A program made the translations under genes and the position numbers. Of a stretch of 64,000 nt of DNA, positions 1-64,000 are shown one piece after another. The notes beneath the pieces are model-generated. The model was not told where the DNA came from, did no database searches, and saw only the letters and a list, made by a program, of their open reading frames with translations. Every line of letters begins with the position of its first letter. The first letter of the stretch is position 1. Location: contig NC_060252.1 in assembly GCF_921293095.1 (NCBI RefSeq), positions 4,278,001 through 4,342,000 on the forward strand, read 5' to 3'. Source of the stretch: Ischnura elegans. Taxonomy: Eukaryota > Arthropoda > Insecta > Odonata > Coenagrionidae.

Positions 1-41
1 CCGGCTTCCAAGACTACTACACGCACCAGGCCGAAGGAGCG
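1..41 (+). CDS. Arylsulfatase B-like exon A (partial)
   Basis: Reading from base 3 gives GFQDYYTHQAEGA, which ends in phase 0 at the donor GTAAGC (42-47). It corresponds to the GSEDYYSH region of vertebrate ARSB. The other two frames give no sulfatase match. The exon's 5' end is outside the window. Confidence 0.8.
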
Positions 42-3000
42 GTAAGCACGCACACTCAGCCGCACGATGATGGGTGTGCGAAATACCATTTGCGTGGCTC
101 GCGTGTAGATGTGAGGAGGGAGACTTAAGATAATTAATTGACCGATCAGAAATATTCTTCGAAAGAAAAGATAATTATCCAACGAGGCAGCCGGACGATT
201 CTCAATTCAAATAATTTTCGCTTAAGCGTCAATTGGTTAAAAATAGAGATTAATCAAATTCTCTTTATTCCACAGTCGCATGATGAGCTTGAATACAAAA
301 TTCAACTCAAAAATCGGAATCAAATATCGAAAAATGCAATATTTCAAGTCATCTTAAAAATCTGGATGAAATATGACATCCGTTTTTCTATCTAGTAAGG
401 TATTTCATTTCGTGCTTCCATCTTTTTTAGATGCATAGATATAGATTGTATTAGATGGAGCATGACGGCTCGATTGCCTGTTCAATGAAATAAATCTATA
501 CATTTCGCTTCAAAACGCTCAATTCATTCTCTATAATCATTATAACATGATAAGTTTGATCAATTCACACTCGTAGTACTATTTGTTTAAATAGTGAAAA
601 TACAAAAAATATTATCAGGCGTCAAAAATAGATTTTGGCGTGGCTGCTGCCAATTGCAGCAAAAATTAAAAGCTGCACATTCGTTGGCAACATATTAATT
701 TCTTCCTCGACTGTCGCACATTACGTACACTTCATTATTCAGGGTATTAAGGTGATCGACTGTTCCACTTATTTAAAACTTTCGCTGTTGATGTTGTCCA
801 CCAATATTCCTCTTGCCCCGCCACCCATTGCATCAGTTGAAATATGCAAATATGTACTTTACAACAATTTACTTTCCACCGCTTCGGAGTCTCTCAGGGT
901 AATGACATTGTTGATTGCCCGTATTTGTTATATCGACGAGTGGTGGGGGTGTGAGAGGGGTTTAGGATTGGAGTTAAGCTGGTTCGAAGATTCTCCTTAG
1001 TCCCAAAACACTGGAAAATTGCTCAACTGAGACTGAAGTCCGTTTCATTTCGAGAAAATGAAGGAAATATTGAGAGCGCCCTCCAAACCCCCCCCCCCCC
1101 CAATCGAAAATATCGAAAACTTGGCATGCAAAAAACAATGGCATTACCCAAAATTCATTTTGAATGTAAAAAATCGATGCGAACAACAAGTATTTGCATA
1201 TATTTTGCACTAATATTTTTGCCAGTTGACCGCGGACTCGTCCTAGGAAGGGGCTTTTAATCCCTCTATGGTCTGGGACAGAGGCCGAGAGAAGTCTACA
1301 GTAGCCGAGACGAAACTGTTAGTGCAATCATTAAAATGTAAAGCCGGTCTATCCTATGAATTTTCACTTTACTTTCACTTCTTACAGTTAGTGTAATGTG
1401 CTATTTCTATCGAGGTTAGAAATTATAATGCCAAAGAAGAAGATGTGGAGACTTCAATAATTATTTATTTCTATTTGTGAGCTATTTAGGCTGGCAGAAG
1501 TGACATTTTCATGAAAATAAAGCGATTTTACCTCAGGCGCAACATTTATCCGCCAATTACTCTTACGTTTGATCGCTGATGGATCTGCATTTTCTTTTTG
1601 CCGTGATCTTAAGGTCAAACGAAGGATGTATCATCGTATCACGCCGTCAAAGCTACAGATATATTTATTTTTCTATTCCTTATAAATGTAGTGCCGCATA
1701 AGAGCCTGCGAATTTTCAATTGCTAATACCATTGAAGCAGATCTGTGTCGTTCATGAATGAATCAACAAAATGAACAGTTCAAGGGCATGAACAGAATGA
1801 ATTGAATCTACGTTTTCCCCTCGAATCGTTGAAAATGAACGAATTTGATGGAAGATTCAAATCCGCCGAATCCAAATCATTCAATAAGAACAATTTGAAT
1901 TCGGCGGATGCTACCAATGAAAGGCGGTGAATCATCATTAGATTCTGACGAATGGCCATACGGGTTGGCAATAAAAATGAACTCTTAACCATAACTCCTA
2001 CTTATTTGACTCTTAGGAATATGCGGTATGCATTTTAGTGCGACGGAACTGGATATACACTGATTTCGTAGAACGCGGTAAAAGCTTTGTCACGGAGTAA
2101 TCAGTGCTAAGTTTTCTTCCGACTATATCAGTTAAATAAAAATTCTTGAGGCATGGGATTTTTTTAGATGAAATTAAAATTAATTCTTCACTCTCACAAT
2201 TAAATGTTTTAATAAGTATGAAATTATTTGGTGAATAGTTGCATGTAATGGAACAGTTTAAAATGTCTGTAATCTAACGGATTGAGCTTCGTTTAAGAGT
2301 AATTTTCAATAAAAGGAATTACATTTCACAATTAATTTATCACGGACTACTAGTTTTGTATAGCACTACATTCAGACAAATAGAAGAGGTTTTAAAATCT
2401 GAAAACAATTAATAAGTGATGTCTTTAAAATGAAAAATTATAATCACTGTGAATTGCTATCCGTCATAATATTTGAAATGCAGTAGGTTGACAGATTCTC
2501 ATGGATTAAATCATAATTAAAACATTACACATTCATATAATGTATTCTGCATGGATTCAAGATTCACATAGATTCGAGATGCAGATGGATTCGATATTCA
2601 CATGCATTCGAGATGCCCACGGTTCATTATGAACGATTTGAAGAACCGATCCATTGTCACGAATCCAATCCCATGACCCAAATCCACCAAATGAAGCGAA
2701 ATTCCCACCTCTACATTGAAGCATCCTAAGGATTAAGTTAGCATGGGGTCCTTCCGAAGTATCCATGAAGCCCCCCCCTCCCTTCACGAACCTCCCCCAC
2801 CCAATTATGCGTCTCTGCAAGGGTTTCCATGCTGACGACCCCGATGAGGACCTTGCCGACCTTGCTGCCGTGCGGACGGGTCCCGTTCCAAGTGTTTTCA
2901 AGGCTCCATGTTTTCAGGGAAGAGATAGTTGAAGGGTTTCCCTCTCCCATTACAACTGTGTTTTCATTTACGTGACACCATCACGGGACTACCATTCATC

Positions 3001-6000
3001 TGTCTCCTACCCTTTGACCTATCTAGCATGGATAGCCCGACTGGGAGTAGGTAAAATGGGAATAAATCCTATCAGTGCTGCTCCGAGGGGCATAGGAACA
3101 TGCAATCCTTTCCACTTGTTGCCTAAGGGAAAGATCAAATACGATACCAACAAAACACAACATTTTTTGTTAAAATGGTTTGTACCAACTTAATTTGTTG
3201 CCCCAATCTTCTTGGTGTTTACGGTTAATTTTCTGGAAAAAACTATCGAAAGCTAATGAAGCAGATGGGTGGTAGCTGATTTGTCTTCTTGCTTTACAGT
3301 AATAGACGCGTGCATTATTCGAACTACATGAGTAATCCTTGGGAAATGGTCGTGTTATTGAATTTCCTCTTTATCAGTGGCCAGGGCGAATATTTTGACC
3401 GTCAATCAAAAGATGCACGTGGGGTGAAAGGTGATCATTTTTTACATATTTGGATGAGTGCAGAGTGTCTGCATCCTTTTTCATAGTGTTGGATTTATAA
3501 AACACATTATGCAGCGAAAGATGCAGATGTTGCGATGTGCTAAAAAGGAGTGTCGATTTTATACAGCATTTGGTGCAAAAATACCTGTTCATTTAGCTTT
3601 TATGCGATGAAACGGTTTAAGCTGTAAATCAATGGAACAAATGCCCATAGCAGCAGTTGGAACAGCCCATTAATTTTAATTTTTGCAGTTTTATGAATAT
3701 TTGTTAGTACACGCTGCATTATGCTACATACTGATGATTTATCACCCTCTGTCAAACACCCTAGAGGTGGCTCGCAGGGTATTTTGCAGATGTATTCGGA
3801 TGTCACACCACCGATACACGGGGTAATCGCGCATTTTTTCCTTCTTTGCAGAGTGTTGCGGAGACCATCTTGAATCAAATCTTCCCTTCGTTGATGCTGA
3901 AGCCGTTCATTGGGCTGGACATGAGGAGGAACTTGGACGTCGACCGCAGCACTGTCGGCAGATATTCCACCGACCTGTTCGCAGAAGAGGCGGCAAGCAT
4001 CATCACCGCTCACAGCGGCAACGGGGCGAACTGGAAGCGACCGCTGTTCCTGTACGTGGCGCTATCTGCCCCGCATTCTGCGAACTCGCAGAACCCTCTG
4101 CAGGCGCCAATGGATGCAATCGACAAATTCCGATATATCGAGGACGAGTCGCGGAGGAAGTATGCAGGTGAAAAAGACTGCGCTCAAAGGAGCCGATCCC
4201 ATCCCTACTTGTTAATAAATAATCGTATAATAATTTTACTTTCCGCAATCTGGAGGAGAGACATTTTCCTGCGTCATTCAACGGCGGTGCGATAAATTTG
4301 TCACAATAGGATAGTTTCCTTCATCAAAGAAAACGAAAGGCATTGATTGCATTCGTTACCCACCATTAGTGTATTCATAATATAAAAATTATTTGGTTTT
4401 AGACATCCCAGTTTAGATGAATGGCAATGGTCAATTTTTACCTCATTTGAAAAAGGCCAGATTGACGCCCATGCGATTCCACTCCACTTAACGTCACAGG
4501 GACTTAGATAGACCGAGTAGATGGGAGTTTTACATCGTCTGAGGTTACCAATGCATGCAGAGCTCAGGGAAACGTTTCTTAATAATCACCTATTAAACTT
4601 GCCTATGGTCGGAAAGTTTCCTTCGTTTGATAGGCTATTAATAATCCTTATTTAAGCCAAGCGCTACCTGGTAGCAGGGTACTCTGCTCCCTGCTAGCAG
4701 CCTGCGCCTGGCGGCGCACATGTCCTCGCCCCCAAGGTCACCTCACTTTGCGGCAGCGGGGACCAAAATGACGTCACACGGGCTTTTCCCGGCATTCATA
4801 CTTTGCCGTCGCGTTTTCGCGCGCTTGAAAATGTTCACTTTTCATTTTATCGCGAAAAATAGATATCATCATTTAAAAACTAAAAGTGTGAAATGCGTAC
4901 TCCAGGAGTAATAATCTTTCGATTTAGGCAATAAAATCAAAAAGAGAAACCACCCTATTTTGCTCTATAGGCCTAGCGAATAAATGTGATTCGCGTGCTA
5001 GAGAATGCCCGAAGTCACTTGACACTGGTTCGTTAGAGCAGGGGCACAGCTAGGAATTAAGGCGGGGGGGGGGGGGAGGCACAACTAATACTGGGGTGTC
5101 TGGGGGTGTAGTATCCCCGCTAGGGTAAGCGGGATATGCGGGGGCACTCCTTTAGAAAATTTTCAAGATAAAGGGTTCAAAATGGTGAGTTTTACGGCTT
5201 TCGGAGCGATATTTTATTAATATTTACACTATTCTGTAAGTAATATTAATCCAATTAAGTAAAATGGATGAAACTTTAAAAAATTTCTGAGCTCTGGGGG
5301 GGGGGGGGGGGTTTATCCCCCAAAGCCCCCCCCCTCGTTGCGACACTGCATTAGAGTGCTTTTCGCGCTCTTTTGAATTCAGTGCAATCGCAATTAACGT
5401 TAATTTGGCTTTCGTTCCATTTCATCATCCATTGCATTTATCCATCTCTATCTTACCCGGCGATCTTAGTACAGTGAAGTGATCAATGAAGAGTTCAGTT
5501 ACACCATGTAAACACGTTTACGCGATATTTTTCAATGAAATTTCAACTTTTGTTTGAACTTTTAGGCATTATAGTTTTATAAAGTAGTGAATAAAGTCAA
5601 CGTTTTATGTACTCAGTTGTTGGCCTATTTGTGTTTTTAACAGCAAAAGAAAATGTTTTCAGGCCCAAGTCTGTTGCGTAAACTTGCCTCGTTGATGGCC
5701 TCAGACGCTAAAGAATCGTATCATAAGTGCAATCAGGGTGATGAAAGCTCCGAAGTATGGCCCTCGCTCATTCACTTCAATGCTGTCAAACCGAAAGTGA
5801 TGCAGAATAGAATTGTTGCATTAAAATATGACATCTAAAACACCAACGTAAGTGCTGTCATAACGGTTTTTAGCTGAAAATCTTTTCTTCCATACCAGCT
5901 TATGCTGTGATCATCTACTAGCCCTCGCTACGCCATCCAGCGGCAGGTAGGGTGAACCTCGTCATCGCCCTAGTACGTAACATTTGTCCAAGGTGCTTAG

Positions 6001-9000
6001 AAGAACGAAGCGTTTACCACGGGAATTAAATTTTATTAATTATTAATTATAACAAATGCAGAGGTTTCATGGTGCCGGAACGCCGTTACGGCCCTGGTTA
6101 ACAAAATACGTAATAGTCAAATAACACTTCTATCAATTCTGTGGTCTCTAGATTTCTAATTTATGCATTCCTTATCAAAACAAAAAAATTGATAATAAAA
6201 TGTAAGCAATGACTGGCAATGAAAAAAAAGACGGATCAATATTTCACTTCTAGAGAAAGTTGAGGAAAGAGCGTTCCGGCATTGCTAATTTTGCCATGAC
6301 GTCACTGAACAAATGTAAACCGTTGGTATAAAATCAAACGGTAGAAAATATACACTAAAGGCATTACTCTATTATTTTAGCCTTAACTTCGAAGGTGGCA
6401 AGAGTTTTCATCTATGAAAACGATTCTTTGCTACAAATATTCTATATTTTGTGAAAAGGTATTCCTTGCCATTCCATTACTTCACCACAATAGAGTGTGA
6501 TAAAAACTGGAATCACAAAAATCTCAATCAGTAAGGCAATTGCTAAATTGACAATCCTTCAATTAAAAGCATATTGAAGGTTGATTTCATCATTGAATAA
6601 TTCATAAATACGCTCACATTACAGTATGAACATAGGAAGCCACGTTCTGTAGATTTTCTTCTCGTTAATGGATGCAACGACAATCTAAAACAAAATGGAA
6701 ATCGTGAGTTACAAAATTATCATCTGACTACAGAAAAAAATACTTTGGGAGAAATTCATTCAAGAATACTAAAACTTTGTGAATGTAAATATATTATTCG
6801 TGTTCGATATAATTTTCCATATTTTGTTAATTATTTTCACGACTAAGAGCAATTGGAAAAGTAAACCAGTTATGCACATGTACACACGTACCTACTTTGA
6901 CTGTAGTGATGAACTTTTATTTCCTGTCGGGTGTCAAGTTCACCATTCGAGATTAGAATATCAAGAAAGTCGGCGTCTTTCCAATCGTTGCGACTCAAAG
7001 TAGAATTTTCGAATTTCCTTTCCATTCACGTGCGCGTGAACATGATATACAAGCTTTGTGCATCTTTGGTTTCGCGGATGAGTCCCCGTGGGAGTTTGAG
7101 ACAGACGAACATGGGTCACGTGAGTGCAGGAGCCTCGCTAACACATCCCGCCCACCTCCTCCTCTTCACACAACTTCATAGAGGCATGCTCATATCAGCC
7201 TTGTGATGACCTGCCTGCCTAAACGTGTTTGACTGGGGGCTAGTGTTTCCCCCCCATGATGTATTATTCCTCTGCATGAAATTACTTTCAAAGTGACTGG
7301 TGCCCATCCATTTTCGGTTGGGGTTCTCAGCAAGCACTGACCATTCATTTCGCTGCGACGGACCCACACCTACACGCATGGAAAAATAGGTGCACGATGA
7401 CAAAAGTTCGCGTGACCCAAAGGATAGAAGAGCGAAGGAGAAATGCTACAAATAATTTCACCGTTATCACGTGACATATGGCCCTGTTGCCAGGCTGGTG
7501 CCGAAAAATAGGCCTCCGCGGGAGTTTGTTTATTTTGAATTTTCCAATAGAAAACTGTAAGAAATTCGCCATCAGCAAATATTTCTTATTCCACCATCGA
7601 TGAGCTTCAGGGTTTTATTTTGATTGACGGCATTCCCTTAGCCGTCACGTTTAAAATTTGTTCAGTTTGGGTCTTGTAGACACCGAGAAATATCTCAACT
7701 CTTCTTGAATGGGTGACGATCGTCTTACGCTTAATACAGCTAAAAACCTTTGCTATGCGCCCATTTCCCGCCGAGGGGGTGGGCGTTTAGGCTAACAGTG
7801 GCGGGCACCGGCTCCCCCCCTTAATAGTGGAAGCCTATGCGACGAAGAGCACGGGGTTGGGAGTGGGACGCAGAGGGCTCTGGTGGTCTGCGCTGAAGGG
7901 CGCCGCCGTTGCAATTGCAGTTCCCGAGAATTTACGTCGATCGTAATGAGGCCCAGTCATGGCAAGTGCTCTGGTTCGGTAGTGTGCCCTCACTCAGTGG
8001 TTGGTTGTCTCTAGGCCGCCATTCGCTCATAGATTCCCTTCTCTTCTTCTATTTTTTCAGCGATGGTGTGGAAGCTGGACGAAGCCGTGGGCAAGGTGGT
8101 TAAAACTCTGGAGGAGACCGCCATGTTGAACGACTCCATTATCGTTTTCTTGTCGGACAATGGAGCCCAAACTACGGGCATTCACTGGAACAGAGGATCA
8201 AACTACCCTTTCAAAGGGGTGAGTCATCTTATCATCCAAGGGGGAGACGCCAATACAATCAGCGTATTCCAGATGGAAGTGACGCGAACAATTGACCTGA
8301 ACTTAGCCTTCCAACCGTCCGTCAAATGGGTCATTAGTGCGTGGTTTCATGGCGAGCGCATTCATTACCACGAGGCCCCTCGCAAACATTACTGTCGTCT
8401 GCTCCAACCCACTATATGCGAGAAATTGATTCCACCGTTAAGTACGTCATAGATCCTCGACATATTTTTTCATTTTTTTGCAAACAAATCTCTTATAACT
8501 AGGTTATCGAAAATTAGTGAAGAAAACAATTGAAATTGAGATTTATATTTTTTTAAAACGTGATTTTATATTTAATTCACCCCAAACCCCTGGGGTGATC
8601 TCCGATCTCAGTGTCATGTCCGTTTTTCCAAAAAAATGCGTGCAATGAATGAGCCATTTCATTTTCCACATTTGACAAGGCATTCCTTGAATATAATCAT
8701 ATCATATATGTGATATTACAGTTTTTATAAATCAATCAAAACTACTTTATGCCATTATTGTTGGTCTCCAATCACTCATCGGTGTCATTTTAGTGATAAT
8801 ATTAGATAATATTTCACCCAGCCCTTTTACGTATTGTTTTTTAGTGGGGGGGGGGGGGGTAAAAATAGGTCACTGCTGTCAATGGTTCCAAGCAGATATT
8901 AGAAGGCGTTTTTCGAATCTAAACTAATGACTTCTTACCACTCGCTTATCGAAAATGCACTTCAACCATTTTTCATTTTTTTAATTTCAATGATGCATCG

Positions 9001-12000
9001 GTCACGTATTTAGTCGATAATCATTTAGTTCTCCCGAATATATAAATATATAAATCCATCAATTTCAGCGTAGATGTTGGCATTATGAATCCAAATACTT
9101 AATATTTAGCCATTTCCCACAATCCTGGCAAAGGCCATTAGATAAGTAGTTGAGTGCATTGAGGATAAAAGGAAGAAAGGTGACTTGGTGATGTGTTGCG
9201 ACCCCTATACCGCGAGGGTGGGACTATTTTGGATAAGAAGTGACGGTCACCAATCATTCCCATAAAGAGAGAATGCGTTTGCGGTAAGAAGGGCGAGGGA
9301 ACGCGAGTAAGGAGAGAGATTTTGTGTGGCTAGTACATATTGTATGGATGTTCCCCGCATCGTAAGGGCTAATCATCCCCACGGCTTCTGGGAATTGATC
9401 CCTCAACGTCATTCATTGGTTGGACCTTCTTTCACGCGATTAATGCAATTTTTCGCTCCTCTAATTTTAATATTTGTTTCTATTCCTGGCCTATAATTGA
9501 AAATTTATTTTATGATTCTGTTAATATTTTTTATCCCCAAGGAAAATGTGGATTGCAATTGTTTTTATATGGCGTTGAGGACAGCAAATCTATCATTAAA
9601 TTTGCAGGCGTAGAGAATGCAGATGATGCATTACTCGTGACGTTTATTCCCCAAACATGTATCCATCTTTCTTGGACTTAGCGTATCAATGGTGCCTCCG
9701 AGGTGAATGACGAATGGAAACTCTTTTCGAGGTCGATATCTCCATGGCGAAATTTTGGACGCCTATTAACCCGACTGGCAACCCGGGAGAGGTCCCCCAT
9801 GCGTTGAATTCACTCGGCTGTTTGAGAAATTATCGTTGAGAAAGTCACTTGGTTCGATCACTCATTTCAATTCTCTAGGATTTAACGCGTCGAAAGTTAT
9901 TCTGCGACGACGGTATCGTAGTTATTCCAACCAGCCAGCGTCTTCAGGTCACCGTCTCGTTGTCAGTGGCGACGGCACGCTTCTGGGTCACTACAACTGG
10001 GCAATACAACAATAGAAGGCCTAAAGGTGACATGCTTTAGAGAATACCTAAACAAAGCTTTAGATTTTCACTGTTTGCAAAAGTATAAATTTTTAAAAAA
10101 GTTCCTGGGTAAAATTCGTAAAAAGTGACCTCAAAAACCATAGCATATTCTTCTCCGTGTTTAATAGGTTCCCACGCCACTTTTTTTCTGAATTATCCTC
10201 CGAAGCATTAAAATTACGCATGGATAATTTAATCAGGATTCATGCCTCTCTTCATGAGAAATTTATTCAATCCACTTTTATAATATCGACCAAAGATATG
10301 CAATAAACTTTCTGTTTGCTTGCAGGAAAAAATTTCCCCGTGGGAGGGCGGGGTTCGAACGTGTGCTTTTGTGTGGAGTCCCCTGATCAAGAGTCCTGGT
10401 CGCATCTCCAACCAACTGTTCCACATCTCCGACTGGCTGCCCACGTTGTTCTCTGCGGCAGGTGAGACAACCAATGCTGTGACATCAGAAGCCACCGTCA
10501 TCCTCACAACCGCCAGAGAGCGATTCCTCAAAAAATGGCACGGCCGATTAGCGTTGGACGAGTTAGATTGGGAGCCGCTGGTGGCTCTAAGGCAATGTGC
10601 CAGGCTTAGTTAGCGTGAGAGCTCAAGAACACATACATTTCATGGTGACATGGAGAATCATGCTTACTTCACTAGCCCAACGTAGCGATAACATAAGAGA
10701 GATATTTTGCCAACTGGATATAGCAATAGGAATCCGTTTTTCCTTTCAAATTTAAGAGGAACCTCATTAAATATGTATCGTATGGGCCGTAGATGAGTCT
10801 ACTTACCAGCCATACGTCGATGTCCTATGCGTCACATTCTTTATTTAAACTGAAAATTATTGTGCGCTGAGTCCTTCCATTGTGAATAGTAATATTGAAT
10901 TTGGGTGCTTTAACCCTTTCACTGCTGTGAACGTACGTTCGCACGGCAGACTGCTGTGTTTGTATTTCTCTTCCTTCCTCCCTGCCATGCAAAAGCACTT
11001 CGAAGGGTCCCTAATCCCTAAGGGACCCTTTCCTCGACGAACTTTTTCGAACGAAAAATGGCCATTTTCCGGTGGTCCGCAGACAGGTTTTCAGCAAAGT
11101 TAACAAAATCGTTATTTTTCATCGCAGAAACACGGTTCAAAGACGTACTTGATTGCTTGATTGGCAGTAGTGCGATGCAAACAATAATTTTTTGATGATC
11201 GGATTGATTTATTGATTTTCAAATTGTAGTCAGAGCGGTCACTTTTCGACCCCCGCTGGGTTAGCTCGTCGAGGATAGGGTCCCGGATTAGCGACCCTTT
11301 GGAGGGTGTACCACGCCCATCATTGAAGTACCTGCTACAGAACGCATTTTAACCTTTTCGTCGCATGTGAGGAGAAGGCTTTCGGAGATTGAACAGCAGA
11401 GAAAGGGTTAATGTTGATCTCTATTCACAGCCACCGTAGATACCTTAATTATTTCGGCACAACGTCAGCGAAAGGATTTTCTTCAATCAAGAGTCGGTCA
11501 ATCAATGTAAAATTCTGCCTCTTTTAATGCAGTCCTTGGCGACTCTGCATTTAACCGCTGACTCAACACTTCGTGAAAAATATTTTATTGAGGATGTTAC
11601 ATACTACACTTCTGTGTACTAAAATCTTAATAGTATTAAGATGAGCGTTTTTTGGAACACTTCTGCGGAAGTTGGGAAACAAATCAGCGGTCTGATGAGT
11701 CTGAAATGAGCGAAATCTGTAGGATTGAATGTTTTCACAGAGAAAGTTGCCGATTGTGTGAGGTGCGAGGAAGCTTCGTTATACACCAACTTGCCTGGTA
11801 CTTAAATAACGTAAAATATTAATTTTTGTGCGTTCAAGCCACAGGTGCAGTGGAAGGATTTCTTTTGTTGCTAGCAAGACTGATTATTTCCTCCAAAGAG
11901 TGCCAAATCGTTGCAAATGATGATGCATCAGATAGTAAATACCTAAGAATATGCATGTTATCTTTTAAATGATTGATTCTCCGGTGACTCTTTGAATGCT

Positions 12001-15000
12001 CATCTCAAATAATATCTGTTTTTGCTCATTCTGGAGACAAAAAGTGGTGCTTGGTACATATGCAATGGTAGGTATTTTAATTTTTGATGAAACTGATAAC
12101 TTTTAAAATTTAGGTTAGTCGTGATCAATCGTGCCAATCTCCATCCCGGTCACTCCCTGCCACTAACACGTGCAGTATCACGGCTGTGCGTCGTGCTGCG
12201 TGCCGATAGAAACATGTTCGCGGATTTGTATGAACATGAAAATTCTTCCGGCTTCCAAGTACCACACGGAAAATTCAGTGCGGCTCCAAATAAGAATCGT
12301 TATGAAAAGGGTGACTGTCAACTTCTTTGCATACGACCAAGATTGAAATGGAAAAATATCCGAAATAACGTGATCTATAAATCTCCTCCTCGTGGCATAC
12401 GCGGCCTGGGAAGAATGCTGGTCGAAAAATCTTGCCGTGATTTTCACATTGAGAAGACTCTTCGGGTTAATATTTCTCCGCAAAATTATGTGTTAGTAAA
12501 ATTAGGCCCGGCCTGAGGACGCATTGGCTGAGATGGATGAGTTGAAAGTAGATGCTTCCATTGTTGTAGCTAATAGTTAATCGGTAACTGGGGAAAATTG
12601 CAACTCTCTCCCCATCCTAGGAATGCTGCATAACGGTCATGACATCACTTAAGTTTCCATATCATCCGTGCAAATAATGATAGAGGCCTTATATTTACCG
12701 CAATAAATAAAACATATTTCATTGAAAATGAATTTTGAAATTTTTTATATTATCTCTGAAAATGAAGGTTTTATTTAAAAAAAATACGACTTTGAAAGTT
12801 GAAATGTCGACGACCATTCGGAGTCCATTGTAAAGCTAACATTCTCTTTATGGATAACATAATATGAACGAAACATATCTCAAGCACCATCAGCACGAGT
12901 TTCAGATCCCTCCCATCACTGCACATCACCTTATTCATCGTTTCCATGGTAACTGCAAAGTGCATCCAAGAAAATGTATGTGTTGCCATAGCTGAGAAAC
13001 TAAGGATATGCGATCCCAATGTTTATAGCGCAAAGACTGCTCAACACTGTCTCCCCTTCCATCTCCTGAACCACTGCAGATTCCTCCTGAAACACTCTGT
13101 GTAAAAGAATGCATCATTTTAATTTCTTATTAGTTTTTTTCCAGGTGGACTGGGACGCGCTCCCATGAGTCAGGCCGGGCCTAAAAAAAAAGAAGTTTTT
13201 GTGTCCACTCCGATATTTCTTGAAAGTGTAGGAATTGAGTCAAAGGGACCCTCACTTCAGTTGTAATTCACATCGCGGCGCGGCCGAAACAGAAAAAAAA
13301 GAAAGGCGAGAATTGAAGGCATTGAGAGCGAAGATGAATCGGGGGAAGAAGGAACAGCGCTCTACAGGGAGGTGTACTCGATTTTCAAGAAATATAAACC
13401 GAGCTATTCGCAGCGTAATGCAAATTTTACGAGTGGTTATATATGTTCAGAGAAGTTTCAGAACTTCGGCACGCGAGGGAAGCACTGGTTTTCCACGGTC
13501 GTGTGAATGCACGTTACGTATGAACCTGGACACAAATGACAGAACATATCACATTCATTTGTGAACAAACGGTTTCTCTTTTAAATGGTTTTGGTGTGGG
13601 ACAATTAAAATGACCTAGCATATTAATTGATTGTTCCGGTGGCAGGTGGCGACGTGTCGCAGCTGAGGTCGTCGACTCGAGCGCCTCTCGACGGCGTGGA
13701 CATGAGCGCAGTGATCTTTGGCGAGGCAGATGGTCTCGCCGCACTGCGACCTCCCGTCCACACGTACCACCAGAGGCGTGAGGTCCTCATCAACATTGAC
13801 GAGGCAGATGGATACGCCGCCCTCCGCGTCGGAAACTACAAGCTGGTGGACGGTATGTGCCGAGGACGAATCGGCTGAATCCTAGAAATAACAGTTCAAT
13901 GATGGAAAAATGGACTTTTTTAATCGGATTATTGCGGAAAAATTAATGCACGCCAACGACAGAGATCTTTTTTGGATCGCATCTTTCCGTTCCCTTTTTA
14001 CTGTGCATTTCATTTTTTATGACCGAGAAATATTTTTCCAAGTTTTTCGATACGAGTTGACGAAACGCGAAATAAATGTGAATGAAACGGCTGACTAAGA
14101 TACTGTGTACTTAAAATAATTTTCCCTTTTGAATAATTGCGCTAACCGGACGCTAATTTCCCCATTAATTCCAACAGATTCGACAAAAGTTTTTTCTGAG
14201 AAAAACACCCAAGAAGTCTGGAATCTCGTTTAAATTGTAAACGTCCTTAACGGCAACACTATCCCTATTTTGTTAATAAACCCACTACCTGCACACTACC
14301 TGCACGAACACAAGGAAAGTCTCCTATGTCTTTCGAAGAGGTGTACTAGGTCAATAGAAGAGCTCTTGGCTTCATCCGAGAGCTTGAAATTACCAAAGGC
14401 AGAACGACGAATGACGCTTCTTGCTTCATCTACATCTACATAATACCTTAGGAGCCACCTCTTGGGTGTTTGGCAGGGGGTGATCAATCACCAGCATGTA
14501 GCATACAATTGGATTCCTAAATGCACACCACATTAATAATTAGCAATAATTTGGAATGAACAACACACATGAAATTAAGCTTATATAATAAATACATGTG
14601 CAGACCCTTTATAATAACGATTCCGTGCTTTCCCGGCGAATGGACTTGGTAAAGAGTTCTCGGGATCGCCACCGGGTCAGGAACTCCATATCTGCCAACG
14701 TTTCGATGTCCGACTCGGTCATCGTCCTCAGGGCTGTGAATGAGCCCTTCACAGCCCTGAGGACGATGACCGAGTCGGACATCGAAACGTTGGCAGATAT
14801 GGAGTTCCTGACCCGGTGGCGATCCCGAGAACTCTTTACCAAAACCTTTATAATAACGTTTCAATACCCTCAAAATTTAAGGAGATATCCAATTTTTTGG
14901 CAGCCTTAAGAATTTACCGAAACAAATTGTTTCTTTAATTTAATTGGGAAATAAATTGAAAAATTTTGGCCACTTACACAAGAAACAGTTTTTATAGATT

Positions 15001-16401
15001 TGGTTTAGGTTTGCTCATCTAGTCTAGAGTTACTCCCAGGTATTATTCCCATTTCTTTAGCCATTTGGATAACAGAGCAATCGCTAGGATGGGTTGAGCA
15101 GTCCAAGTCGTGATACAATAATTAGGCATCCAGGTTATAACAATCACAAATGTCGTAAAACATGCATTGAGTTTTTCTTTCACTCAATTCTAAGCCTTTA
15201 ACCCAGTTGCTTTTTAACCTTCAGATACCTAACTCGCGTACTGCATTCACTGGATTAACGTACTTAGTGTACATTTTCACCAGTTTGAGAGTCTCTTTGG
15301 TGGAATGGCTCATTTCCAGCAATCATTCCAAGAAGGAAATCTCGCGTCGAGTGAACTGACGAAGAACAGTATAAACGCATGCGCACGACGAGAGCCAAAC
15401 TAAGACCAATGAAAATTATCGCGCTACACAGCAACAAGACTGATCGTGCACGATTTACTGAACCTGAAAAACAGCTGAGCGTTTTAACTGAATATAAGGA
15501 TTAGAGCTGTACGGCCTCGAATAGGAATTGTAAGGTGAAGCGCTCCAACAGCCGTAACGTTTTGTACTTGTCCGTTTTACACCGACCAGGGCACTACTGT
15601 ATCGGTATAACTTGACTTAAGACATCAGGGACAAAACAAAGCCTCTCAACCGGTAACCATTGACAATCACTCACTCATTCAATCACACACACAAAGACAC
15701 ACAGGTTAAAGATGCTAGGGGAATAAGCTCAAGGAGAGCGGGTGAAGATGTATTATAAGACAAGATGGGTGCGTAAAAACCCTGCCAGAAGAGTTTAAAA
15801 ACACTCTTGAAAGCTTCATTATTAATATGTAAGCAATAATGATAAATATCTTGCGGTGTAAATAACCTTTCTTAGCAGTCGTTGAATAGATGCATTTTGA
15901 CATCCGTTTCCAGGCACGACCGTCTTCGGGCTGCAGGACCACTGGGTTGGAGACTCCGGCAAGAGCTCCAAAGGCACTCCGAGCTACAATGTGTCCGCAT
16001 TGGTCTCCAGTGCAGCGGGCCAGGCCCTCAGCCGCTCAGCCCCAGGGGCCCTCATCGCAGACAAGGCCCAGCGACTGCGGCGCCTCGCCACCGTCAACTG
16101 CGACGCCCAGTGGCCCCCCAAGGACCTCCAGGGCCCCAAGCTGTTCCCGCCGTGCAAGCCCATCCTCAGGCCCTGCCTCTTCGACGTGGCGCACGACCCC
16201 TGCGAGCGAAGGAACCTGTTCGATGTCCTGCCGGAGGTGGCAGCCGCCCTGCGAAAGCGATTGGACCAACTGAAAGCGTCCGCGGCACCCACCAACAACC
16301 GGAGAAGCGACCCTCGGGCGGACCCCAGAAACTGGGGCGGGGTGTGGACCAACTGGAACGACTACCCTCGGCCCAGAACTCCACTCTCCCTATTCGGATG
16401 A
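1..16401 (+). CDS. Arylsulfatase B-like gene, 3' six exons (5' partial)
   Basis: The gene joins 1-41, 3852-4167, 8061-8218, 10326-10461, 13646-13852 and 15914-16401, giving about 447 residues. Every junction is GT-AG and keeps frame (phases 0,1,0,1,1). By family knowledge, arylsulfatase B removes 4-sulfate from N-acetylgalactosamine in dermatan and chondroitin sulfate in lysosomes. The fragment follows the vertebrate enzyme in order: GFQDYYTHQ, RPLFLYVALSAPHSANS, KYA-AMVWKLDEAVG, FLSDNGAQT, KISPWEGGVR, ISDWLPTLFSAAG, PLDGVDMSAV, LRVGNYKLVDG, CLFDVAHDPCERRNLFD. Residues matching the catalytic His, Asp-Asn and Lys are kept, so an active enzyme is plausible. The CxPSR motif with the formylglycine cysteine lies upstream of the window. 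Insects carry several ARSB-like paralogues, so the exact orthologue and symbol are left open. Confidence 0.93.
42..3851 (+). other. Sulfatase intron 1
   Basis: This 3.8-kb AT-rich intron runs from GTAAGC to the acceptor CTTTGCAG. It holds a 14-base C run at 1088-1101. A GC-richer patch at about 2750-3190 looks like a decayed repeat of unknown family. A reverse-strand copy of the short GGCAGGGGGTG repeat lies at 3732-3804. I see no other gene or ordered structure. Confidence 0.75.
3732..3804 (-). repeat. Short conserved interspersed repeat, copy 1
   Basis: Read on the - strand it contains ACATCTGCAAAATACCCTGC, then GAGCCACC, GGGTGTTTGACAGAGGGTG and a terminal TGATAAATCA hairpin. The same order appears at 14426-14493, 37205-37254 and 43880-43942. 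Family name unknown to me. Confidence 0.75.
3852..4167 (+). CDS. Arylsulfatase B-like exon B
   Basis: The exon begins after CTTTGCAG with SVAETILNQ and ends in KYA plus one base before the donor GTGAAA. It carries STVGRYSTDLFAEEA and RPLFLYVALSAPHSANS. The histidine of APHS aligns with the active-site His of LALQSVHEP in human ARSB. It ends with the YIEDESRRKYA segment matching the family's IQDKNRHHYAG. The open frame continues past the donor to 4295, but that extension has no family match. Confidence 0.92.
4305..4959 (+). mobile_element. ~655-bp MITE family, copy 1
   Basis: Inverted ends AATAGGATAGTTTCC and GAAACCACCCTATT bound a segment that recurs nearly whole at 35588-36255 (reversed), 37733-38378 and 45672-46341. 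Shared internal marks are TTCATCAAAGAAAACGAAAG near the left end, a TAGCAGGGTACTC / CTAGCAGCCTGCG block in the middle, and CGCGTTTTCGCGCGCTTGAA towards the right. It has no coding capacity, so movement would need a transposase supplied elsewhere. Bases TA next to the GGGTGG terminus may be the target site. Confidence 0.88.
5039..5348 (+). mobile_element. hAT-type MITE, 310 bp
   Basis: It begins CAGGGGCACAGC and ends GCGACACTG, short imperfect inverted termini typical of hAT elements. It is flanked by CGTTAGAG (5031-5038) and CATTAGAG (5349-5356), an 8-bp target duplication with one mismatch. Long G runs sit at 5064-5076 and 5296-5311, the second facing a run of nine C. No transposase is encoded. 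Confidence 0.72.
8061..8218 (+). CDS. Arylsulfatase B-like exon C
   Basis: The acceptor ATTTTTTCAG is followed by CG, which completes an Ala codon, then MVWKLDEAVGKVV. FLSDNGAQT carries the Asp-Asn pair that binds the active-site calcium in sulfatases. The exon ends NYPFKG before GTGAGT in phase 0. An open frame continues to 8452 beyond the donor and is intronic. Confidence 0.93.
8219..10325 (+). other. Sulfatase intron 3
   Basis: A 2.1-kb intron from GTGAGT to TTGCTTGCAG. Apart from a 14-base G run at 8846-8859 I see no element or gene in it. Confidence 0.75.
10326..10461 (+). CDS. Arylsulfatase B-like exon D
   Basis: It encodes EKISPWEGGVRTCAFVW and NQLFHISDWLPTLFSAA. The Lys of EKIS aligns with the active-site Lys in the RKWSLWEGG block of vertebrate ARSB, so the intron falls two residues before a catalytic position. 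The exon ends with one base of a Gly codon before GTGAGA. Confidence 0.93.
10914..11407 (+). mobile_element. piggyBac-type MITE, 494 bp
   Basis: TTAA at 10910-10913 and 11408-11411 flanks ends that are inverted copies: CCCTTTCACTGCTGTGAAC on the left and, read from the right, CCCTTTCTCTGCTGTTC. TTAA duplication and a CCC start are marks of piggyBac transposition. Inside are the palindrome GAACGTACGTTC near the left end and a hairpin AGGGTCCCT...AGGGACCCT at about 11007-11033. There is no transposase frame. Confidence 0.8.
12502..13184 (+). mobile_element. Candidate MITE with 15-bp terminal inverted repeats
   Basis: TTAGGCCCGGCCTGA at 12502-12516 is matched exactly by its inverse complement at 13170-13184. 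The 15-base perfect match at 683 bp spacing, GC-rich in an AT-rich intron, suggests a non-autonomous DNA transposon. The flanks are A-rich on both sides, so no target duplication can be assigned. The interior has no recognisable coding. Confidence 0.55.
13646..13852 (+). CDS. Arylsulfatase B-like exon E
   Basis: After GTGGCAG the exon completes a Gly codon and reads GDVSQLRSSTRAPLDGVDMS. The PLDGVD block matches the conserved PLDGFDVW of ARSB. REVLINIDEADGYAALRVGN matches the family's LLHNID...AAIRHGNWKLLTG. It ends LVDG with one base before GTATGT. Confidence 0.92.
14426..14493 (+). repeat. Short conserved interspersed repeat, copy 2
   Basis: CATCTACATCTACATAATAC is followed by GGAGCCACCTCTTGGGTGTT and TGGCAGGGGGTG. 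It ends in the hairpin GGTGATCAATCACC at 14479-14492. It is the clearest forward copy of the four in this window. Confidence 0.8.
14606..14858. mobile_element. Foldback element with perfect 95-bp arms and target duplication
   Basis: Arms 14646-14740 and 14748-14842 are exact inverse complements over 95 bp around a 7-bp spacer TGAGCCC. CCTTTATAATAACG occurs at 14606-14619 and again at 14845-14858, a 14-bp direct repeat consistent with a target-site duplication. A 26-bp single-copy lead (14620-14645) precedes the left arm. A duplication this long suits target-primed retrotransposition with inversion better than DNA transposition. Short open frames on both strands arise from the palindrome. Confidence 0.85.
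15914..16401 (+). CDS. Arylsulfatase B-like terminal exon F
   Basis: It reads GTTVFGLQDHWVGDSGKSSK, then a Ser/Ala-rich stretch with PSYNVSAL, and CLFDVAHDPCERRNLFDVLP, the C-terminal block matching LWLFDIDRDPEERHDLS. It ends GGVWTNWNDYPRPRTPLSLFG and TGA at 16399-16401. The exon is GC-rich, unlike its introns, so long shadow frames exist on both strands. The phase from exon E and the family match fix the frame. Confidence 0.92.
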
Positions 16402-19400
16402 ACTGAGCTGCAAGACTGCATCAATATGCTGCTCACTGTCCGCGCATTCCGCAGTGGATGACTTCTGCGCTGGGAGAGTGCGATCTCGGGAATCCAATTG
16501 TCGCGGTAGAAAAGGGAGACCAACTGGGATCACATTCTTAATGTTCGTTGCCATCGTTTTCGTCCGCCATACGCATTTATAGGAATAAGAATTTCCCCAG
16601 CTATTCTTCGGCCGCATCGGCTCTCGGAAAGTGCGCTCCCTTCCTCCCTGAGTGTCGTCCCGCAACCCGTCCGACTGATCGATGAAGTTTCACTTCTCTT
16701 CGCGAAGGCGCTCTGAAGGCCATTATGCCTGAACTCTGCCATCTTTTTATTTTAATTTGCCCTTCTAACGCCTTTAGCCCTGCGCTGGTCATTTGAAGGC
16801 CGAATGCTTTTATGTGATGAAGAATGATGCAGGGAATTACTGCTCGGGATGGATTCAATTCGCATGGACGTTGCCACGTCGCAAAAGTAAAAAAAAGAGA
16901 GCTGGAAACAATTTTGCGATGTCGAATGACTATGTGAATTTTATTGCAATTGTCAATGGAAAACCGCCGTCGTATAAACTGGCGTTGCAACGAAAGAAGT
17001 ATTCCACCTCCGCAGTGACGAGTTGCCCTCAAGAATGGAAAGTTGTAGAATTCACGTCCTATGGATAATGGAGAGATTATTTTGTCACGCGATGTTCTCA
17101 GTTTCACAATTTCTCGCAAATTTAAAATGTATACAAATTATAAATGTATTCCTCTTCTTTGATAAAATTGATTGCTACAAACAATGATATCGATACTAAA
17201 ATTGAGTGCAACACGTCTCTTGAGTGTATTCTACATTCAGAAATTGCTATCACTAGATGATGAATGTTGAAACAAGGCGGGAAGTACACCAAATGCTTCC
17301 TAGCCTAGTGGGAGGACGTTTAAAGCGTCGTGGACTTTATTTTTATGGAGGAAAGGGGTGACTCGCCACGCATTCGTGAGCGGAGGAGGACACACTGTGT
17401 ACAGTTCTACAAACTGCCGCAGATGGCTGTCTCTTCCAAGTTTAACCAAAAAGAAGAGGTGAACAAGATATATGCTCATAGGCTACGCATGTTAGTTTTG
17501 CATACGTTACTGAAGCTATGAGCGCATAAAAAAATTGCAGAAGTTTCTGCTGACCACCATCCGCTGTCAGCAGTCGCCGCCTAGGCCCATAATTGGCTGG
17601 CAGCAAATTTGACGTCCCGATTTGGACACAAAAGTCAACTGTACATAATGGAGTAAAAACGATACATTTTTTATAATTGAGCGATGTATAGGCAGTAAAA
17701 GTCTTACGTAATCGCAAACTGTAAGTTATGATTCTCATTAAGTTTTATTGTTATATAATGAAAATTTCGCTTTACCCCTGTGCTAATACAAAGAAAGATT
17801 ATTCTGTTAAATGGTTATAGTTCATTTTCCTATGTACACGCCTGTTTTTAGAATTTGGGTCTTCGTGTCGTCACAGTTGGATGGATGAATTACGAACGGG
17901 TGCTGGCCAACCCGGCAGGAATTTGGTGTGATCGTTGTTTATGTGCATGTTCGGAGCTACTGGGGCTGTGGCCATGATTATTTTCATATAAATCAAAATG
18001 CAATGTTTATGAACTGAAGGGTTGATTTCTTTGTGGCGATAATGGTTTTGGCAGATTTGAAATTGCACAGAAAAATATTTTTCCGAAAACTACAGAGATT
18101 AAATTATACTGCTTAAACATTCACGGTATCAATTAAAGTTTCACTGCCATCCCTTCGTTGCGGACATAAATATATTTTGTTTCTCAGCCATTGAAATCTT
18201 TGTTTGGGTCATTCTGTCTCAGTGAAATTGTCAGTTGAAGCCGTGATTTCCAAAACAATATAAGTTCATTCCGTAATTTTTTTAAACAAACCACCTTCTC
18301 TGCACATCTTCAAAAGTAACCAAGGCCATCACTTCATCTTTTTCTCATAAATAGTTCGGGTAGATTTACGGATGTTTATTTATACAAAAATTCTAGCAAA
18401 AGTTATGTCATCCCCAAAGATGGGCAAGCAATCTGTGCATCCCACATTCCATCCTGTGCAGATTTTTTAAATTTTGGCTTCTGTGGAACCATGGGATCAA
18501 AGATCTGGATAAAAATTTGTGCATTGCATGTCCATTCACTTCCAACAGAATAGGAATAGTTACTTTTGCTAAAAATTGGACCGTTAATACGCAATATAGA
18601 TTTAGAGTTGAATTCCCAGTGTATACATAAAAAAGTATGTACTGCTACTTAGGCACATTAAAATGGCTATTTTTTAATGTACAAATACCTTACTTCTTAT
18701 AGAGACCCATTAAAAAGTATGACAGGCCTAAATTTGTGCAATTTGGCTGAATTCATATTAGAAGAAAACTTGCTTTAGATACAAACTCGCATTTATTAAT
18801 CGCAATGGGCTTCATGGCAGTAGCAGTGCCTTCATCATTCAGACGGCACGACTACTACGTGATACAATTTTATCTATTTCATTCTAAAATATGAAAAACA
18901 CATACAGCAAAGACGCCACTTTACTATGGTTAAGTAACGGTACATACTTATTATATATATACATTGGAAATTATATTATAAATATAAAAAAAAATGCACA
19001 TAACAATGAATAAGTAGCGTAGTTAGGGAGAAATGCGATGTGGTTGACAGGTTTTAAACGGCCTGGATTCTGTTTATCTATTTATTGGGAGAGCGTTTCA
19101 TCATGTGTGGGAGGAGTGGCTTGAAGAGAGGCGGAAGACAAGAAAGCGCCTCGAATGAAGGTGAGTAAGTGTGGCCGTGGAGGTGGGTTGGGTTGGACCT
19201 TCACGCGTCCGGAGCAGTCGAGTTTAGGATGTTATGAACGAGTTTTAATTCAGCAGTGAGTGAAAGGGTGGTGAGTGAAGTTAGGGATGGAGAGGGAGGA
19301 GAGAAAGCCATTGGCGGACACGCTGCGGAAGTGCGTCCATCCATTGTCAACTGTTTTTGCAAAGGAAGTGCAGACTTAAGTCAAAAGATGAAAGATTCGT

Positions 19401-21947
19401 CTGAGAGGAGGTTGATGAAATAGATGGGATGGTGAAAATGGGAAGAAAGGTCATACAGGTCATTCATTTGTCGGTGAGACTGAGGAGTCGGCCCAAGGGG
19501 AACACTGCCTTCGCGTTTTGCACGCGTGGGAAGAATTCAATTAGGTGTCTGTTAGAAGACGTAGGTCCGATGTTGTCGAGACAAGTTACAGTAAGTGATT
19601 AGTGGCAGAATAGTTGAATTGAAAGGCGGGCTCCCATGGGGAAATTGAAATCAGGGTCAACGCATAAATTGAAGTGTGCAATTAAACCAAGTTATTTCTT
19701 AAAATGAGTTCAAATGGAGACGTGCATGCGATCGTGAATGCACGCGAGGGGGACCCCTCCTTTGCTGCAAGCGCAAGAGTCTTTGACTGGAGATTGCCTT
19801 CAGCTGCGGATCACTATAGTATCCCACTGTCAGTGCGAGAAAATGTGCGAAGGAGCGTCCTTTCGTCGGGGGAGGGGCCTCGAAGACTCTCGCGCGGAAC
19901 CAAACGCAATAAGGAACATCGGATAATTGGGGGAAATTATTTCATCGGAAAAAATCTAAAAAACAAATATTTTACTAAGTTTGAATGTAATCTGTTTAAT
20001 TTGATACCAAAAAAACATGGATATAGGTTCGTATTTACCCACATTGGTTCAGAATCTTCTATTCTCGCATATCCAGTCCCAAAAGTAAATGGATGATTCA
20101 ATTACGAAAGGACAGGCTACTTTCACTAAGGAATGGAATGTGATCTCAATTAGAAGGGAGGGGCTAGTGTGGGTAAGAAGGGATAGCTGGTATCCATGGA
20201 GCTTTAGCCAAGACGATGAGCGGACCAGGAGACACGTTTCCAATATTCAACGGCACACGCAGCTGAGCATGCTCTGCCATAAACTATGAAGGCTTCTTTC
20301 CTCACGATTCTCGTGGAATCCGTGTTAGTGGCGGCTTGCAAAGGATTCGAGGGCATCGGTAGCGGTCGGACGTTACACGGACGGGCGTAAACACAGCTAT
20401 AAGATGGTGCGAGGAAGTTTAAATTTTCATTTGAAAGTTGATCTTGTGCGGTAAAGATGCGGTAGTTGAATAATTGAAAAAAATAAATAATAATAAAATC
20501 GGGTAATATCTTCCCTGTAATATCGAGTAATATGTTCCATCAAGGAGAGAGAATATGCGAAGGAATGGGAGTTTATCCCATTTTTTCGTAGTTTTTTGAG
20601 GGCTGTCCCTCGCGGCGTAAGACGAAAAATGAATAGTTTTTAATTTAAATATTTTCTTCCCACTTTCACTAAAACAAATCGGGCAGTAAATCTTGGACGG
20701 ACGGAAGAAAACCTGGTTTTTGACCGCCAGCAAGTGTTCATTTATTTCTTACATATTATTCATAATTTGTTTGGTATCGTTAATTAAATAACACTGATAA
20801 TAACAGGTGATGACACTGCTACGTTACTAAGTCGGCCTGCCCTTCTATTAGCCTCCTTTATGCCTCTATAGGACAATGATTCTGAGGGGACTAAACTCAA
20901 TATTCATAGGCTACGATCATTCCCTTAAAACTATCTTCATGTTGTCACACTTATAGTGCACCTACTTGAAGTGTCTGTTCGTGAGATTCTGCACGAATCA
21001 GTAGAAAATTACGAAGAAATCAATCAAATACCATCATTATACATCTACCACCACTGAATAATTGAAATCAGTGATTAGAAGCTTCGCAAACCCGGCACGA
21101 GATGGCCACAGAACCTTTTGAAAAGGGTGACAATGGGATTGAAATGTTCTAAAGCCCTCAATCGAATGGTCCCGCACCCAGCATAAGACTTATGATAGAG
21201 CAGACGCAACTTTACTCGCACACTGAGTACTCAATTTCCTACACTTAAAATTAAGGAGTTGAAAATTTTCGTATGCATTTATTATTGAGAAACACACACT
21301 CTTTAAACTGCATTGAAATACGGTGACAAAGGGGTCATTTGAAGTTAACACCTCGGTTTTGACACAGCAGTTTTTTTTTGTAAATCTAAAACGTTCCATC
21401 TATAATAAAAATAAGCATATTTAAACTAATTCCATTTTAGTTGCATCACATGAATAAACATTTCTAGAGAAATATTTGACATATTTGTTCACATTCGCTT
21501 TCCATATCAATATTTCGGTTATAAAAAAGTTATAAATTTTATAAATGAAATCAATCAGTTCGGGTTGATTGATCAAGGTGAAACTAAATTTTCCATTTTT
21601 ATTAAAAAGTACAGCACTTAAATATCAGGAAAACTACACATGAATTATATGTTATGATTTAACATTATTATAATTACACAGTTTCCTCATTACCAATACT
21701 GACAATTTCACAAGACAAGGCAATCCCTTACCAATATTATTTATTTTAAATGCGATCTCTATCAGCCAATTAGCTGATGAGGGTTCTCACAATTTCAAAT
21801 TATTTACGGTACTGACTGAAATCCTTCAAAATATCATATTGCTTCGTAATGCCATCATATTTTCCGCTCCGTGTTCACTTGACAACACTCGAAAATTTTC
21901 GCACCCATATGAAATACCCAAATAAATGAGATCAGAACGGAAGAATT
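16402..21947. other. Spacer after the sulfatase gene
   Basis: About 5.5 kb without a gene I can support. The first part must hold the sulfatase 3' untranslated region, but I could not choose a polyadenylation site. The stretch 19020-19700 is purine-rich on the + strand. The open frames near 16600-17120 and 19704-20096 lack family matches and splice support. Confidence 0.6.
21740..21745 (-). terminator. Candidate polyadenylation signal
   Basis: AATAAA on the - strand, about 200 bases after the stop codon of the 166-aa membrane-protein gene. Position and strand fit, but no transcript end is visible. Confidence 0.4.
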
Positions 21948-22157
21948 TTACGAACTTTCGTTCAATGAAACTCTTTGCTTATTGAAACTCTTTCCCTCGA
22001 CAGCGGCCAGGAATTTGGAGCGAATGGTGAGGTAGTATTGAAACCACACGGCCAAGAAAGCAGGGGCGAAATTTGGCCTCGGAACCTCGTCCTCACTTTC
22101 TTTCACGTCATTTGCTGGTGCTTTGATTTCATCTTTCATCTCTTCCGAGTGTTGGTC
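21948..22157 (-). CDS. Membrane-protein gene, coding exon 2
   Basis: It reads DQHSEEMKDEIKAPANDV to SLNESS and a TAA stop. Sixty-nine codons remain open from the acceptor, and the phase agrees with exon 1. Acidic residues dominate the first third and aromatic or hydrophobic residues the middle. Confidence 0.66.
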   Translation of the reverse strand, partial: DQHSEEMKDEIKAPANDVKESEDEVPRPNFAPAFLAVWFQYYLTIRSKFLAAVEGKSFNKQRVSLNESS

Positions 22158-24742
22158 CTATAGTTTAAGAAGAACTTTATATCATGAGTGAGTTTAAATA
22201 AAAATGCATCGCACCTCATAATCATCTGTTTTAATTTTTAAATTCATTTTTACTGAGAAAAAGTTCTCTGTCAATGAATCCAAAGTATTTCTCTGAAATT
22301 AGTCCATTAGTGAATACAGAGGAAATTAAAAAATGACTGAAAATTTCACGCTGATACTCTTTTATTATGATGGTACAACAAAGGTTTGCCTTCGCTTAAT
22401 TTTTCAAATCCAAGTTTTTCCAGAGTTTCATGCTTGACATCGGTGTAGCCTCGAGCAATGAGTCATTCATTGCTACGCCCATGAAACGATGAAAATAAAC
22501 CGTTCTCGTGGATGTGAACCGCTTAAGTCAAGCGTTACAGGCTGGAGGTAGGAAGGCTGTCACTCGAGCTTACAAAAAATACTCGTATTCGGATAAATAC
22601 GAGTTTATTTCTTTATAAATACGAGATAAATTCGGTTCATTTTGAAAATTTGAGTCCAAATACGGAATAAGGAGGAATTTGGACGCTCGGTCGATTGCAG
22701 GTAGTCTCGGGCCCATCGGCCGATTATGTATGACGAATGAACTGGTGAGGTGGCTTAAGTGTTGGCTTTCCCACCCGGTGGTCTCGGGTTCAAATCCTAG
22801 CCCAGAATTTTCAGAGACTGCTACTTGAATATTGTGCAGGGGACATTTCAAGCGCAGCACTCCGTCCGCCGGATGGGACGTTAAGCCGTGGTCCCCTTGA
22901 CGCCTTTCATTAAGAGCAGGCTGATGCCGACGCCGGGTTTCTCTCCACACTTCCTTCCATACCCTTCCCTCATGGCGCAAATGATCTCAGCTGTCGGTCC
23001 CCTCCTCCAAATACCACACCAGCAACGGAATACATGAGTGGCAGCTGAGAGCGACGCTAATTAAAGCAAAAGAAGAAGCGGTGTGTTGGTGGGTGGGTAG
23101 GTGGGTAAGGTGGGCCCAAGTCTCACGGAGCATGATCCAGCACAAGTCCAAGTATGCTCGCTAGTACAAATATTCGGAATTGCCAAAAGTCTACTATTAA
23201 GAGAATCAGACAGGTCTATGGGAGTTTCCGAAAACGCTAATAATTATCAATATACACAGACAATATGTAAATCATGGACGAAGCTCGGTATGAAAAATTC
23301 ATTGAGCTTAGCCGAGATTAGAAAGCCAGCTGTGCGGATTGGCAGTCGGGCATGATTCCAGTTACATAACCAACATGGATGGCGAATCCCTGGCTGAAGG
23401 TGTTGTTCGGCACGGGAGACGTCTTTGGCGGAATGGCGACTTGGAGGGGCTGATTCATTTCTCGGAGAGTGTCTCAGTGAGCACGACCTCCATCTTCAGT
23501 GGCACCGTGTCGACTTGAGACGTCAACGCCGTGTTCAGCTAACCCAGTTTGACATTCGCATCGTAAGAAGGTGGCTTAGTATAACTGGCAGGCAATCCAT
23601 AGATCAGGGTTTCTAATCTCGGCGGAGCCAGATGAGTTTTCATACAGAATTTGATCTTCTTGGCGTACCTGTGCGCGTGACCGCGTACAAAGTCGATGCC
23701 ATTCTTTGCCAATAATCGAGTTAATTTGATGACGTGTGACAAAGATCTCGCTCGATTTACTACCTGGCCCCCACGAGAGTGACACCTAGCGGTCATTGCC
23801 GCGTTAATTATGCCTTCGGTAGATACTAGGTGTCGGTCGTTTTGGATGGATGTAGGAAGTTTTTTGTGATGACTCGGCCATGGCAGCTAGAGGCCTCCTC
23901 AGTTGGGGTTAGTTCGTAAATTAGGTCGATATCCTTCGTCTCATGATATCTTATTTTAGAGCCAATCCCGTGTAATGAATTGTTAACGCCTCCAACAACG
24001 CATTGATTCTGACTCCTTCATGTTGTTAAAATGCATATCCTTGTGTTTGCCTACCACATTCATCTCTTCACTAAAAAGGGACTTCTTTTCACGCATCGTG
24101 AACGTTTTTTCTCCCTATTACCTCTATTAACGCCTTCCTCATACATGATCTCTTATTTCAAACTATGGATATGCATGGTAGTGGGTATATGTTCTCCCAA
24201 GACCCTGTCACGATTTAACCATACGAATGGATGTCCGGAGTCTGGATGTCACGATTCATCCAGGCTCTGGAATGCACTGAAAGATTATACTGCATAAACG
24301 TTGAGTAAAGTAAACGGAAGTAAAGATGGTTGTCGGGCGGCGGTGCGTTGCTTTCTGATTAAGTCCCATCGAATACAGCCTTCCACTCATCGCACGACAC
24401 GACACCAAAAGCCACCGCGCGACTGGAGTTTATACTCACGTTCGTCTTCCGCTGCTTCCTGTACCTGTGGAAATAGCGAGAAGCTTCCGCAATGCGGACC
24501 GGAACTTCCGAGAAAACGATGATGAGGAAGAGAAAAGCGACGAGGGCGACCAGCTGCAGGACGACGGCGATGGTGGCGCCGTCGATCGCCAGGGCCTCTG
24601 GCGGAGGCTTCACCCATTCCAGCGGCAACATCTCAGCCGGCTTCGCTCCGCCAATGGCGTCGACGAGTCGCGCTTGCACCTTCATCTTCCTCCCCTTGTG
24701 CGCCTGGGTCGCGTTCTGGTCCGCGGTCATGGCCAACGGACG
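21948..24742 (-). CDS. Unrecognised small single-pass membrane protein, two exons
   Basis: The model joins 24730-24440 and 22157-21948 (- strand), 166 aa. ATG at 24730 is followed by 97 codons to a GTGAGT donor. The acceptor CTATAG opens a second exon of 69 codons plus TAA, in the same phase 0. Residues 1-50 are hydrophilic with a basic patch (HKGRKMK). Residues about 53-74 form one hydrophobic helix (TIAVVLQLVALVAFLFLIIV). The following RYFHRYRKQRKTN is strongly basic, which suggests a cytoplasmic C-terminus. Exon 2 starts acidic (EEMKDE, ESEDEVP) and ends with an amphipathic FLAVWFQYYLTIRSKFL stretch. There is no signal peptide. A TTCTCTGCATTCAG acceptor just before 24742 suggests a separate 5' untranslated exon upstream. 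I know no family for it. Confidence 0.68.
22158..24439 (-). other. Intron of the membrane-protein gene
   Basis: A 2.3-kb GT-AG intron. It contains the tRNA-derived SINE at 22735-23078 on the opposite strand. The stretch 23100-24430 has no structure I can name beyond a small inverted pair, GACACCTAG near 23780 and CTAGGTGTC near 23828. Confidence 0.6.
22735..23078 (+). mobile_element. tRNA-derived SINE
   Basis: An internal polymerase III promoter is visible: box A TGGCTTAAGTG at 22751-22761 and box B GGTTCAAATCC at 22787-22797, 25 bases apart as in a tRNA. The body follows with the stem GGGAC GTTAAGCCGTG GTCCC (22875-22895), a pattern I recall from other arthropod SINEs. The element ends in an A-rich AAGCAAAAGAAGAAG tail. 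I saw no clear target duplication. It lies in an intron, opposite in direction to the host gene. Confidence 0.82.
24440..24730 (-). CDS. Membrane-protein gene, coding exon 1
   Basis: MTADQNATQAHKGRK through HRYRKQRKTN, with the membrane helix, ends exactly at the donor CGAAC|GTGAGT. GGCCATGACC gives a reasonable start context. The exon is GC-rich and CpG-containing compared with its surroundings. A frameshifted shadow frame overlaps it. Confidence 0.68.
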
Positions 24743-26895
24743 CTGAATGCAGAGAAATTCATTCTGTTCAACTCATGCTGGCTCCGCTTTGGGAAATACC
24801 TACGGGCTAACCGTTATTATAAAATGGAATGTCGAATGCTGTCCGCCGGGAACGCCATTGACTTACGCCAAGACGAGACCCTCCCGATCAACATTGAATT
24901 GTAAAGGCGAAAATTTGCAAAATTACAATGTGGTGATGGCAATTGTTGAAGCGCTTAAACTGTTGAAAAGAATCCAAGAGTTTAAGTATCCAAATAACAA
25001 TAAATCAGAATTAAAAGACCCGAGAAATAAACTATAAACAGCATAATTTTCATGCATTTAAATGGAGTGCTCTATGTCCGTGCCAAAATGGGAAATATGC
25101 GCAATTATCTGGCTTCACTCGGAAAAGGAGTTGAAACATTCCACGGTTTGGAATTCACCGGAAATGATAATTAGTACCTATGTTGCCGAATTGAATTGAG
25201 GTCGATCTGAGTTCAAATAAATGCGAACTTTCCTAAGTAAACTGTCCAATATCGCCTTGTTCACTAATACCGAGTGGGAATATCAGGATTGTGATTTCGA
25301 TTTATGCTCTCGAAAACCGTTTAAAGAAAATCTAGAGAGTAAATCAATGTCACTCTTTAACAGTAAAACTCAATATTTTAGAATATGTACGAAATATCTT
25401 GATGTATCTTACTAGTGCAGGTTATACTTAATTTTTTTCAAAGAAGAACTAAAATGAATCTTAACCATCGAGATATATTTCAGGTATCAGATTGGCGAAT
25501 CATTTGCAATTAATAAAGCAAACCCTGCGCTTCGTATATATAAGATTTCAATTTATTCACGGAGTGTATGTTGTAGTTGAAAATTTCACTCCAATATTTC
25601 CTCCAGTGTAAGTGTTTATATTTAAGATACAAGGAATTATCGATAAAGGACTTAACCTACGCGTCTTAAAACATTTTTTAGCTCTGAACGGAAGTTCAAA
25701 TGATTTAATGGTCACAAAAGAGGGGCTCGAGTAGGAATGACATCTCCTCTAAAAATATTCGAAGAATGTAAGTTTTAGTTATTCATTAGCCATGGGAATC
25801 TCCCCACTTAGACCTTGAATTTCTAACGGAGCCTCCTACAGACTTCACATAATGCGAACAATTTACTCATCACATTCTCTGCAAATTCATTAAACAGAGG
25901 AATTAAAGACAAATGCAGCGCCTCGAACGGATGTGGACAGCGGTTATTTTGAGCGGTGCAGGATGAGTCGCAATAATTCCAAGGAAAGATAATGCGAGCC
26001 TGAGGTCCAAATAGCCATCTCAGAAGTGGTGAGCCATGCAGAGGAGGGTGGCAGAGGATAATGTCAATGTGAACCATTCTTCCGAATCGCTCTTCATCAT
26101 TTGCGTGAAATTGACTGTTATTTGGAATACTAATTTAATTCGCGCGGATTAAAAGTGTGTTTAACTTAGGAATTCTCAAAAACGGAAAAAAAGCTTTAAT
26201 TTTTGTATGACCGTACGTGAATGAATGTTCATTTTGAAATCAGCGAGAGCGCTTGATAATCGAAGAGTTAAAGTAGAAGTAATGAGGAATTAATATTTCC
26301 ACCCTCCTCGAAGGAAATAAAGTAGCACTTAGAAGTAGGACTTGAAATTATACAGCAGATAACCTCAAAAATTTCTATTAAGAATTTTCTTCGAAGTTTT
26401 AGAATAAATAAGAAAAATATCGGGGAGGCAATGCCGACTGAGATGCTTGCAACTTGATCATCATAATTCAGGAATAGTGTCACGACGCATTAAGCGAAAT
26501 TTCATCGGCGAATTTGACTAAGAGGGAACAAACGTATCTTAAATAAACTAGTGCGATTATGGCAGTTAACGTATCATGTGATGCGGTATCAAACGCTTGC
26601 GAAAGTAGTCGAAGAACGGCACGCGGGGAAAGAGTAAAACGTATCAGTGGTGAAGAAATGAGTTCAGGAGAGATGAGTTTGAAGGTGGATTGAAACTTGG
26701 CATTCAAAGCATTCACCTTTCCTCTTAAAATCGTAATTTTGGCACGAGGACTGATGATGAATTTTGGCTGCAAATACAGACATCCTGGATGAATGTTTTA
26801 AAAGGTGCCTCGATTTTCTGAGAAGACAAGTACATAGATACTAAGTTTAAAATGCCTTGCATCTCATCTCTCCTTTGCTGTTGATAACATGCATT
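24743..26895. other. Spacer upstream of the membrane-protein gene
   Basis: AT-rich sequence of 2.1 kb with no gene or clear repeat. It should contain the promoter and first untranslated exon of the - strand gene, but nothing marks them. Confidence 0.5.
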
Positions 26896-26908
26896 AGAAA
26901 GACAGCAA

Positions 26909-27377
26909 ACCAAACGTAGAATTTATTAGACCTATCCTTCTATATGGATCTGAATCATTGGTTATCGACAAAAGAACGGAAAAGAAGTTAATTGTCTTTG
27001 ATAATAAAGTGTTAGGGAAAGTTTTTGGACCAACAAGAGGGAATGGAACGTGGAGAATAAAACATAACAGGGGAATCAGGGACCTTTTCAACTCGCCAGA
27101 CGTAGTAGCCGAAGCTAAGATCCGCAGAGTGCGATGGGCAGGGCACATAATACGAAGAGAGCAAGAGGCTCTAGTAAAACGAGTCTGGGCAGAAAACCCT
27201 GATGGAAAACGACCTGCAGGAAGACGGAGAAAAAGATGGAAGGATGCGATGGTGATTGATATGGGGAAAATGGGAGTCAGCGAGGCGGATGTAGAGGTTA
27301 GAAAGAGTTGGGGGCAGACAGTTGTCGAGGCTAAACACCATTTAGGGTAGAAATGGCCATGGGAGAGTGAGTGAGTG
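26909..27377 (+). mobile_element. 5'-truncated LINE (reverse transcriptase C-terminus)
   Basis: The insert is 469 bp between two copies of AGAAAGACAGCAA (26896-26908 and 27378-27390), a 13-bp target duplication. Its frame starts FIRPILLYGSESLVIDKRTE and continues through IRRVRWAGHIIRRE and RPAGRRRKRWKD, the usual C-terminal segment after the reverse transcriptase domain of non-LTR retrotransposons. It stays open to the stop at 27348-27350. The 3' end is a GTGAGTGAGTGAG repeat instead of poly-A. Severe 5' truncation is typical of target-primed insertion. Confidence 0.9.
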
Positions 27378-27390
27378 AGAAAGACAGCAA

Positions 27391-30300
27391 TAATGGTGAT
27401 CCCGATGTAGCGCTTGCAGAAATATGAAATTCACTCTTTAATTCTTTTGAATGACTTCGAACATTCCACTCCACTTATGCCTAAGTTGAAGAATTTACTC
27501 TAAAGTAAATTGATTGAGAGTAAGTGGTTTAAGAGGAGCTTCATTATTGTCTAAAGCGACGATATAATAGCAAAATCAATTCATAATAATGTCATATATT
27601 TAACTCAATTGAAACAAGCTAAACGTTTTCGCCAGCATGTGAGTATCCTAATACGTCTTTTTCCTGCTTTCGTTTCAAGCATTTTGAGTGATCATACAAC
27701 ATTATCAAGCAGGATAACTAAATCAAAGTGAGAGGATACCTAGGTATTTGAAATCAATGAATTCCAACAAATATAGAGAAATACATCACAATAATGGTAT
27801 TCAACTCAGTTACAAATCAATTTTTTTGCGATAAATGAGGCATTCAATATCAAGCCATAGATATCTACTTACTTAATGTAATATCAAAACAATGAGGCAG
27901 GTGTGTGGTCTGCTCAAATTATGTGCCGAAAAATGCGATAATGTCTTGTAAGTTCCTTTAGGGGAATGCTGCGTGGGAAATATTTTCACTCGACATTTCA
28001 CTCCTATTCCTGGGAGCGTTTTTAAGAGTATGAGAGCAATGTTCTCGTCTCGATCTTATATAGAGTCCGTTGCCCAATTGTTGGCCCGATGTTTTCCACG
28101 CAGCGTTTTCCAAAAAGAATATACAAGATAGATAAAAGAAGCTTCGAAAATCTTCTAACAAAAATACGATAGTAGTTATCTTAGGAAAAGACATGATTTT
28201 ATCTTCATAAATATCTCTTTTAGGCCTGATTGCGACTAATATGAACTCCATAAGTTAAACAAAAACTTTTGCCTTTCACCTTGGCAATCATAATATAATT
28301 AGGCATTAAAAAACGTATGTACACAAAACTATAACCTGGAACCCAAACTAATATTTTAGAAATCTGTAATTGATGCGACTACTTTAGCATTAATTTTCAT
28401 CACATTTTACCTTTGAAAAATAAAAGGACTCTCAATTTTGATTAATCCTCCTAAACTTTACTGTTTTTTTAATGGGCTATACGGCACTCTATTTACTGTG
28501 TTTCATGCTTAAAAAGCAGCAAAGTCACTTAAAAAATGAAGAGAACATGGGCGTACCTTGAAGTAGGTGAAATGGAGATGTAATTAAATTTCGCTCAATC
28601 CATTTCCACAGGCTTTTCGATTGCTTGCTATATTCATAAATCCCACAAGGCCAATGATCTGCAGAATAATAGAGACAATTTCACTTCTTCAATCAAGCTG
28701 AAACAATCCATGAAGATACGACATTAAACGCATTGAAATAGTTTTTCCTTTGGCGTACTCACAAGTATTTTGGCATAATTCTTGAAAAACATGTTATGTT
28801 CTGAGCCTTCATATCCTAGCAACCAAAATAAAAGACTGTAAACATGTGACTGCAAAATTTGTATAAGTATTTCTGATGCTGTATGCAATCGAATATTGCA
28901 AACAAAATGTTCAGGTATTCAAATTATACGCTATCGTAATTTATAATTTGATAAATAATTCATATTTTAGGAGAATTAAATTGATATTCACTATCCTGCA
29001 TGATCTGCATTGATAAAAACCTCTGCTCCCTCTTCCTGCACTGTTTAACCGTCAATCACAATCTCCTCTCTTCAATATAGTTTGCTCTTCTTGTACAGGA
29101 ATGTCATTGTGAGCATCGAAATATCTGAGAGAGACGAGTCTGTATACATTTCTTTATATATCCATGTATAGTGTGCTGATTGCAACAGGTGCGATATGAC
29201 AAGTTTGTGGCTGTTATGATATGACAAGTCTCCTACAGGTGCGGTATTACATATCTTCTGCAAGTGTGGTATAGAAGTCTACAGCTAGTATGTATTCACA
29301 TAACTAGTAGGCTTTCTTCATGCTTGCAAACGGCTTTCAAGCTATGTAAACAAGCTTTGTCGTGACAAGCAAATGACAACCCTATGACAAGCTTGTCGCA
29401 AGTACATGCTATCTGGGAAGTATTTAAAACGAAAAGAGCAAAGCGATAAGGCAGGAAATTTGCAATGTAATATTTGGGAAGTCGAATTCTTCATAGCATA
29501 TGAACAACCACGCTGAAAAATTTGCTTTACACTTTTCTATTGATTTTTTTCTTTACATGTTGCCCACGTCTATAAAAGAGAAAAACGCGATTGTATTTAG
29601 ATTACACTGCACTTATCCTATGAATCTCACGTGCCAAACTCATTTTCCCGTTGTGGGCGTGGAACGCCAACGAACATCGGAAACGGTACAAAATATATTA
29701 AATCTTACATTGACATTAAATTGTAATTTGAATTTGATGAAATAAACTAAAAAGGAGAAATATTTTAAACTGTTTCAATTCAGTCGTCACATTAAAACGT
29801 CTGCTTTAATTATCAAAGAGCTTTAGATTATTGCATTCCACATTGCGGTGTAGCATAAGACATTGATCGATCACAAGCTTTTACCTAGATATAATATTAC
29901 AATATAAACATGCATTTTTATATAATTATAACAAGGTTTTTATCGCAAAATAAAAAGGATAAAATAAATTGTCCTTGAGCCCGACAGTGTCCCATGACTG
30001 TGACATTTTGTAATTATGAAATTTGAAGACGCCATTCGGTTTGCGATTCCGAGTGCTTTTGCGCGAAACGGTGTCTCGTCGCTCCCTCAAAGTGAAAATG
30101 CTGTGTCGCGAGGGATTTATCAGCTGTTTCTAGTGCTGGGAGTCGTCCGAATCCAATGAGCGAAAAATCATTCGACTCAAACGGCATCTTCTTTCCCTAA
30201 GGAGTTTGTTTGCCTTTGAAGAACCTGGCTGTTTTATGCCACCATTCTTATGATGCCACTAGGCATTTTTTGTTTCCGAAAAATTCTAATCGTTAAACGA

Positions 30301-30600
30301 TCGATAATGTCCATTCTTTATTGCTCAAACCATCGAATTTTCGCGTGAAGCATTCCGAGTCTCCAGTGAGTTTCAGCCTAATTTGTTTAAAAAATGCGTA
30401 ACGCTTTGTTTAGGCCCGTCTTCATGCTTGTGAATGAATTTCAATTCTTAGATGAATGACTTTTTGAATTCGGAAATTCGAAGACTTCCTTGACGTCTTT
30501 TGGTTTGGGATTCCAATTGCTTTTGTGAGAAGCGATGTCTCGATTTCTCGTCAAATGAGCGACGAATCCTTCTCGGTAGGAGTGAAACAACCGTTCATTT
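27391..30600. other. Spacer upstream of the Pvf-like gene
   Basis: AT-rich 3.2 kb with no gene I can support. Near 29185-29400 there are several diverged ATGACAAG / ACAAGCTTGTCG words, perhaps an old repeat. A degenerate duplicated block starts at about 30017 and recurs at about 30473. Confidence 0.55.
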
Positions 30601-30740
30601 CCAACGCAGTCCGTGTGTGCAGCCGCTGTGTTTTCACTGCCGTTCAAGGGAGCTTATCGCACCGTCAGACCGCACCTTCCGCTCCCGGCAACCACCGCTC
30701 TCACACAGCAAAGCGCCTCACTCACGCATCCGCCGCCGCC
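30600..30740 (+). promoter_or_regulatory. GC-rich 5' region of the Pvf-like gene
   Basis: GC and CpG content rises sharply from about 30600 and stays high through the first coding exon, unlike the AT-rich surroundings. The stretch directly before the start codon ends CCGCCGCCGCC ATG, a good initiation context. No TATA box is evident. The extent of the untranslated region is a guess. Confidence 0.45.
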
Positions 30741-31112
30741 ATGTCGCCGCGCCTCCTGCTGCTGCTCTTCGCTGCTCTCGCGTGCGTGGTGGAGGCTCAA
30801 CTCGGGGACGGCGCGACCAACAGGAGGCAGGGCAACGGCAACAGGAGGGGCCCCGGCAGCAATAGGGGTCGTCGGGGGGGCGGTGGTCCCCGGCGGAGGG
30901 CCCCAAACGCGGGGCCCTCGGCCGTGACCGTCGACCCAGACCCGATGCCGTGTCGCCCGCGCAATGCGTCCGTGCCGCTCCCTCCCGCGCCGCCGGGGAA
31001 GCTCTACGTGCCCAACTGCGCCGTCGTGGAGCGGTGTTCTGGGTGCTGCAGCGTCGAGGCCATCGAGTGCGTCCCGCGCCCGGGCGCCAAAGTGGCCTTC
31101 GCCAAGTGGAAG
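30741..31112 (+). CDS. Pvf-like exon 1: signal peptide, basic linker, first half of cystine knot
   Basis: MSPRLLLLLFAALACVVEAQ is a clear signal peptide. Residues 28-53 are rich in Arg, Asn and Gly, resembling a heparin-binding segment. The PDGF core follows: C71, PNCAVVERCSGCC, IEC and a VAFAKWK strand. The exon ends in phase 0 at AAG|GTAACC. RNAS near residue 75 is a possible N-glycosylation site. Confidence 0.93.
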
Positions 31113-34100
31113 GTAACCACGCAATCTCCGGGTTCACAACAGGCGCGTCATCCTGGCACGACTCCCTCGACAATTTGGAGTTCCGTATGCCTTCAGTTGT
31201 TTGCGGGATGACTTTGTGGAACTTGCTCATGGTTAAGCTAATGCATGGATAGCTACGACTATTTGGTACAACATCCGCCGGTTTCAACACCCCCATAACA
31301 TCATCTTAAATCGATGCATTATCTATTTATAATGACGCGGGATAATGTCAACCAGTCATAATTGCGCCAAAAAGTGTGCGGATTTTATAAAGTCATCTAT
31401 ATATTTATTCAATTTGGACCTCCCTCTTCAATGCACAATAATTCCTTACCCTTTCATTATATCGAAATATCCCATTCACTTCTTTCCTCTCCCTCGTTTA
31501 CCGAAAAACGAAAACATTTTACCCACTAACAGCGATTCCAACATCCCCTCCCCGTTTAGTACTCGTTCCATCCAAACCTTCTGTCTCCCCTCCGTAACTC
31601 ATCCACAAGCTGCCTCTCCTCACCCACTTCTTCGTCGTTCCTCCTCCTCTCCGTCCACTTCACCCTCTCCATTCTTCGCCACGTCCTAATGTCGAATGCC
31701 TCCAGTCTTCTCTCGTCCTCTTCCCTTGGTCTGATCCGTTTACACTCTGCACTGATTGAAACGGGGAATCATCACCTTTCCAGAAGGTGTCGATGGCAGG
31801 CCGTCATAATTTCTCTTTTGATGGCTTAGCCTTTTCTCATTGAAACTCAACTCCTCAGCTGCGGCAGCTTCATCGTATCTCTTTCCCTTCACGAGAAAAC
31901 ATCGGCAGGAACCGCGACGACCGCGACCTCTAAGGCCCACAGGGGCATTAGGACTCCTTTCGCCCCTTCCTACATTTGAATTGAGGTTCCACTAATACGG
32001 CTGAGGTAATTACTGACGGATTATTACGAGTGGTTTACTCACATAACTGCGTCAATTCGTTTTAGCTGGCCGATGGAAGAAGCATTGCATTATACTTTTT
32101 GTAGGAAATCTCAGTTCTATTTCGTATCAAACACTGAGGAAATATCTTAATATTTACCAAGTATACGTAGGAATGTCAGGAATATTGCACAGAAAATGTG
32201 TCGGAGAGAGGACGTGGCGATGATATGCGGCTCTAAAGGTGGTAGGAGGGAGGTTAGCCAATTTTTCTTAGATCTCTCTCATTTAATATTTAAGTCTAGG
32301 AAAACGAGTCTTTAACCTAACATTTTATTTTTTTAGCATGATAAGATATAGATTTTTTAAATTAAAATAATTATGTAACACAATGCCGGCAATGGTAATT
32401 ATTTACTCAAAGCATGGAAACATTCCTTCATTTATCCACTGATAGAAGAAATGGAATTTTTATTTTCCCCTGAAATTGGGATCGCTCTGTCACCAGCGCC
32501 AGAGTGGCGACTTTTGTAGATCCATTTGCATGCGCAGATGACATAATATGCAGAAACCATTGTCGGGTGGTCGAGAGTTGAGTTTTGTATTTAATTGCCG
32601 AAATTACCATTTGCAGTTTTTGTTGTGGATATGTTGAACTCCTACCAAGTCAAGCTGAGACGATATTACTTATACCTTCCATCAACAGCCGAGGGTCATA
32701 ATTGCTCTCCTTGGAGCTCATTTTCTCGATTTTAAAGATTCTAGGAATCGTAGCTGATAAGCTTTTATTATCATTTGATTATGAAATGTCCGTAATTGCG
32801 TTTTTACTGGGTTTTCTGCTGCATCATGGTGCCATTCCTACGTATCATTTTAAATCCATTTCAGCATCCTACGAACTGAGTTCAGAAGTAAGTAAGGTTT
32901 AAATCTACTATTAGGGCCATTTTTGCTCATTATTATTGTTACACTTGAGTTGGATGTAAATGCCACAAGAATAACTCTCTACTATGCAGCGCTAAGCGTT
33001 ATTTTCTTTTTCATAGCTCGTCGATGGCTTGGTTGGTAAACGAGCTCAATGGTCGTTGACGCGCTCAAATTCCTGGGTAGGACGCGATTAAAGACCTCAG
33101 AATGCCAGAAAAGGTTAGGGTGATTCACAAACAGAGCATCAACGTGCATGGAGGCACCGATCCGGTGTAAAAATACAGAAGAATACACGAACGAACACAT
33201 TTCCGTAATACTCGTGATGCAATCACTCCACGATAACAATTATTTTACTAAACCAGCGCAAATGCAAAATGGGGGGATTGAGCTCTACGGCCTCAAAGAT
33301 GTAGGCAAGGAAGATAATAAATTGGCCGTGTATTCATACGGCATTATACATTGCCATTAAAGTACGTTCCTTTTCTACATCTAAACATGAGTACCTAATT
33401 TGCTTCCTGTTCACCCCGTTGCGTTGCCTGGGAATTGTTGGTAGTGTGAACATTTTTATTTTCCTATGGTTTGATGGAACAAACAAACACATGGAATTCA
33501 TAGAGCGAAATAATGTTAAGATATTTTTACACTTTTTAATTTATGTCAGATTTATTGTGTTCGCACGATAAGCAATAATAGTGTGCTTGAAAATAACAAT
33601 GACAAATAATTTAAGAAGGGATAACATCAAGATAATGTAACATTTGAGTGCATTTTAACCAGGGGAAAATACATCCGTAATACGATACTTTGGTTAGCTA
33701 TGAAGAGGTTCAATCATTTTCATTACGATGACATTTTTGTGCCAAAGGTGTTTTGAATATACATTATTCGGGGAATTTATGGCATAATTATTGTAAGGGA
33801 AAGGTTTTGCAAGCAGATATTTTGTGAATGGTTTTTATTTCCCATTTCATACCATTGTATCAATGCGGAGAGCTCTCATAACAGACATTCAAGCACTCCT
33901 AACTCGTTTCAGACAAACGAATACATCCCGGATCGAAATGGGCGATGGAGGTTCAATCAAGTGGTCACATTCGAAGTTGAAAAGCACACCAAATGCACTT
34001 GCGGCTGCAAGGTAAGTGGGGCATTCAAAGCGGCAGTGACAGCAGTCGCATTTACTACATATGAATACGACGGGAGTAATAACAATTAAAACAAAAAATC

Positions 34101-37100
34101 TTTACTTAATTTCCTGATATTGGCACCCAGATAACCCTTTAATGTTAGGAAAATAACAACTATACTTTCGACAACTTAATCTTTGATCGTTGACTAGTTT
34201 CAATAAAATGTATCATTTTCAATTCTGGAATAGTCTTCAAAATGATAAAGTGTATTGAAACTAACCAATGATTAAAGATTAAGTTCAACAGATTCAGACT
34301 TCAATTGGTGGAAGTTAGACAAATTTAAATAAATAAGAGATTGTAGCACTTTTCCACAATTTTTTCTTCTGTGTACAACGAGTTTCGGCTCACAGAGCCA
34401 TCATCTGGTACAAGACAGTAACAGTAAATATTTTTGTGGAAAAGTGCTACGATCTTATATTTATCATATAAGATCAAAGATTAAGTTGTATAAAGCAAAG
34501 TTGTTATTTTTCCTAGCTGAAAGTGGAATTCTATAATGTTAATTCAGTGCAAGCCATTTACTCTGGTGGATGAGGTGACCCTGAATGCCAAAAGTGATTC
34601 GTAATTTTTTCTCATTGAAATGTATGTAAAGTTGGTTTAGAAATCATAACCAAACCAAATAATAACATGAAACTCACCTCAAATTTCAGTTGTTAAAACT
34701 GTTTTTTAGTAAGATCAAAACGGTCTCTTGAGATGTAATAGATATGAAATCAAATATTCCAACTTTAGTCTTACTTTACTATAACTTTTCAACCCTTTAA
34801 AACCACCCAATATAACTTTGCAATGCTTATAATTTACATTTTTTAGATATAAATAGGAAAAAAGTAAAATTACATCAAAAATTTTCTACAGTCTAGGCAA
34901 AAATACAATTAATACTTTAAATAAATAGGAAAAAATAAAAATAAATGCGTAACAAAATAATTTTTAAAATTATCTTCATTTATGTAACCATCGACGTCAT
35001 CAAATGGTTGTTGTGGCGTTCAAAAATGCCAGGAGTGTATTCGCTCTATCTGTAGTAATATTGACAGCAAAGGTCCTTATTACTAATTTTAATCTTTCCT
35101 TACTTTTATTCTCTAATGGCGCGAAGCTGATACAGCACAGAAAAGATACAGCAATAGGATGAAGTGTTGAGTCAGTGTCGAGCAGCATGTACCGGTAATT
35201 TAGAATGTTATGCTCTGTATTGTGCTTTTCAAATTTTCAAACATAGCTCGTTTGTTTTTGACGATGGAAAGTTCATTTAAAAACTATTTTGTACGAGTCT
35301 ATGTGAACGAAACCGATTTAAATTTCTTCGTTTCGAAAGGGAGTGAGTTTGAAGGTCTTAAATAAGGTGGTGCTCGCGTGTAAATAGACGTTTTTTACGG
35401 CCATATCTCACCAAATATGTATTATATAGAACATTTTCGCAAAGCAAAATATTTGAAATTGAAAAAGCTGCAATTATTATCCCAAATATTTTTGGAGTTA
35501 TTTTGTAAAATGTTTATAACGAAGTTGTAGAAAATGTTTTCTCACTTTCGCTCCAATTTTTTGGAAATCATGTTTTGCAAATTGGCCAATAGGGTGGTTT
35601 CCTATTATTTTTTTATTGCCTAAATCGAAAGATCATTACTCCTTGAGTACGTATTTCACGCATTAAGATTTTTAAATGACGATATCTATTTTTCGCGATC
35701 AAATGAAAAGTGAACATTTTCAAGCGCGCGAAAACGCAACGGGTAAGAATGAATGCCGGGAAATCTCTCCGTGTGACGTATTTCTCGTTCCCGCTGCCTC
35801 CCTGTGAGGTGACCTTGAGGGAGGCTTGAGCGCTGATACGACGCAGGCTGCTAGCGGGTAGCTGAGTACCCTGCTAGCTGGTAGCGCTTGGCTTAAATAA
35901 GGATTATTAAGACCTTATCAAACGAAGAAAACTTTCCGACCTTAGCCAGTTTTAATAAGTGATTATGAAGACATGTTTCCCTAAGCTCTGCGCCTCATGC
36001 ATGCATTGGTAATCTCAGACGATGTATAACTCCTATCTACTCGTATAGAAAATAGGTCCCTATGACGTCACGTGGAGTGGCATCGCATGGGCGACAACCT
36101 GGCCTTCTTCAAATGCGGTTAAAATTGACCATTGCCATTCGTCTAAACCGCTATTTCTAAAACGAAATAATTTGTATATTATGAATACACTAATGGTGGG
36201 TAACGAATCGCAATCAATGCCTTTCGTTTTCTTTGATGAAGGAAACTACCCTATTTTCTACGATCCGTTAATAATATCTAAATTCAGAGAACTGCTGAAG
36301 GGCAACAATCAATTTTAATTAGGGGGTTGTTTTTACTGATTTGCTCGTGGAAAAAAGTAGGGAATGACTTTATTTATATAATAACTCACCAAAAATTTTA
36401 TGATGCAGACCTTGTTTAAGGTCATGTTTAAAAAAAATGCTTTAAATAGATCCTACGTACATTGTAATTTTTTTAAATGCACCGTTTTCCCGCTTTTGAC
36501 GTTGAAGCACTCAAATTGAACGTTTGACAAACACAAGCTAACCATTTACAAGCCGTGGTCGTACAGGAAATGTAAATTATTTTGCATTTTTGTAAGCTAC
36601 AATTTTTCTACTCATAGTTTTTAGATGAAATGCATATTGTCAAGTTATTTGTGAAAAAAACAATTAAAAACTTTGATTTTTTCCTCTAAAAACTGTTACT
36701 TTCATTCGTGAATAACTCGATAAATATTAATTTTGTTTATAATTAGTTTTTATATCGATTCCTTAGGCCAAATAGTAATAAAAAATTTCCACCCCTGAGA
36801 TGGGGTGAAAACCACTCCCAGGGCCCCACAGCGCCGTCGGAATGATATAGATTTTGATCGATTTAAGTATGCTGGGACTAGCCACGGTGATAACTTTCAC
36901 GGGAGTCTCCCGTAATGCACATATTGTGCGCAAAATCCACAGGGAAAAAATCATTCACATTGACCAGAATTTCAGGATCTGCGAGTCAATTACCTTCCTA
37001 CAATCAAAATTTCTTTAATTTGAAAATTGTGATTTGAAAAAATTGCAAGCCAATTACTGTAGAGGAAACTTGGCTGTCTGTGTTTGTGCATTTGCGCTAC

Positions 37101-40100
37101 AGCCTTGCGTCGCATGCATGATGTCAGCTCACATCGCCTTTTCTAACGTGTACGTGTTATTTACATTCATAAGTATGCACTGCGCGTTCGGGGTACTTTT
37201 GGTATGATTAGCCACCCCCTGCCAAACACGCTGGAGGTATCTCGAAGAGTATGCACGAAATTCAGTTGTAGATTCCCCGTTGATTCCCCATCTCTATGGA
37301 GAAAAGTTGGGGAAACTAGTAAAATCAACTGATTTCAGTTAAAATGAAGTTCAGTAGAAAGTTACTAGTTGAAGTTCTAAAAACTTTACCAATTAAAGCT
37401 ATAGAACTCTTCGACGCCATAACCATAAGCATAGGCCATTGGTGATTCCCTTTCTCAGGTTCCACTAGCACTCTCATATGTTATGTCTTGGAAGAGGCAT
37501 TGCCTACGAGTGTCTTAGAGTGCCGCCGCGTTCCAATTCGTGTCTCAGAGGGCGCGTGTGAGGAACTCGGGCGGCCAATCCGCTTAGGTGCGGATGTATT
37601 CGTGCGGGCCTATTCATCACACTCTCGCAAATCTACCCTGCCATGGAATTCATCTGACACTGTGTTTCATTCCCTTTTCTCTGGTGCCTGCAAATTCGAG
37701 CAGATCGACTTTCGCCAAAATTCAATATATACAATAGGGTAGTTTCCTTCATCAAAGAAAACGAAAGGCATTGGTTGGGATTAGTTACCCACCATTAGTG
37801 TATTCATAATATACAAATTATTTGGTTTTAGAAATCCCACTTTAGACGAATGTTGACGGTCAATTTTATCCTCATTTGAAAAAGGCCAGATTGGCGCCCA
37901 TGCGATACCACTCCACTTGACGTCACAGGGAACTAGTTTCTATACGAGTAGATATGAGTTTTACATCGTCTGCGATTACCAATACATGCATGAGGCACAG
38001 AGCTCAGGGAAAAATGTCTTAATAATCACCTATTAAAACTGGCTATGGTCTGAAAGTTTCCTTCTTTTTATAAGGTATTAATAATCCTTAATTAAGCAAA
38101 GCGCTATCTGGTAGCAGGGTACTCAGTTACCTACTAGCAGCCTGCGTCGTATCAGCGCTCAAGGCCTCGCCCCAAGGTCACCTCACACGCCGACAGCGGA
38201 ACCAGAACGATTTCACATGGGGTTTACCCAGCATCCATACTTAGCCGTCGCGTTTTCGCGCGCTTGAAAATTTGCACTTTTCATTTAATCGCGAAAAATA
38301 GATATCGTCATTTAAAAATCTAAAAGCGTGAAATCCTTCGATTGAGGCAATAAAAAAATAATGGGAAACCACCCTATTGAAATGCATTAGATTCAAATCA
38401 GGTGATGCAAAATTTTGGCGAATACAGTGTAAAATTTTAACTTTCATAAAAAAGCCGTTATGTTAAAGGGATAACTGCATTTTCAACGATTGATTTTAAT
38501 CGTCAATCCAAACTGTGGTAGCGAGAGAGTCCGTGGCGCCACTTTTGATGCTTTTTTTGATATCTTTTGATACAGATTCGTGCGGAGCACTGCTCGGCCT
38601 TGCAGACGTACGACTCGTCCAGTTGCCGCTGCACGTGCAGCAACAGCGATGAGAGGCGGGAGTGTTCGTCGCCCAGATACTGGGACGCCAACTCGTGCTC
38701 TTGCAAGTGCCCCACGGCGACCATGGCCTGCTCGACCGGATCCCTCATGGACACGCAATCCTGCCAGTAAGTTCAATTCTGCCCACCGATATCTTTCAAA
38801 AGAACGCCTGGATCATGAAAAGGCAGTACATCAAAGGGTCCCTGCGAAGGGTATTTCATGGAGACCATGGAAAGCTAAAATATGCCTCTCTCTGGTGCAC
38901 CAAAGGGATTGAAGACGCGTTTGCAAGAAATAGGGAATAGCCAGTTCCGAGAAAATAACAATTGTTCTTGAACCCAGAAAGCAGAACGAAAGTTTTCAAC
39001 TATGCCTGCTGAGCTTGGAATATAATGTTAAAAATAACAAAAATCAAAGTGTGCTGGAAAAGAAGAGGAGAAATATGCTCGTGGTAATCTCATTTTTACG
39101 AAAATTATTCATTGTCAGGTTCTTGCACTCAGGTCTTCAGTTATGTATTATTTGTTCTGGCTACCGCTTTTTATCACGTTATTTAGTCATTTAGATAAGA
39201 TTATGAAGGCTTCGTGGCATTTTAAATGAAAGATTTACAATGGCTGCTATTTTGGATTTAGATTAACGCTAATGTCGACCAATTCTCCTGCAATTATAAT
39301 TTCAAGCTTCATTTAATGTTCGTTGTGCTTCAATTTAATGTCAATAGCTAAAAATTATGAAGGCATGAAGATGCGGGAATCCACCTGCGAAAGATTGGGA
39401 AGAGTATCATTTAAATGTTAGAAGGCACTGCGACAGTCACGATTGTCCTCGATAAGTAGTTGGCCAATCAACACATGACGAAAATATTATTCCACTGTAA
39501 TTGAATAGATGTGGGTTGCTTCATTTCTTCTCGGGCATTTAATTAATCTTGCGATGCTATTGGAGACGTAATGAACGCTTATAATTACTTATTTATTCTT
39601 TCAAATAAGTCCAGGGTAAAGTTGCATTCACATTATCAAATATAACGTAAAATCGTGTATTTTATTTATCGGTGACTCTATGATAATTAATAATCATATT
39701 AATTTGTGGGAATAACAATATGAATAACTTAATAAACTTTATTAATTTTATTTCCATGCAAAAGAATATTCGTAAATTAAATGATGAACAAGACATCGGA
39801 AAATCTTGGTGACTTGGTGCCAAGCCAAGGCTGACATTACATGAAATAGAAATTTTTGTATTTGAAATTCAAACGTTGAAATGATTGAGCTGACATTCAT
39901 ACCACTTAGTTCCCAGCTTTCATCGAATTTTTTATAGGTAGTTCAACGTCTTTTTCGTTTCTATGATTGTAATCCTTATCGTAGCATTTTTTTAGCAGTG
40001 GTATAATAAAATAGGGCATGTGTAAGTGATAATTATGGCAATGACTCAGTGAACTTTTGCAATATTAGTTGTATAATTTATTGAGTTAACACCAGAAAAT

Positions 40101-40350
40101 CAGCCGACGTTCCATCATGAAGCAAACTTATCTTCGAATGTTCAATATGTGTGACTAGTTCATGACTATTTTATAAGCTGTGCATTTTGGTTAATTTATG
40201 TCAAGCAGTTCATTTTAACGAGGGGTGACAAATTTTCGGATAGGTATTAATATTAAATATTTATTTTACAGGTGTATTACCATGGACAAGATAGTTGAAG
40301 TGTTGATGGTGTCGAAAGAGCCAGCGAAGCCAGACTTTTACAGGTTTTGA
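30741..40350 (+). CDS. PDGF/VEGF-related growth factor (Pvf-like), four exons
   Basis: Exons 30741-31112, 33913-34011, 38576-38766 and 40272-40350 join in phases 0,0,2 to about 246 aa. Pvf ligands are secreted dimers that activate the PVR receptor tyrosine kinase, which guides cell migration and hemocyte survival in flies. Seen here: a signal peptide (1-20), a Gly/Arg-rich basic stretch (28-53), and a cystine-knot domain with PNCAVVERCSGCC (91-103), C110 and KCTCGCK (151-157). A C-terminal tail follows with CRCTC, CSCKC and CQC motifs like the BR3P-type repeats of VEGF-C and Pvf proteins. An in-frame ATG at 30555 exists upstream, but 30741 gives the signal peptide and best context. Which Pvf paralogue it is cannot be said. 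The last exon is the least certain. Confidence 0.9.
31113..33912 (+). other. Pvf-like intron 1
   Basis: A 2.8-kb AT-rich intron from GTAACC to CTCGTTTCAG. The stretch 31400-31700 is pyrimidine-rich on the + strand. I see no element or gene in it. Confidence 0.65.
33913..34011 (+). CDS. Pvf-like exon 2: second half of cystine knot
   Basis: A 33-codon exon in phase 0 on both sides, reading TNEYIPDRNGRW then RFNQVVTFEVEKHTKCTCGC. The VVTFEVEKHTKCTCGC strand supplies the last cysteines of the PDGF/VEGF fold. It is flanked by TTTCAG and GTAAGT. It is in another frame from the long open frame at 33824-34015, so simple ORF scans miss it. Confidence 0.92.
34146..34518. mobile_element. Nested inverted-repeat (foldback) element
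   Basis: The outer arms are 34146-34193 and 34471-34517: TTAGGAAAATAACAAC to TTAATCTTTGATC, inverted at the far side with some differences. Inside are two more inverted pairs: about 34176-34228 with 34239-34290, and 34331-34359 with 34434-34462 (GTAGCACTTTTCCACAA). The centre contains the hairpin GGCTCACAGAGCC at 34387-34399. It looks like a foldback or two nested insertions and has no coding. Confidence 0.65.
35588..36255 (-). mobile_element. ~655-bp MITE family, copy 2
   Basis: A reversed copy, with ends AATAGGGTGGTTTCC (left) and GGAAACTACCCTATT (right). All internal landmarks of copy 1 are present in reverse order. It carries TATGACGTCACGTGG near 36061, so this copy has an intact TGACGTCA palindrome beside CACGTG. 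Confidence 0.88.
37205..37254 (-). repeat. Short conserved interspersed repeat, copy 3
   Basis: Read on the - strand: GAGATACCTCCAGCGTGTTT then GGCAGGGGGTGGCTAATC. It is shorter than the other copies and lacks a clear CATCTACATAATAC start. Confidence 0.65.
37733..38378 (+). mobile_element. ~655-bp MITE family, copy 3
   Basis: A forward copy with ends AATAGGGTAGTTTCC and GGAAACCACCCTATT. It is the shortest copy, missing a few tens of bases near its right end. It contains CTTGACGTCACAGGG near 37917. It lies about 200 bp upstream of Pvf exon 3. Confidence 0.88.
38576..38766 (+). CDS. Pvf-like exon 3: cysteine-rich CxC tail
   Basis: After GATACAG it reads IRAEHCSALQTYDSSSCRCT, then CSNSDERRECSSPRYWDANS and CSCKCPTATMACSTGSLMDT, ending QSC plus CA before GTAAGT. 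Repeated C-x-C pairs and the WD-x(2)-SCSCKCP pattern match the C-terminal domain of Pvf and VEGF-C proteins. GC content is again well above the intron level. Confidence 0.92.
38767..40271 (+). other. Pvf-like intron 3
   Basis: A 1.5-kb AT-rich intron from GTAAGT to ATTTTACAG with nothing recognisable inside. Confidence 0.6.
40272..40350 (+). CDS. Pvf-like terminal exon (tentative)
   Basis: The first base completes a Gln codon, then CITMDKIVEVLMVSKEPAKP and DFYRF before TGA at 40348-40350. The junction SCQ-C restores a CxC pair, as expected for the tail repeats, and the acceptor is good. A different frame of the same bases reads as a coiled-coil-like relic that continues past the stop, so a repeat could underlie this exon and the true last exon could be elsewhere. 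No homology supports residues after the first Cys. Confidence 0.6.
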
Positions 40351-40460
40351 ACCAACTGGCGAGCACTCAGTCTTCCATCAAGGATTGATTCCTCAGCATT
40401 GCATCTCTGGAGGATGAGCTCCTGTCAATCGGAGGCACTCAGGCGTCCATCTCAACGTGA
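40327..40460 (+). pseudogene. Possible degenerate coiled-coil coding relic
   Basis: From about 40300 one frame reads ERASEARLLQVLNQLASTQS, SIKD, stop, FLSIASLEDELLSIGGTQAS, IST, stop. Hydrophobic residues recur at heptad-like spacing and the wording resembles an ORF1 or gag coiled coil. A single in-frame stop interrupts it, which suggests decay. The element family is not identified. Confidence 0.3.
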
Positions 40461-43400
40461 GATCGATGAAAAATGAACGAGGAGCGAATGATCCGGCTCG
40501 GAGAATGCCTCTTAAGAGTCAGAGAGCCAATAGCCATCGCCATGATGGACGCCGCGGTGTTGCAATCAAATGCATTGAAGTTTGTTTGTGAGTGGTATCG
40601 AAGCAGCTGGGTGGTGTTAAAGCTAAAGGGGATCTCTGACTTTTCTTCGTTCGCTACAACTTAATTTGCTTCCGCAGCATATTTTATCCAAAGGAAAAAA
40701 AAAGAAAACGGTGAATCCATTTCCGGGAAAAATCACTTTTGAACATTTTCATGATATGGTGTGTTCGGGAAAGGTGAAGAAAATATATGTCACTTTGAGG
40801 AAGGTTAACTAAGCTAATAGGGTGCTTAGTGATGTTGCTTACACTTGGACAGCAAATCTGTGTTATTCTTCAAATCAGTGAAACCTTCTCCTGATGCATC
40901 GACTAAAGTCCCAGGCCATGCTATAATTAATAAGCATGACTCATTCTTTTCGGGTTTGCTGTCCACGCTGCCATGAATGCTCAATCAACTGTTTACAGGG
41001 TCAATGCCACTGAGTCCAGCCTTTGAAAAAAGAATTATTCTAGACGCTAGTAAGGAGTAATTTGAAAAGTAGGAGGTATGATAATTATTATAGTTGATAA
41101 GTGAGAAGTCTTTTCCAAACTCACCTCCTCATACGAGCATAAAAAATTAATAGCATACATATTTGTTGGGGTTCAGGCCTATATAGATTTAATTGAACTA
41201 TCTATAAATCTGAAACGCAAGAAATAAATCAGCTAATTAAATAAATATTGTGACCAAGGAGAAATTTTCATTGCATAGTAAAATCTTATAGATGTAAATT
41301 AAAGCAAAATTTGACGCGAAAGCAAAATAACTCAAAGCTTACGAAGAAAATTCACAGGGTTAATTATAAGCCATTTTTTATTGTCACCTTAAAACCCAAG
41401 TGACGGACGATCTCTCCTTCACAATTCCCTTGCGGTGAAAATTCTCCAGGAAGTGGTTTTGGTGCTGACCGCCATGACTCCAATTTGGCAGACAAAAGAG
41501 GGGCGGTCAAAGGGAAAAACCATCCCCTCGAGTGTACCCCACCCACCCGTCGTCGTCATGAAGTGGTGAAATGGCTTCCTTCCTCAGATTTAAAGTGGAG
41601 AGTGGATGATGTACTAAATCACTAGTTTCGGACGCGGCCGAAAGAATTTTCAGTATGAAATCCTTTCATTTGATGTTCACACAACCAACAAAAATAGCAA
41701 ATTCACATGCAATCGCTCTCATTTGAGTGGATTGCTTATGAAAGCAACATGAAGCGATGAAGAAAAGATATCTTTATGTAGAATTCAAAGATGGCAGATG
41801 TGAATGACCTTCTGAAGTGATTAACTTAGCCTCAGCTGTTTCACATGCGTAAACCGTCCTCGCATTTCCAGCAACCTTCAATCAATTAACTGGTTACATT
41901 TTAATAAAATAGAAACAAGCCCTTTTTTCTTCTATCCAAATATTATGCACTAAAAGTTGGCATGCTGAAGAGAAATAAAAATTGTGTGCATTTCATAGCT
42001 GTGTTTTAACCTTGGCTGGAGAAGAGATGGATCATTTGTAATGTCTGCATCAGCGTGATATAATTCTGTGGGATATGGGGTTATCAGTAAATGTTTAAAA
42101 CAGTGGAGTTTTATAAATAGCTGGTAATTTATTACTTCGTATTATGATTTTACTTACAATAACTTCATTATTATGTACATATCGAACCTTTTCCTGATGA
42201 ATAATTGGTTTTTGTAGGAAAATCATTAGTATTCATTAAGTACATAATTAAGGACTAATTTTGGCGACTATTCTTGATTCAAACTTTAATTTTCAATATG
42301 TATTTAACCTGTGAAGGAATGTGCACGCTGAGATACACTGCCCATGTATTATGTCCTTAATGGTGAGTGTTTCATCTCAGCTAAATGGCGCCAAACTCAC
42401 ATCGCTCTCAAGCAAGTACGAAATCCCTCCTGAATTCAAGCCATAACACGAAATATTCTCCTCCTGCACGTCTTGCACATAGCATGGCAAAGGCGCACTT
42501 TTTTCGGACACCAAAGCATAATCCCTGATATGTTTCAATTTGATTTGTAATAATAATTTCAATTTGATTTGTAATAAACGAGTTAACACGCTCCTCCAAA
42601 GAGTTAGCAACGAAAATTTTGAAACGCGATGGAGACTGGAAAAATAAATAAAATAAAATTGATCAAATATAAGAGGAAAATTGGATTTCTTACAAGGGGA
42701 GTGTCATATAATTCGGTTATTCCAGCCGCGCCTCAGAGCTAAGATGTGGACCTGATTAAAGGGAGACATGACTTTTGGATGACATCTTTTTCTGAAAGGT
42801 AGAAATTGCGACAGCGCTAACTGAAGGAAAAATGCGGGAAAGTAAAAAAAATATGTTCTCGCGTTCCAAGAGAAAATAGGAGTAAAGAGTGGAATCCCGC
42901 TGAAATATTTCACTTGACAATTGGAATCGGCCATCCTCATCAATAAAAACTCATATTTAGTTGGCTCAAATGTAACAGTGAGCCCAGATGATAATTCTTC
43001 GTCTTTAGTAAAACTAGGAAGCTCTACTTGGCGCAGATGGAAAGAAGTAAAGGCATGGTGCTGGATAGCGATGGGGTCTTTCTCCAATATTTATACGAGG
43101 TTTGTTCAATACGTAATGCCCCATATTTTTTCTACATGCATATTCACTTATGACTTATTTTTTAGACTTTATGTATGAAGGTTACATGCATTAGGTGTTT
43201 TTGCAAATAATGATGTATATAGAACTATATGATACATTTTATGGGCTGATAGCGTTTTATTTTCGGTGCTATACGTCCTCATATTATCGTAAAACTTTAA
43301 TTTACGTACAAAAGTACTCTTATTACAAATTAAAAAAGAGATAACTTTGTTCTTCCCTTTCCAATTTACAGAGCTCAAATAGCAGTGATGATACAGTCCA

Positions 43401-45671
43401 CGGAATGGGGAACTTACATGGGTCGTCGATTGCTCTGAAAACTATTTTGAATTAGCAAAATGGATTCATTAGCTCGCAAAAATACCTAAAGTTTCTCCAT
43501 TCATCATCAAAAGAAATAAAAAAAATTGACGTTAAAATCGAGAAAAATTTCTCTGAGCCGACCACTGCGCGAAAACACCCGAGCGTTGCCGAGGCCAGGC
43601 GTGACGTCATAGGTGGCGTCATAGGGAGTTGGGAAATACGCTGAGCGCATGGTGTAAAATTTGTTTTGAGGGAGTATTTAGCCGCTCATCGTCACTTTAT
43701 TTTGTTCTGTTATTCTTGGGCAAGTTTTCCTATTGCTATTGTGCCACGATTATTACTTTATTTAATATAATGAAACATCGGGATAATGAAGTACAAGCGT
43801 TTCACTTCGTATGTTTTAGTTATCAGAAAAATGGATGATAACGTTGCCGCTCGTTCGAATAGTACACCTGAAATTCATTTGCATCCACATAATACCCCGC
43901 AAGCCGCCTAAAAGGCGTGTGGCAGGGGGTGTTAGGACACCAGCCTTTTTTTAGGACACCAAAAATTGATGCCACGACCCTCATGGAATTTTTTTGACAA
44001 ATAATTGCTATACGTCGGCGGCAAATCGAGATGTAAAAGAAACTTGTAATACTGGAGGATAATGATCGTAAGTTGCGCTGTTGAATTTGGCAACGCCGTA
44101 TTAGCGGAGAAGGTAGTCCTATCCGCCCTATGGTACGAATTCATAGCAAAACAGTCTGCACACATTCCACATGTGAGATCGCGAATCGGTTCCGCTGCCA
44201 ACACACACACACAAGCTACAACCTATTTCAAAAATATAGGTAAATCCATAAACAATATTCTAGCATATACCATAAAATTATAGTGGGAAATAGGCAAATA
44301 CTCTTATCAAAAACTGGATGTCACTGTCACATTCTTATATTCATCACGTACAACTTACAATTACAGAACTCGTTATGATGAAAACAACTATTTATTCACT
44401 GATTTAAACCTTTAAATTAGCCCACACAAGTGACACAGGTGACTTATCTCACTACTATTAGTTGAAATAATAGAATAACAAACTTCACACACAGTTTTAA
44501 TCTTGATAGCTTGATCGTGAAATGTCATACCTACGGTGAATAACGGAGGTGAAACGCTACTGACAATTTTACACTACTTTTAGACATTTATCGATAGCGT
44601 AATGCACTTTTTACAATTCAATCACGATGGAACACTGATAACTCTTGGCCGATATTTTTTAACCTTGTCGAACTTTGTGCATTACAGCCACTGGCACTTT
44701 GGTTATTAGCTGTAGCTTAACGGGAGATGTCACGTTGAAAATAACACTATTTCGGAACAAAAATGTTCCTAGACGTCTCCAATCAGCGAGCAAAAGTTGC
44801 ATTGACTGGAATTCACATCATAATACAAGCACAGGCAGTCCTAAACGACGAATGGATGATGCTATTGAATAGAAAAGCATAGCAGACATTAGTAAGCATC
44901 AAAATTGTTGTAATTATATACTTAAATGAATGATATGCCGTCGATAACATCAACTTACAATTAACGTATCCCGATTCCATTGGCCGTGGCTCAGACTCCT
45001 ACAATGATGTTATTTAGGTATTATAAAATTTTTGGTTTAACTGGTCCAATTTTTAGATTTTATGCCCTTACTCAGATATTAGTATTATAAATAATACAAA
45101 ATATGAGGGCTTCCGAGCCCCTATCTTCTGACAGTTTGCTTTAAATAGAAAATTATCAACATGTCTCACAAACGAAGCTCTCATAGCTGCTGGCCACTAT
45201 TACAAACAATCACAACAATTGCTTCGTCTGATGTTTAGGCACCTTTGACATCATCGAGGCTACGTCAGAAGTGGCTTGGGGGGTGAGGGAGTTTTTGGTG
45301 CGCTTTAAAATTCGTTATATTTATCATTGAATATCTCGCGAAGGAAAACTCAGATTTACATGCGGTTTTCTTTGTTGTATTCAGAAACATTTTCTGTCCG
45401 CCTGCGAAATAAATTATTCATGCAAGTTCCCCCTTGGAGACTTCTTCAGTTGCGCTCTAGGAATACATCGGCAGTCTCAAGCGCGCTCACCTTCGTGTCG
45501 ACTAGTGAACTCTAAGGCTATCACTAATAGAAGTAGCATACAATACTAGGAATTTTCTTAATTTCTAAACCGTCGAAGTTTTTGGAAAAAAGTTCGTTTT
45601 TTGGCAATTTGTCTGTCCGCAGTGACATCTGGGCTGGGAATAAATGGAGCGGTTGTGAAGTGGAGGGGGAG
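40461..45671. other. Spacer after the Pvf-like gene
   Basis: 5.2 kb, mostly AT-rich. AATAAA at 41223-41228 is the first candidate polyadenylation signal for the Pvf-like transcript. A short conserved repeat lies at 43880-43942. I see no supported gene. The open frames near 42704-43178 overlap on both strands and lack matches. Confidence 0.5.
43880..43942 (+). repeat. Short conserved interspersed repeat, copy 4
   Basis: CATCCACATAATACCCCGC, AAGCCGCC, GGCGTGTGGCAGGGGGTG, and a terminal hairpin GGTGT TAGG ACACC at 43928-43941. The terminal stem differs in sequence from that of copy 2 but is still paired. Confidence 0.8.
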
Positions 45672-46341
45672 AATAGGGTGGTTTCCTTCATCAAAGAAAA
45701 CGAAAGACATTGATTGCGATTCGTTACCCACCATTAGTGTATTCATAATATACAAATTATTTTGTTTTAGAAATACCGGGTTAGACGAATGGCAATGGTC
45801 CATTTTTATCCTCATTTGAAAACGGCCAGATTGGCGCCCATGCGATGCCACTCCACGTGACGTCACAGGGACCTAGTTTCTATAGGATAAGATAGGAGTT
45901 ATACATCGTCTGAGGTTACCATTGCATGCATGAGGCGCAGAGCTCAGGGAAACATGTCTTAACAATCACTTTATTAAAACTGGCTAAGGTCGGAAAGTTT
46001 TCTTCGTTTGATAAGGTCTTAATAATCCTTATTTAAGCCAAGCGCTACCAGCCAGCAGGGTACTATGCTAGCCGCTAGCAGCCTGCGTCGTATCAGCGCT
46101 AAGCCTCGCCTCAAGGTCACCTCGCAGGGCGGGAGGGGGAACCAGAAATACGTCACGCGGAGAGACTTCCCGACATTCATACTTAAGCGTCGCGTTTTCG
46201 CGCGCTTGAAAATTTTCACTTTTCATGTAATCGCGAAAAATAGATATCGTCATTTAAAAATCTAAAAGCGTGAAATACGTACTCCAGGAGTAATAATCTT
46301 TCGATTTAGGCAATAAAAAAATAATAGGAAACCACCCTATT
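45672..46341 (+). mobile_element. ~655-bp MITE family, copy 4
   Basis: A full-length forward copy with AATAGGGTGGTTTCC and GGAAACCACCCTATT at its ends. It carries CACGTGACGTCACAGGG near 45856. It lies 236 bp before the 6.1-kb inverted-end unit. Confidence 0.9.
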
Positions 46342-46577
46342 CTGTTGTTGGGCGGCCTCTTTATTGCTCCCGCGCGGTCATTGCTTTTTTTATGCCTCGC
46401 GGCGGAGATATAGTACGAGATCCTGAGAATCGCTGATCCCATTTCGCAAATTTTTCTTATATTCTCTCGCCTATTCAATCAATATTTCGTACAGCTTTGA
46501 AGATCAAATGGATATGTCGCGTGAGCAATGCCGATATTCCAAGTGGAGAGTACGATAACATAAGTTTTATTTATGTA

Positions 46578-46723
46578 CAGTGGTTTCCAAAAGTTTCTTG
46601 ACATATTGAGCTGCGCCACTTCTGCTCCTCAGAGAAATTGAGCTTCACTTACTGCTATTATTGTCCTTGGTTACGCGCCACAAATATTTAGTTTGTTTGA
46701 AAATATATGTTGTTCTCAAAGGT
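46578..46723 (+). repeat. Left terminal inverted repeat of the 6.1-kb unit
   Basis: It starts CAGTGGTTTCCAAAAG next to TA and loses similarity to the right end after about TTGTTCTCAAAGGTA. Differences from the right copy are scattered single substitutions and one indel in the A run. Confidence 0.85.
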
Positions 46724-48683
46724 AAGAGCGTAGAATATACCGTGTTATAGCATTAGTATCTTTCTTTCACCGGTTTCTAAAGTTGACAATGATTTTTTCT
46801 TTTATTATAGGCATTAATATTCGCGAGTAATGGCGCAATTATTTGTAGCTTTTTGCATGCACTACGGCGATATAAGTTAGCGATAGCCTCTAAATTGCTA
46901 ATTGAATGAAGCATACGGGTGGAGTCTGGTGATTTATTGGTGTTCCGGTAAATATTCGCGTTTCTCTATTCTGCCCAATGGATGTAAACACAACTTTTCT
47001 TTTGTTTAATTTCATCGAGAAAATATTTTTGCCTTTGGGGTCATTATTGTTGATTTCCTTTCGACTGATAGCATATTCTAATAGTAAATGAATATATCCT
47101 TCCTTGTCTAATTTGAGGGTTAAAAACTTATTTCTAGCGATCCCTAATTTGGACTCATGTCCTAAAGTTGCACGTAAGTATTTTGTTTATTTTGTGTTTT
47201 ATGTTAATGTTGTATAGTTGTTTTATTTTTTAATTTTTTCCTTTGATATTTTTTTGTATTTGAGCTCAACCACTTTTTTAAAATTTAAGCGACGAATGAT
47301 TTTTTTACATTTAAATTGTTTTTGAAAACTTCAATTATTATAGTAGGGGTAACAGACTTAACCTACACACCTTTGGGCGGGAGGAAAAACTTGTTTGTTA
47401 TAAGTGTGAAGGAATAAAATTTGAATGCGATACATTTCATTATATTACATAACTTCAATCACGCCGAAATCCTACATTACTTTGCAACATGACTTCCACG
47501 TGACTTCTACGTTACTCGCCTTTTGTGCTTCTTTTTTCATTGCATGTTAGTCGATGTTACAATAGCAAAACATGAAATGTCTCAGCCATTTCGCACAAAA
47601 TCAACGTAAAAGCCTAAATGAAGCCTGCAATGTATTTATAAATTTTACAAAATAAGATATTGTATCATTGAAAAAGGAGCCATTGTGTTGGATTACAGGA
47701 AAGATTAAAATGAAACACATAATTTATGAACTATAAATGGTGTACCTGAGGTACCTCGTGCTATTCGCGTGAGTTTTTAGGCACAGTCACGGAAGGGTTA
47801 ATTCACTATTCTTTACTGCCGGATTTCTTAGGGTGCACTCGTGTAAAACGCTGGATTCAAGCGCCTGAAAACCAGCAGTTTATTTCCGGCTTTTACAAGC
47901 ACGGGAAATTTTTGCGGCCCTTCACGTAAGAAGCTGGAAACAAGTTCTAGTCATCAATTGACCAGATGCCTTCTTCAAGTGAGGATGAAGTTTTTTTTAT
48001 TGGAAAACGTCGATTTTAAGCTAGACAGCAAGAAAGCTGAGATGAATTATATTAATATCGAACGAATGAATTGTAAGTGAAATTGAAAGAAATGTGGATG
48101 TTCTTTGTTTTTTATTTACATAATTGCAAGCTTATCTTGATAGCTTTCTTCAATAAAGTTAACGAACATATTTGGCTGTAGATGTTTAAGAAGCTGGCAG
48201 TGAAACAAATGCTTGCAGATATACAATGTACTCCGACATTAATTTAACGCCGTGGGGAAATTGGAGGGGTCATATGATTGGAGATTAAAGCGACGAACCA
48301 TCAACAAGACATTTTTTGCCGAGTGTTTACAAGTATTCTTCAAAGCATCCATGATTCGCGATAGTAAAAATAAAAGTTATAGACATTTCATTGGTCATTT
48401 CACAAGCATAAACATATAGAGAGAAAACTTAGCAAATGATCATACAAAATTTTCCAGGATGAATCCTATACGAATTCCATTCCATGCATTTTAGGAAAAA
48501 TTATAAAAAATAGCATTATATACAGGACTGCGATTAACCTTTCACGGCTACATAACAATTCATCAAAATAACTAAAATCATTCTTAAATTGTTGGATTTA
48601 TAAACAACATCCATTTGAAAAATTATCCTATAGTTTGGAAACGGTTGTGTTTGCTTGTGAACAATATCTTTGTATTCTAAAAG
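46724..48683. other. Single-copy interior of the 6.1-kb unit
   Basis: AT-rich sequence of about 2 kb with no open frame of note and no repeat recognised. Confidence 0.5.
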
Positions 48684-51600
48684 ACGGTATTCCAGTACAA
48701 CGAAAGACCGTTTTTTTTAAACTTCGAAAGTCGCTATTTTATTGAATGACAGTATTCTTAATTACGTTATTTCGATTTCCAGAATACCGAGAGCCTATTT
48801 TTCTGAATACTGGAATTCCAAAACACGCTATTTTGAAATTAAAGAATTCCGAAAGACCTTATAAACATAAAAAAATCGCAATACCCCCAAATACGCAATT
48901 CCGGGTTTCCGAAGGCGATATTTTGTATTGTAAAAATTTCCAAAATTGTTCCGTAATTACGAAAGACGCTAATGAGAATCCCGAAAGAATGTCTTCCGAA
49001 ACAACGAAAGACGCTATTTCGTAATTCCAAGAGAATCTTTCAAGGAATTACGAAAGGAGCAGATACGAACTCACAAAACGCTTTTACAGTATTCCGATGA
49101 CGCCTTTTTATTCCTAAACCCGATTTTTTTTATCAAAAAGAGGCTGTATTCTGAAATCGGAATTCAAAATATCAATAATCGCTATTTTCATTCAAAAAAT
49201 CACTATTTTCTGAATATCGAATAGTTCCAAAAGACGCCATTTTGGCAATCCAGAAGGCCAAAAGACTGTTTTCTGAATTCTGATATTCCAAAAAAACGCT
49301 ATTTTGGAATTCCTAAATTCTAAAACGGAATATTTATTGCAAAAGACAATATTTTCATTTCAAAAGACGCTTTTTTCTGAAAAACGGAATTCCAAAAGAC
49401 ACTCGGCATTCCCGAATTCCAAAAGAAGCTATTTTATTCCGAAAGAAGCACTTTATTTCCAAATACGCTATTATGGAATACCGGAATTCCAAAAGATACT
49501 TTTATACGTCGAAACACAGTACTTGACGCTATTTCAAGTGACACTATGTTCGTCACAAAAAACGCCATTTCATACCGTAAAACGGTATTTTTATCCCAAA
49601 AGGCGCTTTTTCTGAATAGTTGAATTCCATCAAACGCTAGATTGGGATTACAGAATTTCAAAAGGCTCTATTTTTATTCTGAGGACGTTATTTTTATTCC
49701 AAATGATGCTATTTTCATCCCAAAAGTAGCTTTTGTCATTCCGAAAGACACACGATTTTTATTCCGGAAGACGCTATTTCGGAATTCAAGAATTCTAAAA
49801 GGAGGTATTTTATTCGTAAGACGCTTTGTATACCGAAAAACGCAATTTTTATTTGGAGATTTCAAAATTTCAAAACACTATTTCAGAATTTTAAAATTTC
49901 AAAGGCATTATTTTATTTCGAAAGACACATTCGATTCCGAAAATCGCAATTTCGGAATTCCAGAATTCCGTAAGGCGCTATTTTATTCCGGACACGCAAT
50001 TTTTAATCGAAGTACGATGTTTTGTAATTTCAGAATACGCCATTCTTTACCGAAAACGCCATTTTCATTCCGAAAGGCGATATTTGACGATTCAATAAAT
50101 CCAAAAGACCCTACTCTGGAATTACAGAATTCCGAAAGGCGCTTTTTATTCCGAAAGACGCTATTTAAATTCCGAAAGACATTATTATATTTAAAAAGTC
50201 GCGATTTCGAGATTTCAGATTTCCAAAAGACGCTGTTTAATAATTCCAGAATGCCAAAAGGTGCTATTATATTGGAAAAGACGTTAATTACTATTCCGAA
50301 AGACGCCATTTCAGAATTCCAGAATTCCAAAAGGCGCTCTTTTACTCTTAAAGACGTTATTTTCTACCGTAAAACTATTTATATTCCGAAATACGCTATT
50401 TTTATTTTTTACTACAAAAGACCGTTATTATTATTCCAAAAAATACTATTTTGAGATTTTTAGAATTCCAAAAGACACTATTTCTTAATTTCAGAATGCC
50501 AAAAACACGCTATTTTATTCCGAAAGACACCATTTTAAATTTCAAAAGACGGTATTTATAATTCCGAAATACGCTATTTTGGAATTTCAAAATGCCGAAG
50601 GGCGTTATTTTATCCCGAAAGACGATACTTCGGAATAACAGAATGCCAAAGGATACTTTTCTATTCCGAAAGACGCTATTTTAATCTGAAAGACGCTATT
50701 TCGAAGTTCTAGAATTCCATAAGGTGCTAATCTATTACGAAAGACGCTATTTCGGAATTTTAGAATGCCAAAAGACGCTATTTTATTCCGAAAGACGCTA
50801 TTTATAATTCCAAAAGACGCTATTTCGGAATTTCTGAATACCAAAAGTCACTATTTTATTACGAATGACGCTATTTCAGAATGCAAAAAGGCGCTATTTT
50901 ATTCCGAAAGACGCTGTTTCGGAATTTCAGAATTCCAAAAGGCGCAATTTTATCCCAAAAGGAGCTATTTTAATTCTGAAAGACGCTATTTAAGAACTAC
51001 AGAAATCCAATAGGCGTTATTTTTTTTCCAAAAGACACTATTTCGGAATTTTAGAATGCCAAAAATCGCTATTTCATTACGAATGACGCTATTTTTAATT
51101 CCGAAAGACGCTATATCAAAATTTCAGGATGCAAAAAGGCGCTATTTTATTCCGGAAGACGCTATTTCGGAATTCCAGAGTTCCAACAGGCGCTATTTTT
51201 TTTCCAAAAGACGCTATTTAGAATTCAAAAAGACGCTATTTCGGAATTCCAGAATGCCAAAAGGCGCTTTTTTCTTCCGAAAGACGCTATTTTAGTCCAA
51301 AAGACACTATTTTTTATTCCGAAAGGGGCTATTTTGGAAATTTAGGATTCCAAAAGGCGCTACCTTATTCCTAAACACGCTATTTAAATCCAGAATTCCA
51401 AAATGCGCCATTTTATACCGAAAGTCACAATTTTTATTCGGAATGATGCTGTTATTATACCGGAAGACGCTACTTTAAACCGATAGACGCTATTTTTGTT
51501 TCAAAAGGAGATTTTTTCTCAATACCAGATTTCCACAAGACGCTACATCCGGATTCCATAATTTCTAATGACGCTGTCTGAAGGATGCTATATTTTTTTC

Positions 51601-51966
51601 CGAAATACGGTTTTTGTTTTAGAATACATACTATTTCATTCCGAATTACGCTATTTCTATTTCGAAAGACGCTTTTTCGGAATTCCAGAATTTAATAGGA
51701 ACTATTTTCATTCCAAAAGAATCTCTTTTTAATCCGAAACACAGTATTTTGGGATTCCAAAATTTCAAAAGGCACTATTTTATTGCAACAGACGCGATTT
51801 CTATCCTTAAAGACCCTGAATTTGTCTTGAAAGACATTTTTTTCCGACGGACAATATTATTTTCCGCTTTTTTAATTCCGGAAGACGGTATTTTAATTCT
51901 GTAAGACGCTATTTTTTATCAAAATCCTAAGAGACGTTATTTTGGGATTCCAGAATTCCTTTGGAC
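48684..51966. repeat. 3.3-kb array of diverged GACGCTATTT monomers
   Basis: Two monomer types alternate irregularly. One is near ATTCCGAAAGACGCTATTT (about 20 bp). The other, about 30 bp, is near GGAATTCCAGAATTCC followed by AAAAGGCGCTATTT. Both end in GRCGCTATTT. TTCCGAAA and TTTCGGAA in neighbouring monomers can pair, so hairpins can form throughout. Copies diverge, with best order at about 50500-51350. Long open frames here (for instance 49642-50454) arise from stop-poor monomers and are not genes. Confidence 0.85.
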
Positions 51967-51974
51967 CATATACC

Positions 51975-52262
51975 CATACAGCAGAGGATTATCCCATGAA
52001 TATGCTTAGAATATTCCTGAAGGGATATTAGAATATTCCTAGAATATTCTCAATGTTCTCAGAATATCCCGAGAATAATCCTGGTATATTCTATGCGCCC
52101 GCCCTAACGCATATCCCAGGGATATTCCAGGAATATTCCCAGCATAGTTCAGGAATATTCCCGGGATATTCTTATAGGAATAATCCTGGGATATTTCAGA
52201 AATATTCTCAGCATAATCCGGGAACATTCCCAGCGTAGTTCACGAATATCCCTAGGATATTA
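51975..52262. repeat. GGAATATTCC palindrome array
   Basis: Repeated short self-complementary words GGAATATTCC, GGGATATTCC and AGAATATTCT, separated by CCCAGCATAGTTCA-like spacers. The chemistry differs from the neighbouring GACGCTATTT array, but both are palindrome-based and both lie inside the 6.1-kb unit. Confidence 0.8.
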
Positions 52263-52566
52263 ACTATTGACGAATGCATGTTTTAACTAGTGACTACTGA
52301 TTATTTAAAAGAACCAAATTACACTAAAAAACTATTTATTTTCCCATTAAATTGAAAATGTTGAAACAAAATTTGGCACAGCCAAGCCTTACAGCCAAAG
52401 GCTTCCTCTCTGGAATTAATTGTTTTCCTGGTCCCTGCAATTTACAAATAAAAGGAAATATTATAAAAAGCAGTCACAGAGCAATTGTACTCTCATGCGG
52501 TAAATAATTAGGTAGAAACATATAAAGGGGCTCAATAACTGACATTATATTGTTGCTTGTAGGTAA

Positions 52567-52712
52567 CCTTTGCCAACAACATATATTTACAAGCAAACGA
52601 AATATTTGTGGCGCGTAACCAAGGACAACAATAGCAGAAAGTGAAGCTCAATTTCTCTGAGGAGCAGAAGTGGCGCCGCTCAATTTGTCAAGAAACTTTT
52701 TGGTAACCACTG
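52567..52712 (-). repeat. Right terminal inverted repeat of the 6.1-kb unit
   Basis: It ends TTGGTAACCACTG next to TA and is the inverse of 46578-46723 with few substitutions. Confidence 0.85.
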
Positions 52713-52714
52713 TA

Positions 52715-55547
52715 CATTATGCTGTACAAAGTTAATAAAGTTTTTTTCAAACGAAAATTAAGCATGAATAGCATTAATAAGCATTTAAATCACAACTGAT
52801 GTCGAAAAAAAGAGTAAACATTTAGTGGTCAGCTGCATACGGCTAAGGAGATGTTGAATCCAACCGGAAGAGATGCTGGAAGAGACGGCGTTTAAAGGGA
52901 CCTATGAGTGCAGGCGAGTTGCAGTTGTCGACGGGGAGCTCGTTCCTTAAATAAGCATCGGAAAGATTGCTGTTAGGTGTTAGTAGGAAACTGAGGGATG
53001 TTGAGGCGTCGCGTCACAATGCGCTGCGGGCGCTCAGTGTGATGAGAGAAGTGTTTGGAAAATCTCTGGCGGAAGACGGGACAATGAAAGAGGCCAAATT
53101 TTGAGACGCCAATGAGACCCATCGATGAAGTACGGAAGTGGAGTGGGATTGAGTGGAGGGATAAACAATCTCCGTGGTGATTTCTCTTTGACGCACACAT
53201 TTTCGTCTTTTCGTACTCTTACTCTGTACCATCTTACTAGGGGATATTTCATCCACCCGAAACCTTGTCATTAGACTGTTATTCAGCCCATTGATGCAGG
53301 ATACTGATGAAGTAATGACACTTGCTGTTGTAATAATTACCATCTGCAAAATTAGTATGCAATTGAATATGTATATTAATTTTTATATCCCAGCCATCAT
53401 GCCCTACATACGGACAGGTACGGATATAAAATCATAATGAAAAACGCGTACATTAAAGGCATGTTTAAAGGAAAACGGATGTGGGATAATACGCCTTTGG
53501 ATGCGGAGGGTATGTAGAGCGATGAGAAGACGATGCGAGAGAAAGGAAGACGGGGGAGTGGAAGTGAATTAGGACCCTCTGAATGAGGAAATCGAATGCG
53601 GGAATGAGGAGGAGTCGTATGTAATTCGCCTGTGAACAGAGTAATACCGGCATGCAATGCGATGTCATTTATTATATCAAGAGCATTGACAGTTGTGTTA
53701 ATAAGATTGAAGGTGGACCACTTTGCCAATGCATCGATGTTGATAAATGGTAAAAGAAATTCTGCCTTGCTCTTCCGAGCTATCTGTGTTGCTGACGCTA
53801 AGACACATCATATGTCGAAGTCAAGTAAGAACTTGATGGATTAAAAACCGGTGTGACAGTCGCTATAGACTTCTTTGCATGAATTTTCCCATTATATCCA
53901 TTTATCTTCATGCGTTGCAAATTTAAAGTCGAAAAGAGAGCATTTTCGACGATCCATTCCAAGTTTAATCTTAATTGGCACATATGGTTTCCTCTCGTCA
54001 AACTAATAAGGGGAAGGAAATTAATAAGTCCTGGAATACTTCAAGCGTATATATATTTGTTAAATTCTGATTTTCAAAACCTAATAAATTACTTGAGCTA
54101 CATCTCGTGATTGAAGTTGGCTAAAAAACCATTTGAAGTGAGACGCCAAGGTGTGCAAGTGATTTCTTTTTTTTTTTACACAGAGTTAGATACAGATAAT
54201 GGTTAAAGAAAAGAAAACGAGATGAATTAGATATTTAGTAGTGCATTTGATTTTCCACTCGATGTCAGCACAGAGCAGAGAGACACTCGTATCCCTTGGC
54301 AACCAAGTTTTTGTGTATTTATTCTAACAATTAACTCTACCTAACTCCATTGAGAAAAAAATCACTCTTACCCCAACCCCTCAAATGATGTCTTCATTAG
54401 AAAGAAATCGTTTTGACCAATTGTACACATTAATGCCTCAAATGGGAATTTATTAGTTATGAATGGTTAAGAATTCATTTATAAGAGTTCATCCAGAATG
54501 CAGGAAATAACAGTTCATCAAAAGTGGATATGAATTAAGAGTTAAACAATTTTCAGCCAACACTGCAGCCAGAACTTTGTGTAAGCCACACCGGAAAGTT
54601 GAGGGCACTCGCGAGTATGTAACTCAATGACTGATATTATGGCAAGGCATGGTGCTGCAGATGATAGTCATCTGAGAGAAAAGAGCCATCAAAAGTACTG
54701 AAACGCAGGAAAGTATAATTTTCAGGTTTAGATCGCATAGAGTTAGACGAACGATCGCAATGCAGATTGGCATTCGTCGGAGAAAAGCAGTGTGCGGTTT
54801 GTTTTGTGGTTTCGCGTCGCGCAAACACTCTGCATATTATGGTGTCACTGGGGTTGGGTAAGCAGTGCACCAATGGGAGTGCACGGGAGGCCGTTAAAAT
54901 AGGAAGCGCTCGGCAGTAAAACGTGAATCGAATCCCATCACGCTCCCTCCGCTTTGTGCTGACTCGAAGCGAGGGCTGACTTCCTTCGCGCTCCTTCCCA
55001 CACTCCAGGCCATCCCACATTATCCTGCCCTCATACAGCTTAGCTCATCCATTTTTCCCCACACTATTCCATTTTCTTCTTTTGAAAAAAGGCCTCCTTT
55101 ATAGAGATTATTTAGATAGATGAAGAGTAAATTTATTTTCCTTCACACCAATAGAAAATTTGCGGCAAGTCGTCTTTAATGATTATATGTGCTGACCATT
55201 TGGGAGACGTTCTACAAATATTCTCGTGTCGTTCAATGACGAATTAGACGGAATAAATGAAAAATAATAAAATAAAAATAATGTTTTTTATCCACCGTGT
55301 ATGAAAAGGTGAAGATTTTTTTGATAAATATGCATACACTTTATACTGGTATTAAAAGACATGAGACCACTCTTTCTAATGTGAATTTAAGAACTTCCTG
55401 AAGGAAGCAATACCTGAATTGTAACATCGCAACGGTACAATTGATTATTGAAGTAGTAGTCACAAGTTTGGTAGAGTGCTAAGGGCATAACATTTATCGA
55501 TAATTTTTGTTCAAACATTAATTTTTGGATAACTTTAAAGGTAATCA
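52715..55547. other. Spacer without recognised genes
   Basis: 2.8 kb. Several short frames are open on the - strand near 53000-53730 and 54620-55020, but none shows a domain, splice logic or family match. Confidence 0.5.
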
Positions 55548-55940
55548 TCAATTTTGCTCTTTCCTCCAGCATCTGCAATCTCTTCGACACTCTCGTCTCC
55601 TGGCCTCCTTCCTCCTCATTTCCTCGGCGCTCCTTTTGCATTCTTCATTATTTGCTCTATCAACTGGACCCATGGGCCTTTTTCCATAAACGATAAGGAC
55701 TCTAGGATTGTAAATAGAATCCCTACGTGCTCCATTATTCGCCCAAAAAGCTGAACTCTTATATTTACGACCGATTTCAACATGCTTATTTCCTCTTTCA
55801 TTTGATTCAATATTTCTTCATATGAAATTCGGTCTGCTATCTTAATTTTTAGCATTCGTCTATAACACCATTCTCTTCTTATCCTCTTTACCCTGAATCC
55901 ATGTTTCACAGACATATAATGCCACACCCCATTCGTACGC
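55548..55940 (-). pseudogene. Decayed LINE fragment, reverse transcriptase C-terminus
   Basis: On the - strand the frames read TYEWGVALYVCETWI, then REWCYRRMLKIKIADRISYE and later RVSKRLQMLEERAK, with frameshifts between them. The WCYRRMLKIK block is shared with the copy at 59148-60030, so both belong to one non-LTR family. It is too decayed to function. Confidence 0.78.
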
Positions 55941-58390
55941 TTTTTCTTTTCCTAATCGATTTCCTAACCCTTTGAAATTATGCAAAAATGAGCTTCGTAT
56001 AGCCGTAGACAAATTCTTATTGCATTGCTACTTGGTGGATCTGATTTTGGAAAATAATTCCTAAGAGGTTTTAAAGTTTCCTAAAATTGAAATTTCAGGA
56101 CTAATATAATTTCAGGAACAAAATATATATGTAAGAAGTAGTTGAATATTTGAACGACATACTTGCTGATAGCAATGATGCCTGCGGGACCTAATACAAA
56201 ATGTAGGCGTTAGGAACAAGATGAGCAGAACAAGATGAAGAGAACAAGATTATTTTCATTGAAACGTTGATTTTTTCTGAATCACCAATTTTGTTGTTCA
56301 ACCCTTGCAAGTGAAGCAAAAGCACATGCGTGCATAAAATGCCAGAATATCTTAATAGCAATAATGCTTGCTGAATACGGGAAATAACTCCTATCAATGG
56401 TCCTTCGGCTACAAAAGACTAAACTGTCTAGCAATTTGAGTGAGACCTACATGAAAATAGAAATAGAATAGTTGGAGAACTTGCCGGCCGTCAAAAATGA
56501 AGGCTAAAGATAACAGAAGTTATTAATAACTGCAATTATGCATCTATCAAACTAGTTCTGCTAATTGCCGACACACATGCGAAGGAGAGTATCATTAATA
56601 TCGAAGGAAAATATGGCAATTTTTGTAATGTTTATGTAAAATATGGTAATATTTGTTTATGTTCATGCGTTTGACAGATGAATAATTGCAGTTCATAAGA
56701 ATTCAGGATAATGAAGTGGATAAATAGCCAATTACATTTTCGAGAGGTGACTGAGACTGAAGAGACAAATAGGGTTTCCGATCGGGGAGCATATATAAAT
56801 ATTCCTTTTATTTTGCACGAAAAACTTTTTGTCTACAAATAAGTGGCAATGAAAAGATTTAGGCCAAGTGGAGGATGTTTTATTGATAAAACTGAGGGAG
56901 ATAAAACTGATTGAATCAATAACTAGGGGGGACGGATCGTTTTCTCGTAAATTCGTTATAAATGTAAATTCGCCTAAATGTTCCGGAGATGAATCGGCTA
57001 GTTTGAAAATCATAAATATATTTATTTATAGATATAAATTTATGATTTTAAAATTCTATCTAATTATCTATTTAAATTTCATATATCTCATTTCTATTTT
57101 AATGTGGAAAATGTAATACGACTCATTTTAATAATTCAAATGGATACTTTATGAAGGAGGGTGTGGAAGAACTCTTGGTGAATGGCTCTCGGCAAATAAT
57201 TTATGGCAAGGTTCTCCAATAGATAGGAGTTCTCATTTTAGTGTTGTTCCATTTGATGGAAATTTGAAATAATACAACAAAATTTCAAAGCTTAATTTAT
57301 ACTGTTGAGAAGTGAGTAGATTGGTATATATTTCCCTGTTTTAAACGAGTTCCCAATCCAACTTGTTGAAAACGAGGTATTTTTAATGGAAATTGCGAAT
57401 TTAAGCAAGTGGCATCATTAATCCATCAGGAGTAGAATTCTGACAACATTGTTTTAGCGTTTAATGAAACGGCAACGACATCGAAAATAAATTTAGCAAA
57501 GATCGAGATTTGACGCATAGATAGAGCCGAAAAAAATACAACTGAGGAAGAGGAATAAAGAGTAATTATAAAGTTGGTAAAATTCACAATTAAAAATAGT
57601 TTTAATTAGTTAAATGTTTAATGTATGTTATTCCTCCAATAAAAATTCTTGATACAAAGTTGCACCAGGGATTTTCGCAAAAATATTTAGCTAATCCACA
57701 GGGTTATCAATTATGTCTGTGTGTGTGCCTTTGAGTTCTAATTTAAATGATTTAGGGTGTTTTCCCGATATTTTTAGTTCTATGTAGGTTGAAACTATCA
57801 CATTGTAAGCGCCTTTTTTATTTTGTTATTAAGAACTCTTTTTAGACGCGAATACAGTGAAATTTCTTGCATAATTCTTTCATGAAAATGTGGACGTATG
57901 TCTGAGTACTTTATACTTGTTTTTCATGATACAGTCCAATATGCTGACGCCTGAGACGATGTCCTCTGCATATTCTTTGCAGTGTTGCCTCGCAACAGTG
58001 GATATCCATGAATAGGTCAGACGGTTTATTTAATTCTGTCGGTACGTATTTACCCGGCAGGGTATTTAAAGCTCTGAAGTTACAGTAACAGGTTTTTGGG
58101 TCAAAATTGTACCTGATTTCAAGAAACACCTTCTCTAAAGAACTCCATATTTAGTTAAATAAAAGTCGTTCTAATTATGGTAACACATTTTTATATCCAT
58201 AGCTGCACAAATATCCTCCTTTGCTTAGGCAATATTACGTACATCAATCGAAATCCAATAAGTATCCTTCGTGAAAAATGACTATAGCATCTATGTACCG
58301 TTTTCTTTGCGAAAGAAATTAAGCAATATTTTCATTTTTCTACCTTCATTGGCCAATCACTTTTTTGGGTCATTCACTCATAGCCGTACA
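55941..58390. other. Spacer without recognised genes
   Basis: 2.4 kb of AT-rich sequence. An open frame on the - strand at 57911-58129 with a few cysteines has no family match, and I do not call it. Confidence 0.5.
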
Positions 58391-58396
58391 AAATTA

Positions 58397-59127
58397 TGCC
58401 CATGGACAGCCATAAAAAAAACCAAAACTGTTAAATCAAAACTAAACTGGCATATTATTTTATGTACCCTTTTACTACTTTTAGCGATAAATTAGTAAAG
58501 AAAAAAATAAATTCCCCAAATTTTATATCCATAGACTCGTTCGTCATGTCCGTGGACAGTCCCATAAGGATTTTCAAGAGGTCTTTTTTACATTAACGAC
58601 CTTTAACAAAAAAATTATTATAAAATCTATCGTTAAACAAGTAACAACATTATAAAAATTCCAAAATAGTCTTTTTGGGTTTGTTTTATTTCATAATATT
58701 TATTATAAAATAAAAAATCATTTGTGCTACCCAAAAAAACAATGTCCGCGGACACACAGGGAAAAGGGGGAATTATTTAGAGGAGATGGTGGCTGCCCTG
58801 AAAAACCAGTTTGTAGAGAAGGAGTTTATCAGCTGTATTGGGTTGTTTGAGTTTTTAACTTGATTTAGTGAATGTTTTAACGCTGGAAGAAAAATTTTAG
58901 CTCAGTTATTTGATAGAGCCAAGATCATCAGTCATGCCCGTGGACAAGTAAAATTTAGCAAAAGTAAAATCTTTTACTTATTACAATTGAGATGTATTTT
59001 ACAGCTCTAAGTTGTAAGTGCAATGTAGTAAGGACAGTGCGCTAACTTATTGCCAGTCCCACCTATTACTTAATTTAGACGAAATCGTCATGTCCGTGGA
59101 CATCATGTTCGTGACTTTCCATGGACA
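58397..59127. repeat. Spaced TGTCCGTGGACA palindromes
   Basis: Near-palindromic 12-mers occur at 58397, 58547, 58743, 58935, 59091 and 59116 (TGCCCATGGACA, TGTCCGTGGACA, TGTCCGCGGACA, TGCCCGTGGACA, TGTCCGTGGACA, TTTCCATGGACA). The first five are about 150-196 bp apart. Three are preceded by a CGTCA- or AGTCA-like word. They may mark an old tandem repeat whose remaining sequence has diverged. Confidence 0.6.
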
Positions 59128-59147
59128 TGTCACACCGTAATGGAAAT

Positions 59148-60030
59148 CCATAAATGGAATTAAAGAAAAGGCTTGGGAAGTGAATATCCATGGAGAAGAA
59201 ATTAGCATGCTACGATTTGCCGATGATATTGCTGTCATAGCAGAAACAGAGAAGGATTTGAAAAATATTCTGGTTACTATAGATATAAGATAAAGGATAA
59301 ATATCAACTGATAATAAACACAAAGAAAAACAAGATATTAGTATGCAGCAGAAGAGAGGAAGTCAAGAATTACATTAAAATAGGGAAGCAAACACTTGTG
59401 GAAGCGGATGAATTCGGTTATTTGGGAAGCAAGATAACTAGCGACGGGAGAAGTAAGAAAGAAATTATCAGCAGAATAGCCCTGGCGAAGAGAGCATTCC
59501 ACCGAAAGAAAGACCTGCTTACAGCGGTAAACATAAATATGGAAGTAAAGAAACAATTTATAAGAACCTACATTTGGAGTATGCTACATATACTGAAGTG
59601 AGGCATGGTCAATGACAGCAGCGGAGAAAGCAAGGATAGAGGCATTGGAAACGTGGTGCTACAGAAGAATGTTGAAGATCAAATGTATCAACCGAGTTAG
59701 TAACGAGGAAGTCCTTAAGAAGATTAGGAGAGAAGAGAAGCCTCATGAAAACCTTAACAAGAAGACGGAACAACCTTATAGGCCACATCTTGAGACATGA
59801 TAGCGTAATGAAGAAAATTGTCGAGGGAAGGTGGAAGGCAAGAACGCAAAGTAAGACCTCGAACGAAATATATGGAGCAGGTAAAGAAGGATGTGAAAGA
59901 GAAGAAATACGTAGGTGTGAAAGGATTAGCTGATAGGAGAACTGAGCGGAGAGCTGCGTCGAACCAATCCTAGGATTGTTATGGGCGCGTGAATATGATG
60001 ACGCAAAGCAGCTTATTCTGACTGACTGAT
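59148..60030 (+). pseudogene. Decayed LINE, reverse transcriptase C-terminal half
   Basis: The fragment reads RFADDIAVIAETEKDL (catalytic ADD motif of reverse transcriptase), EFGYLGSKITSDGRSKKEI, QFIRTYIW, EALETWCYRRMLKIKCINRV and RRNNLIGHILRHDSVMKKIV. These lie in successive frames 2, 1, 2 and 3 with stops between, so at least three frameshifts are needed. It ends in a CTGACTGACTGA tail. The order matches the palm-to-C-terminus of a non-LTR retrotransposon. The clade is not assigned. Confidence 0.9.
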
Positions 60031-60185
60031 TCAATTACGCATTCACGTGCAACCCAGACCACTCATCATGCAGGCGATGAACTTTTAAGGGTACCTTCCG
60101 TCTGAATTATTTTGGGGCACCAACAAATTATTGTCACGATAAACAACAAATTTTGCAACAAGTCTTTATTTGTCGGACACGTGAT

Positions 60186-63100
60186 ACTGCATTTCGCATT
60201 TTTATCATCTCAGCAGAAAAACTACTGTAAGTAGAATAAGAATTTTACATTTTAGGCGTCATTTCGCATTTTAATCATCTCAGTATTATTGGATTAGAAT
60301 TTTAAATTCTAGACTTCATTTCGCATTTTTATTATGACAGCAGTGAAACTAAAAATTAAATTATAATAGAACAGAATGCTCGGAGTCATTTCGCATTTTT
60401 ATTACATCAGCGGTAAAACTACAAATTGTATTAGGATTTTAAATTGTAGGCATCAATACGCCTTTTTAGCATCTCAGCAGTAAAACATGTTATTATATTA
60501 GAATTTTAAATTTCAGGCTTCAATTCGCATTTTCGTTATCTCAGTAGTTAAAAACTACGCTTTAGAATTTTTCATTCTATGCATCATTTCGCATTTTTTA
60601 TTAGCAGTAAAACTACGAGTTGTATAAGAATTTAAATTCCAGGCTCCATTTAACATTCTTATCTCAGTAGTCAAACTACGAATTGTATTAGAATTTTAAT
60701 TTCCAGGCATAATTTTGCATTTCTATCAACTGAGCAATAAAACTTCGCATTTTAATAGAATGTTTAATTCTATGCCTCATATCGAATTATTTATCATCTC
60801 AGCTTGAAAACTTCGAATGGTGATGGAATTTTTAATTTATGGACTCATTTCGTATTTATATAATGTAAGCGAGAAAATTACGAATGGTATTAAAAATTTA
60901 AATTCCAGGTATTATTTCGCATTTCTATCATCTCAGCAATAAAATACGAATTATACTAGAATTTTAAATTCCAGTCTTCATTTCTCATTTTGATCATCTC
61001 AGCAGTAAAACTAAGCATTATATTCTAATTTTTATTATAAATAACTGTCGTCATTTCGCATTTTTATAATCTCAGCAGTAAAACAACGAATTGTATTAGA
61101 ATTTTAAATTCCAAGCTTTAATTCGCATTTTAATCCTCAAAGTAGTAAGACCATTGTATTAGAAATTATTATTTCTAGGCTTCATTTAGCATTTTTATCA
61201 CCTGAGTAGACAAACTACGAATTGTTTTAGAATTTTAAATTCCATTCTTCATTTCACATTTTTATCATCTCAGCAGTAAAACTTACCAAAAAAACTATAT
61301 TTTAATTTTAAATTCCTGTCGTCATTTCGCAATTTTATTATCTAAGTTGAAAATCTACGCATTGTATAAGTACAATATATTTTAGGCGCAATTTCGCATT
61401 TTTGTCATCTCAGAAGTTAAAGTTCGATTTGTATCAGAGTTTTAAAGTCTAGGCCTCATTTCTAATTTTTATTATATTAACAGTAAAACTACGAATTGTA
61501 TAAGACTTTTAAATTCTGGGCTTCATTTTGCATTTTTATCGTCATACCAGTAAAACTACGAATTGAATAAGAATTTTTAATTCCTTAGTGATTTGCCATT
61601 TTTATTATCTCAGCAGGAAAACATAGTGATTGTATTAGAATTTTAAATCTAGGCTTAATTTCAAATTTTTATTATCTCAGCAGTGAAACTACGAATTGTG
61701 TTAGAATTTCAAATTCTAGGCTTCATTTCGCATTCTTATTATCTCAGCAGTAAAACCACAAATTGTATTCGAATATTGCATTCTAGGTGGCATATCGCAA
61801 TTTTATTATCTCAGCATTAAAAATACGAATTGTATAAGAATTTTAAATTTTATGCTTCATTTCGCATTTTTCTCATCTCAACAGTGAAACTACTAATTAT
61901 ATTAGAATTTTAAATTCTAGGCTTCATTTCAAATTTTTATCATCTCAGCTGTGAAACTACAAATTGTATTAGAGTTTTAAATTCCAGGCATCATTTCGCA
62001 TTTCTAAAATCTCAGCAGTAATACTACGAATTGTATTTGAATTTGAAATTCTAGGATTCAATTATCATTTTTACCATTTCAGCCATTAAACAACGATTGG
62101 ATTAGAATAGCTTCTTATCATCTTAGCGAAAACAGCGAATTGTTATACAATTTTAAAAACCAGGCTTCAATTCGCATTTTTATCATCTTAGTAGTAAAAC
62201 AACGCATTATATTGGATATTTTTAATTCTGGACTTCACTTCGCATTCTATCATCTCTGTATGAAAACATCGTGTTGCATAAGAATTTTAAATTCTAAGCT
62301 ACCTATATTTCATATTTTTATCATCTCAGCAGTAAAACTACGCATTACTTATTAATTATAAATTACTCTCGTCATTTCACATTTTTTTTATCTAAGCAGA
62401 AAAAATACGCACTGTAAAGAAATTTTTCATTTTAGACTTCATTTCGCATTTTTATCATCTTAGTAGTTTAACTTCAAATTGTATTAGTATTTAATTCTAG
62501 ACTTCATTTTACATTTCTATTATCACAGCAGTGAAACTACAAATTGTATTTTGATAGAACAGAATTCTCGGCGTCATTTCGCATTTTTATAACATCAGCG
62601 GTAAAAACAATTTGTATAAAAATTTGAAATTCTAGGCATTAATTCGTCTTTTTAGCATCTCAGCAGTTAAACTACGAATTGTATTTGAATTTTTCATTCT
62701 AGGTCTTATCGTATTTTTATTATTTCTGCAGTTAATATACAAATTGAATTAGAATTTTAAATTCAACGCTTCAATTCGCATTTTTATCGTCTCAGCAGCT
62801 AAACTACGAATTATATTAGAATTGTTAATCATTGTATCAAATTGTACATCTCAGCAGTTCAGCTACGCATTATTTATGAATTATAAAATATTGCTGTCTA
62901 TGCATGTTTATAATCTAAGCAGAAAAACTACGCTTTGCATAAGAATTTAAAATTTTAGGCGTCATTTCGCAATTTTTATCATCTCATCATGGAAACTACG
63001 AATTGTATTACAATTATAAATTCCAGGCTTCATTTCGAATTTTTATCATCTTAGTGGTCAAACTACGAATTGTATTTGAAATTTAAATTCCAGGCATCAT

Positions 63101-64000
63101 TTCGCATTTTCATCTTCTCAGTGGTAAAGCTACGAATTCTGTTAGAATTTTAAATTCCAGGCATGATTTCACATTTTTATCACATCAGCGGGGAAACTAC
63201 GAATTGTTTTAGAATTTGAAATTTGACGTTACAATTCTCAATTTTATTATATCAGCGGTTAAACTGCGAATTGTATTAGAATTTTTAATTCTTTGCGTCT
63301 TATCGCTTTTTCAGTACCTCAGTATTAACACAACGAATTGTTATAATTTTAAATTGTAGGCTTCATATAAGATATTTTTATTTTAGTAGTAAAACTTTTG
63401 TATTAGACTTTAAAATTCCAGGCTTTAATTCGCATTTTTTGTATTTCAGCATTAAAACAACAAAAAGTTTTATAGTTTTAAATTCTAGGCTTCACTATTA
63501 TTCACAATGATTTTTACTATGACAACAGATAAACTACGAATTGTATGAGAATTTTAAATTGCAGGCGTCACATCGCATTTTAATCATCTCAGCAGTTAAA
63601 CAACGAATTGTATTAGAATTTGAAATTTGAGGCTTCAATTCTTATTTATTTTATCTCAGCAGTGAAACTACGCATTGTATACGAATTTTAAATTCTAGGC
63701 TTCATTTCGCATTTTTATTATATCACCTACGAATTATATTAGAATTTTTACTTCCTGGCGTCAATTCGCATTTTTATCATCTCAGCAGGAAAGCAACGAA
63801 TTTTTTAGGAATTTTAAATTCTAGGCTTCAGTTTGGATTTTTATCATCTCAGCAGTAATACTACGAATTGCATTAGAATTTTAAATTCCAGGCTTCATTT
63901 CGCATTTTTATCATCTTAGAAAGCTTCTTCTCATCTTTAAAATAAAGCTACGCATTATTTATGAATTATAATTTGCTATCGTCATTTTGCATGTTTATAA
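60186..64000. repeat. Diverged tandem array, unit about 68 bp, open at window end
   Basis: The unit runs through CTTCATTTCGCATTTTTATC, ATCTCAGCAGTAAAACTACG, AATTGTATTAGAATTTTAAA and TTCCAGG, about 67-70 bp. Roughly 55 copies are visible and the array continues beyond the window. Neighbouring copies differ by many substitutions and small deletions (spacing 57-70 bp), so it is old or not homogenised. It has no coding. Confidence 0.88.

Follow-up and report, generated by a model that had tools for sequence, protein, structure and literature searches.

A probable non-autonomous Tc1-like element with an internal tandem array in Ischnura elegans

MITEs are non-coding elements of less than about 1 kb that are present in high copy number. 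Tc1/mariner elements mostly measure 1.3-2.4 kb, according to an excerpt of the Intruder paper (PMC7731502). DNA transposons that carry tandem arrays are already in print, as the sections of the literature cited here show. For instance, miDNA4 of Xenopus is a Tc1/mariner MITE with an internal satellite (excerpt of a review, PMC12628747). The foldback element Tetris of Drosophila virilis holds its repeats inside the terminal inverted repeats, makes target duplications of 8-10 bp, and gives rise to longer satellite-like arrays (excerpt of PMC4079207).

The locus described here lies in a window of 64,000 nucleotides of Ischnura elegans (contig NC_060252.1, positions 4,278,001 to 4,342,000). The unit within it (Table 1) probably belongs, as a non-autonomous copy, to a large Tc1-like family (IS630/Tc1/mariner) and would be a mosaic in which array A is ancestral cargo and the core of that array has grown locally; this reading is held with considerable confidence.

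Table 1. Features of the unit, in window coordinates.
Feature	Position	Strand	Remarks
Whole element	46578..52712	.	6,135 bp; interpreted as a non-autonomous Tc1-like copy
Left TA target-site duplication	46576..46577	.	single TA in paralogous empty site L058
Right TA target-site duplication	52713..52714	.	directly outside right end
Left terminal inverted repeat	46578..46723	+	family homology runs on to ~46801
Right terminal inverted repeat	52566..52712	-	pairs with left terminus
Left arm, common to other family members	46578..48642	+	
Array A	48643..51972	+	3,330 bp; irregular ~20-23 bp units, 51/73-bp higher order, degenerate edges
Youngest core of array A	50480..51400	+	50-mer self-match compared with C19
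"Array B", copy of dispersed ~280-bp repeat	51985..52262	.	278 bp
Right arm	52265..52565	.	without match in fetched members compared

The initial annotation had described a 6.1-kb unit with inverted ends and TA outside both, filled over more than half of its length by two arrays. These bounds hold: the inverted termini are 92.5% identical over 147 columns, no closer than one would predict from how far each lies from the family consensus (0.035 and 0.057), and arrays A and B together account for about 59% of its length. When the flanking sequences are joined and used as a query, 33 of 41 matches span the junction without the unit, 31 of them with at least 15 bases on the short side. One paralogous empty site, L058, is gapless and has one TA at the junction. 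A second fetched empty site, L059, is gapless at the junction but reads TG, not TA. Apart from the genome search with the joined flanks, no empty site for the window unit itself was found within the fetched loci. The window unit is one block inserted into a dispersed repeat with a TA duplication.

Searching the 1.72-Gb genome with the terminal pattern, as the initial annotation had proposed, gives 182 matches (77+105) against one (1+0) for a reversed control, so the pattern occurs above chance and is not confined to the window. Among the 100 matches listed, pairs within 20 kb comprise 10 facing, none diverging and none in the same direction, so that facing pairs number at least 10; the listed pairs span 1.8-19.5 kb. 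In the fetched loci, TA adjoins 26 of 28 distinct ends, and the termini start with CAGTGG. Like Tc1/mariner elements generally, the family has inverted termini that recur face to face and a TA duplication, seen as TA beside family ends and as one TA in the gapless empty site. First-look candidates for the terminus numbered 478 and 626, and 40 of each were scored. In an 11.25-kb member, C17, the inverted ends reach 1,412 bp at 99.7% identity; nothing clear was found when IR/DR-like inner repeats were sought in the 1.4-kb arm. Relative to this member, the left arm of the window unit has a gap at 46799-46812, amounting to about 490 bp fewer.

The description of a mobile unit with mariner-like ends and no transposase is also borne out. 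No transposase was seen in the window unit, either among its open frames or when the 191 C-terminal residues of the transposase from long members served as a tblastn query; the sole match of that query in the window lies outside the unit, at a chance-level E of 0.5. The longest open frame inside the unit (276 aa, 49624-50451) is made of array sequence and has no Pfam match at E 0.01. Scans of the window with Rfam (gathering threshold) and for tRNA gave no matches.

A Tc1-type DDE_3 transposase gene lies inside each of two long terminus pairs, C10 (12.8 kb, C10:95218395-95231229) and C14 (19.5 kb, C14:15134634-15154140). The matches inside C14 and C10 rank 3 and 4 among the 150 listed, and Sleeping Beauty SB100X is the nearest match in PDB (E 6e-20). 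The two genes are 98% alike in DNA and lie 5,472 bp (C14) and 5,462 bp (C10) from the right terminus. Because the copies are so similar, the gene may instead have come with a smaller Tc1 element that had inserted into an ancestor of both pairs. Of the seven transposase copies of at least 78%, five (C4, C1, C3, C12 and C8) have no terminus within 390 kb among the matches listed; the C3 copy is about 340 bp from family sequence, with a spacing that differs from that in C10 and C14.

Other candidates for the family transposase were dropped. In locus L044, a single member, these are a nested Tigger-like unit (PF03221) and, near other nested repeats, a fragment of DDE_1 that scores at the cut-off. 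A piggyBac-type DDE_Tnp_1_7 fragment in L037 is likewise confined to one member. A frame in C17/L050 looks mariner-like to us and has no Pfam match.

Array A yields 19 candidates in the genome, all scored, at 14 places. Each block is matched over a few kilobases at most; large standalone arrays of the kind expected of satellite DNA were not found at these places, in a search that skips words very common in the genome and that a huge array could escape. At four of the 14 places (the window, C19:16.59 Mb, C5 and C9) a family terminus lies within 6.5 kb. The C19 place has both termini, and the C5 place also has a family arm. Internal family segments occur at two further places, C1 and C2. No family sequence was found at the other eight among the matches listed (100 of 182 pattern matches; 40 of 478 and 40 of 626 candidates scored). 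No array A was seen in the C17 member.

The left edge of array A, about 800 bp, is collinear with C19 at 80-86% identity; identity in the middle is lower, at 60-75%. As judged from these alignments, array A predates the window copy and was present in an ancestor common to the C19 copy. It also occurs close to family ends in three of the 13 other places and so appears to have been carried as cargo.

Comparing 50-mers within the window array and against C19 separates the core from the edges. Best matches of core 50-mers average 0.829 within the window array and 0.775 in C19 (n=19), whereas the order is reversed at the left edge (0.666 and 0.725, n=32) and the right edge (0.666 and 0.718, n=10). 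Block 50200-50480 shows no contrast (0.716 and 0.716, n=5), and the C19 array itself has scattered close pairs of up to 0.85. This is modest evidence, from one pair of copies compared, that the core grew in a copy-specific manner. The proposal that satellites are born inside the unit thus survives only for the core, by a modest margin, since array A is ancestral and array B is a dispersed repeat.

Array B had been taken for a second satellite born in the unit. That candidate was dropped: 12 near-full-length copies occur elsewhere among 40 candidates scored. The right arm has relatives elsewhere, one near-full-length and four partial longer ones. The unit would be a mosaic, with array B and the right arm derived from other sources. 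Neither array is as rich in palindromes as first described. Array A is below expectation, with 63 perfect 6-mer palindromes against a Markov mean of 81 and 20 perfect 8-mers against 24.7. Array B shows a weak excess of 8-mers, six against 2.8 expected, with a shuffle maximum of 10.

Could the unit be a chance pairing of termini from two elements? Its termini are no more alike than their distances to the consensus predict, and its right arm is unlike that of fetched members, yet the host repeat runs unbroken without the unit in most matches to the joined flanks and across the junction in both fetched empty sites, which leaves this idea scarcely credible. The likeness to foldback elements, in which the inverted termini themselves consist of arrays that grow, draws on the long inverted ends of members such as C17 and on the presence of tandem repeats. 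It is rejected as very improbable because array A is absent from the termini. Both in the window unit and in C19 the array lies between the arms, the long-ended C17 member showed none, and the target duplication is TA rather than the 8-10 bp reported in the Tetris excerpt.

An explanation of more weight, though still unlikely, is that array A has an origin of its own, as a dispersed satellite or as part of another array-bearing element, and was inserted into or joined to Tc1-like units several times. Five copies with a common pre-array segment cease to match at nearly one and the same base. Three of them reach array A, one only after other sequence, and two do not within the stretch read. The eight array places without a known family terminus or arm among the matches listed fit this as well. 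Against it, C5 and C9 keep the orientation of terminus and array seen in the window, and the window matches C19 in arm, array edge and array order, at about 80-87%, which makes one array-bearing element the ancestor of at least these two.

On the preferred reading, a non-autonomous Tc1-like copy, array A would have entered or arisen in an ancestral member and then travelled as passenger DNA. A transposase acting in trans would have cut and pasted the window copy, with the DDE_3 gene of the C10 and C14 pairs as the leading candidate. The core of the array would later have expanded locally by slippage or unequal exchange, while its edges only decayed. More tentatively, and less likely than not, the family could be a lineage of giant Tc1-like elements, about 9-20 kb long with inverted repeats of up to 1.4 kb and a DDE_3 transposase of their own. 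Their non-coding cargo would include a satellite-like array that continues to turn over in individual copies once inserted, making the element a nursery and shuttle for satellites.

Arguments on how tandem arrays grow usually draw on arrays whose starting point is not known. This locus offers a before-and-after case: different copies of one transposon have an array in common, and an empty site proves the insertion. Edges and core can be compared, which bears on when and where tandem arrays grow. Should the transposase truly be that of the 12.8-kb member, Tc1-type elements would vary more in size than is commonly stated.

The window unit has inverted repeats and a TA duplication, and Helitrons are not known to have either. 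Helitron and Helentron elements (DINE-1, CgHINE) are nevertheless similar in that their ends are conserved and flank a central array resembling a satellite, according to an excerpt of a review. Tetris, in the excerpt cited (PMC4079207), is likewise a non-autonomous DNA transposon with tandem repeats that vary in number. The review excerpt on miDNA4 (PMC12628747) describes a non-autonomous Tc1/mariner-type element whose internal tandem array varies in length. That element is a MITE, whereas the window unit measures 6.1 kb, listed pairs span up to 19.5 kb, and a 9.8-kb relative also has the array; a further difference from the miDNA4 of that excerpt is that no large standalone array was found here, at 14 places and in a search blind to very common words. 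Closest are Tc1/mariner elements such as Sleeping Beauty, Bari and Intruder, which resemble this family in the TA duplication, inverted ends beginning with CAGTGG and, if it belongs to the family, the DDE_3 gene inside two long terminus pairs, whose best PDB match is SB100X. The window unit is unusual for Tc1/mariner in its size, and the family differs from the 1.3-2.4 kb given for most such elements in the Intruder excerpt (PMC7731502) by its pairs of 1.8-19.5 kb and inverted repeats of up to 1.4 kb.

The unit begins with CAGTGG and ends with CCACTG, and TA lies directly outside each end. Its 6,135 bp are bounded by left and right termini with 92.5% identity over 147 columns in a self-comparison of the window, which bears out the TA-flanked inverted termini claimed in the initial annotation.

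Empty sites were sought by joining both flanks of the unit with one TA and searching the host assembly (1.72 Gb, 110 contigs), in which the window occupies C7:4278001-4342000. The query gave 41 matches (best 40 of 44 candidates scored): two are the window's own flanks, six stop short of the junction and 33 span it at 80-93% identity, 31 of these with at least 15 bases on the short left side. The host repeat starts ~25-27 bases left of the insertion site. Its copy on contig C4 (L058) reads ATTTATG-TA-AATTATG with no gaps; the window counterpart is ATTTATG-TA-unit-TA-CATTATG. The copy on C8 (L059) has no gap at the junction, but carries TG where TA is expected. Because 33 matches span the junction and these two copies are gapless there, the unit is a single insertion into a dispersed repeat. 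These empty sites (one TA on C4, TG on C8) are paralogous copies, neither alleles nor orthologues. The left flank also holds one of the window's four copies of a 164-bp dispersed repeat, found again in fetched loci L031, L035, L039 and L040.

Positions of the unit, its relatives and other features (bare coordinates are window positions)
Feature	Position	Details
Unit	46578-52712	
Array A	48643-51972	tandem array
Array A core	50480-51400	
Array B	51985-52262	278 bases
Right arm	52265-52565	
C17 member (L041+L042)	C17:10012972-10024222	11.25 kb; inverted repeats 1,412 bp, 99.7%
C19 member	C19:16591590-16601405	9.8 kb; inverted repeats ~1.2 kb, 82%
164-bp repeat	46178-46341, 35588-35751, 4797-4962, 38236-38378	first copy in left flank
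Near-identical termini	C1:97376, C11:115499, C9:113899241, C7:118171438, C4:137929738, C4:136335541	~0.1-1.7 Mb from contig ends
Terminus group	C4:124142366-124514066	five on one strand within 0.4 Mb
Second, larger tandem array	60190-63916	outside unit; ~67-bp units; two rows of ~27 copies each; higher-order 193/268 bp
Sulfatase gene	3765-16398 (+)	exon-like frames; PF00884 and PF14707 matches, 3/4 under curated cut-off
PDGF/VEGF-domain frame	30468-31208 (+)	PF00341, 2e-09; inside local GC peak

The left and right termini gave 40 and 42 genome matches (best 40 of 478 and of 626 candidates scored). A 28-base terminal pattern, allowing up to three mismatches, matched 77 times forward and 105 times in reverse; its reversed control matched once and not at all. 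Among the 100 listed of these 182 matches, ten pairs of termini face each other less than 20 kb apart (lengths 1.8-19.5 kb) and none diverge or run in the same direction; the termini recur in facing pairs across the genome. The right end of the window's unit is absent from those 100, probably because of an extra base. Of 28 distinct ends in fetched loci (duplicates, alignments beginning past base 5 and ends with fewer than 10 flanking bases left out), 27 have T at -2 and 26 have A at -1, and ATG is preferred before the TA. The six near-identical termini near contig ends, alike in their flanks in 5/5 fetched, are probably copied subterminal blocks. The C4 group, with identical flanks in 3/3 fetched, is probably a segmental duplication cluster.

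Longer members of the family exist on C17 and C19. The C17 arms are nearly identical, while the C5 relative differs by ~4-5%; this may reflect recent arrival or gene conversion between the arms. Nested elements are present in several fetched members. The unit's left arm is the same family sequence minus ~490 bp. Its right arm has no match among the fetched members compared; a genome search with it (best 40 of 53 candidates scored) turned up a single near-full-length relative, four partial relatives and, for one 61-base piece, 34 short matches.

A candidate transposase was found with the DDE_3 domain profile. Among the best 150 of 1,224 candidates scored, the third-ranked hit lies within the C14 terminus pair, 5,472 bp from its right terminus, and the fourth within the C10 pair, at a distance of 5,462 bp. 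The C10 fragment (L060) has a 191-aa open frame in the stretch read (DDE_3, 4e-17), a spacing of 35 residues between the second D and E (counted by hand), and Sleeping Beauty SB100X as its nearest PDB sequence (6e-20). This gene may be the family's own or may belong to a nested Tc1 element. Seven genome copies, L060 included, are at least 78% alike (best 40 of 68 candidates scored); two sit in listed terminus pairs, one (C3:131539586) lies ~340 bp off a family arm match with no terminus nearby among the matches listed, and the other four have neither arm nor terminus nearby among those matches.

The two arrays, both described initially as satellites born inside the unit, have different histories. 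Array B has 49 genome matches (best 40 of 47 candidates scored), 12 of them outside the window and almost full length at 78-86%; it is a separate dispersed repeat, not a product of the unit. Except in the window, none of its listed places coincides with a place of array A.

Searching with 431 bases from the core of array A (all 19 candidates scored) gave 75 matches at 14 places, two C2 blocks counting as one. A family terminus is near at four: the window, C19:16.59 Mb (both termini present), C5 (6.4 kb away, plus a family arm) and C9 (~1.4 kb from the array). Internal family segments occur at the C1 and C2 places, and the remaining eight are known from array matches alone. The segment immediately left of array A has five genome places (best 40 of 47 candidates scored). 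In two of them, the window and C19, array A follows it directly; in C2 other sequence comes between, and in C6 and C10 the array is not reached within the stretches read.

In global alignment with C19, the left ~800 bp of array A are collinear at 80-86% identity, the middle (about 49449-51428) shows 60-75% and the rightmost stretches 74-84%; longer single-copy arm pieces match at 83-85%. Window 60-mers have close partners in their own array (0.77-0.92) at 50500-51340 and poorer ones at the edges (mostly 0.55-0.73); in C19 close partners (≤0.85) are scattered. The mean best match of core 50-mers is 0.829 to their own array, versus 0.775 to C19 and 0.700 to C2 (n=19). Left-edge values are 0.666 versus 0.725 for C19 (n=32), right-edge values 0.666 versus 0.718 (n=10), and in block 50200-50480 both are 0.716 (n=5). 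This contrast is as expected of an old array with decaying edges and a locally renewed core. Because the core is closer to its own array and the edges to C19, growth of array A within the window copy after the split from C19 is supported, by a modest margin. The birth of array A here, as initially proposed, is not supported.

The nearest printed cases found are Tetris (PMC4079207), miDNA4 (via a review, PMC12628747) and Helitron-type elements, as far as the available text of these sources goes; a literature search cannot prove absence. Because of such precedents, the idea of an array in a transposon is already known. According to the available part of the Intruder paper (PMC7731502), most Tc1/mariner elements measure 1.3-2.4 kb. 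Less usual here are the size of the family, its long inverted repeats, and the contrast between edge and core beside an empty site.
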